Assembly: GCF_041381155.1 (NCBI RefSeq)
Contig: NC_091134.1
Location: 56,121,944-56,185,943 of the forward strand
Length of the DNA: 64,000 bases
Direction of reading: 5' to 3'
DNA from: Argopecten irradians
Taxonomy: Eukaryota; Mollusca; Bivalvia; Pectinida; Pectinidae
Part shown: piece by piece, positions 1 through 64,000 of the stretch
Position numbering within the stretch: position 1 is the first letter of the stretch
How the letters are laid out: each line of letters starts with the position of its first letter
Notes under the pieces: model-generated
What the model saw: the letters and a program-made list of their open reading frames with translations, nothing else
Databases searched by the model: none
What the model was told of the DNA's origin: nothing
Made by a program: the position numbers and the translations under genes

Positions 1-1250
1 CACTTTGTCGGGACCATGTCAGGATCATTTCATGCAAGTTTCAGCCCAATTGCACCGGTAGAACTTGAGAAGAAGTTCAAAATGTATTTTCAAGATGGCG
101 GCTGTGGCGGCCATCTTGGATTTCGGATCGACCCGAAAAATAACACTTTGTCGAGACCATGTCAGGATCATTTCATGCAAGTTTCAGCCAAATCGCACTG
201 GTAGAACTTGAGAAGAAGTTCAAAATGTGTTTTCAAGATGGCGGCTGTGGCGGCCATCTTGGATTTCGGATCGACCCGAAAAATAACAACACTTTGTCGG
301 GACCATGTCAGGATCATTTCATGCAAGTTTCAGCCCAATTGCACCGGTAGAACTTGAGAAGAAGTTCAAAATGTATTTTCAAGATGGCGGCTGTGGCGGC
401 CATCTTGGATTTCAGATCGACCCAAAAAATAACAACACTTTGTTGGGACCATGTCAGGATCATTTCATGCAAGTTTCAGCCAAATCGCACCAGTAGAACT
501 TGAGAAGAAGTTCAAAATGTGCTTTCAAGATGGCGGCTTTGGCGGCCATCTTGGATTTCGGATTGACCCAAAAAATAACAACACTTTGTAGGGACCATGT
601 CAGGATCATTTCATGCAAGTTTCAGCCAAATCGCACTGGTAGAACTTGAGAAGAAGTTCAAAATGTGTTTTCAAGATGGCGGCTGTGGCAGCCATCTTGG
701 ATTTCGGATCGACCCGAAAAGTAACAACACTTTGTCCGGACCATGTCAGGATCATTTCATGCAAGTTTCAGCCTAATTGCACCGGTAGAATTTGAGAAGA
801 AGTTCAAAATGTGCTTTCAAGATGGCGGCTTTGGCGGCCATCTTGGTTTTCGGATTGACCCAAAAAATAACAACACTTTGTCGGGACCATGTCAGGATCA
901 TTTCATGCAAGTTTCAGCCAAATCGCACCGGTAGAACTTGAGAAGAAGTTCAAAATGTGTTTTCAAGATGGTGGCTGTGGCGGCCATCTTGGATTTCGGA
1001 TCGACCCGAAAAGTAACAACACTTTGTCCGGACCATGTCAGGATCATTTCATGCAAGTTTCAGCCTAATTGCACCGGTAGAACTTGAGAAGAAGTTCAAA
1101 ATGTATTTTCAAGATGGCGGCTGTGGCGGCCATCTTGGATTTCGGATCAACCCGAAAAATAACAACACTTTGTCGGGACCATGTCAGGATCATTTCATGC
1201 AAGTTTCAGCCTAATCGCACCGGTAGAACTTGAGAAGAAGTTCAAAATGT
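1..1250. repeat. Tandem array of nine 146-bp monomers (inner part of a hairpin-ended element)
   Basis: Monomers start at about 1, 144, 290, 436, 582, 728, 874, 1020 and 1166; after the first step of 143 the period is exactly 146 bp. Each monomer holds CAAGATGGCGGC and, after a short spacer, GCGGCCATCTTG, so every unit contains an inverted pair of YY1-type sites able to form a hairpin. Each also contains TTGAGAAGAAGTTC and GTCAGGATCATTTCATGC. Because 146 is not a multiple of three, the ~62-residue reading frames in it close after one unit; they are not genes. The array runs off the left edge, so the start of the element is not seen. Confidence 0.95.
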
Positions 1251-1370
1251 GAAAAGTTAACGCACGGAGCACGGCGCACGGCGGACGGCGCATGGCGGAC
1301 GGCGGACGACGACGGACGAAACATGACGACTATAGGTCATCCTGACCCTTCGGGTCAGATGACCTAAAAA
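1251..1370 (+). mobile_element. 3' terminal module: GGACG-rich tract plus hairpin
   Basis: The 146-bp array ends in a tract of CACGG/GGACGG words (about 1261-1325), followed by a near-perfect hairpin at 1334-1365 with arms AGGTCATC-TGACCC and GGGTCA-ATGACCT around a TTC loop, then AAAAA. The same order (array, GGACG tract, CCTTCGG-apex hairpin, A run) ends the elements at 5329-6725 and 22442-23701. This resembles Helentron-associated (HINE) non-autonomous elements, which carry central tandem repeats and a 3' hairpin. The family name is an inference; no Rep/helicase is present. Confidence 0.7.
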
Positions 1371-1428
1371 GTACACAAGATGTACATCAACAGGTGTTGA
1401 CGATTTCATATCAGACATTTAGAAAATC
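1371..1428 (+). repeat. 58-bp direct repeat, copy 1 (copy 2 at 2434-2491)
   Basis: The stretch after the first terminal hairpin, beginning GTACACAAGATGTACATC, recurs after the second hairpin at 2434-2491 with about two differences. Flanking DNA was therefore duplicated along with the element end. Either a tandem segmental duplication or terminus read-through could produce this. Confidence 0.9.
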
Positions 1429-2440
1429 TTTAAATAACACCATGTGCCTTCTGGGTCTTGAAAAGAAGTTGTTCAAAGATTTTAGCCTTTTTGACCCCCA
1501 TGACCTTGAATGAAGATCAAGGCCATTCATTTGAACAAATTTGATAGCCCTTTATCCAAGCATGTCAAAGGCCCAATATCAGGTCTCTATGCCTCTTAGT
1601 TATTGACAAGAAGTTGTTTAAATGATTTTAGCCTATTTGACCCCTGTGACCTTATATGAAGGTCAAGGTCCTTCGTTCGAACAAACTTGGTAGCCCTTCA
1701 TCCCAGCATGCTGTAGGCCCAATATGAGTGTCCTGTGCCATTTAGTTCTTGAGAAGAAGTCATTTAAAGATTTTAGCCTAATTGACCCCCTAGACCTTGA
1801 ATGATGATCAAGTTTATTCATTGGAGCAAACTTGAGAGCCCTTCATCCCAGCATGCCACAGGTCTAATATCAGGTCTCTAGGCCTCTTAGTTATTCACAA
1901 GCAGTTGTTTAAAGGATTTAAGCCTATTTGACCCCTGTGACCTTGAATGAAGGTCAAGGTCATTTATTTGAACAAACTTGGTAGCCCTTCATCCCAGCAT
2001 CATACAGGCCAAATATCAGTACTCTGGGCCTTCTGGTTCTTGAGAAGAAGTCATTTAAAGATTTTAGCCTATTTGACCCTCGTGACCTTGAATGAAGGTC
2101 ACGGTCATTTATTTGAATAAACTTGGTAGCCCTTCATCCCAGCATTCCACAGGCCTAATATCAGGCCTCTAGGCCTCTTAGTTATTCACAAGAAGTTGTT
2201 TAAAGGATTTTAGCCTATTTGACCCCTGTGACCTTGAATGAAGGTCAAGGTCATTTATTTGAACAAACTTGGTAGCCCTTCATCCCAGCATCCTACAGGC
2301 CAAATATCAGTACCCTGGGCCTTCCGGTTATTGAGAAGAAGTCGTTTGAATGAAAAGTTTACGCACGGCGCACGACGACCGACGGTGCATGATGACAATA
2401 TGTCATCCTGACCCTTCAGGTCAGATGACCTAAAAAGTAC
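1371..2440 (+). mobile_element. Second hairpin-ended element with ~145.5-bp monomers in alternating A/B order
   Basis: About six monomers, phased on GATTTTAGCC at 1478, 1624, 1769, 1915, 2060 and 2206 (steps 146, 145, 146, 145, 146). Two types alternate: one with ACAAGAAGTTGTTTAAA, the other with GAGAAGAAGTCATTTAAA, giving a ~291-bp higher-order unit. Monomers carry TGACCTTGAATGAAGGTCA and TCAAGGTCA, which match nuclear-receptor half-sites. It ends in a short CACGG tract and a hairpin (about 2400-2430) almost identical to that at 1334-1365. Confidence 0.85.
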
Positions 2441-2491
2441 ACAAGATGTACATCAACAGGTGTTGACGATTACATATCAGACATTTAGAAA

Positions 2492-3930
2492 ATGTTTGAT
2501 TTTCTTGAGAACTTTCTCCTTCAATGTGGTGCTAACAACTAACACATTGCAATTTCTGATAAATATGTTATAATTGTTCTAATTATCATTAAATTTGAAA
2601 AAAAAAGTAATTTTTGATATCTGTTTTGTTGACAGAGATCGTGTGATAGGTATCCTACAGATAAACTGCATATTTTGACCCTGGGGCATCAGTGCTAGCT
2701 GTGTTGTCTGACTATGGTATTGTGTCCTTTACATAAATCTCATGGTATATCATCATGACATTAATAAAAGACCTCTTTCATGTGCAGCTTCAGCATTAGT
2801 GGACTGTCAAATGATTGACAGAAAATTTATGTGGGTACCAGGTAATTATCACTGGACTAGAAAAGAACACTATACGTCCTAAACAATGGGGAACACTACA
2901 ATACATTATGTCAGCAAATGACAGAATTTTATGGTTACAATTGTTTTTATCAGTTAATAAACACTCCTTGTCTGTTGAACAAATAATACATGTCTAGTAC
3001 CATTACAATGTGTGGCCTTGTATCTGAACATCCATCAGAAATTAAGAACACATGCAAACAGAGCTAGTACAAAATTAAGAATAATTTAGAATTTCATTGC
3101 TCCTCTATATCTAACAGACATTTTTCTTTTGTGATGTATATTGCAAATTTTGAATATGCTCCAACTGATCTACTGGATCATCAATGGAATAGAATAGGAG
3201 CATTAGAGGCAAATAAGGATCCAAAAGAAACACATGTGAACCGACAGGAACACATATAACTTGTGTTATACCTAGTACAACTGTCAGCTCTACCGGTATA
3301 CAGTGTAGTGTAACTGATGCTAAATATGTGCCTGGATTTGGTGTGATCATAAACACTTAAGATATATGAATAAGAAAATGCAAAACTCCTTCAAAGAATT
3401 GAAAATATTTTTAAATTGGTCATTAATTTCAGCTGGGCTGGGACAAATGGATAAGATTTAAATCAACAAATATGAAACAATCATATTCTTTAAAGCAAAT
3501 TATTATCGAAATAGCTTCAAATCAAGGATAATCAAATTGGGGTATTATAATTAATATAAGTCTGTATCTGTAATTACAACATTAATTTAAATTGAGGATA
3601 AGCAACTGATATGAATTATATAAGACTGTACCTTTCAAGTTGAGGCTGCTACCTTATATAGAATTGTTTTACTATTAATTTTGGATTTTCTAAATAAACT
3701 CAATAAATCTATATATAGCTAATGACACATAATTGAAATACCAGAAATGGATTTTTAATATCAACACATGTCCAAGTTGATATGAGTATGACTACCAAAC
3801 TGTAAATCTTTACTGAATACAACACTTAATAGTACATGGATGTATTCATTCTTTGAATACAATAAAGCTTACAATGAAAGACATCCGTACAATAACTTAC
3901 TATCATTTATCTCAACTAATAAAATTTTTT
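2492..3930. other. Intergenic, no gene recognised
   Basis: AT-rich sequence between the repeat arrays and the end of the IAP gene. Only short frames (60-81 residues) occur and none resembles a known domain. The part nearest 3930 should hold the 3' UTR and poly(A) site of the IAP gene; I could not choose a single poly(A) signal. Confidence 0.6.
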
Positions 3931-6900
3931 CTACCAATATATCCGCACTTTGTCTTCAATTGCACCACGACAGATCGGACATTCATGTAGAAGGGATGCA
4001 CACGAGAAGCAGCAGACTAAATGTCCACAAGGCAGGAACACAACACAGACATCTTCCTCCATACAGATTTTACACTGGGAGCGTAGCTTCAAGTTAAAGT
4101 TCTCCTTTGTCAGGGAATGTATTTCTGTAAAACAAATATCATAGAAAACATATATAGGTGTCAAATGCATTTTTACTCATTATTAATAATACTATTATAA
4201 AGTAAATCTTTCCTATACAAAATAATCAAATAGTATGGTTTTGCACATGGATATTTTTAAGTTACTCCTCTTTCAACAAATTGTACAATCTTTGTTAAAC
4301 ACTGATTTATTTGTTAGCAAAATATATACACCACAGTATAGTTGTTGTCTATGAGTATTGAAAGATAGATTATCATATATCATCGTTCTTATTTTCCACT
4401 ATCAGTAGTTTTCAAAATAACATTACAATTACAGTTTAAATTCAAAACTGAATTCAAAATAACATTAAATGTTTTTTCCCCATCTATAGGACAGACACTA
4501 AAACCAAAGTTCAAGTCACTTAGTGATCTAAGAATTTGTTTGAAGTCAGAAAATATGAGTTAACACTATATTACTTACTTAAGTCCTCCATTGAAGTATC
4601 ATGAGGGATGCTAGCCTGAGCACCAGACGCTGTTACAGGATCACGAGGTACATGTACAAGTGAAGGGGAGGTCACTCTCCGATGTTCTGGAGGAGTAAGA
4701 TCTCTTCCATGTTGTTCTTGTGGAACAACTACAGGTACATTTTCAAGGTCCATTATTGCTTCCATCAATGACTGGAGGTCAAAGTGTGACCCTGAAATGG
4801 CAGTGAAAATGTGGCGGCAGTTGTGAATTGAGGACTAGGCATCAACATAATTGTTCTACTGTGTTTTTTTTTTTTTTTTTTTTTTTTTAGATTTTCTTAA
4901 TATTTGCTATCCATTATAAGGATATACTACATTTTTACTTATAATATATATTTCATATACTGAATATTCAGTCTTTTATCTTAATTTATCTTAAGGGCAT
5001 GCAGAGGATATATTACATACAGTATAAAATGAAATTTAAACAAAATATCATCCGAGACAGAAGAACACTAGTCTCCATTTGTTGAAACTGTTATATGATT
5101 TCATATATTTGCAAATATAAACATGATGACTTTATACATAATGACCTTTATAATAAAACCTCTTCCATGGTTCAATACATACCTAGTCTTTCAACAGCCT
5201 TCTGTATCTTCTCTGGTTCATAACCCATCTGTCGAGCCCGCTCCAGAGGGTCATCTTCCTCAGGCTGTTGTATAATTGAGGTCTCAGAAGATTGGGACTG
5301 TATATAGAAAGGTGTAAACCAATTAATGAACAAGAGGCCCAGAGGGCCTGTATCGCTCACCTGGTTTTTTGTTAGTAATTATCACAAGACTCTGACAATT
5401 CAAAAAATAAGCAAAATTGACTCCCAAAGTTTAATTTTGAATCACAACCATACAATGATGCTATTGATACCATACAAATATGCTATCCAATACATAGGTT
5501 CAGAGACAAAGTAATTTATATGAAAGTAGTAGCCTAATTGACCTTTTTGACCTCGCATCTACACGATGTATTGCCGTCTAAGGCCCTGGGGGTCAGCCCT
5601 ATCATTTGTACAATTTCAAATCCCAACCCTATAAGGATGCTACCATTGCATTATAAGTGTTCTTCCATTCTTAGTTGCAGAGAAGAAGTCGTTTATATGG
5701 AAATAGCTAAATGAACCCCTTTTGACCCCACCCTTCAGGCCCCCAGGGGTTCAGCCCCACCATTTGCAAAATTTTGAATCCAAACCCTATAAGGATGTAA
5801 CCATTGCATTATGAGCGTAATCCCATGTTAAGTTGCAGAGAAAAAGTCATTTATATGGAAATTGACCACTTTTGACCCCGCCCCTCAGACCCTCAGGGGG
5901 TCAGCCTTATCATTTGCACAATTTTGAATCCCCACACTATAAGGATGCTACCATTGTATTATGGGTGCTATACCATGCTTAATTTCAGAGAAGAAGTCGT
6001 TTATATGGAAATAGCCAAATTGGCCCCTTTTGACCCCGCCCCTCAGGCCCCCGGGGGGTCAGCCCCATCATTTGCACAATTTGGAATCCCCACCCTATAA
6101 GGATGCTACCATTGCATTATGGGTGCTAGACCACGCTTAGTTGCAGAGAAGAAGTCATTTATATGGAAATAGCCAAATTGACCCCTTTTGACCCCGCCCC
6201 TCAAGCCCCCAAGGGGGTCAGCCCTATCATTTGCACATTTTTGAATCCCCACCCTATAACGATACTACCATTGCATTATGAGTGCTATCTCTTGCTTAGT
6301 TTCAGAGAAGAAGTCGTTTTATGGAAATAGCCAAATTGACCCCATTTGACCCCGCCCCTCAGGCCCCCGGGGGGTCAGCCCCATCATTTGTACAATTTTG
6401 AATCCCCACCCTATAAGGATGCTACCATTGCATTATGGGTGCTATCCCATGCTTGGTTTCAGAGAAGAAGTCGTTTATATGGAAATAGCCAAATTGACCC
6501 CTTTTGGCCCCGCCCCTCAGGCCCCCGGGGGATCAGCCCCATCATTTGTACAATTTTCAGTTAGTAGCCCATAAGGATGCTACCAGTCAAATTTTGTTGA
6601 AATCCGACCAGCGGTTATGGAGAAGAAGTCGATTGTTGACGGACGCCGGACGCCGGACGATGGACGCCGGACGCTGCGGAATCCCATAAGCTCACCTCGG
6701 TCCTTCGGACCAGGTGAGCTAAAAATGAAATGTTAAATTCATTTGATATAAAAATATCACTACTTACAGTTTTATTTGCCTCAGTTACATATCAAAACCC
6801 TTTCAATAAGCTCACAGTTAGAGTTGTTCATAAATTGTTGGTTACTGCCCGCTTAATTACTCTTCTTATTAAATTAGGTCCTTCCCAACCCCTTAAAAAC

Positions 6901-8489
6901 ATGCAGCTAGAACTGCCATTGGGTACTTACAACTTCACACATTATTAAAAGTGTCCTTCCAAATATAATGATGCAATGTAGAATATTTGTATCTTTCTTA
7001 AAGATGCTCCACCACTAATGAATATTTTTTTCTTCTGATCCATTGTACTACACATACATAGAGGATCTTACATGAGTGGCTATATATATAATTGTGAGAT
7101 GACATTTATCAAACAAGTTCAATAATTTGATATGCCACAAGCTTTCAGGCATGAGTAGAGCATATATCAGATTATTAAACGAGTTTGATGAATTTCATAT
7201 CACATAGCTATGAGTGTAAGATTCTATTATATTTATTACATTACTTTTAATAATAGAACTATAAGTAAAACTTTAAGATTTTGTCTCTGTATAAAACAGT
7301 AGAAATCAGGCTTGGGTGTGATATTTCTGTCAACTGAGACAATCATGCGACGTCACATATAGATTTTGACGTAAAAAAAACATGTGACGTCACAATAGTG
7401 TTATTACATGTGTCTTACAATATCTATGACTTGGTCATATGACATGGCTTGACGGGCTAGTTATGTGATAAATGTACATAAGATTGAGCTGTGACCCAGC
7501 TAATTTATTTTAACCATTGATTATACAGTAATCCATAGCTTACAGTGACAACTTCTTGTATGAATTTTTCTCCCTTTAGAATGAGCATCCAACTACAGTT
7601 AGCAGACCATCTGACATGTTCCAATACCGGATCATCAGTAGGCTCCCAGTCCTTCAGCACTGTTCCACACCAAAAGCACTGTACCTTATCTCCAACACCT
7701 GTACATACAGTAAATAGGAAGTCAAATTTTGCTCCACTCATTCATCAATTCATTAATTTATTCACTAGCTAATCATTTATCAAATTATTCATTTGGTGAA
7801 TAAAAATACATATTGGTAACTGTGTCACAATTCATAGGTTAAAATAAACCTGCATTCCTTATGGCATATCAAAAATTTATCAATGGAAATTAAAGGAAAC
7901 AAATGAAATGAAGACATGCACTTATTACAATAACTTGTACATAGTTTATATGATATAAAACACATGTATACATTTCATCAAATAAATAATGGATATCTTC
8001 TGTGATTTAAACATTTCCGTTTCTACCCAAGAAGTGATATATATGAAAAAATAATGATTTTTAAAACCATTCTATATATATTAGATGATTATCTTTGAAC
8101 CTACCAACATAAAAGAATCCTGCCTTGGACATCTGTCGAGGCTGCTGCCGGAGCTGAGCTGGCCAGTCAATAAAGGATGCAAATCTTTTCTCAAAGTCAC
8201 AATATGCAGGATATTTGAACACAGACTTCACAAATGGACATTGGGGAAACAGTCTACAATGTTCAAGATAGACATCGTCCCCGTCAACCCAATTCCTGAT
8301 GATACCCCTACAGTATGTACACTGAACACTGTCCCCTCTACCCATACAGTAGAATCCTTCTCTTACCAGCTCATCCACAGATATGTACGCCTTATTTGAA
8401 GGCCAGTGATCCTCAAAAGTCAATATACGTTTTTTAGAATCGTCTCTCAAATAAGCAAGATTAGCACGGTCATCTTCTGGCTCGGTCAT
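3931..8489 (-). CDS. Inhibitor of apoptosis protein (BIR-BIR-UBA-RING), 353 residues, five coding exons
   Basis: Exons 8489-8105, 7698-7544, 5297-5183, 4791-4579 and 4124-3931 join with GT-AG borders and consistent phases (1, 0, 1, 1) into 353 codons plus stop. BIR1 is at about residues 21-88 with zinc ligands C57, C60, H77, C84. BIR2 (about 99-165) is split by intron 1 and has C136, C139, H156, C163. A UBA-like helical region (about 195-236, [14 protein letters not shown]) is split by intron 3. The C-terminal RING has C307, C310, C322, H324, C328, C331, C338, C341 and ends in VRIYW. In this family BIRs bind caspases or IAP-binding-motif proteins, UBA binds ubiquitin, and RING is an E3 ligase; the protein is expected in the cytosol. 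Two BIRs rather than three suggests a lineage-specific copy of the BIRC2/3/XIAP group, which is greatly expanded in bivalves. The start is the first ATG ahead of BIR1; an upstream 5' UTR exon is possible. Confidence 0.93.
4864..4888. repeat. T25 homopolymer in IAP intron 3
   Basis: Run of about 25 T between exon 4 and exon 3 of the IAP gene. On the coding (minus) strand it reads as poly(A). Length is likely variable between alleles. Confidence 0.9.
5329..6725 (+). mobile_element. Hairpin-ended tandem-repeat element (HINE-like) in IAP intron 2
   Basis: The left end starts AACAAG followed by a perfect hairpin AGGCCC-AGA-GGGCCT and then CGCTCACCTGG. The middle is about six monomers of ~158 bp, phased on AGAAGAAGTC at 5681, 5839, 5989, 6147, 6306 and 6463, each containing GACCCCGCCCCTC, a GGGGGGTCAG block and TATAAGGATGCTACCATTG. 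The right end is a GGACGCC tract (about 6638-6680) then a hairpin with arms AGCTCACCT and AGGTGAGCT and apex GGTCC-TTC-GGACC (6688-6720), then AAAAA. It lies between IAP exons 2 and 3, and its left end is only 31 bp from the exon 3 acceptor. No protein is encoded. Same family as 22442-23701. Confidence 0.85.
7002..7500. repeat. Dispersed repeat, related to 48645-48910
   Basis: A single TTAA plus AGATGCTCCACCACT end at 6998-7016 matches the terminus of the MITE at 46890. The following 7050-7490 is related to 48645-48910: both have ACATAGAG-ATCTTACAT, GAGTGTAAGATTCTAT, GTAGAAATC, GTGTTATTACA, and GGACGGGC/TGACGGGC followed by AGTTATGTGATAAA. This copy also has two CRE-like GTGACGTCAC/GACGTCAC sites. 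It lies in IAP intron 2. Boundaries are uncertain. Confidence 0.6.
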
Positions 8490-8759
8490 TCTGGTCCAGA
8501 ATCTAGTAATTTCACTTAATTAATCACCAACACTTTGGAGGTACCCGTGTAACATTGTTCTGTGGTTTTTTTTCTTTGATTACATTTTTATAATATTCAG
8601 TAACTAGTCTATGATTTAATGTAAGTGTATGATGGATAATGTACTTTCCTGTTGAGTCTGAAAAATGGAGAAAAAGTTTCAATAATTATTATATAATATT
8701 ATACACAATATACCCAATTTTTATAAAAGCAACATCACAATCATACAGATTTTATCACA

Positions 8760-9355
8760 TAAAGGACTAGGTATGGTAAAGGGTCTTTTGTGGCCCCCAA
8801 ATCTGCTATTTTTCAAAGTCTGCTATTTCAAGATGTTAATCTTGCATTTCAAATATTAACTACATACCTGACATATCTGATAGGTTTTATAAGCTAAAAT
8901 AGCAGTTTTAGTTGCCATGGCAACCATTTTTATTATACATAAATTATGCAAAATGTGAAAATTTCATCAAAATTGGCATTTTTTATGCAGTTTTTCATCT
9001 AGTTAACATAGAGCGCATTCTAGAACAAACTTTATATTTCTCAAAATGATGTATTCTTCGTGTCTGCTAATTCCCTTAAAATATAAAATTTGTTCTAAGT
9101 TGTGCTCTATTGCTTTTAAAAGAAAAACTGTCAAAAAATATGCAAAAATTGACCAAATTTTCAAATTTGCATAATTTATGCAAAGTTACCATGGTTATAT
9201 AGCAAAATCATACTTTCTGTCAACAAAAATATCATTAAGTTTTTATCAGAGGTGTATTCAATATTTTAAACGCAGCAACTTAATTTCTAAATACTTAATT
9301 TGAAATTTGGTAGATTTAGAGGCCAAAAAGAGCCATTATCATATCTAGTCCTTTA
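8760..9355. mobile_element. 596-bp foldback MITE, almost wholly palindromic
   Basis: Ends TAAAGGACTAG and CTAGTCCTTTA form ~38-bp terminal inverted repeats. The match continues inward for most of ~285 bp per arm: CATAAATTATGCAAA, GCCATGGCAACC/CCATGGTAACT and ATAGAGC-CA---TAGAACAAA recur inverted about a centre near 9060. TA at both ends would fit a Tc1/mariner-type target site. Lies upstream of the IAP gene; no coding capacity. Confidence 0.8.
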
Positions 9356-9710
9356 GATATTTACTGGTATCAAGCTTTTATTTTTTAGCTTAAAAATACT
9401 ACTTTGACATGCTTCAAATGATAATTACATTAATTAAATAATTGAAAATACACATTGCCATTGGAAAATCAAAGAATCAGACAGTGAGAGTAAGTACAGG
9501 TGCATAAACATACTCTACTGCTACATGTATACAATATACGAACAGTAATGAGAATAATATATTTCACAATGCGTATGTGGGTGTAAAAGAACATTAATTA
9601 AGTATCAGCATCTGATCAAGACCAACACTAAAAACTTGAAGTCCATCAGTGTATACATGTATGTGTAGCGCCACTATGGGAGTTTTAAGATACCAAAATG
9701 ATGTGTGTAA
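9356..9710. other. Intergenic, nothing recognised
   Basis: AT-rich spacer between two foldback elements upstream of the IAP gene. No reading frame, repeat or motif stands out. Confidence 0.5.
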
Positions 9711-9826
9711 AGTACAATTGACCCTCGATTAGTCACACCATCCAGTGATTATGACGTCATCATTTGACATAGTTTTGTGACGTCATAATCGCCGGAGGGT
9801 GGGACTAATAGATGATAAATTGTACT
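9711..9826. mobile_element. 116-bp foldback carrying two CRE sites
   Basis: Ends AGTACAATT and AATTGTACT are inverted, and the arms stay complementary inward through ATTAGTC-CACC and GATTATGACGTCA. Each arm contains TGACGTCA, the CREB/ATF consensus. Short foldbacks with CRE palindromes also occur at 19104-19262 and, more degenerate, at 45655-45790. Confidence 0.75.
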
Positions 9827-9910
9827 CTCTACCCACATGCACGTCGTTTTGGGTTACGAAACCCATTTCTAGTCTGACTGCAATGTACTGGCTATACAGT
9901 GTTTGTAAAT

Positions 9911-10215
9911 CATATATAAAATATCAAAGAAACACAATTTAACAATTAAAGCACGACAATTTATTGACTCGTGCCCTATCCGGGTGTCGAACTCACGATC
10001 TACGGCAGCCAATTGCCAAGCCAAATACCAGCGCCTTCTACCACTGAGCCACATCCACATCCCCAGATGTGGCGCAGTGGTAGAAGGCGTAGATATGTTT
10101 GGCTAGGCGATTGGGTGCCGTAAATTGTGAGTTCGAGGCCCGGATAGGGCACAAGTCAATAAATTGTCATGCTTTGTTAAATTGTGTTTCTTTGATATTT
10201 TAAATTATATATATA
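9911..10215. mobile_element. Head-to-head pair of tRNA-derived (SINE-like) units forming a palindrome
   Basis: Two ~145-bp arms are inverted around about 10056. Each carries a pol III A box (TGGCGCAGTGG in the right arm) and B box (GAGTTCGA), then ATAGGGCAC and AAATTGTCRTGCTTT, then TTAAATTGTGTTTCTTTGATATTT. Arms differ by several substitutions and small indels, so this is not recent. No CCA-ready acceptor stem or credible anticodon arm is seen, so it is not counted as tRNA. Confidence 0.75.
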
Positions 10216-10421
10216 TACATGTACATACTGTATGTAACTGTCTAGATTTGTTTCTGCATGCATATCCCAATATCCAAAGAGACATGTTCATGTTAAACAT
10301 TGATGTTAAAGAGACAATGTACATGTATTTACATGTATATTGATCGCAAAAAAAATATATTAAAGGATGGAGAAATGCACAGGTACCTGGCAAGGACACA
10401 ATTTTTTTTTACCAACAGTAT

Positions 10422-10447
10422 ACATATATATATATATATATATATTA
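10422..10447. repeat. (TA)n microsatellite
   Basis: Alternating T and A over about 25 bp, followed by an imperfect TATTATATTATC. The surrounding 10205-10450 is also rich in ACATGTA words. Confidence 0.85.
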
Positions 10448-10798
10448 TATTATCAAGGGTATGAACTCAGCGGTCAAAAAAACCGAACCTTTTGTTTTAA
10501 AAACGTGATATTTTTAATAAACGGGCTCCATACACCATTGACGCATATCTTACCTTAAAGAGAAATAATTTATCTTTCCAATGAGTGCTTGAGCGGACAG
10601 GGAAATGTCTACATTGTACCTAGCATATTTTTCGTAAATTCTCCAATTGATCAGATCATAACTTGGTCAATACTTGGCCAATTTTGTTCATCAAGCACTC
10701 CTTGTGGGGCTAGGGGATGACAGATAATACATGTACATATATATATGACATTTGAACTGAACCAAACATCAAATGTGGGTAATATAGTAAATATAGTT

Positions 10799-11306
10799 TA
10801 TAAGGGCGCATCCCTTCGTGCCCGTAGGGCACGAATTGCGAAGCACTTCTAAGGTAACACATACATGCAAATATATGAAAAAACCCAATCTTCAAAATTC
10901 AATCCTACGAACTGACAGCTTCAGTTTGTGGCTGCCATTAATTTACCCACTGTTAAAAATCCCATCAGCGTGAATGCGATGCTTTAATAGAAGTGAGCTC
11001 ATTACATAATTAAGCGTTTCAAACGCTTTTATGATCCAACGAACGTAACCTTCATCCGGCAGAAGCTCACTACTATGGCTCTTTATATTTGCAAGCGTTC
11101 AAGTGATTGACCACCTTCCAATATAATCAGCTGACCAAAAACGGAATATCTATTACGGAAATATAATTTCTTCCTTCTCTTGTGTGGATTTCCTTCTCAA
11201 ATGGGGTTTAAAAATATACAGAAAATTCGACTCCGTTATTTCCATAAATTGAACTTTTTAACAGTGCATTATTAATGGTTACTGAAACATCTGGTTGCGC
11301 CCTTAA
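10799..11306. mobile_element. Possible ~508-bp MITE with TAAGGGCGCA ends
   Basis: TAAGGGCGCATCC at the left is inverted as GGTTGCGCCCTTA at the right. Just inside the left end is a perfect hairpin TTCGTGCCC-GTA-GGGCACGAA (about 10814-10834). No target-site duplication is obvious, so the boundaries are tentative. Confidence 0.45.
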
Positions 11307-12454
11307 GGCCTTGCCTTAAATTCATTCATATTAATTATAGGTTGATCTAAAATCTGAACCGTATGTTTCTAATCTGAGATATAATTGCAAACGATTGGAA
11401 ATTATTATTTGTTCATTGATCTGTAACAAAATGTATATTATTTGTACATGTACATGTATAGCTACATGTATCATAGCTAGCAGTCTTTATTTTAGTGGCG
11501 CATCCTATTTCAACAAAATTCAAATAGCATACAATCTATAAAAGCTGCATTTTTTATTTGATTATCATTATCTGTAAAGGTTCATTTGTTCATGCATCTA
11601 CACAGTCTATAGATGACAACGTCACTGAGTAACGTTAACGTACGTAGGGCCTAACGTTAGGCCTAGTGATCGTACTGTGTAAGTTAGGACCAATTGGAGA
11701 TTTCACTTAGAACATTTTGCTTACATGCGTCAAATATATTTACCATATTGTTGTTATATGTAGGTTTTGAATAATTGCCACCTTACAAGTTAATCTATGC
11801 CGAGTATATCCATATCTTCGCCTAATTGTAGTTGGTACAAATCAAATTGGTGGGGACCTCAGGGGGTTTCCCTGTGTATAATTTGTTTATGTAGGGTTTC
11901 CGACTATCTAAAAATAAAAACAACAAATAGAATTCCGTATTTCGTAACAATCATTTAAAGATTTCCAAGGTAGAAATCAAAACTCACTTCTTGGAACAAA
12001 ACATAAACACGACATGAATAAATAAATAAATTTCAAACATACAAAATGTCTGAAACAATTGAACTGTATTTTTAGGAATTAATACCGTATTAATTCACTG
12101 GTAAAAACAATGTTTGACTTTATCTATTAGAATGTTTTTGTCGTTTCCGGGGAATCCCTGTGCTACTTCTCTTTTCGGGGCCAGACCTACCATAACAGCA
12201 CAAACAATAGCTTTTTTTTAAAGGTTTGACTCAAATTTAATTTCCATATTCATTTTTGCTCAGGTTTCCTTTCTTAATTGCTTGTAACTTAGTTTTATAT
12301 AGCAGACATGCATAGTTTTCCATTCTCGTCATCATGTCAAACTTCCGGAAAAAAATAAAACAACCAAACAAATGAAATCGACAAGTGTAAAAAATGGGTA
12401 AGAGGTGCTAGATGCTAGTGTTAAATACTTCACTGACTGTATAGCTTATAGAAC
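11307..12454. other. Upstream region of DGCR6, no further gene
   Basis: Sequence between the IAP and DGCR6 starts, nearest DGCR6. It contains a 16-bp palindrome GGCCTAACGTTAGGCC near 11648 and ordinary AT-rich DNA. No TATA box could be placed with confidence. The DGCR6 promoter and 5' UTR should lie in the last few hundred bases. Confidence 0.5.
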
Positions 12455-15400
12455 ATGTCAGACACTAGTAATCTTGATCCGACTGTCTTAAGTTCGAGGA
12501 AAGATGAAATTGCACGCAGAGAACTACAGCAGAGGAGACATTACTTCTTACAGAAGGAGCTTCAGAACATGGCAAGAGAACTCCCTGGGTAAGTTTCTTT
12601 ATTGATTTCTTCTTCTTCCAATTTAAGGGACAGACTCAAAGGTTTGAGTGCATTTGTCCCTGGGAGGTGGCATCAATTTATGATACATGGGTTTTTTTAT
12701 ATTTATATATATATAGATAGATGAAAACAGGCCGTGTATATTATTATGAGAGGTTGTGTCAAGCCAGGGTTGTCCAGAAATTGGCATAGGTGTTAAACAT
12801 GGTGATAAGTCAAAGATCCACTATATATATAGACTAGGATATATAAAGACTATATATTAATTAGTCTATAGTAGTATTTGACTTACCAGCTTGCTAAACA
12901 CCTATGATTTCAATTGGTTTATACTACACACAGTCACACACTTTTATGTGCTTAATTAACCTATTAATAAAATCAGGATTCAAAACATACATGTGTAATT
13001 ACAGGTGGTACATGGTGTTGTACATTGTACAGGTACAAAAATTAAATTGTACATGTACAATTGTGCATGTAATTCCATACAATTGTACATGTATATAAAG
13101 TTCCAATGAATTTCTCGGGTATTTCATTTCCAGAACATGTTTTGCTTAATAAGATTCTAATTATATAGGCCTACCGGTATGTGCACGTACATTTGAGTAT
13201 GTTGTTGATATTATTATCTTGTTGCTACAATTAGTATATATTTTTTTATAAATAAATATAGGCCTATAATACACCTGTATACATGTAAGTTGTGTTTGAA
13301 TTTGAATATGAAATTATGCATGCAACATTCATTGCTTAGCTACAATACATATACACAGTTATCCTAAATCTTTCATTTAATATGTACACTATTATCTTTA
13401 TAATTATAGATTTATATATTTTGAAATTATCTTCTTTAGTTTTAAGTATAACTTAATTAATTGACTTGTACATGTTTTGAAATTTGATTAAGTATGAAAT
13501 TATTTAATTATCATTGAGTGCTTATAAAATTGTAGTATACAAATCTAGATCTTTAGTATACAAATCTAGATCTTTAATTATTTGATCCATTCTCAATATC
13601 TGTTATTGTTTCATGTGCATGCTTTCTATCACTTGACAGGAAATACCAGCAGCGGATGCCGTATAATCTTCTGTCTGGTTTAGCTAATGTTCTGCTGGAT
13701 GATACCATGTTTGAAATCGTCCGAAGCCTACAGGAAGTGCAGCAGCTTGAGGAGAGACATCTGTCGAGTCAGCGCATCAAACTTGTCAACGACCATAAAG
13801 GTGTGCAGCATACAGATGTCAAGATTTCTCTTTAAATTTTCAGATTATTCTATTTTTGATTTTAATTTTAAATTTTGTTACAAATTATTGTTTTAGCACA
13901 CAAAGTCATATACATTATGTACTGTACAAACATGTAGGAATGATATTGGTAAATACACTGTATACATTACATGTATGATTGTGAAATGTACATATATTAT
14001 TTCATAAGCTAGCTGTATTCCTTGTGTTAGGTTAGGAACCTGATTCAGATTAGAATTACCTGGTAAGATATTACACTGTTATTTTGATTACATCTGCTTT
14101 CATCAACAGCACAGCGACATGACCTTCAGAAGAAACACAAAGAAATGCTGCAGTCATGTCAGACCAAGCCCCACAACCTCCCTATAGTGGAGAGTACCAT
14201 TGAAAGGGAGAAAATTGTGAGTTAATTAAGTGAAGTAGGCAAATATAGTGGTGTATATATAGAAAGATGAAACATAATGGGGGGGGGGGGGGGTCAAAGG
14301 TCCTCAATATTTTGTAACCCCAAATTGGCGCAAGATTTTGGTTTTTGAGGGGAAGGGAGGGGGGAAAAAACTTTACGATTTACATGCAGAATGGCTGAGA
14401 TGAATTTTACAATATGTTTTAATGAATTTGCAAGTGCCTTCGCATGAGATTTTGGTGTTCGGGTGGTCCGAGGGTCTCCCCATGGGAAAAAAAAGTTTTA
14501 GAATCGCTGATATGAGTTCTACGATGTATTTTGATGAATTTGCGAGCGCCGACGGCACAAGATTTTGGCATTTGTGGGGTCCGGGGTCTCCCCCGTATAA
14601 AAAAAAACAATGGCTGAGATGAGTTTTATGATGTATTTTGATGATTTTAAAGTGTTCTTGACATGGTAATTTTGCGATTAAAAGCTACCTGCACATAGAA
14701 ATGATAATTGTGAATGTCATCATATCATACTCTGCTCGATTTGAACATACCGCTTCACACCATCAGCTATTGTTGCATAACTCAAAATGATAATAAATTA
14801 ATTGCTAGGACATATAGATTAATTTATTTTTTAAGAAATGATTTTTTTTTTAAATGCGTAGTAGAATTCTTTGATGGATATTTTTAGTCTATTCGATATA
14901 TATGTGTATTGAATTTTTATTATCAAGGGTTTGAACATTACGTACTTGAATGTTTAAGCGAATGCGCCACGCAGCGAAAAAAAAATTTTGAAAGGAAGTA
15001 CAAAAAATGTGCAGAAGGACCCTTTTATCTTTCAAATGTGCATTTTTAGAAGATTTCATTCGGCTGAAATGGGGGGGAGCAAAAAGACATGTTTGCCCCC
15101 CCCACACCTCCTCCGCTTCCTATGTCCCTGAAATAGATTACATTATCAATATTTGCAGTTAATATAACAGTTGTCTTGCCAATCATCATCCATAAATGCC
15201 ATTTTAAACAAACTTTGTGTACTTTAGTAAACAGCAGACATTAAGTTGTCTAATAAATTTTCTTCTTCAAAGGAAAAAAGAGCTGACATATGTGTAAAAG
15301 AAAACAAAAAGGAGACTCAACCTTCTGTATTTATCGGAATGTTAAAATGTCAAATGAAATATAAATTTAAGGATGAAATTCAAGTTCAGTGTGTGTTGAT

Positions 15401-15778
15401 GAATTTGGAACAGCTACTCGTGTAACCAGATAGCTTACAATCATTGTTTACTGTACAAACTTAACACAAAAATGCTAAAATAAATTATTCACTTAAGTAT
15501 ATGTATAAGATATATAATGACATTACTAACTACATAACAAATTATTATCATTCAAATGTGGGTTTCAGACATTAGAGCGCCGCTGTGAAGAAGAGTTGAA
15601 GAAGCGGGACATGAAGATCATCCTTGACCTTGACCAGAAGGTGATGGACCAACAGGTAATGCTGGAGCGGGCTGGTGTTCCTGGATTCTTCGTTACCAAC
15701 AAAAAACAAGATATTCAGCTTCAAATGTATCTATTGGAGTTTATACAGAGACTAAGTCATATGGATATTCCATCCTGA
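12455..15778 (+). CDS. DGCR6: DGCR6 / gonadal-family protein, 203 residues, four coding exons
   Basis: Exons 12455-12588, 13640-13800, 14110-14216 and 15569-15778 join in phase (2, 1, 0) to 203 codons plus stop. Donors are GTAAGT, GTGTGC and GTGAGT; acceptors end ACAG, ACAG and TCAG. Features shared with vertebrate DGCR6 (about 220 residues) include HYFLQKELQNMARELPGKYQ near the N-terminus, a DDTMFEIVRSLQEVQQLEE segment, KPHNLPIVE, and LDLDQKVMDQQ...LERAGVPGFFVT near the C-terminus. The protein is mostly helical with likely coiled coils and no membrane segment. Its molecular role is poorly defined; the family includes human DGCR6/DGCR6L and Drosophila gdl. The last codons (QRLSHMDIPS) are also the first unit of the minisatellite that follows, and the predicted C-terminus is shorter than in vertebrates. 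Confidence 0.94.
12785..12906. mobile_element. 122-bp foldback in DGCR6 intron 1
   Basis: CATAGGTGTTAAACA with GATAAGTCAAA at the left is inverted at the right as TTGACTTACC...AAACACCTATG. The arms flank an AT-rich centre that is itself inverted (ACTATATATATAGACT / AGTCTATAGT). Confidence 0.7.
13534..13575. repeat. 21-bp direct duplication in DGCR6 intron 1
   Basis: GTATACAAATCTAGATCTTT occurs twice in direct succession, ending about 63 bp upstream of the exon 2 acceptor. Confidence 0.8.
14279..15130. repeat. G-run and ~115-bp triplicated repeat in DGCR6 intron 3
   Basis: A run of 15 G (14279-14293) is followed by three diverged copies of a ~115-bp unit, phased on AGATTTTGG at about 14333, 14448 and 14560, each with TTTGATGAATTTGC-like words and a GGTCTCCCC block. 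A C-rich stretch (about 15070-15115) with CCTCCGCTTCCTATGTCCCTG-like sequence closes the region and may be the other end of the same insertion. No coding sequence. The element family is not recognised. Confidence 0.55.
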
Positions 15779-16455
15779 CATTTATTTCTGATACAGGGAC
15801 TTATAGTCATTTGGAAATCTTGTCCTGACATTTACCTCTCGTACAGAGGCATAGTCAAAAGGATATTCCTTCCTGACATTGCTCTCTCATACAGAGACTT
15901 AGTCATACGGATATTCCTTCCTGACATTGCTCTCTCATACAGAGACTTAGTCATACGGATATTCCTTCCTGACATTGCTCTCTCATACAGAGACTTAGTC
16001 ATACGGATATTCCTTCCTGACATTGCTATCTCATACAGAGACTTAGTCATATGGATATTCCTTCCTGACATTGCTATCTCATACAGAGACTTAGTCATAC
16101 GGATATTCCTTCCTGACATTGCTCTCTCATACAGAGACTTAGTCATACGGATATTCCTTCCTGACATTGCTCTCTCATACAGAGACTTAGTCATACGGAT
16201 ATTCCTTCCTGACATTGCTATCTCATACAGAGACTTAGTCATATGGATGTTCCTTCCTGACATTACTCTCTCATAAAGAGACTTTGTCATATGGATATTC
16301 CTTCCTGACATTACTCTCCCATACAGAGACTTAGTCATATGGATATTCCTTCCTGACATTGCTCTCTCAAACAGAGACTTAGCCATACAGATATTCCCTC
16401 CTGACACTTAGTCACACGGATATTCCCTCCTGACATTGCTCTCTCATACAGAGAC
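15743..16455 (+). repeat. 48-bp minisatellite beginning inside the DGCR6 coding region
   Basis: About 14 units start at 15743, 15791, 15841, then every 48 bp from 15889 (15937, 15985, ... 16321, 16369), with a partial deletion near 16400. The first unit spans the last DGCR6 codons, the stop and 3' UTR. Later units have the consensus ATACAGAGACTTAGTCATAC then GGATATTCCTTCCTGACATT. In the DGCR6 frame each regular unit repeats the TGA stop. Because 48 is a multiple of three the opposite strand stays open for 191 codons, a by-product of the period. Confidence 0.95.
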
Positions 16456-16712
16456 TCAATAACCCAATAAGCGCCCAGGGCGTTTAAAAAATTGCAAAAA
16501 AAAAATGAAAAAGGTGCGAATAAGACGCAGTTAATGCAAATCTACACAGTTTTCTGTATTATTTGGTCTTTATTCATGCCTGGGCAATTGAAATCTACTA
16601 AGTTTTGTGTATTATTTGGTCTTTATTTATGCCTGGGCAACTGAAATCAAGGCCTCAAAAATGGGGAGGGGCACTTGTAGGGACATGCGCGCTTATTGGG
16701 TCGAATACGATA
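16455..16712. mobile_element. MITE copy 1 of the CCGTATTC/AATAAGCGCC family
   Basis: Left ACCCAATAAGCGCCCAGGG and right GCGCTTATTGGGTCGAATACG are inverted (CCCAATAAGCGC perfect). Same family as 51300-51504 and 53749-53942. This copy lacks the outermost left bases and has an internal duplication of ~55 bp containing TTATTTGGTCTTTATTCATGC. It directly abuts the DGCR6 minisatellite. Confidence 0.8.
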
Positions 16713-16925
16713 ATAGATTCTGCCATTTTGAGATAAATGTGATTCAATGTAGAGAGTCAATATTTATAGGTCAAATAATAAGCACGTTATTGTTTTAGAA
16801 TGGACCAATCACAGAACTTTCAGATCTTCTTTCTGAATATAAAAATCCGATCAAAAAATGGTCCAATTGTGTATAAGTTCCTGTGGTCAGTGATCTGTAA
16901 CGTGAGGTTCCAATCTATTCCTTGT

Positions 16926-17035
16926 GATTAACTTTGGGGGAAAAGTCTCCTCATATACGAGATACATTGTTCTGTAATTTAATTAACTTTGGGAGAAAAG
17001 TCTCCTCTTACTCGAGATGCATTGCTCTGTAATTT
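16926..17035. repeat. Two-copy ~55-bp direct repeat
   Basis: ATTAACTTTGGGGGAAAAGT, CTCCTC, CGAGATACATTG and CTGTAATTT recur as ATTAACTTTGGGAGAAAAGT, CTCCTC, CGAGATGCATTG and CTGTAATTT. Function unknown. Confidence 0.8.
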
Positions 17036-18244
17036 AGAGACATGGATGAATGGAATGACATTATGATTAATCTTTGCTTACAGCAATTAAGACCATTGTG
17101 ATACCAAATTTTGAATTGAGATGAAATGACATCATTCTAAATGCTTTTCAAATTCCAAAATAAAATTATTCTCGGATTCATGTACATGTATTTATATAAG
17201 AAAATGATGTTTATTAAATTGATACTTTTAAGTGAATGAAATAAAGTTATTAAGGGTGTACAATATACAAGAGCTGTCGTGATTATTTAAATCAATAGTG
17301 ATTTCGTAGCTTACTTGCCCTATTGTTGCAGCATTTGTTTTCTTTCCGGTTGTCAACTTTTTTCATTTAAAAGACTTCTCCAAAATCTGAGAAGCTCATG
17401 AGCAGAGACTCAGCCATGATGTTGTACCTACATGGATAATTTGTTGGGATAAAAGACTTCCAAATTGTCGCAATGAATGACATTGACCTTCATTCAAGTT
17501 TACTAACTTAGTAATATGACAAAAGCCGGAAACTCTGAACACGTTCTTGTCAGCAACTAAAAAGTCTAGACACTTATTTTTACACCTACATGACAGTATT
17601 GCATGTATGCTTATTAAAAATATCACTGCAGCTTGGTACTGCAATGTCCAATTGATAAGCAAAAATAGTGTTCTGTAGGTCCAAACCATAATTAACGAGG
17701 CGTTTCCGTGGGTTTCGTATGACATGATTTCAGTATATGAATAATGACTTAGATAAAACTGTAAAGGACACATTTCCTTTTTAACTGACAAATATACATA
17801 TGTACTGTATGGCAGAATATTAATAAATCAATGAAGTGTGGGTGAAGGATTTTAATAGATCTAAAATTAAATAAAAAGAATTCATGAATTAATTCAATTT
17901 CGTCAAGTCATTTAAGATGCGAAAAAACAATTATGATGATCATTACTCAATTCATGAGCTTTGTCGATCATTTAGAAATAACGAAAAACAAATATAGTAT
18001 TGAAACCATTTTTATTTTCATACGACGTTTACCTGTTCAAGCTTTCCCCGTCAACATTTATTTCACAGAAACGAACAAAGCTCTTTAGGACGGAAACAAT
18101 TTCGATAAGCCATTTTTGATTGACAGAGTTGCACAAATAAACAGCAACCCAATTATAATGGAAATTCAGCATTTGGGTGATCGTTTAGTCTTGTAATTAT
18201 GTGTATGGATAATATATGGGAAAAGACAGTTGCCTTGTCGTGCT
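17036..18244. other. Intergenic between DGCR6 and GST copy A, no gene recognised
   Basis: AT-rich. An AATAAA at about 17240 could serve DGCR6 (a long 3' UTR through the minisatellite) and a minus-strand AATAAA near 18056-18061 could serve GST copy A. A minus-strand frame of 131 residues (17396-17791) has one hydrophobic stretch but no recognisable domain and no splice support; I treat it as chance. Confidence 0.5.
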
Positions 18245-21200
18245 TTAACTGTTTGCCATGGCCTCCCTTACGTGTGGAGTGTTAAAGTCGATGTCAGGCC
18301 CAATGGATACAATTCGTGTCGGGTTGATTGATTCATGACTTGCCTGGAAAAAATGAAATGAAAGTGGGAGAGATATTAAATACTTTCATCCTACTATGAA
18401 GCCATGAATTCATACTCCTAAAATATGCCTTCAACCAAGAGTTTAACTAAATTATAAATTGAATTAATAAAATGCCAACATCGTTTTATTACCACGGTCT
18501 CAGATATGATTCATTGTAGTACAAGCCAAATGAATATATATAATTGGTGTTATGTAATATTTTAGTTTAATTACTTACCATATAATGTTTTGTGATGTGT
18601 TCAAAGTTGACAGTGTCAGCCACTCCTGGGATCTGGTACAAATCCCTCAGGTATCCCCACATGTTTGGGTAGTCCACTATCCGCTTCTTATTACACTAAT
18701 GTATACAAAGGAAACTGCTGTATTAGAACAACTATTCTTTTACATCGTATCGATAAAAAACAGGAATGATATTACGTAATATGTACATCTTTTTCTTCTT
18801 GGTAATTACCAACTTTATTATGTCAAATAATATGTTACACACCAGCTTGATCTTCATTTTGATAGCGTATACGCTACAATGAACTCAGTTTGCAGTGGAC
18901 ATATATGTACATGCATATATTCATACTACCATACACGCAGTCAAAATGAAGATCAATCCCTATATACGATTTGTATGATAGATATAAATACTGTAAAGCA
19001 TGCCAGACATACATATCGATATTGAGTTTTTTTCCTTCGTAGACTTCATGCTTTTTCGTTTGCATGCTTTGGGGGTCAATATCATTTGATTTAACACATG
19101 TTTGCAAGCTCCCTTGCGGAAAGGTATCGATTGTAACGTCATTATTTTGTGAGCGTAATTCACGTCGTTTTCTCCGAAAAATATGACGTTACGCTCGCAA
19201 ACACACGACGTCACAATCAATATCTACCCGCAAATGGCCGCAAGGGCAGATAGCTCTGTTATATGCAAATACGGAACTTCCTATAGTACTGCAAAATCAT
19301 AAAATTATTTTTTAAGAACAGTTGATGTTTATTCCTGTCTGTTCATTGATGCAAATATTCTTGTTACATCGTTTTAATATATAATAAATATATTTTCATA
19401 GCAAGACCATTACATGTACATAAGGAACATTTTCCCATTTGTGTAAGATAATAGAAATATTCCTGTTTAAACCGTACAATATGTCTGTATGGTTCAAACA
19501 CTAATTATGATTAAGTCATAATTGTTTGTTATGTGATTACCTTGAAATGTCCTACGTAGACTTTGTCAAAACGTATGAGGGTTGTAAAAAGACGGATATC
19601 TGCCTCCGTTAAGGTACTTCCAGTTAGATAGCGGGATTTAGAGAGGATACCTTCCACCTGAAGCAAGATAGCTAAATCATACGTGCTGTTATAGGAAAAA
19701 TACTGAAATTTTAAAGCACTTGTAAAGTATTATATATTATGTACATGTATATAACAGGCTGATGTGTTGCTTTTCTCTCTGAGGCTGTCGAGTCTGTACC
19801 AGAATTATAGAGAACACGTTCTTGGTTTCACACATCTTTATACAACATAGAATATTTATCATTGATTATTTCCTTTAGAATAAATAAATAAGTAGTAGTC
19901 ACTCTCTCTTTCACACGTTTCACACACACACAGATATATAAGCAAATTCGATGATAATATCAGTAAAGAAGTTACATTCATCCACATTAAAATTGTAGGA
20001 AATATGTTCTTGGTTTTGACATCCTTATACAGTATTGTTTTCTATGTTTGAGTTCATCGCACTAAAGCCTTTACATACTCACTGATCAAGTCGAAAATAG
20101 TGCAAGGGAGATCCATTTTTTATGACATAGTCGAAATTGAAATAAAAACATGTTTTAGTTCTATAGAGTTCACCAACGAAGGTGTTACAATGTACACTGA
20201 ACATGGGATCCTTTGTACCTTGTCGAGCCCCTGGAATACTTCCCGAACTGCTACGTCATATGCCTCTTGTGCTCGTGCAAATCCACTTCTGTACACACCG
20301 TTGTTGATCATTCTACAATTCAAAGATCTCTTATTAGTAATGCATCAGTTTTTGGTGCCCATAATATTTAAATATTGATGAATATTACAGAAAATCATGA
20401 TAGGAACAAAAAAAAAATTCACTATTATTCTTTTTATTATTATTTACAATTACAAGATCATTCCAATTCAAAATAGTTTTCGGCTCTAAGAGACCCATGT
20501 AAGAACATTGCAGAGAGTTAATAATTTGATTTCTACAGACCCTCCAAACAATGACAGAATTAAAAATATTCAATAAATTATTATTATCTCTGTTACATTT
20601 TCGATACATACGGATAAATCCATTCGTTTAATGCGTCGATTTCCTTCCGGAGGTTTTCAGGATAAAGGTCTAACTTCCGCTGTTCTACCGTGGTACAAAA
20701 AGCGTTGAATTCAGTATTCAGCATCCGGATAATCTCGCTTGACTCGTTGTTTACAATAGTCTTCTTTTGTTTGTCCCAAAGAACGGGAACAGTAATACGT
20801 CCGCCATAGTCTGCGAAAATGAGAAATTATACACGTTTGAATTCATGCCATCGGTCAATTGTACAAAGATGTACTTTATAATGTTGTTTTTATGGTATTG
20901 CCCTTGATGTCTTTTTAGAAAATAAAGCAAATTAAAAAACAAATCTTTATATTGGTCACTTCATTCCGAAATCAGAATTTGTATCTCAATATCAAAATCT
21001 ATCAGTTGGCGAGTTCGTTCAGGTTGAAAATAAAGTAGAAAGTCAAACTGTCTGAAACGAGGTTTAATGAGATGGAGAAAATTACAAATGTACATTTGTT
21101 TAGCTATTGAAACGATGCGATATATGGTGACTTGATAGAAGGACTTTGGGTATAAATTGTATGATTGGTGTTTGAAATTGACATTGTCTGAAACGCTTCC

Positions 21201-24200
21201 TTTCTGGGCAGTACAAATACCCCACACATACAGATACAACTTATTTTACATCAGCTAAAATGCATTGGCATGTTTTAATCAAAGACCATGACTACGCATT
21301 TTATTTTTAACAAGCCCGACAACATCACCAAAAACAGAGATTTGTATTATCACGCTACAGCTGAACTGACCTGGGTTCGCTTTATGATAAACCTCTCTCA
21401 TCCGTGAACAACCGTTGACCGTGTCCAGCGTACAATCCTGTTTCTGCATTATCAATATGGTAAAACAATGTAGGACTCTCACAGGTTTTAATAAGTAGAA
21501 TATTTACCTAATATATGGCATAATAATTAAATCTGCAAAATTATAAAAAAAAGTTGTGGAAAAACCAACAAATATTCAAAACTATCAATGAGAAGGAAGA
21601 AAATCTAAAACACGAAAATTGGCATTTAATTCTGATGGGCTTGATATTGTTTAATGCTATCTAAAACCGAGTCTAAATTGTTTATCTTGGGGAAAAATCC
21701 ACTACCTTTTATTAAAATGTACACAGAGTCACAATGATGCCAACCTTGTTTGTAAAAGACCATCCATGTCCATCCATGAACCAATCGACCACATCACACG
21801 AGATGACGTCCTCCAGTCCTTTTAGTTTTCTGACGATCAGAGTCCGGTGAGCCCAAGGACAGGCAAGACTGACATACAGGTGATACCGCCCAGCCTCTGA
21901 CGGAAAGCCAGACGATCCGTCCGCTGTTTAGTTGATAGAAAAAACGGCGAGGGCAAACGAAAAGGAAATCATTTAGAAAAAGCAACAACCATATAATACA
22001 TTATGTATATCAGTTAGTCTTTGATTTTGTTTTTTGTTCCTATTTTTTTATTCCCTACAAAAATAGAAAAAATGGTTTGGGCTTTAAGTTGCAATGACCA
22101 TATGCATTTGTTCGAAGTTTCCTGACTATCTTTTTGTGTTAAATACCATATGTTATATTACAAAGAGAAGAAAAACGCCCTGAAACATCCGTCTCGTTTG
22201 ATACATGCAGTGGTGAAATATCAAACTCTCCAAAACAACTTTCACCTTCATTTATAAGTTGCACATACACTAGAATTGAAGAAATGCGAGCGCGATATTT
22301 GAAATATCAAAACAGTACTCTGTATATAAATGATAAACTAACTAACAAAAAGTAAGGATATTAGGATCTTTCTTTACGTTAGTGAATCTTGTGATCGTAC
22401 GTCATGTCAATGTTTATAACAAAATGTTTGCTTCCATATGCTTTTTAGCTCACCTGGCCCGAAGGGCCGGTGAGCTTATGTCATGGCGCGGCGTCCGTCG
22501 TCCGTCGTCAGTCCGTCCGTCAACATTTCCTTTAAATCGCTACTAGTCATAGAGTTCTGCATGGACTGTAACCAAATCTGGCCACAAACATCCTTGGGGG
22601 AAGGAGAACAGAACTTATATAAATTTTGGCTCTAACCCCCCGGCGGCAGAAGGGGCGGGGCCCAATAGGGAAAATAAAGGTAAATCCTATAAAACGCTAC
22701 TTGTCCTAGAGTTCTGCATGGATTGTAACCAAATTTGGCCCAAAACATCCTTGGGGGAAAGGGGAACAGAACTTGTATAAATTTTGGCTCTGACTCCTTG
22801 GGGGCAGGAGGGGCAGGGCCAATTAGGGAAATAGAGGTAAATCCTTTAAATCGCTACTTGTCCTAGAGTTCTGCATCGATTGTAACCAAATTTGGCCCAA
22901 AACATCCTTGGGGGAAAGGGGAACAGAACTTGTATAAATTTTGGCTCTGACCCCCCGGGGGCAGGAGGGGCGGGGCCCAATAGGGGAAATAGAGGTAAAT
23001 CCTATAAATCGCTACTTGTCCTAGAGTTCTGCATGGATTGTAACCAAATTTGGCCATAAATATCCTTGGCGAAAGGAGAACAGAACTTGTATAAATTTTG
23101 GTTCTGACCCCTTGGGGGCAGGAGGGGCGGGGCCCAATAGGGGAAATAGAGGTAAATCCTATAAATCGCTACTTGTCCTAGAGTTCTGCATGGATTGTAA
23201 CCAAATTTGGCCCAAAACATCCTTGGGGGAAAGGGGAACAGAACTTGTATAAATTTTGGCTCTGACGCCCCGGGGGTAGGAGGGGCGGGGCCCAATAGGG
23301 GAAATAGAGGTAAATCCTATAAATCGCTATTTGTCCTAGAGTTCTGTATGGATTGTAACCAAATTTGGCCAGAAATGCATCCTTTGGGGAAAGAGAACAG
23401 AAAATTGTATAAATTTTGGCTCTGACCCCCCGGGGGCAGGAGGGGCGGGGCCCGATAGGGGAAATAGAGGTAAATCCTATAAATCGCTAATAGTCATATA
23501 GTTCTGCTTGGATTTTAACCAAATTTGGCCCAGAAACATCCTTGGGGTTAACAGAATTTGTATAAATTTTGGCTTTGACCCCCTGGAGCAGAAAGAGTGG
23601 GGCCCAATAGGGGAATTAGAGGTAAACAATTACCTTTATTCAGAACATTCCTAGGCATTACAAACCAGGTGAGCGAGACAGGCCCTCTGGGCCTCTTGTT
23701 TTTCAATGTTTTAGACCACCTTTACCGAAGCATGTGAACAGTGAGATTTCTCTGGATCTTTGTACCATCTTGTATCACTTACCAGTTATCCTGCAACGAA
23801 ATTGAACCTGATTAACCACTGTCATTACGATATATTACAATTGAGAACTATTAAGATGGTGACTTGATCAGTAGACTGCGATTCATTTCCCAGACGAAGG
23901 CTACGTAGCCGACAATTTTGAACAGAGACTGTTTATATTATGTATCTTGTAAATAATGTTCCCTTTGGAACACTTATGAGAAGTTAGAGAGAAAATATTA
24001 GTTATTTAAAGGGGTATTATTTTAGCGTTAATCGCATTATGACGTTTTACTATGGTACATTCGTTTGTTCTGCAAATTCTTTATAAAAAGAAATGCCTTC
24101 AATATAAAAATGGTGAGTGATGATACCTTAGCGATGACGCTTACTGTTTGTTTGAATAAGCTTCATTGTAGAACGACATTTTAAAGTTTTCATGTAATTT

Positions 24201-26315
24201 GAGAAGAATTAACTTCCACGTGACTTCGTTGAATAACTACTGATCATATATATTGTTACATTTAATTTAAAGTTATAAACAACTAAATGCATGCATATAG
24301 CAGCTTGGAATTCATTTGTACAATTTGCTTTGCCATGGTTATACATTACTATTTTCCCAATTATGTATAGCCATCACCTACTTATATCATTTCATCTGTC
24401 AAACACCTGAAAATGTCACACAACTATGGTAATCTTTGAAGTCAAAACCATTTTCAAATATTGAAGTCTTATGTTCAGTTAATTATGCTCAGGTAATTAT
24501 ATGCTCAGTTATACTATTAGTTATGCTCAGTCTTGTTAAGCATGTTTTCTTTGAAGCACAATAAGCAGATCATAAAATTGTCGAGTAAAGATAACTTGTG
24601 TGTATCGATAACGGCTGACGAATGTATGTGTATTACACGACAAGGTGAGTAATGATAACTTGTGTGTATCGATAACGGCTGACGAATGTGTATTACACGA
24701 CAAGGTGAGTAATGATAACTTGTGTGTATCGATAACGGCTGACGAATGTATGTGTATTACACGACAAGGTGAGTAATGATAACTTGTGTGTATCGATAAC
24801 GGCTGACGAATGTGTATTACACGACAAGGTGAGTAATGATAACTTGTGTGTATCGATAACGGCTGACGAATGTATGTGTATTACACGACAAGGTGAGTAA
24901 TGATAACTTGTGTGTATCGATAACGGCTGACGAATGTGTATTACACGACAAGGTGAGTAATGATAACTTGTGTGTATCGATAACGGCTGACGAATGTATG
25001 TGTATTACACGACAAGGTGAGTAATGATAACTTGTGTGTATCGATAACGGCTGACGAATGTGTATTACACGACAAGGTGAGTAATGATAACATGTGTGTA
25101 TCGATAACGGCTGACGAATGTGTATTACACGACAAGGTGAGTAATGATAACTTGTGTGTATCGATAACGGCTGACGAATGTGTATTACACGACAAGGTGA
25201 GTAATGATAACTTAATTGTGTGTATCGATAACGGCTGACGAATGTATGTGTATTACACGACAAGGTGAGTAATGATAACTTGTGTGTATCGATAACGGCT
25301 GACGAATGTATGTGTATTACACGACAAGGTGAGTAATGATAACTTGTGTGTATCGATAACGGCTGACGAATGTATGTGTATTACACGACAAGGTGACAAG
25401 CTAGAACGCATGTTGTTAAATGATTTCACGAACCGGAAAACATTTGTCCATAAAACAGGTCACACACAGTTGACAAATCAGAACGCATGTTTATTGTTAT
25501 ATGACACAGCATTATCAATTTTATCCGATCAACCGCTATAATAATAGGATTGGTATGAGAGAGTTAAGTACTTGTAAGTATAGCTGGACAGTAAACATCG
25601 GATCATCTGGTTGCTGCATTTATACATGAACTCAAAAATGATATCATCATTTAAAAAATGATAGCCCAAGTAATGATGATTACATCATTGTTAGATATCG
25701 TACTCAGCCTATCTAGCCAGGAATCTACAGAGGAATGGCTACATGTGTAAATGTGCTTTGTAATCAGTCGATAATCTAGAATGCACGGACTCGGTATTGG
25801 TTATTGCTAAAACTAACAATGTGTTTGGTTGAATATCTGGAACGTTCACTGCATGTGCATGTAACGTATCTCTTTACGGTTCAAAGGAGTAGCTAATCTT
25901 TAGAGCTTTACCGTTTACTCCTAATTATTTTTTATGTGGTGCTTGTGAATTTTAACAAAACATGCGACAAAATGTACGTTTCAGGAAGAAAAAACACCTG
26001 CAATTGACGGTTGTAAATTATATCACGCAAAATATGGCATATGTAGATGGACGCGTTTTATTGGTTTTGAATGCATCTAATCAAAGCTATATCATCTTCC
26101 CGAAGTGAGTTTTTTTCAAAGATTAAAATAACAATATTAGAGATATGGTTTTTAGCCCTTTTCCACGAATTAGTATGGCCTAAATACAACAACATAATAT
26201 GTATTCTCTAGTTAAATGTTCGTTTCATATCGAAATAACGACACATTTTCAACACTTACCAATCCCGGAAAGCTGATTTAGCTCGGATGAATTCTCCTTT
26301 GATTGAAGTGGACAT
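18245..26315 (-). CDS. Xi-class glutathione transferase (glutathionyl-hydroquinone reductase), copy A, 313 residues
   Basis: Nine coding exons: 26315-26260, 23790-23783 (8 nt), 21923-21745, 21443-21371, 20810-20612, 20312-20219, 19657-19541, 18695-18579, 18343-18245. All borders are GT-AG and the phases close to 313 codons plus stop. The thioredoxin-like half carries [17 protein letters not shown] with catalytic C43, then TVPVLWD (cis-Pro) and [11 protein letters not shown] for glutathione binding. The helical half carries [53 protein letters not shown] and [14 protein letters not shown]. Length fits bacterial YqjG (~328). The family reduces glutathionyl-hydroquinones to hydroquinones through the CPWA cysteine. 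It is the most diverged of the three tandem copies. Introns hold two minisatellite-bearing repeats and a CRE foldback. The start is the only ATG ahead of [13 protein letters not shown]. Confidence 0.95.
19104..19262. mobile_element. ~150-bp CRE-bearing foldback in GST copy A intron
   Basis: CCCTTGCGG (19111-19119) is inverted as CCGCAAGGG (19239-19247). Inside, ATCGATTGTAACGTCA faces GACGTCACAATCAAT, and GTGAGCGTAA faces TTACGCTCGC. The middle TTTTCTCCGAAAAATATGACG is shared with 45655-45790. Confidence 0.7.
22442..23701 (-). mobile_element. Hairpin-ended tandem-repeat element (HINE-like) in GST copy A intron 2
   Basis: Inverted relative to 5329-6725. Its 3' hairpin (AGCTCACC-TGGCCC, loop GAA, GGGCC-GGTGAGCT) lies at 22447-22476, followed by the CGTCCGTCGTCC tract. 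About seven ~158-bp monomers follow, phased on GTCCTAGAG at 22703, 22860, 23018, 23175 and 23333. The 5' end (GCTCACCTGG, then AGGCCC-AGA-GGGCCT and CTTGTT read inverted) closes at about 23701. Read in its own sense, monomers share GGCCCCGCCCCTC, GCCCCCGGGGGGTCAG and AAGGATG with those of 5329-6725. It ends ~80 bp from the 8-nt microexon at 23783. Confidence 0.85.
23783..23790 (-). CDS. 8-nucleotide microexon of GST copy A (GATAACTG)
   Basis: Flanked by TTTCGTTGCAG and GTAAGTGA on the minus strand. It supplies the bases needed to join ...CGG GAT TG to CG GAC GGA, giving RDWITADGSS, the segment expected in YqjG/ECM4 proteins. Without it the frame is lost. The same exon occurs in copies B and C. 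Confidence 0.92.
24588..25395. repeat. 60/64-bp minisatellite, 13 units, in GST copy A intron 1
   Basis: Units read GATAACTTGTGTGTATCGAT, AACGGCTGACGAATG, an optional TATG, then TGTATTACACGACAAGGTGA and GTAAT. Long (64) and short (60) forms occur in the order L S L S L S L S S S L L L; the eleventh has an extra 5 bases. Every unit contains AAG|GTGAGTAAT, a consensus splice donor, on the strand opposite to the gene. Unit-to-unit divergence is almost nil, so the array is young or being homogenised. Confidence 0.96.
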
Positions 26316-26652
26316 TATATCACCGTCTTTATATAGGTCCAGAGGCCACAATCTCCAAGATTGATGTAGTTTGTAATCTGTGCTGAAGTCTTCTGTTACC
26401 CGACCACGTGTTTGGCAAGTTTTGTTTACAATCGGGAGATATCACGTGACCAAAATATGCCGCACTTTATCGATACACTCGACATACAATGCATTAATTG
26501 GAATTCACTAGCTGTGTACAGATGTATGTATGCAAAAGCTACATTTATATTTATATTTTATGTAATCGAATAAGCATACATTTTGTAACATATTGACACA
26601 TTCAATCTCCTTACATAATCAGATAATGTCAGTCTGTCTGTGAAACCGTACA
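26316..26652 (-). promoter_or_regulatory. Upstream region of GST copy A with two CACGTG E-boxes
   Basis: CACGTG at 26405-26410 and at 26443-26448, 90-135 bp upstream of the ATG. The second is embedded in GTCACGTGAT, which matches the MiT/TFE (TFEB-MITF) and USF site. A TATATAAAG lies only 13-21 bp upstream of the ATG, too close for an ordinary TATA box unless transcription starts downstream of that ATG. Regulatory use is inferred. Confidence 0.4.
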
Positions 26653-27553
26653 CCGGATATTGCTACTTCAAGGGCTATTAACGATGAGCGGTATACGCAT
26701 ACGCATTAGTAATCTGATACGTGTAGTATTTGTAGCACCCTGTTTGACATAGAATGCAATATAATTGTATGGCACGTGTTTACCTGAGTGGCCTTGTATA
26801 CCATCGTAAAGATTGCGATTCGTCGGACCGAACATTATGGTGGCTGATTTCGATCATGTCGCACTATCACATTGGCCATATGCATGCCGCCATGCGACAG
26901 TGCGCCAAGTGAAGAGCGACACTGCGCCATGCGACAGTGCATCAATGCGCCATGTTACAAACACACTGTCACATGGCGCATTTTCGCTCTCCGTATGGAG
27001 GCAATGCGCCATGCGATAGTGCGATAATGCGTCATGCGAGAATAGGTCATGCAACAATGCGTCAAGCGAAGAGCGACAGTGCGACAATAAGCTATGGGAC
27101 AGTGCGATAATGTGCGAGGAGGTGAAGGTGCTATAATGCACTATGCAACAGTGCGATAATGTGTCATGCGACAAACACAATGTCGCATGCCATATTGTCG
27201 CATGGCGCATTGTCGCACTGTCGCCGAAATCAGCCATCATACTAACGACCTGCGTATGTTTTATTTCTACATTGTACATGAGTATGTTTAACCATATGCA
27301 GAGAAATCAGCGTACATGTACGTCTGTAACCAAGTAGGAGAGCATTTAGAGACCATATAACCAAGACACCCACAAAATCGTTCAGTATATTTGTACATTT
27401 ACATATCTGTATGATGTAAAAGTTAATGTTTTAGACGCGAAAATATCATATATGCAATATATCATGGATAAGGATTTCTCCCTTCAAATACACGTGTATA
27501 CGTATGCGTATACCGCTTATTGTTAATAACCATCATAAAATATTCGGAAGATG
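26653..27553. mobile_element. ~900-bp element with ~35-50-bp terminal inverted repeats
   Basis: Left TATTAACGATGAGCGGTATA then CGCATACG is inverted at about 27490-27535 (CGTATGCGTATACCGCTTAT, then TGTTAATAACC). The match may extend out to CCGGATATT/AATATTCGG. The element encloses a second, inner foldback (26838-27243). Lies between GST copies A and B; no coding capacity. Confidence 0.7.
26838..27243. mobile_element. Inner foldback built of degenerate TGCGAC/TGCGCCATGCGACA words
   Basis: Ends ATGGTGGCTGATTTCG and CGAAATCAGCCATCAT are inverted. The interior is almost wholly made of short words such as TGCGCCATGCGACAGTGCG and CAATGCG, present in both orientations, so the single strand could fold in many registers. 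Confidence 0.75.
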
Positions 27554-27764
27554 TCGTGATTCGACCATTAGAAGCATATTGTTTTCAATTGGTCGCTGAC
27601 CGGGTATCTCAATCGTTAATATAGAACATCCGCCTAGTGTTTGTAAGTCCCTGGTTAATACCCCTCTCTGGTCGTTACATTTTCTTTCTTCTCATCTGTT
27701 CATTTGTATACGTTCTATTGACCACAGGGGTATTATAATTATATGTACATGTAGCTACAGTCTA

Positions 27765-27917
27765 AAATGGATTGTGAACACTCAGGGTGGGTCCATATTG
27801 ATATAACCTGTACCAGTGCCTAACAACTGCCCCACATCGGGATTCGAACTCGCGACCCAGAGGTGGAGGGCTTGTGGTAATATATCGAGGCATTTTATCC
27901 ACTTGACCACCGCGTAC
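27765..27917 (-). mobile_element. tRNA-derived SINE
   Basis: On the minus strand an A box (GGTGGTCAAGTGG) is followed about 50 bases later by a B box (GAGTTCGAATCCCG), then a non-tRNA tail containing GTTGTTAGGCACTGGTAC. The promoter spacing is tRNA-like but no acceptor stem pairs, so this is a SINE. The 3' boundary is approximate. Confidence 0.75.
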
Positions 27918-27943
27918 AGGGATCCATATGCTATTTAAATGTA

Positions 27944-28111
27944 CAGGGTGTCCCTAAAACATGTCCCGACTTTGATAGGTAATAACTTTTGCATAACAAA
28001 ACTTTTTTTTTGGAAATTCAAAATGATTTGGAAAGCAAAAGTATCCAAGTTAGCTGAAAAAAGAGAGATAATTTGGAAAATTTAGGACTTCCTTTCACCA
28101 GGGACACTGAC
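27944..28111. mobile_element. Possible 167-bp MITE with CAGGGTGTCCCT ends
   Basis: TACAGGGTGTCCCT at the left faces AGGGACACTGACTA at the right, giving imperfect ~11-bp inverted ends with TA next to each. Interior is non-coding. Confidence 0.4.
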
Positions 28112-28592
28112 TACATATACGTATGTGTATATTAACCGTGACAATCGCAGAATAAAGGCACAATAAATGCAACTGTAATACAGGTAAAATACACTGTATT
28201 TACTTTATTATTTGACGTACACATACATATGACGAACTATTAACATACAGTTGCATGCTTCTTTTAGATATACATTTACCTAAACAATGAGAACTGTTTA
28301 TATTTCTAAGTATGCTAAATACAAATATACCGAAGAATGATTCTGACTGGAACTGGCTATATAAATAATATCTAATTTGGTGCAATTAATAAAATTAATT
28401 AAAAAAGAATCCTGTTTTCTGATATGATGGGATATGGGATACTCTTACTAGGCGTATCGAACAAGGGGCAGCATTCAATGGTTTGTTAAAAATGAAACGA
28501 TGATTATCGGGTCATCAGAACTCGGTAATGGATAAATATCATAAAATTTGAAAGATTTTTTTAATTGTTAATAATATCACTGGACATTTTAA

Positions 28593-28989
28593 AGGCCCAC
28601 TATCTTTCCGAAACGGCTTTTAATTTTTTTCATTGAAATGTAAAACGAGATTGATAAATTTGCAGAGTCGCAAAAATTATTAGCTTAACGCTGATACTAT
28701 ACCTGTAATAACCTTCTAAACAATTAGATTTAAATAAATTAAATTTTAATTTTCATAACGCGAGTCGTATTATGTTTCCCGCCGTCGTCCTAATTACCGA
28801 GCAGTAGTTGACAATCACTGTGACAGACGGCAAAACAGAGAAAGGTAGCTTCACTGTTTTCATAGATTTCGGAGGAAATCTTGCATTTTTTGGTATTGTA
28901 ACCTCATCTTAGGCCAGCATTTTATATTTCCTGGTGTTATTAACGTTTCTTAGAAACTTATGTTTTTGTTTCGGAAAGGTGATGGGCCT
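28593..28989. mobile_element. 397-bp TTAA-type MITE (piggyBac-like)
   Basis: TTAA (28589-28592) then AGGCCCACTATCTTTCCGAA at the left, and TTTCGGAAAGGTGATGGGCC, T, TTAA (28990-28993) at the right. TIRs are ~22 bp with few mismatches. The TTAA duplication points to mobilisation by a piggyBac-type transposase; no transposase is in the window. Confidence 0.85.
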
Positions 28990-29238
28990 TTAAGGTCTAG
29001 TCTTACCAGGTGGTTAGTGCAATCTAGATCCGCTTCTACTACCTGTTACTCCGAATACAGTCACTAAAAACTTGCAGTGTGAACAGATCTGATTGTAGAG
29101 AGATGCATAGCCATTCAAACCAACAAAAAATATGTCACTTTATCAAGTCATCATTGGCCAATACATATTTGCTATGGATTATATAATTATCTGCCTCGTG
29201 GTAATGTTCAGAATATATTCTATGAACATGCAAGTCTT

Positions 29239-32200
29239 CTAGTCATTTCGTTCTTGCATGGCCTCCCTGCCGTGTGGAGTAGTGAAGTCGATATCAGGCC
29301 CAATGGATACAATTCTTGTCGGGTTGATCATAGTGTGACTTCCCTTTGAACATATAAAAACATATATATAGAAACTATTACACATTTACACCCATATCAT
29401 ATGCCATATCAGCCCAAGGATTCAATATCAGACCGACGGTTTTAGTCTCATCGATGTCGGATATGCCATGTAATATGGATTTTACCACCTTTTATAAGTT
29501 AAGCATATATACTTCAAAATGATGTCTAGATCCAACAAAATGTTAATGAAAGTAAAAATGTCTGTAAACGCCCTGTTTTCCACGAGAAATAACGAATCTA
29601 TAACTCTTATTAAAATGTGTGTGCTTTTCCTGCTTTTGCTTATAATTCGCAAATTAGAACACATGACAGATCGATATATTAGGCTATGTCGCCTGAAATT
29701 TTGCAATTTACAGCAGTGTTGTTTTTCCAATTTCGTTTTATTGCACGCATAGGCATGTTGTATTGATAAGTGACCTACATTATCATGTCGGCATTGCATA
29801 AAGTAGCAAGGTTGGTGAGGAAAATCATCCTTTAAAAGTTTGATTAAGTATACTCCAGATTTCGAGAAACGAAACACGAAAACGTCTCCATGGGTTACCC
29901 GCGTCTAACACATAACCTAAGAAAGTAATAACGTCGACAATTGTGTATAGGAAATATATAGTGTTCTACTAATGTACCGTCAGAGTTCTTGTAATACCCG
30001 GTAGTAGACTTACCATATAATGTTTAGTGATGTGTTCAAAGTTGACAGTGTCGGCCACCCCTGGGACCTGGTACAAATCCCTCAGATATCCCCACATGTT
30101 AGGATAGTCCACAATCCGCTTCTTGTTACACTATAAAAATCAGAAATCAATAATTCAATAACCTTATGATCGTCATTGAATATTAAGGTGAAATTAAATG
30201 CATACGATTTCAAGCGAAAACTTCTAAGATAAAAATACGAAAGTGGGAAGTGTTACCTTTACCTAGTTTGTAGCAGAACTGACATATTCTGTACGCTGAT
30301 AAGTAATAATATAACAAGTAATTAAATTCCAGAATTACCTTGAAATGTCCTACGTAGACCACATCAAAACGTATCAGTGTTGTAAATAACCTGATATCCG
30401 CCTCCGTTAGGCTTTTGCCTGTTAGGTAGCGACTCTTGCTCAAAATGTCTTCTATCTGCAGGAATTAAGAGAAAGAATCTAGTAATTAAATAACTGTTTG
30501 TATATTGATTTAAACATAGAGATATGCCGTGGTTTTGATTGTGGCACGATAAATGCAATTGTTTTAATGATGGGTCATCATGCAAATGCATCTAAATAAT
30601 TGCACAGGCCAGTTTGTCACTGAAAACTAAAGAATAGGAACCGAAATGGCGAGCCGTGTCGCAACAGAGACAAAACACTTTATAAGAGGTCATATCACCT
30701 TGTCTAGTCCCTGGAACACATCCCGGACCGCTACATCATAGGCCTCTTGACTTGTTGCAAAGCCACTTCTGTACACACCATTGTTGATCATTCTAAAACA
30801 ATATTTGTTGATATTGGACTGATATGTTGACACACGTTTTAAAATATTAAATTAATGGTGGACATTTATTAACCAATGAATAAAGACAAATCTTATACGG
30901 TATTTTGATAATTGCAGAAAGAATCGCAGTTACCCATAGTCATGCAGAACGGACTATTACAATAAGGAATCTTATTTCAATATACAAGCCACGTCTACAT
31001 ACGGATAAATCCATTCGTTTACTGCGTCGATGTCCGTCCGAAGGTGTTCTGGATAGTAGTCTAACTCCCTCTGATCTTCTGTGCTACAGAAAGCGTTGAA
31101 TTCCGAATTCAGCATACGAAGAATCTCACTAGACTCGTTGTTAACGACAGTTTTCTTTTGTTTATCCCACAGAACGGGGACAGTGATACGACCGTCATAA
31201 TCTAAAATAGCACAAACCGTGTATTAAAGATAAGATGGTGGAATGAAATGGACGGAATTGTTTCGGGTTAAAAAGGATGTATACAACTTAGCAACTAAAT
31301 AATGGTCCTTGTACAAAAAATATAAATAGTTGTTTGAAAACAGCAAAGCTTAATCATACAAGTACAATCTTGCCCATTCGGCCTTGTGATATTCTCAAAA
31401 TCCTAATTTCCCCCTAAATGATTGTCCATATTTTATGTAATCCTATGTCCATAAGAAGTCCAGCATCGGCTTATCGTTACATGTAATACCCATCACAACA
31501 CGTATAGCTTCTTGAGTTTTTTACAATCAAGCATTGTCTTCCTTAGAATTACTTTTAATACCCATCACAACACTTATAAACCCATAAATAACAGTATTTA
31601 AACACTTTGCACTTGTGAAAAAAAACCATACCTGGGTTTGCTATTCGGTAAACTTCTCGTAGCCGCGAACACCCATTGACTGTGTCCAATGTACAATTGG
31701 GGCTCTGGACAAATAAATTATCAGCTATTACATTAGAAAATCAGATATCAACAATCTTATAGCCAAATCAAATTTTAACATACACCGAATAAGATATCAA
31801 CAATCATACTGACAAACACAATAATCACAATACCATTTGCAGTGATAACTGTATTGAAACTAATTGCTATTTTCAAACTGCAATAACAACGTAATGCTAG
31901 CTTGAACGTAGATTATGGAAATCTTACAGTGTACAGAGATCGGAGCGCCTCACAGATAGTAGTATTGGGTATTCAACTCCTACCTTATATTACTGATTTT
32001 ATAGGAATAGGCTGGAAATGATACCTTGTCAGAAAAAGACCACCCCTCGCCATCCAGAACCAAATCCACCACATCACACGAGATGACGTCCTCCAGTCCT
32101 TTGAGTTTCCTGACGATCAGAGTCCGGTGAGCCCAAGGACAGGCCAGACTGACATACAGGTGATACCGTCCAGCCTCTGACGGAAAGCCAGACGATCCGT

Positions 32201-33620
32201 CCGCTGTCCAAGTGATAGTTAATGTCAAGGTTAACCAATAATTGATCCAAACACTTCGAATCGATCGCCATTTAGGGTTATCGTATATTCGATTATTTTA
32301 TCTACCGTTATTTACCTTTGTATATGTTTCGTTGAATTGCAACCCGCATGTCTAATATTTTTGATTATTGCATTGTAATCGTAGGAGAAATAGCCTGCAT
32401 GTCTGTATAAAATGCAACACAACTATGTATATGACATTCACATTTCCGGGGTTCACTTTTTGAAAGGACTACGTAAAAATAAGATATAAACACGAATCAG
32501 AGCTTTGTGACAGAAAATATGTTGACGTGACAGGCGATGACATTGGAACTTTCTATGAAGTAGGTGATGAGATATTTCCACTAGGGTGTCACTTACCAGT
32601 TATCCTACAACGAGAAAAAAATGTGGTGATTGTCTCAATCCGAAACCAAACATGCTGCTTTAAATTACAGTGACAACAGTGACAGCCATACTACTTGTAT
32701 CCGGTACAGTATTGTTTTTTTGACATTTGCATAACGCTTTCTTAAATACATGTTAATAACATCAGCTACAATCCAATATGCGCATGCTTATTTTTATCTA
32801 AAAGTATACACTTGCAAAACAGCATACAGTAGCGAATACAAGCTGTACATATATTCCTATTCATGTTTTTAAATGTACAGGACCAATATTGAGAGTAATA
32901 TGAATGTAGGCTACAAGAATGATTTTAGTTATTTTGAAAATATCAAAAAATATTGAACACATAAATTGCATTGTTACACTCCCCAATTTCTAAACCACCA
33001 ATTGAAAAAAGATGAAATTAACACCAAGGGAGCTAAAGTCCAGTCAAATTTCTGCCATGCATTACCAGAAAAATATAAATCATCAGAAGTTTTCTATTAT
33101 TTGAATCATAATACATATAAGCAAACTCTACCAAAATATACCACCAGGAAAATAAGTTTAAATAATCTATTCCCGTAAATGATCTCTTGAAACATGTTAT
33201 TCTACTTAAAAAATACACAGTTCATACTGCTTATTTTTGATAACAGAAGCTAAAATATTCAAAAAGGTAGTCTTTCACAAACGGGAGAAGAAAAATATCT
33301 TGCAAAACATTACAGTTTGTTCCTCATTTATTCAACTATAGTATCTCTCGACGACATTACAGGCTGTCATTTTTAATTCCCAAATGATGCCAAGGTGGTA
33401 TCATTCAGATTAGGATTGAACAAGTCATAAAGTTGCATAATCATCAAACACATTTTGTGAGCACCTGGGCTAATATCATATGTAAACGTCAAAAGTGAAA
33501 CACATGTGCCGGTATAACATGTGGAACTACTTACCAGTCCCGGAAAACAGACTTGGCTCTGACAAACTCTCCTTTGTCTGAATTGTCTACCTTTAACAGT
33601 TTTGGATCAGTAGCCGCCAT
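29239..33620 (-). CDS. Xi-class glutathione transferase (glutathionyl-hydroquinone reductase), copy B, 325 residues
   Basis: Exons 33620-33535, 32604-32597 (8 nt), 32203-32025, 31704-31632, 31201-31003, 30792-30699, 30455-30339, 30130-30014, 29343-29239. Internal exon lengths (8, 179, 73, 199, 94, 117, 117) equal those of copies A and C. All borders are GT-AG. CPWAHRT places the catalytic cysteine at C53; [23 protein letters not shown] and [14 protein letters not shown] are all present. It has a slightly longer N-terminus ([19 protein letters not shown]) and C-terminus (REAMQERND) than copy A. The first ATG sits in GAAAATGGCGGC, close to a YY1/TISU start context. Same strand as A and C, with 2.9 kb to A and 2.8 kb to C, consistent with tandem duplication. 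Confidence 0.95.
32597..32604 (-). CDS. 8-nucleotide microexon of GST copy B (GATAACTG)
   Basis: Bounded by CTCGTTGTAG and GTAAGTGAC on the minus strand. Required to keep the frame through RDWITADGS, exactly as in copy A. Confidence 0.92.
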
Positions 33621-34486
33621 TTTCGTGTGTTTTAGTGCAAGTTCAACTCAACGTCAGTTTACCATAGAGAGTCCATCTCCGATTATACGTTCTGATCGAT
33701 ATATAAAAGACATACAATGTTATGTAAAACACGTGTAATAATGAATAGCAAATATGCTTACATGCAACGTATACACACACACACTATTGAGTTTCTATAG
33801 CTTGTGTAATTTTTGACTGTGTATAATATATAAAGAATTTGTGTACAAACCAACGACGAATATAAAAGTTCGAGCTAACGACATCAAAACGCCTTAATGT
33901 AGCTATCTACATATGTGCGTAGCTGTGTATTACACATACTCGTGTTATTATCCCATAGAATATATAATCGTAACTGAATGGTGATTTCTCATGAGATCGC
34001 TGCATATTAGATGATGAATTTGCATAAAAATTTACGACTAATTCATTAGGTATAATGCATTTTATTATGGCGGAAACACACCTACGAAAGACAATGCAAG
34101 ACATATGCAAACACAGCCGAACTCACCGACCACAAACAGGAAAGTACGTATCCCGTCCGATAACACACTAGCCAGCATTAACAAGCTTCTAATGTAAGTA
34201 GATTCAGATTGATTCTTTGTGCATATCCTCCTGGAGCTGTTATACCGAGCCTATGACACTGTAGATACTTACCGGTGACCCACGTACAATGTACGTGATC
34301 AACCTTTCGTTGCGGATGATAAACGGAGCGTGTAATAACATACTAGGTCTAGTTATAGAACTAGTGAAGTTGTGGTCTGCTCGGTAGACGTCCTGTTCAG
34401 CATACTAGTTTTCAGATCCATTAGATAGTTACGGCCTCCATACATATACGCTATTGATACGAATCGTGCTGATTCCTGACTTTGAA
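33621..34486. other. Upstream region of GST copy B, no gene recognised
   Basis: AT-rich. Contains a short (CA)n run (about 33772-33782) and a hairpin CACGTACA-A-TGTACGTG at about 34274-34290. No clear TATA or E-box pair like that of copy A. Confidence 0.5.
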
Positions 34487-34605
34487 CAGTAAGTAAAAGT
34501 TATTGCACAGCTTTCGAGTAATAAGGGTTTATTACTCCCGAGCGAAGCGAGGGGGTAATAAGTCCCGAGTGACGAGAAATCATGCAATAACTGACTTATA
34601 CTGCA
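34487..34605. mobile_element. ~115-bp foldback with AGTTATTGCA ends
   Basis: AAGTTATTGCA at the left faces TGCAATAACTGACTT at the right. Inside is a hairpin with perfect arms GAGTAATAA and TTATTACTC (34516-34537) and a CGAGCGAAGCGAGG word. Confidence 0.65.
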
Positions 34606-35131
34606 TGCTTCTTAACCTCAAACAAAAAGACAAGTTGATTGAAAAAATGCACACCTTTCTCTCCCTATACCCGTGACTCTCCCATTGTTCCCTATTTGAT
34701 ATACCTGTACCTATTATTCTGCAAAATGCTGCATCAAAATGTTTTTAGGAGATATGTACAGCATGAAACATTTGGATTTTTATCAAGCTCTGTTCAGCGA
34801 TTGCAAGAACAATCAGTAAATGGAAAAAAAAGTCGGAAACTTTAAATGTAAGTATATTTTATTTGAAATTAATTCCATATCTGTGCTTTGAATTGATAAA
34901 ATGCATATATATTAATACTAAGGCATCATTTCTTGATAAAAAAGGTTCATGAGTAGTGAAAACTTTTCCTTACAATACGAAGTTGCTATCATATGATAAT
35001 TAATTGGAAAAATGATTAATGAAGCTTTTTGAGGTGCATATAAATAAATGTGATTTTCTTTTTGTATTGTGTTTAAAAAAATTGTCAGCATTGGTTAGTT
35101 GGTCTATTGATTAATCAAATCATTAGAACCT
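34606..35131. other. Intergenic, nothing recognised
   Basis: AT-rich spacer. A plus-strand frame of 68 residues (34639-34845) has no recognisable domain and is not called. Confidence 0.5.
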
Positions 35132-35285
35132 TTGTTACCATGGTTGACTGCACACAAGTCCAGCCCCTTTCATGGTCATGTAATGATCCTGATTGGCCAT
35201 GGATGGGGGATTTAGCCACTTTCATGGTTAAGTAATCCTGATTGCCCATGAAAGGGAGTTATTGTGGACTCAACTGTGGTAACAA
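35132..35285. mobile_element. 154-bp MITE with TTGTTACCA ends
   Basis: TTGTTACCATGGTTGA faces TCAACTGTGGTAACAA (two mismatches). Inside, TTTCATGGT and CCTGATTG-CCATG words recur in both halves. Confidence 0.75.
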
Positions 35286-35319
35286 GACATTTATTTATAC
35301 GTGTACCGTTGTGAAGTAA

Positions 35320-35419
35320 TTTTACCTAATTCAGCACCAGAAATCATTAACATCTTTAAGCAAAGACTGGACAACCACTGGAAGAACCACGTCCTGAAAT
35401 TCCAACCATCAACCTAGTG
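35320..35419 (+). mobile_element. LINE 3' coding end, short remnant
   Basis: In frame: IINIFKQRLDNHW then KNHVLKFQPST and a stop at about 35417. The FKxRLDxxW motif is typical of the C-terminus of non-LTR reverse-transcriptase ORFs. Nothing upstream continues it, so it is a heavily 5'-truncated copy. Confidence 0.5.
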
Positions 35420-36439
35420 CAACTACTAATATATATGTATATCTTACTATGTAGGAATACTATTATATTATATATATACATATGCTAACGCAATCACACG
35501 TATAACTTTTAACCATTTATGTAAATATTACCATATATCTATATAAGCCAAATATGGCTTTCCAATGATGTTGGACTGATGAGATACTAATTCAGTAAAC
35601 ACTTACGGTGCTTTGAGAAAATGAAAAAAAATGTAAGTTTAGCTCTTACCAAGGAAATCAACTATACTAGAATTAGCTTCAAAATGTGTTGATTCTAGAA
35701 AGTGTTATTATAAGTAAAACAAGAACTCCACATGTTCAGTATTGCAGAACGTAATTGCTAATTAACTTGACACTCGATAATGATATGATTTTTATTGGTG
35801 GATGGTTAGCAATACTAAGTCCAATAGTACGAAATCGTTGCTTTGATAACCACCATCTGTCGAAATCTCCATCCGTCATCCAGTGCCATCTCACAGATAA
35901 TAACTATGATTCAACCACTCGATTCACCGGTAAATGCTCCGAATTTACCATAGATTTACATGACCGATTATTGTTGTTATCTCACCTAAATAAAAAGTAG
36001 ATTTGCTTAAAATGACGTTCTAACTTGACTCAAATCTGACCGTTGATTTGAAAACCTAGTCCTGACACTTGAACTTGACCCGGAGTTAATCTAGATTTGT
36101 TTGTCCGAGATTTGAACTTGACCCTGAGTTAATCTAAATTTGTATGATAGACCTGGATTTGTTTGAGTGAGATTTGAACCTGATTGGCATTAAACGTGGA
36201 TCTTTTTCAAAACGAAACAAACTTTTTTTTTATCTTTTATTACCAAAAGTATAAATAAAATGAATCAAGATACTTAAGATACATATTATATGACATGAAC
36301 GTAACATGGTATAAGGTAAGACATTGTTTGTCAGATATATATTTATAGCATAATTAACGCATCTAACGTACACTTGTACACAATCTTTTGATGTTTCATA
36401 AAATGTTTATTTACTTCAAATTAATGTTTTGGGTGTGTC
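35420..36439. other. Downstream of GST copy C, no gene recognised
   Basis: Contains a minus-strand AATAAA at about 36406-36411, ~30 bp beyond the GST copy C stop, a plausible poly(A) signal. At 36024-36190 the words TTGAACTTGACCCTGAGTTA and ATTTGTTTGAGTGAGATTTG recur in diverged direct repeats. Confidence 0.5.
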
Positions 36440-39400
36440 TTAGCTTCTGGACATAGCTTCTCTTCCATGTGGAATGTTAAAGTCGATATCGGGTCCAATA
36501 GATACAATTCTTGTTGGGTTGATCATAGCGTGGCTTGTCTGTAAGTAGAAAGGATAAAACAAAATGACATCTAGCATGAAGTTCCATTCAGATTATAACT
36601 ATTTGTGGGGAAACATAAACTGATTCATAAAATTTACTAACTTTTATCCAATGGAAACAATGTTATAATTTGCATGACATTTTGTATTATCTTATGTAAC
36701 GTCCTACGGCCTACGTCCTACGTCCAAAATCACGTAATTATATATAAACACCAACATTTATTGCATTCTACTTTCGTTCCGTATCTGCTTCAATATATGT
36801 TTTGGTACGTATACGGCCTAGCAACTCCTGTTTATATCAAGAACAGGTATGGCGTGACGGACGGAAGGAAGCAGTTGTGTTTTTCTGAAATTATATCTAA
36901 TACTAGTATATTTCACAAGCTTTAGCTGTAACATTCTTCCTCTATATTAACAATAACAAAGTCATTCCGAATTTAAGGTAACGGGGATTCGTTTATAGGG
37001 CAATGTAAACCGTTTTCCTCCTCAGCTCATTATCTGTATGTTTATAATAGTTTTACAGTGGTCTAAATAAGCCATGTTTATATTAATTGCGTGTCCTATC
37101 AATTAAAAAGTTTTTAACATTGTCATAATTTATCGTTATCATATTATATTAAAAATCAAATAAAAACAGACTTGAGTAAAACGTTCCTATTGTATTCGAT
37201 GTTTGTGTTTTGATTCAGTACTGCAGACTTCCCATATAATGTTTAGTGATGTGTTCAAAGTTGACAGTGTCAGCCACCCCTGGGATCTGGTACAAATCCC
37301 TCAGGTATCCCCAGATGTTTGGGTAGTCCACAATCCGCTTCTTGTTACACTGAGTAAAATGTTTAAAATGATACATGTGAAAACAACATTGGAATTAAGA
37401 TAAGACTAATTACAATACATTTATAAACAAACGATATGTAAATCAAAACAGACCATAGAATTAGCTCATGCATTCATACTCTTTCAGATCAGTAGCTTCT
37501 GCTTTACACTATCCTAGTTCAGACCATCAAGACTACTTCTGTAGAAAGTGACATTATGGCGAAGATGACCTTGGAATAGTGGATTTTGTTTGAAACCTAC
37601 CTTGAAATGACCTACGTAGACCTTATCAAACCGTATAAGGGTTGTAAACAGACGGATATCCGCTTCTGTTAGGGTCCCCCCAGTTAGATAGCGAGATTTA
37701 GACAAAACATGTTCCACCTGCAACATACCAACACACAGCCTTTAGATTTCCTTCTGCGGTGAAGCAAAAACCTATTGAACATGGATGTATAGACATGTAC
37801 ATATATAATAGGTACTTGATGATGTCATCATAGTAATGCAATCGTCAACACATACAAGCCTAATTCACACTGTGGATTAGCTATAATCGAATGATTGATT
37901 AGTAATAAGGATTAGTAGAGAATCTGAATACCTTGTCAAGTCCCTGGAATACCTCCCGCACCGCTACATCATAGGCCTCTTGGGCTGTGGCAAACCCGCT
38001 TCTGTACACACCATTGTTGATCATTCTGTAAGACCAAGAACACATACAAAATGAAATTATAGTTATATTTAGACGGTCGTGTACCATACTTTATAATCAA
38101 CTTCTTTCATTCCGAGATGACAGCCTCGGCTGGATCTAAACTAGCTTTACACCGTTGCATACGTTGTGAATAATTCTGATCTTCCGAGACACATGTCCGT
38201 ATCCTTCTTATAAGAATAGTGTCTTTGAGCTCCCGTACAAGTCATTTTGTCATAAATATTTAATACGGATAAGCAATTAATAATATGTTTAAATTGATAT
38301 TTTGTATCATAGAACCAATTACAGTGCAGGCAGCTTTTTAAGTATGAATCTTTGATCAAAGTTAATGATATATTTGTACGTACGGATATACCCATTCGTT
38401 TACACTATCGATATCCTTCTGCAAAGTTGTAGGATACAAATCCAACGATTGTTGTTCCTTGGTAGCACAGAAAGCGCTAAATTCCGAGTTTAACATCCGA
38501 ATAATCTCACTCGACTCGTTGTTAACCACGGTTTTCTTTTGTTTATCCCACAGCACGGGGACGGTGACACGGCCGTCATAATCTACAAAAGGCCAACAAA
38601 ACATTTTAACTGTTTCATATGACAAAATGAGTAATTTTTAAGTACATAAACTGTAAATATATATAAAATTGTGCAGTTAAGTTCTTAGCTTATATATGTA
38701 TCGCACTGTTACACTGCCATATATACCATTCAGCGAAATATCTTTCTCAACTGTAATAAAAAAAATCAGAATCATTGCTTTTGGTCATACTATCTTAGTA
38801 GAAAGTCCAAAAGTAAAGAAGAAAAACAATGTTAGAACAAAAAAACAACGCGGATGATTCGTTCTATATATATCAACTTTTCTTTTTATGCTTCAATATA
38901 CTTTTATACAAAAAAAGTATTTATAACAGAGAAAGATCAATTTAATAAATATATGTCTTGATAATGAAAGGTATGAAAGATTTGCTGACCTTGCCTGGCG
39001 ATGCGATAGACCTCTCGCAGTCGTGAACAACCGTTTACAGTGTCCAGAGTACAATTAGGTTTCTAGATCAAACAAAATCATAAATTCAATTAAATATACA
39101 ATTGTACATATCCTGTCTGTAAAAGACCAGCAACATAGTAATAAGAGTAATAGGACCTCTAACAATACTTATGTAATTAAATGGACATAAATTACGCCAT
39201 ATATTCGACAGCCATCAACCGAGAAAACCTATTGAACATTTTGAAAATTACTTTTATCAATAAATTAAATTTATAATTTTAGTGTGTGGTCAATAGGTAC
39301 AAAAGTAAAGTTCACCACTAGCAATATACATTACATATTTCCATACCTTGTCAGTAAAAGACCATCCCTCGCCATCCAGGAACCAATCCACCACATCACA

Positions 39401-40951
39401 CGAGATGACGTCCTCCAGTCCTTTGAGTTTCCTGACAATCAGAGTCCGGTGAGCCCACGGACAGGCCAAACTGACATACAGGTGATACCGTCCAGCCTCT
39501 GACGGAAAGCCAGACGATCCGTCCGCTGTTTAGATAGCAGGCGATTGTGTACGAAAATTAATATACATTTGTAAAAACTTTGAACATATCGATTTGATGA
39601 TGCCTGATCATCAATAAAAAGGAGAATGATACTTGAAGAAAAACAATTGCAGATTTACGTAGCATTCGTTGAAAAGTACTGGTATATTATGGCAAGGAAA
39701 TCAAGCAAACAAAATATGTTATACACGGTATCCGCCATAACACCTAGGTCTAATACTCATGTGACTGATTAACAATTTCCTACAAATGTGGCTTTCTGAT
39801 TATATTTATACTTCAAACATGTCATAACACATATACCAATCGTCTTGTTATGTAATAGCTGGATTTAGAATATAGTATTATAGATTTAAGATGGGTTTTT
39901 TTGTTGTTGTTGTTTTTTTTAGGGGGGGGGGTCTTCCTACTGAATCATGTAGTCCGTGACGTCATCATATTAAAGTCCTCAATTTCCACTTACCGGTTAT
40001 CCTAGAACAGAAAAAATATAGCAATTACTTTTGACAAACCTGCGATAATTCCTGCCAATGTCAAAGGTAATCATATGTAATTCTTGCTTTAAGATTATAT
40101 GATTTCTGATCATTCGCTAAAGTAGACTATACATGGATATCCATATACGTGTGGTGAACGTATCATTGACATATGTGCTACTGTGGAACCAATCAATATT
40201 AATGCCGCCTGTTTTATTTGGTAACGTGTTTGATCCATTCATGAAACGTTTTCCTGTATTAAGACGTCGATCGCTCTTGACGTCAGCACTGCACTCTACC
40301 ACCTGCACGTTATTGACGTCTATCAAGAGTATATTATATGACTTATTGAATGTTGAAAGATAAGACATATATACCAAAGTTTCCATCCTGTTTGACATGG
40401 GATCAATACCATAAAGTATCATCCCATAAACATGTGTTTTATCGAAAATAATAATCTGGTTATAATCGCTCTCTTCAGCCAATTATTTAGGCATGCACGA
40501 CATCAAAATGTTTATATAAAGTCCATATAGAGAAAAACATAACTGTCTTTTTATTGTAGTTTAAGATTTATACAGAATACAATCAATGTTAAAACACTTA
40601 TTTTTGTAAGATTGAGTTAAATTCTTTTATAGCGGAGTCAACCTATTGACTCGTAAATAATTATCTACAAAGAATCCTATCTTCTACTGACATTGATAGG
40701 ATATGGTAGAGAGCTAACATATATACAAACACATGTGGTAAAGAGTATAGGACTAAAAATTCATAACCAGCATTGTCACCTTGATGAGGATAACATGATC
40801 GACTCACCTGCCTACAAAGCTATGGGTTGGTATCAGCTGAAGAAAGAGAAAATTAAGCTTACCATTCACGGAAGGCGGAGTCCCACCGTACAAACTCCCC
40901 TTTACTGGAGAGGGCCGCTTTATATTCGACTGTTTGTTTGTGGGCGGCCAT
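36440..40951 (-). CDS. Xi-class glutathione transferase (glutathionyl-hydroquinone reductase), copy C, 324 residues, non-canonical last donor
   Basis: Exons 40951-40863, 40001-39994 (8 nt), 39525-39347, 39062-38990, 38582-38384, 38025-37932, 37717-37601, 37349-37233, 36538-36440. Domain order matches copies A and B, with catalytic C54 in [25 protein letters not shown] and [14 protein letters not shown]. The oddity is the donor after HITKHYM: it reads GGAAGT where A and B have GTAAGT, one substitution. Without splicing the protein would end ...HYMGSLQY and lose the last 32 residues, although that last exon is intact and conserved. Residues ARQ replace ANP at the exon 4/5 junction. An in-frame upstream ATG at 41071 would add 40 residues. 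The gene is a close relative of copy B. Confidence 0.9.
37231..37233 (-). other. Altered splice donor of GST copy C exon 8 (GG for GT)
   Basis: On the minus strand copy B reads TATATG|GTAAGTCT and copy C reads TATATG|GGAAGTCT. Exon and intron bases on both sides are otherwise the same, so a single T-to-G change removed the canonical donor. It could be a real mutation, a polymorphism, a rare non-canonical site or a base-call error. Confidence 0.85.
39994..40001 (-). CDS. 8-nucleotide microexon of GST copy C (GATAACCG)
   Basis: Bounded by TTCTGTTCTAG and GTAAGTGG on the minus strand. It differs from copies A and B only at a synonymous position (ACT to ACC, Thr), as expected for a selected coding exon. 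Confidence 0.92.
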
Positions 40952-41071
40952 CTTCCTCCGTACTAAAGCTGATGATGTCTGTGCTATTTGTATCAGTGTC
41001 CTCTTGCTAGTACCCGTCCACATGCGCATTAGGCATTGTTTACTAAGAAGCACGCGTTGTAAATACCACAT
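40952..41071 (-). other. Possible N-terminal extension of GST copy C (mitochondrial-presequence-like)
   Basis: The frame of exon 1 stays open upstream for 40 codons to an ATG at 41071. The extension (MWYLQRVLLSKQCLMRMW, then TGTSKRTLIQIAQTSSALVR) has eight Arg/Lys and no Asp or Glu, a composition typical of mitochondrial targeting peptides. The downstream ATG at 40951 lies in GAAGATGGCC, a stronger initiation context and aligned to the start of copy B. Dual starts are an inference. Confidence 0.35.
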
Positions 41072-43374
41072 AGGGACTATATATATAGCTACTAGCCAGT
41101 ACTGTCTCGGTCTAGAAATTAAACTCGACTGTGTATGTGGGACGTGTGTAGCTAGTACACATGTACCATTCGTACATATATAAACAATCTGGTTCCAGTG
41201 ATCTGTTTTGATATTCGAGGCTAAGTGTAAAAGAGTTCTTATGCTTCTTTTTAAAGAAGATTTGCATAACCATTTGTGTTAAAATCTACTACATGTTACC
41301 TAGAAGTAATTTCGCGTCTCACTAGTGCGTTCCCGTGTTTAATTAAGCGTATGGTAAACGTACAGCAAGCCTATAGATAACTATATATATGGTTAGCATG
41401 TCTGGTATAATCATCACACTGTACTGATAAATCAAGAGCTTTCAGTATGTTGCAAAAAACAACCAGCATTGTGGAAATTACAATAATTACCATGCATGCT
41501 CTCTTTTTGAGAAAATTAACTAAGACTACTTTTTACCTAGCCGTAGTAAAAACGTTTTGACTGTATTACCTATATACATACTACATTAATTGTAACAAGT
41601 TGATTAAGCTATTCTTCTCAAACTGGGAATTTTTACTGATATAAATGTGTAGGAAAAATTCACTTCGTGCATTTTACCGTCATTGTAATTGTCTCGAATG
41701 GAAATGGTATTTCAGCCTATAAAGGCTATTGGTTTTACATATTTGTTGACATGACATGCGGACAAAATTGCATCGATGGCTAGTTTCCAGGCATTGAACT
41801 ATTGTTATCTGCATTGTTTATAATATAGTAAACAATCTACGCATTAAACATCTTCATATATTTATATTTTAATTGTTTACATCTAGATCACCGTTTTTAT
41901 TTTTCTAAGATAAGTTTACGAGATGCTATTTTGTCCACACACTTAAATCGTGTGGATATTCTTCAATATTAGTAAAGTATTTACGTGTAATTAACAAAGA
42001 TGTAAAGATGTACCAATTTCCTATATTTAGGTGAAGAGAAACGAAACAGTATATTTTGATAAAACACCTACTCACGCTTTTGAAAATCAAGAACTTTTGA
42101 TATGTTGATCATTACCAAAAGCTAACAGCAATTTAAAAATTAGATTTCTTACAATGAATAGTTTTTTGACAAGTCAAATACGAGTTTATATTGGCAATAT
42201 TGCCAATATTCATTATATTTGCATCTATTGTACAGTAAAGTGAATAAATATAATGAAGTAAAGTACATTTGTTAGATTTTACAGTTTATTTTACCAAATC
42301 TTGTGAGTTTCCATTGATTGATAACAAATACATATGCTTGTTTAACGAGACTGCTGTTAATTAGGTTAGAAACAGCTCTGACTTGAATTAGCAAGTCATT
42401 CATACTGTGTAAAACGGTCAGCGTTCTACTTCTTCACATATAAACTGACTGGGTATTAGACCGTAAAACTCAAACGTTTTTATTTCGGAAACGTTCGTAA
42501 TAAATAGCTCCGTTAATGATGTTAGTTTTTTTTAATTGTATTAACAGTAAATCTAATATATTTGCATTGGTTGTACAACATGTTCGTCAACGATATTATT
42601 TATTGGTTTGAATGGAATACTGAATTGTTCTATCGATGTATATACAGAAAGTCGAATGCATTATTGCTTTAAGCTAGTGATGAATTGGAAGCGAACTGCC
42701 ATTGATAGATCAAATCAGTATACATAGTCAAAGTTCAATTAAAAAAATGAGATAACATTGTTGTATTCATTGACAGTTGAGAAACTAGAACACGCGAACA
42801 CGTGTAGTCTTATTTTGCAAAACAATATTTTGTAAGTGAGAAATTAGAACGCTCGTTGCAGACACATTGTGTCATACGTACAGATGTATATGACTCTGCA
42901 ATATAAGCTCTCGTCGATAACAACTAGACCGTGATTATTGAGACTTACATTGTACCGCATCACACATGTTACAACATAGTCAAACTGATATGGGTAATGA
43001 CACATGTATCGACAATTAATACATTACGGAAAAGTTGTACGAGCAAATTCTCATCGTAAGCAAATAAGAGATTTTATGACAGGGTACTTTTCCATTTACT
43101 AGTATGTATTTAGATGATTTGATAGCCAAGTTTTATAACATATACTTTAATTATAGCAATGCAATACTGCAATGTTAAGTGGTCATAAAAAACTAACATA
43201 AATTTACATGTCGATGTATCATTGTAACAAAATAACTCCGCCACTGATAAGTTTTGATCAAATGATTTTCCCAGTATCACAGGAAAACATTCACCACGAG
43301 ATGCGAAATGAAACTAAAGCTTTTGTTCGTGTGAGGCATCGATGACTACTTGTAAAATTAAGGGGGCGTAGTTT
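41072..43374. other. Intergenic, no gene recognised
   Basis: AT-rich, low in reading frames. Contains a perfect 22-bp palindrome (ATATTGGCAAT and its mirror) at 42188-42209. No repeats or domains recognised. Confidence 0.6.
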
Positions 43375-45433
43375 TTCGGGTATCTTTTTTAAATGGCTTG
43401 AAAATTATCTTGAAAATCGTAAACAGAAAGTTTTTGCTAACAACTCTTCTTCTTATTTAGGTACTATTGATTGAAGCAAGAGCGCATCAAGGCTCGATTC
43501 TGGGACCTTTATTATTTCTGATTTATATAAATGATGTTGCAGACACTTTATAATCAGTTTCACGACTCTTTGCTGATGATACACCTCTCATTTTTTCTTC
43601 ATATTCCTGTCAAGATATTGAACAATGTGTAAACAGGGACCTAGAATCTTTGAACGTTTGGTGTAAAACTTGGCTAGTGACATTTAATCCTCACAAAACT
43701 GAAATGGTTTTTATTACTAATTCAGAAGAAATTGACGAAGACCTTAATATAGAATTTGATGGTAAATTCTTCAACTTTACGGACAAACATAGACACCTTG
43801 GTGTAACAATTAGTTCAAATGCTAATTGGGGGGATCACGTGAACTCTATATACCATTCTGCTATGAAAAAATAATTCTGCTATGAAAAAATAACATGTTA
43901 AGAAAATTAAAATTCATTTTAATAAGGGATGCTTTTCTTCGTATTTACAAATCTTTTATTTTACCCATTTTAGAATATGCATGTGAGCTTTGGGATGGTT
44001 GTTTAGTATCAGATTATATAAAATTTGAAATAGCTCAACGTGAAGCGACAAGAATTATTACTGGTTTACCGTCATACGTAACTGTCTCAGCTTTATATTC
44101 GGAAACGGGCCTTGAGACACAGAAGAAGCTTTGTTTAGTCTACAAAATCGAAAATATTTTAAATTCTTAGATATTTTATCTCCAAATGTCGGAGATACTA
44201 ATAAATATGCTTTAAGGACTAACATTAATTATAGAATTCCTCTTTCCAGACTTTCTTTAACTAAATTTTCTTTTATACCTTCTTCTCTTCCTATGTGGAA
44301 TGACTTGGATGAAGCGACTAGATCATCACCTTCATTAGCTACTTTTAAAAAATATATAAGTGTATCACAAAATTCTAATGAAAAATATCCAGCCTATTAT
44401 GTACAATTTTGATGACAAAAATACAAATATATATATATACAATGTTAAGACATTGATGTAGACAGTTAAATTTCGATTTATTTCGTGTAAACCTAATCAA
44501 TAGTCCAAATTGTATCTGTGGTCATAAGTGTGAGAGTGCCTTTCATTTTTTTCCAATGTAATAAGTATGTGAATGGCAGAATTATTTTACTAGATAACTT
44601 AAGAAACTTGAATGTTCATATAAATTTGTAAGTTGTACTAAGTGGCAGCGAGCTATATGCTGATCATATAAACCAAATTATTTCCAGACACGTGCATCAA
44701 TTCTAAAGTCCAGCAAAAGATTTTGATTTTATAAAATGTAAATTTTGTATTTAATGTTATTAAAGGGACAATTCGGTCTAAGAGTACATTAAAACGTGCA
44801 CATATTTCGGAATCAAACCAGTTCTAATGGAAATTAGATAAGTTGGTTTTAATGTGATATGCCAGAAAAGCCCACTGTAGTCAATTGTATGTGAAATGTT
44901 CAATCACCATTACACATAGCCTTGTATGCCGAACCCTGACCCATGCCTGTGTAATAAAGATTTTTTTGTCTAGAACTACTCAAAACGCTCTAACAGTTGT
45001 GTTAACATTATTAGATGCATGTTCTTGTCTAAAAATAATTTTATCAACTCCTCAGTGGTTATGTATTGCATTTGTTTAACGTGCGTGACTTTGACTCGGG
45101 TAAGGGTACAGCGTACATGTTGTACCTGCTTAATCGTATTGATCAACGATTTGGAATTTCAATAGTATTAATCAAAATACTTAACCATGTTGTGGAATTT
45201 GTCACTATATCTTGTTATATGTTTCATAAGGAATGTAGAACAATATATCTATGTCATATTTTGCTTCGTGGTTGTATAACGAATTAGCCTCACTAAATTG
45301 TCCCTTTAATATTGTCTAGGTTTATTGTCTCTAATCTCGTCATTGTATGTTAGGAGAATGCGGTTATAAGTTGTACAAACTTTTGCCTCATCCCTTTGTC
45401 TTTTGTTTTGACAATAAAATATGTTTAAACTAA
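43375..45433 (+). mobile_element. Degenerate 5'-truncated non-LTR retrotransposon (LINE, Jockey/CR1-like), interrupted by a MITE
   Basis: Frames show a reverse-transcriptase C-terminal half: WLENYLENRKQKVFANN (about 43390-43445), GSILGPLLFLIYINDV-like text in broken frame, the FADD catalytic box at 43569-43580, VWCKTWLVTFNPHKTEMVFI, HRHLGVTISSN, RIYKSFILPILEYACELWDG and FKKYISV near 44360. Frame changes and stops break it at several points, including a 19-bp tandem duplication at about 43855-43892. The coding part ends at 44412. The 3' region resumes after the inserted MITE and ends near ACAATAAAATATG (about 45411-45433). Truncation removes the endonuclease and most of the RT, so the copy is dead. 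Confidence 0.8.
44764..45305. mobile_element. 542-bp TTAA-type MITE inserted in the LINE 3' region
   Basis: TTAA (44760-44763) then AGGGACAATTCGG at the left; CTAAATTGTCCCT then TTAA (45306-45309) at the right. TIRs are ~13 bp with TTAA duplication, as for piggyBac-mobilised elements. It is younger than the LINE it interrupts. Confidence 0.85.
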
Positions 45434-46889
45434 AATATAATGAATAAACATGTTTGGACCATCATTGTCTTGTGAACTTTTATCAAAACAAAATGGTTCC
45501 ATGAAAAGCAAAAGTTGACTATTTTAATACTAAATTAATATCGCACTAGTCATCTTTAATTCGCTCAGCCTAATGGTCACAATTGCATGTATATTTTTAC
45601 AGCCACGATAAAAAGAACATCTGAGCAAGCATTGCTATTCTGCCTTTGTAAATTACAGAGTTATCTCCCATGCCGAAAAGTGTCGATTGTGACTTTTTCA
45701 CGTTGTGAGTAAAACAGACGCCATTTTCTCTGAAATATATGACGTGACAGTCATAAAACGTGACGTAATAAGTCGTCCTCCAATCTATATGGTAGCTACG
45801 TATACTGCATCATTCATCTGAATATTGCGGTGTATACTGCTAGCATAATATAAATACTACATGTAATTATTTGGTTACATTACCTATTACGGCCAATGTC
45901 ATTTGTACTCCAGGCTAGGATTATTATATATTTACAGGTCAAACACTTTCTCATTAGTAATATCTATCATAAATATCATTATAATCGAAACAACACATTG
46001 GCTATCTAAATTTGCTATACTCATAGGCCCAGGATGTAGACTTTTAACTTTTAAAACTTCTCTGTATGATTACTGAGTCCAATTATGAAAAAAACTTTGA
46101 TAATCCGCTTGCAGATCACAACCCATGGACAAGTTCAAGGCGATTATAATCTGTTTCCTATCGGGGAGCTTACATATATAAATGAGTACTCGAATCGTTC
46201 TATTTGTTTCCTTTCTGTTGGGGCCCGAAACATTTCTAAATTTTTCTGTAAATGGAATGCTCCAACCTAAACATCTAAGGCTTCAATGTATTAAAGATGA
46301 AATAAACAGTACCTCCTTTCACCTCTTTATATACTCTCGGTGATCAGAGTATACATACAGTGAGATCACTGAGGATATATCATTTCTTTAGTAAAGTTAT
46401 TTTTACGTTGATACAATTTAAATGAATGCATTCACGAATTCGTTTGAAGACTTACTATTATGATTAACACAGACGTCTTTGTATCAGGTAACCGTAACGT
46501 CCTATAGTTTACGATTATACCAATAATGTATCAAAAATGTTCAGTGATGTGGGAGAGCTGTTTCGTCTCTTTTGATTTAGTTTTGCTCCGTACATCTATA
46601 TATGTTGCCGATTAAAACAAACTATTCAATACAAATCAAAATGTTTGCAATTATTATGTTTAATTAAAAGATAATCAACAACACTAATGTTCTTCAATAC
46701 TGTTTATTATCGTAATGTTCTCTGTCTGTTTACAAATCAAATTACAATTGAAAACAATGCTTTATCTACACACTATCTTGTCTGTCTCCTTACTAGACTA
46801 AACAGCACACTATATACAAATTTCCATTAAAAACAATTTAATCAGATACAGAAAAAAACCATTGTGACCGATAAAGCAAACAAAGTTAA
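45434..46889. other. Intergenic with a CRE-bearing foldback relative (45655-45790)
   Basis: The stretch 45655-45790 shares GTGTCGATTGTGAC, TTGTGAG, CCATTTTCTCTGAAATATAT and GACGTGAC with 19104-19262. The rest is AT-rich with no domain-bearing frames. Confidence 0.5.
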
Positions 46890-47244
46890 AGATGCTCCAC
46901 CACTGACAAAATGCTATTATCTTTTTTTCCTATCAAAACAGGAGCAGACGAATTAGTATTTTTCTTTAGTTACACAAATTACTTACTTTACACCATTACC
47001 ACCATTGAAATGTTTGAGCATCTTTTTGTACTTTAAGATAAATTTATTTAAAATAATTAATTGCGTCCCAAAAAATCCATGAGACTATGCCCTTTATAGA
47101 AAGAAGTACTAATTACATTACAAAAACAAAAGAAATTATTTTACATATTTATTTATGTTAATAAGACACATATATACACGATTAAACATCAGTTATTGTA
47201 TGATATATTGGTATCGTTTATGCCGTTTGGGCGGCGGAGCAACT
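46890..47244. mobile_element. 355-bp TTAA-type MITE with AGATGCTCC ends
   Basis: TTAA (46886-46889) then AGATGCTCCACCACTGAC at the left; GGGCGGCGGAGCAACT then TTAA (47245-47248) at the right. The imperfect TIR also appears as a single end at 7002. An internal GAGCATCTTTTTGTACTTTAA near 47018 could be an alternative right end. Confidence 0.65.
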
Positions 47245-47248
47245 TTAA

Positions 47249-48644
47249 GAAAACCAGCATGATATATTATTGCTATTTACAATTCACACTTCACTTATAA
47301 AGTAAAGTACTTACAATACTGTAAATTACATTGTATTAGATAATAGTACACAATATAATAACAATAGTAACAATAACAGTAGCGTTTGATTGTTTTTAAC
47401 AAAGAATATTGAAATGCTGACAACCGAGGTAAATTTATAAAAAATACATTTAATATAAAGAATAGAAAGACATGGTAAATACACAATTTACAAAACTCGA
47501 TCCCTGCTGTGTTACAACCCACTTTGAAAAAATAACGCACCATGGAATTAATAATATTACAAAGTGCGTTAAATATGGTGCAAAATACCGCAGTTTGAGA
47601 TTTTTTCAAAGTGCGTTGAACCTGCACCATATATCCAAAGTTGGTTGTTCCACTGCTACTTTACAATACGTATATCAAAATGATTTAGTAAATTCATATA
47701 AGGACGTGGTTGCTATCGTGAAAAGATGTAAAAAAAACAACTATGTAAAATCCTTAGTATTTGGACAGGGTTAGCAACCTGTCCTTTTATCACACAACAG
47801 AAAATAGATGAAATAAGAAATGCTAATGAGTGAGGGTCATCAGGGTGATTATCTCGTCAATCATTGATAAGCATAATATTTTGCGAGAAATATTTTAGGT
47901 TTTAAAACAGCTGCAACCTTTTCAAACAATTTGATTTTTCCTTGTTTCATGAATGTAAGTCGATGGAAGCTTCCGTTATGTAAACAAATACTACATGTAT
48001 ATATCTTGCTTTGGTATCTTGCTGTCAGAGAAATCAATTTTGAGCTTGGTTTACTCAATAAATATATTTCCCAGGAATACAAGTTAAATGAAACAACACT
48101 AATCACTGGTGATAACAAACTATTCCAGGAGGTGCCAATTTTACGAGTACTGATCATCTAAGCACACATTAAAAGTTAACACACGTTTCATATCTGAATA
48201 AAGAAACCCAAACCATCTGTATTATTTTGTGATTTTGCATATTTTAGCTACATGTATGCAGTATAATTAAAATTGTATAGTCCCATTCCCTGAAATATTA
48301 CATTAATATAAACACCCCACCACGATAGTTGTGAAACAACTATAAATATCGACAAAAATTGTTTCTAAACACGTGTAAGGGGTGTATGAAAACCGATATG
48401 TTAATTGGTAATCCACGTAAATCCCTTCGCCGGAGATGGGAATTATTTTCTGGTCAGATGGTACTATGCTAGATCAGGTTCATAAAACGTAGAAGACATG
48501 GTTTATGTTTAACTAGTGTTACTTTATATAAGTCAAGAGAACCAACAGACTACCCAAAAGAATGCACCTGCCTCTCAATAGTTCTTCCGTATTCTTAGAA
48601 ATATGGTTAAATCTTGCCACATTTACTACTTATCACAGGCGTTT
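47249..48644. other. Intergenic, no gene recognised
   Basis: Overlapping frames of 111 (minus) and 100 (plus) residues at 47295-47774 look like chance frames in AT-rich DNA. Two CAAAGTGCGTT words near 47560 and 47610 flank GGTGCA motifs. A 98-residue minus frame at 47861-48157 is likewise unrecognised. Confidence 0.5.
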
Positions 48645-48910
48645 GGCTCTACATAGAGATCTTACATAGAAATCACATACATTAGTTACGAGTGTAAGAT
48701 TCTATTTATCACATAATTTTTATTAATAGAAAAATAACAAAAAACTTAAATTTCGTCTCTACATAAAAAGTAGAAATCCGAATTCGAAAACTAAATGATG
48801 TCACATTAGTGTTATTACACATGTGTCTTATGATATTTATGCCATTTGTGACATGGCCGTATGACATTGCTGGACGGGCCAGTTATGTGATAAAGATATT
48901 GACTCTGTAT
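48645..48910. repeat. Dispersed repeat, second copy of the 7050-7490 family
   Basis: Shares ACATAGAGATCTTACAT, GAGTGTAAGATTCTAT, TCGTCTCTACATAAAA, GTAGAAATC, GTGTTATTACA and GGGCCAGTTATGTGATAAA in the same order as 7050-7490, with a shorter left part. Confidence 0.75.
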
Positions 48911-49119
48911 ATATGTGTAATACTGTGCCAAGCTCTATCGGCCGGTCATTTAACACAACCTAATTTCAGAAAAAAGTATGATTATTAATAAATTGTATAA
49001 AATGTGAATGAGAATACTCTCAATTGACAGACAAATAATTTATCTTAAATTTGGTATATGACACAAAATATATTATGCCGTATAAATGTCACTAGGTACA
49101 GCAAAAAAAAACATCCTTA
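48911..49119. other. Spacer, nothing recognised
   Basis: AT-rich spacer between a dispersed repeat and a nested foldback. Confidence 0.5.
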
Positions 49120-49267
49120 TTTAAACACTTCGGACACCGTAACGTCCTCCGATAAACACGCCACGGCTTTAATGGATAGCCCAAAAACTGCCACATGTCA
49201 ACAATTCAGCTTCATAAGAAAGAAAGTTTGGTAGAATATCAAGTTACCGGTTTATTCGTTTATTTAT

Positions 49268-49485
49268 CATTATTCTCAATATATTTTGGGGTTATGAAGT
49301 CATAGACAAAAACGGACGGACATAATTTTCATAGACGATTCCGTTTATGAATAATGTCCTCCTGTTTTTTGACGTTCTGTAGGACTGTTTGAAGGACATT
49401 CTTCATAGACGTGAAGCGTCTTTGAAAATTAATGTCCGTCCGTTTTTGTTCATGACTTACAACCCCAAAAGATTTTGAGAATAAT
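49268..49485. mobile_element. 218-bp foldback nested in 49120-50134
   Basis: CATTATTCTCAATATATTTT, GGGGTT and CAAAAACGGACGGACAT are inverted at the right as ATGTCCGTCCGTTTTTG, AACCCC and AAAAGATTTTGAGAATAATG. Arms are ~65 bp; inner TAGACG words also pair. Confidence 0.85.
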
Positions 49486-49764
49486 GCTTATAATTTAATT
49501 TAGATAACTCACTCAGGTACTAATAAGGGATACATTTCGTGTTTTACTTGCTTTTATAATAAAACAAAATTGAGATGCGGCGCAGTGATTTAATCCAATA
49601 ATTCAATTTTCCAATGACCGTGCCGCTTTCAAAATTCCCCACGAAACCCTCTTGTATATATGACGTCATAATACTTGACGTACAATTCTTTCGGTCTATG
49701 AAAAATGACTTCAAAGATCTAACCAATAGAAATGAGTGTAACATACAAAATCAAATTATGTCAA

Positions 49765-49993
49765 AATACCATCCATTTGCTGAACGCAGCTCTTTGAATC
49801 GTACGATTGAAAAATCTCAAACTGCCATGTTAGTATGTGTTTAGCACATTTTTTTTCTCGGTTCTCAAAAATTAATTGACCAATCAACGCCGAGGAAAGA
49901 AATGTACTACACACATACCAACATGGCGGCTTGAAACACACTTTTTAAAAGTTTTTTATTTCAAAAGGCAGCGTTGAGCAAATGGATGGTATT
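49765..49993. mobile_element. 229-bp foldback nested in 49120-50134
   Basis: AATACCATCCATTTGCTGAA and CGCAGC are inverted as GCAGCGTTGAGCAAATGGAT and GGTATT. Inner CTGCCATGTTAGTATGTGTT faces CACATACCAACATGGCGG. Confidence 0.8.
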
Positions 49994-50134
49994 AAGACAT
50001 AAACTAACATACTTGTACCTCTACAAAAACTTTCATTCTTATGAAGCTGAATTGTTGACATGCTGTAGATTTTGAGCTACCAATAAGAGCCCTGGCGTGT
50101 TTATCGGAGGACGTCAAGGTGTTCGAGGTGTTAA

Positions 50135-51272
50135 AATCAGGCTGTTTTCTGCTGTTTTAGAATACCTAATGACATTTATACGGCATGCTATTTATTGTAT
50201 CATATACCAAATTAAAGATAAATTATCTGTCTATCCATTGAGAGTATTCCTATTGTCACAACTTATAAAGTTTGCTAATAATTAAATTAAACTGAGTTAT
50301 AGATATTGACACAGTGTTGCATACACACACAAAGAGAGAGAAAAAAATTCTATAGAACCGCTTTTTTACTGACATATACTTCTTCAATTTGTTATGTGGA
50401 AAGCCCAACATCAGATACGAAAAACTGAATTCACATAAATGTTTTATTACACATTTAACGTACAAATATCTTCTGAACTTCATCGCTGTAGCTGTGTCGG
50501 CCAGTTGGAATTTAGGCCGAACATACGTATTCTGTTTACACACGTTTTGTAAATATTATAAATATATAACAACGCTTACGATCAATGAATGTTGTTTACG
50601 TCAATTTAAAACACAAAGGTTGCTGATTACGCTCAAAAAAGTGCATGTTCTGGACATAACCTTGGATGCGTCTTCGTATCATTGATTTCGAGTTTGGTTT
50701 ATATAAACGCACCAGAACATTAATTTCAATGCATTCATTCAAAAGACGTATTAACAAAAATGTGTGTGTTTTGACTTATATTTAAGCGGACAGACGTAAC
50801 TATAGTGATAAAATCCAACTGTATTATCCATGTTCAACGTTAAATATAGGTATTTGAAAACAGACTTCCCTGTACTCGAAGTTGTTTTCCACATAACAAA
50901 ATTATTTGAAATACTGTATGTATAATTAACATAGTTTACGTAGTATACGGATTACTTTTTCAGAGACATGAACCATTCTTTTAGGTATCACGCAAGTCTA
51001 ATATTTCGAGTCCCTGTACCCCCATGTCTATGTCTGAGAGAATGGGATTAGTGTGAATCAACTTTCTTTAGCGGCTACTTAATTTGGCTATTTTCATTTT
51101 AAAAAATCGCGAAGATTAATATTCGCGGATTGAAAAACTAAATGGAAATTCCTAAATAAATAGTGATGTAAACGGTTATTCGCGGAGATAAACTTTCTCG
51201 AATTTACTTGTAACGCGAAATTCACGGACGTATATCACACGCGAAAGAAAGCTGGTTTACAGTATAAATGTT
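50135..51272. other. Intergenic, no gene recognised
   Basis: AT-rich. Frames of 95 (minus) and 98 (plus) residues overlap at 50256-50685 and have no recognisable domain. A stretch rich in TTCGCGGA/CGCGAA words occurs at 51105-51250. Confidence 0.5.
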
Positions 51273-53727
51273 AACTACAGGTATATTGGACATAGCTAGT
51301 ACCGTATTCAACCCAATAAGCGTCCAGGGATTTTGAAAAATTGAAAAATGAAAAGGTGCTAATAAAACGTGACGAAATTATTGCGAATCTATACAAATTT
51401 GTGTAGTTTTGGTCTTAATTATGCGTGGACAATTGAAATCGAGGCCTTAAAAAGGGGGAGGGGCGCTTATAGGGACATGGGCGCTTAATGCGTCGAATAC
51501 GGTATCATGGGAACCAGACGAATATATACACATCACATGTCCCTAAAGTATCTTGAGAAGGAAGGAATAGTAGATGTGTTTTGGTTGTCTTTGTTGATAA
51601 ATGGAACGTTTTGTCACTGTAAATGTGTGCTATAGAGATCATTGCTCATAATTTATAGTTCTCCGTTAGCCCCAGCATTGGTACCATCTGTATTCCTAAA
51701 AACGTGAAATACCCCCTTAATACCCCATTGATGCTATTTTTAACGTTACTGTCATGAAAGATAAATGTTCTTTTCATGTTCAAACAAAATAAAATAATAA
51801 ATATCTTTGCAGTTTCTGGTTAAAAGTATGGGTAATAACTATACACTTATAATTCAGACAAGCTAAGGTGACATTGGCGTAAGTAATTAAAAAATCGAGA
51901 AATGGGAAAAAAACCCAAAAAACGATGGAATCTGAAGATACATATCCATACCCAATCAAAAGAATCGGAGTTTTTAATTACTAATTTAACTAAATTTCTA
52001 AGTAGAGACCTAAGCAGGACAAAACTGTATAAGAATTAATTTTTATAAAATTTGAATTTTAAGTATTTAACGGAAAAAACAAAATTCACTGAAAATAGAT
52101 TTTGTTATGGCACAAGTAGGGTTCAAAATGTTGGAATGATTTAAAAGTGAATTATTTAATTTCTAACATTTCTATGTAAAATAATATTCGCCAAAAGTAT
52201 GACAATATGCTGTAGGAACAAAATCACTGTCAACTTTACAATGAGAAGCTATTTTTTTTCATTTTCAAGTGTACAAAATACGACTTTCTTATCTTAGTAG
52301 AAAAGGGTTTTTCTCTCTCTATTTTCTCTGCTATAAGTGAGATGTACGACAAGGGTCACATAAAAACGTACTTTTACGTGCGATTTACGTTCGTAACTTC
52401 CGGAACAGAACATGATATTAAAGTTATATATGCCGTAATTTTCGCACTTTTTAATATTTATTCACCACCAGCAATTACGAACATTTTGACAATTATAATA
52501 CTAACAACGCATATGTTTTAATTTTAGAAGCACAAATAAGAGCTAAAATGATTTTTGGCAATACTACCAAAATCATTATATTGCCATGTAAAGTGGAGTG
52601 AAATGAGTACATACGGTAAGACCATGAACCTAAATTTTATTTCATATTTTACCAGTGATCTTAGTAATTGTAAAGTGACATATGCAGGTTATGTTTGTCC
52701 TTTGAATGATTTTCACAGCTTAACTCATCAAACCTTACGGTTTTCAATATACAACCGAAGAAAACGCATCATGTTGAAGCTATATGTGCCATAAATGGGC
52801 GAAAGTCTCGATTGGCTATCCTTTCTTCGGTAATCGATTATTAACCATATGGTTTGGTGAACTAAGCCATGAAAATCATTCAAAGAAAGATAGTAGCATG
52901 TTTTATGCCTTAAGAACGTTAGTTACAACACAGACGTTTTGCACTGTAAACGTTCTAATCTCTTATGCTTGACGTTTGTTTAGAAGAAAATCTATCTGCA
53001 GAAGTAATCTTACAATTAATAATAACACTATAAACATATGAAATGGAATTACAGTCCATACAACTTGGCTTCAAGTTCTGGTCATATACACTTTAGACGT
53101 AAATATGATGATTTTGGAAGTACTGTCAGAACGCATTTTGAGCTCTTATTTGTCTGTGTACAATTAGAATGAATTGTAAGTATTAAAATTCTCAAAACGT
53201 TGTTAACCTTTGGTGGCGAAAATCAAGGAAAGCTCTTGTAGATTTAAAAAAAATTAGAAGAAACATTGTTAGTTTACAGTGAAAATGTTCAATATCAACA
53301 AACATTCTAAAAATCAGATTTATAAGGCATTCGAATGAAAGCTTAAAACGTAGATCTTTTTTTCAACATAAACTATTCATATCTAGACTGAGGCATACAT
53401 TTAGCGATGTCAAGGTTGAATGGGAGTGGTGCAACAATCCTCTTAACACCGATAACAAAACTCCAAAACTGTTGAAAAAAATGGAAACTGAAACCTTTTT
53501 TTTTGACAAATTACGGAGGAGCTATTTATAGAAACACTAATCATACAATACTAGAAAATTACTCCCATGTTTAATAAATTACAAAAAGGCAGTTTTTCAA
53601 ACCTAATTCAAATATTATCAATGGAGTATTGTTTTAGTTTTAAGATTTTTTCTGAATTTGAATTACATGTACTGTATCAGAGAAACTATGATATTTTATG
53701 ACACATGCTTGTCATTTGTTATCGTTC
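51273..53727. repeat. Tandem segmental duplication, copy 1 (~2.45 kb)
   Basis: From AACTACAGG (51273) to GTTATCGTTC (53727) the sequence recurs at 53728-56010 with high identity. Compared with copy 2 it keeps ~125 bp near 52340-52465 and ~45 bp near 52730-52775. It begins with a MITE (51300-51504). Paired 62-residue frames (52784-52972 here, 55068-55256 in copy 2) are duplicates of each other and not evidence of a gene. Confidence 0.95.
51300..51504. mobile_element. 205-bp MITE (TACCGTATTC ends), copy 2
   Basis: TACCGTATTCAACCCAATAA at the left faces TTAATGCGTCGAATACGGTA at the right, with TA at both ends (Tc1/mariner-type target). Same family as 16455-16712; duplicated again at 53749-53942 as part of the segmental duplication. 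Confidence 0.85.
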
Positions 53728-56010
53728 AAACTACAGGTTATTAGCTAGTACCGTATTCAACCCAATAAGCGTCCAGGGATTTTGAAAAATTGAAAAATGA
53801 AAAGGTGCATGACAAAATTATTGCGAAAATACAAATTTGTGTAGTTTTGGTCTTAATTATGCGTGGACAATTGAAATCGAGGCCTTAAAAAGGGGGAGGG
53901 GCGCTTATAGGGACATGGGCGCTTAATGCGTCGAATACGGTATCATGGGAACCAGACGAATATATACACATCACATGTCCCTAAAGTATCTTGAGAAGGA
54001 AGGAATAGTAGATGTGTTTTGGTTGTCTTTGTTGATAAATGGATACATTTTGTCACTGTAAATGTGTGCTATAGAGATCATTGCTCATAATTTATAGTTC
54101 TCCGTTAGCCCCAGCATTGGTACCATCTGTATTCCTAAAAACGTGAAATACCCCCTTAATACCCCATTGATGCTATTTTTAACGTTACTGTCATGAAAGA
54201 TAAATGCTCTTTTCATGTTCAAACAAAAGAAAATAATAGATATCTTTGCAGTTTCTGTGTTTCAAGTATGGGTAATAACTACACACGTATAATTCAGACA
54301 AGCTAAGGTGACATTGGCGTAAGTAATAAAGAAATCGAGAAATGAAAGGGAAAAAAAACAAATAAAAACGATGGAATCTGAAGATACATATCCATACCCA
54401 ATCAAAAGAATCGGAGTTTTTAATTACTAATTTAACTAAATTTCTAAGTAGAGACCTAAGCAGAATTAATTTTCATAAAATTTGAATTTTAAGTATTAAA
54501 CAGAAGAAAAAAACTGTCTAACAAAATTTAATGAAAATAGTTTTTGTTCTGGCATAAGTAGGGTTCAAAATTTTGGAATGATTTAAAAGTTAATGATTTA
54601 ATTTCTAACATTTCTATGGAAAATAATATTCGCCAAAAGTATGGCAATATGTTGTAGGAACAAAAGCACTGTTAACTTTACAATGAGAAACTATTTTTTT
54701 TCCATTTTTCAAGTGTACAAAATATGACTTTCTTATCTTAGTAGAAAAGTCTTTTTTTTTCTCTCTTTTCTCTGCTAAAAATTTTCCACCACCAGCAATT
54801 ACTAACATTTTGACAATTATAATACTTACAACTCATGTGTTTTTATTTTACAAGTACAAATAAGAGCTAAAATGGTTTTTGGCAATACTACCAAAATCAT
54901 TATATTGCCATGTAAAGTGCAGTGAAATGAGTACATACGGTAAGACCATGAATCTAAATTTCATTTCATATATTTTACCAGTGATCTTAGTAATTGTAAA
55001 GTGACATATGCAGGTATGTTTGTCCTTTGAATGATTTTCACAGCTTAACGCATCATGTTGAAGCTATATGTGCCATAAATGGACGAAAGTTTCGATTGGC
55101 TATCCTTTCTTCGGTAATCGAATATTAACCATATGGTTTGGTGAACTAAGCCATGAAAATCATTCAAAGAAAGATAGTAGCATGTTTTATGCCTTAAGAA
55201 CGTTAGTTACAACACAGACGTTTTGCACTGTAAACGTTCTAATCTCTTATGCTTGACGTTTGTTTAGAAGAAAATCTATCTGCAGAAGTAATCTTACAAT
55301 TAATAATAACACTATAAACATATGAAATGGAATTACAGACCATACAACTTGGCTTCAAGGTCTGGTCATATACACTTTAGACGTAAATATGATGATTTTG
55401 GAAGTACTGTCAGAACGCATTTTGAGCTCTTATTTGTCTGTGTACAATTAGAATGAATTGTAAGTATTAAAATTCTCAAAACGTTGTTAACCTTTGGTGG
55501 CGAAAATCAAGGAAAGCTCTTGTAGATTTAAAAAAAATAGAAGAAACATTGTTAGTTTACAGTGAAAATGTTCAATATCAACAAACATTTTAAAAATCAG
55601 ATTTATAAGGCATTCGAATGAAAGCTTAAAACGTAGATCTTTTTTTCAACATAAACTATTCATATCTAGACTGAGGCATACATTTAGCGATGTCAAGGTT
55701 GAATGGGAGTGGTGCAACAATCCTCTTAACACCGATAACAAAACTCCAAAACTGTTGAAAAAAATGGAAACTGAAACCTTTTTTTTTGACAAATTACGGA
55801 GGAGCTATTTATAGAAACACTAATCATACAATACTAGAAAATTACTCCCATGTTTAATAAATTACAAAAAGGCAGTTTTTCAAACCTAATTCAAATATTA
55901 TCAATGGAGTATTGTTTTAGTTTTAAGATTTTTTCTGAATTTGAATTACATGTACTGTATCAGAGAAACTATGATATTTTATGACACATGCTTGTCATTT
56001 GTTATCGTTC
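53728..56010. repeat. Tandem segmental duplication, copy 2 (~2.28 kb)
   Basis: Same order as copy 1 from AACTACAGG to GTTATCGTTC. The deletion near 54775 lacks the ~125 bp that ends in TTTATTCACCACCAGC in copy 1. The second deletion, at about 55048, falls between short repeats (CTTAACTCATCA in copy 1, CTTAACGCATCA here), consistent with slippage. Remaining identity by eye is well above 95%. Confidence 0.95.
53749..53942. mobile_element. 194-bp MITE (TACCGTATTC ends), copy 3
   Basis: Carried within duplication copy 2. It lacks ~10 bp (around AATAAAACG) found in the 51300 copy. Confidence 0.85.
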
Positions 56011-59000
56011 TACTTATTGTTGACTTTTGTCATGAAAAAAAATTAATTTAAGAATCAAGTTTCAGAATAATATTTTTATACGTGAATTTCTAAAAAAAAA
56101 GATAGAAATGGGTGAATCACTTGTATAATAATTTACATGGCTAAAAACCTGGGTTCACTGTTTGGACATATCCAAGATTTGATGTTGGAAATATTGTATC
56201 TTATCAAAATACACCTGACTGCAAATTATTATGCTTATCGACAAATGATCACCTGATGATGAAAAATAAAAAGTAAAGGTGCTTACCTTTAGAGAATGAC
56301 ACACAGGCACACCGAAGCGAAGAGTCATGGCCGAAGAATGAAACTTCAGTGACAATTAGACTAGGTTATAGATGTGTGCTAGACGTTGAAATGATTGTTG
56401 TTAGTAATTTATAAACGTTATTAAATAACGTAATGTACATATCACTTGAACGAATACACAAGAACACCGGACATATAGAACAAACAACAGATGTTTAAAG
56501 CAAAATATAAGTATTTTATAAAGTTATTAGGAGTTTAAAAACAGCTCCAACAAAACCAAAAGTATAAAAGTTTAAGAAGACTTGAGAACCCTTAATGATG
56601 CAAAATGTGGCAATAAAGTAGAAACGTAGGCAAATTTAAAGATTGGGGGATAATTCGTAATTTTCCTCATGTGAATTTTCCCTTTTAACACAATCTTGAT
56701 GTCGTAGCCAATATTTAAAACATATCAAAAACAAAAGATCTGTTTATGCTATGGCATATATTATGTGTAAGTGAGGGAATAAGTGTGATTGAAAGTGCGA
56801 ACGCAAAAAAGTCTCCTCATGTGTATTTTGTTCCTATGCTTATTAAAGATAAACATATTTTTAAGATCTGATTCAGGCTTCATTGGAATTCGCCGATGAC
56901 CTACTTTGATGTAAATCTGGTGTTTTGTCAAAGCATCTGAGAGTGAATCTGTGAAGTACTGTATAGTTATTGATATTACTTGCGGTTTGAATTTTCATCC
57001 AAATTTACGAAATACACCTCCCCACATTCGTTTTCATAAATTATTATAAACATGGCACTTTTAGATGCCATAAAAATGAAATTGAATCCCAAAAATATGC
57101 TCCCGCGAAAAAGTCTCAAACAAGACATCGCATTCTCCAAAAGTCTAAGCTGTGACTGCCCTAAACTACAATCACTTCCACCACCGAGGAGTATATGGGG
57201 TCTGATCATGCAAGGTAAAGAGATTGATTGCACATATATCCCAGGAATAAGCTCACACAACGTTCATTACAAGTATGCATTCTACATGCTTAATCAGTAC
57301 GATTCACACTAGTATCTGCTTGTTCATGGGACAGTTGAACCAATGCGAATCAAGGTAAGCAAATAGTATGCACATAACACGTATAATTATCAAGTGTAAA
57401 TCATGTACGTGCTACACGCACCGCCGTAGAAGTTTCGATTGTAACAAAAGGTATACTTAAGTAAAAAGACTCGTGTAGTAATGTGTTGCGCTATCATTTA
57501 CCACAGAGGGCATAACCAAGTATACTTGAGTGTTTCGCGACCCTAACATAGCCGAAACGCAGTGAGTATTTTTCACGCACTAAGACCACTATATCATGTA
57601 TGCGTGCTTCTATACGAGTACTGAAACGATACTTACACAAACCAAACTTTAAATTCTCCCAACGGTTTTCAAGTATGGCGGGTTGTCACCTCCGCTAAAA
57701 TCTAAAACTCCGTGTTAGGGATCAACCAACTAAATAAAGAAAGACCTTCGAAATGGCCCCTGTGTATACAAGATTGAGGCCAGGATAGAATTTTAACCCG
57801 GCCGCTGATTGGCTGGCTAATTATGAATTTCAAAAGTAAAAATGTTTTCTGACAGGTAATTATTCCTAGATAACCATGATATGAATTTGGAAATTCATAT
57901 TAAGATTTAGGTTCAAAATATCAACTTTGATAATGAATAGGTAAAAGCATTAGAATTTCAGGATTTTTTAGTGCAAAATGCGCCTGATTTCAATAAAGCT
58001 ACCCTGGTTGGAGTTTGAGCAGAAGGACCCAAACTTTTTTTTCCATTTAGTGTTATATGAGAACCTAGACTTTAATTATAGAACACAACAGCTAACTAAT
58101 ATTCCTTTGTTTTAATAATACAGTACAAAACTTTAACAAAGTTTAACACTGTGGTCTATGTAAAATCATTTAGTTGGTTGCTCTCTATTAGGTTTATATC
58201 GCCTCGGTACGGACTGTAACATGGAAGCAAGTCAACACGCCATAGCAATGTTAGTACATGCAAAAATAGCGCTGCGTTCAGGTCGCCATGGGCTACGGAT
58301 ACACATCTAGTAAGAGTCACGCGCGTGTCCATTCCAGGCAATTAGTGCATCGCACTCTCGATGGGTCTTTTTACAATCGTTGTACGGACGTCACACTTGA
58401 TTGCTATACGCCTGATAAGTACATACTCCTTCACCGCTTCATTTGTCCCATGTACACATATTTATGCATTTTGCCTGTTTGCATAACACTTACATCGCAC
58501 GTTGCGTAATACTTATTCCAGGGGTATCACTAAAGTTCATTTTAAACTGTTCTTGCAGAATCAGATCTAGGAATCTCCATGGTTAAATTAATGGCAGCTT
58601 GAGACAACAGCGGTTTGGACTTCTGGATAAGACCACAAGAAGTGATAAACCCTAAAGACATTGGATGGGAGTATACCGCTCATCAAAATCGCGCGTACTT
58701 ACAACACGTTATAAAGAAAGAACACTGAAAATTAGCAGCAGTATTTAAGCTTTAATATTGCACTGGGTGAAGAGTTGTTTTAAGGCTTCACACCAAATAA
58801 GGATCAAAGAATTTAAATTCACAAAAAAATATGTTTTAAAAGTTCCCACAAAGCTAACCTCGTTGATTGTGCCTAGTGTTTGTACATGTTTTCTTTTAAC
58901 CGAAATTTATCAGACGCAAGAGTCTTTTGCAGAAACAAAGGGATTTTACTCGCGAAGTATAATGTACATTACATTATTATACCCATCAGACAAATGACCA

Positions 59001-59220
59001 ACGAGCTTAAATAAACAAAGGTTTAACAAGTGGACAAGTTGTCTACAAAATGAAAGTTGCAGATCGCTGTCCGATGTCGATCTAGGTACTACTTAAGTAT
59101 ACCATATTATGATATAGCATTGTTATTTGGTCACTAGTAGATCACTAATTATGTTTGCCGAAATTCGTCCACATCCCCTATCTATATTACAACATGTTTT
59201 ATTGACGATTGCCCGTTTGA
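56011..59220. other. Intergenic; one weak exon candidate, no gene recognised
   Basis: A minus-strand stretch at about 56300-56350 is richer in GC than its surroundings and ends in AAAG|GTAAGC, a good donor; read in the frame ahead of it (FFGHDSSLRCACVSFSK) it is open, but I find no partner exon and no family. An 86-residue plus frame (57052-57312) overlaps a 94-residue minus frame; neither is recognised. The rest shows only AT-rich DNA and a few palindromic TACATGTA words. Confidence 0.4.
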
Positions 59221-59776
59221 GGCTGTAAAATTACAACTACCTGATTGAATAAGTTGAACATTTATAAATTGACGAAGTGTACATGACCGATAATGGCGGG
59301 CAGGGCAAGGTATCGGCATGATGGGATATTGGTGAATTCCAGTTTGATCTTTAGTTCAGCTTTGATTTATATTGCAGCGATGACGTGACAAACAATAAAA
59401 CGTAGACCATGTTCCCGCGTTGTTTTCCGTATACAGACAATTATACCTGAAGTCATGCTTTCAAGACAACATGTAACGTTCATTTGTATATTCGGAAATG
59501 AAATTTGAAGACTGATTATTATATTATTGACTGTATTTACCTGGAAGTGTCGAATTGACGACAGGCTGTGTTTTATTTGTTGTCACAGTATCGCTGCAAT
59601 ATCAAACAAAGCTGGACAAAAAGTAAAGATCGATACCTTGTCTTGTCCACCGTAAACGGTCATGTACACTTTGTCAATTTATAACTGTACAACTACATAA
59701 TAGTAAACGGTCATGTACACTTTGTCAATTTATAACTGTACAACTTATTTAATGAGGTTGTTGTAATGTGACAGCC
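59221..59776. mobile_element. 556-bp foldback MITE with ~190-bp arms
   Basis: GGCTGTAAAATTACAAC faces GTTGTAATGTGACAGCC. Inward, AATAAGTTG, ATAAATTGACGAAGTGTACA, TGACCG, AAGGTATCG and GCAGCGATGACGTGACAA each have an inverted partner in the right arm. The right arm also has a 51-bp tandem duplication (units starting at 59652 and 59703). Confidence 0.8.
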
Positions 59777-61426
59777 CCAAAGAAGTCATCGTATTTATCT
59801 GATGTTGTAGGGAATAGGATTATGAATTTCTAACCTTTCAAATTTTAGATTTTAAAAGAATGAACAAAATATTTCGCAGCACCCTCTTCCCTTATCTTAA
59901 AATTATAATGATTAATCATTAGATGTATTGTATATATGGGAACAATGATTACATATATATGTTAAGTAACAGGGTGCATTTTACACACAATGGAGACTGA
60001 TAGCATTAGGTCTACGTTTTGCTATAAAAAATGTGTAAATATGTGGTGTTTTATCACATTTATATGGCTATAGAATGGAAATGATTTATATATGATCAAA
60101 GCATAGACAATATTAGGAGTTGTGAAAGTTGGGGAAAAAGGGATATGACCGTTTTTATTTTCTTACAACTAGTAATGGTCTTGATCTGACCTTAATTTCA
60201 TGTCAAATAACCACTTATTATTATTATATATATGCAGAAAGAAAACCATGACAGGAATTAAAAATAGATCAAATTAAAATAGAAACCTGATATAGGGGAT
60301 AACAATACTACCGGTAAAACAGATCATTATTACCCATGTATGTAAACTTGCTTATGATAATTTTGATCAGCAAAGTATTACATTTGTGTTTTGATGTTTG
60401 ATCACCAAATAAAAACAATCACAACAAATTATATGCAGGATACATATTGCGCATGCATATATGAGATCAGTGTACTAGATATATTTAGCATCAGTATAGA
60501 CACATTATAGAATAACTAAAACTAGAATGTTCATCTGAATATACTCTACACTATGTTCCTTGACTGTATTATTTCCATGCATTGGCTATGCTGATTCTTC
60601 TGTGTTTCATGCATGCAATATATATTCATTTTTAGCATGCTATATATCGGCATTGGAGCTTTGTTGTGTTTAGTTTGATTATAGAGTTTCTTCGAAAGTA
60701 AAAAAAGATTGATAGATAAGGGACTAAATATTATCAAATCATATTAGTGACTATACGCACAAGGAAATTGTCATTACGAAAGAGTGTTCTGTTTGATATT
60801 ACAGAAAGGATACAATATAGATAAAACACCAATGGTTACATTAAAGACATCAAATTGGACAGGACGAACGCAAAAATACATAAAATCACCTAAAACATGA
60901 CGTAGAGTGCTAATTGCACCAAATTTGATGACAGGATAGATAGAACTTTCAAAACGAATAATATCTCGAGTAGTCGACAAATCCAGATATTTAGTGTATT
61001 CTCGTCTTATTTCCCGTCATTCATTTTAATGAAGGACTGATTATCAAGAATATTATAACGAATGAAATCATTCCACAATCGTATTGATTTATGTTCAAGA
61101 TAACAGAGATTTCTGCTCACGGATTTATCAATTTCTCAATAATCCATTCACCAACATATACTACATGACGTTACAGGACTAAAACAATGTGCAAATGGAT
61201 TTGATGTTACAGCTCTGACACCTGTTAAGAAGTGAAGTAATCAAAAAGCTTTTGTAAAAGTAATTTCATGTAAGGTTCATACCAATATTTGAAATAAAAT
61301 GTTAGGATGATAATACACGAGGAGATTGATTCACTGATGACTTTTTGTGGTCCAGTTTGTTATGAATTTTTCAAACACATCACATTATAGCAATAGATAC
61401 CGAAGTCAATTAATGCTAAAATACTG
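59777..61426. other. Intergenic, no gene recognised
   Basis: AT-rich. No recognisable domains, repeats or RNA genes; the longest frames are 63-68 residues. Confidence 0.6.
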
Positions 61427-62504
61427 AGAATGTTTAACAAGGAGCCGCAAGGCGTGGCATCATCCCCAAGAAAATATTCCAAAAATTGATTGTCCGCAAT
61501 AGCAGAAGGCACAAATTGGGCAAATGTCTAATGTATACAGAAAGTTTCAAGGGTCAGTGTTAAATGGTTTTGGAGTTATAGTCCGGAAACAAAAGGAAAC
61601 AGCAGTTTGGTATTTTTGACTAAGTTTTCATGGTAACGAAAACAATTCCCAAAATGGAAAGTCCGAAATATCAAAAGGCACAACTAGAGCACTTGACTAA
61701 TATTTTCAGAACGTTTCATGAAACTGCGTTATACGGTTTTGAAGTTATAGTCTGGAATTAAATAATTTGGTAATTTTAACTTAGTTTCCATGGTAACTAA
61801 CAAACAAATAACAACCTTAAAAGGTTGACCTAAAGAACGATGTTAGTTTAAAAAAAACCACGAGACCAATGACTAATGATTATTAAAATATCTCGACATA
61901 ATGACATTAACTTTAATTCTTAAATCACTGTAAAATACACAAAACATATACAAAGCAGTCTCAGAAATAATGAGAATGTTTAACAAGGAGCCGCAAGGCG
62001 TGCCATCATCCCACAGAAAATATTCAAAAAACTTGATTGTCCGCAATAACAAAAGGCACAACTTGGGCAAATGTCTAATGTATACAGAAAGTTTCAAGGG
62101 GTAGTGTTAAATGGTTTTGGAGTTATAGTCCGGAAACAAAAGGAAACAGCAGTTTGATATTTTTGACTAAGTTTCCATGGTAACGAAAAAAGTCCGAAAT
62201 ATCAAAAGGCACAACTAGAGCACTTGACTAATATTTTCAGAACGTTTCATGAAACTGCGTTATACGGTTTTGAAGCTATTCCAGAATTAAAAAGAAACAG
62301 TAATATGGCATTTTTAACTTAGTTTCCATGGTAACTCACAAACAAATAACAAACCTTAAAAGATTGACCTAAAGAACGATGCAAGTTTAAAAAAAGCATG
62401 AGACCAATGACTAATAATTATTAAAATATCTCGACATTATGACATTTACTTTCATTTTTAAATCACTGTAGAATATTCAAAACATATATAAAGCAGTCTC
62501 AGAG
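61427..62504. repeat. Two-copy tandem repeat, ~540-bp unit
   Basis: AGAATGTTTAACAAGGAGCC at 61427 recurs at 61971 (544 bp later). Both copies continue through GCAAGGCGTG, CTTGATTGTCCGCAATA/ATTGATTGTCCGCAATA, AGAAAGTTTCAAGG, GTTATAGTCCGGAAACAAAA and AAAGCAGTCTCAGA. Copy 2 has a short deletion near 62185. Divergence of several percent suggests an older event than the 51-56 kb duplication. Confidence 0.9.
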
Positions 62505-62608
62505 AGGCAAATATATTCTATCTAGGGTCTAAAGATTGCTGACGTGAATATCTAGATTGTCTTCTGTTGAATAGCATTGCCATTACATGTCGGTTGCGGT
62601 TGAAGAAT

Positions 62609-63061
62609 ATAAATTTCACTGAGTGGTGTATGCAATTGAAAATCACTTTGAAGCTATACAGTCGATCTGTTTGTATTGGGCCTGATAATGCTGTTGCAAG
62701 TGACTGGTAAAACATGTTAAGGGGACAAACGCAATCTCTGAAGGAAATACACATGTAAAAGGTATCTGTATTTCAACAAATGTTAGATATATATGTAAAA
62801 GTTGTGTTTTCCACAAGACAAGTTCATTTGAAAACATGGTGAAGTACATTTGTATATATTTAACCCTATTTGCTGGAGTACTGATGACCTTATTAGAGGT
62901 ATATGTTCTTGTGTCTAATATAATATATACCCAGCATGCCGTTCCCTCTTTCCTAAAACCTGCGTTACCAGTCTTGTTTTCAGACCAAATGTAAACGATT
63001 TGTTTGTATAGGTCCAAAGTATTTTTTGTTTGCATACTCCACTCAGTGTAATTTATATTGA
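62609..63061. repeat. Inverted repeat pair (~30-bp arms, ~390 bp apart)
   Basis: ATATAAATTTCACTGAGTGG and TGTATGCAA at 62609-62637 face TTGCATACTCCACTCAGTGT and AATTTATAT at about 63032-63061. A 157-residue minus-strand frame (62643-63116) lies mostly between the arms but shows no known domain. Could be a degraded foldback. Confidence 0.6.
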
Positions 63062-64000
63062 AATATAAGAACGAAATGGTTGCCAGGTTACGTAGGTCAT
63101 ATATACTCTCAACCAATGGGATGCTGCCAACTTGCCAATCATAACAAAGCAGGAAATAGCATGCCGTTGTGTATTATACGCTATGAAAAGATGAAATGAT
63201 TGAGGAATTCAGTGACCGTAATTGAAGGAGCATGTCATTTTAATGTAAATGCTGCATCCAAAGCTTAATATCCTTCTCCTGGACTTTTTGTTGTCAACGT
63301 TATAATCTTTTCAATATTATTAGTCATTTACCCAATCACGCCTTAACTTCATATCTTGTTTCTGTTTGGTCATTTTGTAAAAGTCATTGTGATAAGTGGT
63401 GAATGGAATAATGAGAAATCGATATTTTTATCATAAATCTCTCTGATCTTAAAACATTCCTGAAAGTGTAGCTTTTCATTCAAGAATATTATATTGGTCT
63501 AATTTTAAGCATCTCGACCGACAGCAAGAGGCGAACTATATAAATCGTTAAGTTGCAATCCGAGTAATTTAAACATTTTAAATAATTGAAATCTAATAAT
63601 CTAAAATATCGCCACAGAGTTGTTATCTATTATTGATTAAAACTTTAATTACCTCATAAATCTTTAAAAGTTTCAAGCGACTTCACAAGGTAAGCATATC
63701 TTGAATAATGGTTTTCTAAATAACTTCTAGCAATCAACCTATTCTTTGGCTGTCATTTGGTCTTTACGAAACGCAATACAATGTCCATAGAAATAGTTGT
63801 TTTTATATATAAAGTTTAAGATAATTTTGAAATATATATTTAGGAATAAGACCATATCCTAGAATCGAGCTTTTTGACGTGCGAAAGTTGTGAATGAATT
63901 GAAAAGAGAAGAAACACTTTGTGCTTCATTAAATTATGATCTTTCTCATGTACTGTGTAGGATTTTCAAGCTTCAACTTTGGCTTGAATAGGCAGGAAAA
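63062..64000. other. Intergenic, nothing recognised
   Basis: AT-rich to the end of the window. A CACAAGGTAAGC at about 63684 fits a donor but has no convincing exon before it. Confidence 0.5.

Follow-up and report, generated by a model that had tools for sequence, protein, structure and literature searches.

Three tandem Xi-class glutathione transferase genes of Argopecten irradians with a putative 8-nt coding microexon

The window analyzed here, 64,000 nt of Argopecten irradians DNA (contig NC_091134.1, positions 56,121,944 to 56,185,943), carries three tandem genes on the minus strand, which we call copies A, B and C. Exon placement from homology and GT-AG borders gives nine exons per gene, and exons 2–8 are equal in length across the copies (8, 179, 73, 199, 94, 117 and 117 nt). 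The intron phases of these models are 2, 1, 0, 1, 2, 0, 0 and 0, and the predicted proteins of 313 (A), 325 (B) and 324 (C) amino acids are each read from one open frame. The coordinates of the features are as follows:

18245..26315, minus strand: copy A coding region, 9 exons, 313 aa
26260..26315, minus strand: copy A exon 1, from ATG, 56 nt coding, ends ..RD-TG before GTAAGT
23783..23790, minus strand: copy A exon 2, putative microexon GATAACTG, phase 2 in, phase 1 out
21745..21923, minus strand: copy A exon 3, 179 nt, starts CG-GAC-GGA, contains CPWA
21371-21443, 20612-20810, 20219-20312, 19541-19657, 18579-18695, 18245-18343, minus strand: copy A exons 4-9
29239..33620, minus strand: copy B coding region, 9 exons, 325 aa
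33535..33620, minus strand: copy B exon 1, from ATG, 86 nt coding
32597..32604, minus strand: copy B exon 2, putative microexon GATAACTG
32025..32203, minus strand: copy B exon 3, 179 nt
31632-31704, 31003-31201, 30699-30792, 30339-30455, 30014-30130, 29239-29343, minus strand: copy B exons 4-9
36440..40951, minus strand: copy C coding region, 9 exons, 324 aa if the GG-donor intron 8 is removed
40863..40951, minus strand: copy C exon 1, from ATG, 89 nt coding
39994..40001, minus strand: copy C exon 2, putative microexon GATAACCG
39347..39525, minus strand: copy C exon 3, 179 nt
38990-39062, 38384-38582, 37932-38025, 37601-37717, 37233-37349, 36440-36538, minus strand: copy C exons 4-9
24583..25396, no strand: minisatellite, 64/124-bp unit, 94-96% matches, in intron 1 of copy A
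22528..23626, no strand: tandem array, 157-bp x 7, in intron 2 of copy A

Part of the extra intron length in copy A comes from the minisatellite (814 of 2469 nt) and the 157-bp array (1099 of 1859 nt). The array is the core of an insert at 22450–23690 whose ends, judged by eye, are TCACCTGG... and ...CCAGGTGA, and which in our view resembles the tandem-cored mobile elements of molluscs. Elsewhere in the window, where 4 of the 13 long reading frames were scanned, a frame at 8061–8519 (minus strand) has a BIR (inhibitor of apoptosis) domain (E 3.5e-26). Another at 62643–63173 (minus strand) has part of a TMTC O-mannosyl-transferase domain (E 7.3e-9) and is probably one exon of a larger gene. No tRNA or Rfam match was found in the 64 kb.

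Exon 2 of each gene is an 8-nt block, GATAACTG in copies A and B and GATAACCG in copy C, bordered by AG and GTAAGTG. A sequence-only reading of this DNA had claimed such blocks in all three GST copies, and each is found where it was placed; the flanking introns also have the sizes that it gave (2469 and 1859 nt in A, 930 and 393 nt in B, 861 and 468 nt in C), and the sole change between the copies is synonymous as claimed (ACT to ACC, both Thr). The same reading held that the exon is needed for the frame and for the motif RDWITADGS. The first part stands in all copies and the second in A and B, but copy C reads REWITADGS. In all three models the 8 nt link a phase-2 intron to a phase-1 intron and complete the peptide W-I-T-A: after splicing, the TG that ends exon 1, the G-ATA-ACY-G of the microexon and the CG that starts exon 3 would be read together, placing W-I-T-A in a conserved stretch ahead of the thioredoxin domain. 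In 3/3 copies the exon is internal, lies within the 30 nt that define a coding microexon, and has GT-AG introns on both sides.

The pattern AG-GATAACYG-GTAAGT occurs 3 times in the window, all on the minus strand, compared with a mean of 0.00 in 100 shuffles. Within the joined exon 1–exon 3 interval of each copy, AG/8 nt/GTRAG has a single instance, the microexon itself, while shuffled intervals contain on average 0.25 (A), 0.059 (B) and 0.085 (C); none of 1000 shuffles per copy produced an 8-nt exon of this form that encodes W-I-T-A. The window and interval shuffles together rule out a chance match. A scan of each copy's exon 1–exon 3 interval for in-frame mini-exons of ≤60 nt, set between AG and GTRAG, likewise gave a single candidate, again the microexon, and hence no larger or different mini-exon within those limits. 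Note that the 15-mer GATAACYGGTAAGTG occurs 6 times in the 845.8-Mb genome, 3 of these in the window, and that its reversed control also occurs 6 times: since the string is no commoner than its control, the case rests on context, i.e., on place and frame.

All three copies have the Pfam domains GST_N_2 and GST_C_2; copy B, the one copy run against NCBIfam, had no match there. The best PDB match of copy B in phmmer is 3r3e (YqjG), with E 1.1e-116, followed by 4uss (5.1e-104), 6gzf (8.6e-104), 3ppu (9.4e-103) and 6gc9 (1.1e-97), all of them solved Xi-class members, of which we take 4uss to be from poplar, 6gzf from Natrialba and 3ppu from Phanerochaete. The catalytic cysteine lies in a CPWA motif in 3/3 copies, a motif that is strictly conserved in glutathionyl-hydroquinone reductases (GHRs) according to an excerpt of PMC5063366. 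NNGVY, RFDxVYVGHF and HYMxSH are likewise found in 3/3 models, in C only if the GG-donor intron 8 is removed; by our own reading these would correspond to Y224, Y301, H345, Y346 and H350 of ECM4. The tyrosine triad and two active-site histidines of the Xi class are thus present in all three models, for C under the same condition. Judged by these matches, domains and motifs, the three genes are Xi-class GSTs, or GHRs, and their products would be expected to have the enzyme activity.

The alignment to YqjG is gap-free across the residues encoded by the microexon (FR.WITADG), and the same holds for a wider sample. Among 34 homologues, residue 29 is W (32) or F (2), residue 30 is always I, V or L, residue 31 is T in 29, and none of them has an insertion or deletion between residues 27 and 34 or a gap at residues 27–35. 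The sample comprises 5 of the 12 PDB matches together with 29 bacterial rows, the latter taken from 32 loci (the 25 best-scoring of 91 matching genomes, with 200 searched, plus 7 others) after L026 was left out for want of a usable frame, L032 because it had been read in a wrong frame, and L027 as a duplicate of L020; because best-scoring loci were chosen, it favors close relatives.

The genome is metazoan by its 42 Wnt matches, Wnt not being known outside animals; a control set of 14 genomes had none, but says little, since the eight of them with names are prokaryotes. At least 150 C1q matches agree with a bivalve, a group rich in C1q, and mitochondrial COX1 gave no match in the assembly. The copies look like the animal's own genes, as they have several exons and their contig spans 68 Mb or more. 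Searched against the genome, copy B has 22 matches and exon 3 has 3, all of them inside the cluster, so that no copy was found outside it. In a midpoint-drawn tree of 37 rows the three copies form one group (100/99), which joins poplar and two fungi weakly (59/93; the eukaryote sample is three PDB rows) and lies outside the proteobacteria sampled. A recent transfer from the sampled bacteria is therefore unsupported. A viral relative was also looked for, and no peptide-pattern match was found in viral contigs, in a search that detects close relatives only.

If the microexon is left out of the models, the frame shifts and a stop follows after 61 (A), 71 (B) or 72 (C) codons, at the same exon 3 site. 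Skipping would then be expected to give a non-functional mRNA through this frameshift and early stop. Neuronal-type microexons mostly keep the frame, and the multiple-of-three length that goes with the neuronal switch type is not found here, as 8 nt are skipped only at the cost of the frame. An alternative is that the microexon is a regulated cassette, which would give the enzyme when included, and when skipped a stop, destruction of the mRNA and a gene turned down. That the stop falls at one site in all copies (codon 62, 72 or 73) agrees with this, as does the figure, given in part of PMC8042270, of 68.9% alternatively spliced among 411 internal Drosophila microexons. However, the common stop simply follows from the conserved exon 3, and the splice sites point the other way.

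To rank donors we counted matches to CAG/GTAAGT out of 9 for the 24 donors of the three genes. The microexon donors score 8, 8 and 8, compared with 5–8 (mean 6.1) for the other 21, of which two also reach 8/9. Relative to the upstream exon 1 donor, the microexon donor is stronger in A (8 versus 7) and C (8 versus 6) and tied in B (8 versus 8), and the same part of PMC8042270 describes donors stronger than the upstream ones as the pattern of constitutive Drosophila microexons. We consider a regulated cassette unlikely. A near-consensus 5' splice site (8/9) might instead compensate for an exon that is too small for exon definition, which would fit a microexon that is constantly included in the mRNA. 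The microexon acceptors are ordinary, with 10 (A), 13 (B) and 14 (C) pyrimidines of 17 and a mean of 11.1 for the others. As a separate observation, the exon 3 donor of copy A (21739–21747) is weak, AAG/GTTGGC, the corresponding sites being AAG/GTATCA in B and AAG/GTATGG in C.

The frame could in principle also be kept by joining exons 1 and 3 directly, for which we found 1 (A), 11 (B) and 9 (C) in-frame possibilities, none of which keeps the motif. One of them deserves consideration: in 3/3 copies the usual exon 1 donor could be spliced to an acceptor that lies 55 nt into exon 3, which would give a protein that lacks the microexon but keeps the catalytic Cys. Such a protein would have 22 residues replaced by one Cys, among them the highly conserved R44, Y45 and H46 (R44 is kept in 36/36 and Y45 and H46 in 35/36 aligned homologue rows, before row removal), and we regard its use as very improbable.

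The exon 8 donor of copy C (37227–37235) reads ATG/GGAAGT, compared with ATG/GTAAGT in A and B. If this intron were retained the protein would end HYMGSLQY and lose the second active-site His, and exon 9 of copy C still reads like exon 9 of A and B. The GG donor may be a recent mutation, a rare donor or an assembly error. It could also be taken as a sign that the genes are decaying copies in which an 8-nt match is meaningless, but the frames are open across the modelled exons, the active-site motifs searched for are present in 3/3 models, and the genes are under purifying selection. Specifically, the 269 codons that start at the end of exon 1 and include exon 8 give a dN of 0.08–0.09 and a dS of 0.64–0.77, with pairwise dN/dS of about 0.11–0.14 among the copies (for single exons taken alone, synonymous divergence is at saturation in some). 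Decay is accordingly hardly credible. By comparison, blastn at E 0.01 aligns none of the introns of one copy with those of another, yet the 8-nt exon is identical at 8/8, 7/8 and 7/8 positions; it has been kept while the introns around it diverged.

Exons 3 and 8 have diverged less at synonymous sites than exons 4–7, with the caveat that the exons were grouped after the rates had been seen. At fourfold sites the differences in exons 3+8 versus 4–7 are 4/42 versus 32/57 for B–C (Fisher p 1.7e-6), 8/42 versus 31/56 for A–C (p 3.5e-4) and 10/42 versus 26/53 for A–B (p 0.019). The closest pair also varies by exon, being B–C in exon 3, A–B in exon 5 and A–C in exon 7. These shifting pairs suggest exon-limited gene conversion, or alternatively a constraint on silent sites. 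Because the exon identities suggest sequence exchange between copies, the three are not fully independent witnesses. More speculatively, the 8-nt exon might be a control point, where skipping turns the enzyme off, and the low synonymous divergence of exon 3 might reflect signals that hold the tiny exon in place; we think this unlikely.

The reading that we prefer is that each gene is a nine-exon Xi-class GST with an 8-nt exon 2 that is most likely spliced in constantly, to which we assign a probability of about 0.92 from frame, homology and splice sites. The 8-nt exon is, in other words, very probably a constitutive coding microexon.

If so, automatic annotation of these genes could drop the conserved WITA stretch or break the frame. 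The genes would also be nine-exon animal examples of a GST class that is called absent from animals in parts of PMC5063366 and PMC6345682. A bivalve protein already bears the YqjG name, since a glutathionyl-hydroquinone reductase YqjG is listed in a quagga-mussel proteomics table (PMC11036304). With a single 8-nt exon set among introns that do not align between the three copies, the cluster may further serve as a natural test of how the smallest exons are recognized. Searches for microexons in bivalves found no literature, the microexon papers on molluscs had none on GST by title, and no GST microexon appeared in the titles or opening abstract lines of the papers listed for microexon and glutathione S-transferase. 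The broad Xi-class and bivalve literature searched gave no direct precedent.

Compared with known systems, the proteins are most like E. coli YqjG (PDB 3R3E/4G0I), with 59% identity over 302 residues and the GST_N_2/GST_C_2 domains and the CPWA, tyrosine and histidine motifs in common. The genes here are, however, animal genes of nine exons, one of 8 nt, and their products lack a 6-residue insert that is present in YqjG and most of the bacterial rows aligned. Plant microexons of 1–15 nt are conserved and often missed in annotation, according to sections of PMC8831610, and resemble the present exon as tiny conserved coding exons, but the gene here is from an animal and the word glutathione is absent from the main text of that paper. 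The constitutive microexons of Drosophila share the small size (≤30 nt) and the strong 5' splice site, but an exon of 8 nt is at the lower limit of those that standard mapping detected in PMC8042270. The SRRM3/4-dependent neuronal microexons of vertebrates, as portrayed in part of PMC12626424, are alike in being very small, but differ from an exon of 8 nt, which is no multiple of 3. Very small exons are an established kind, and the microexon described here adds another case.
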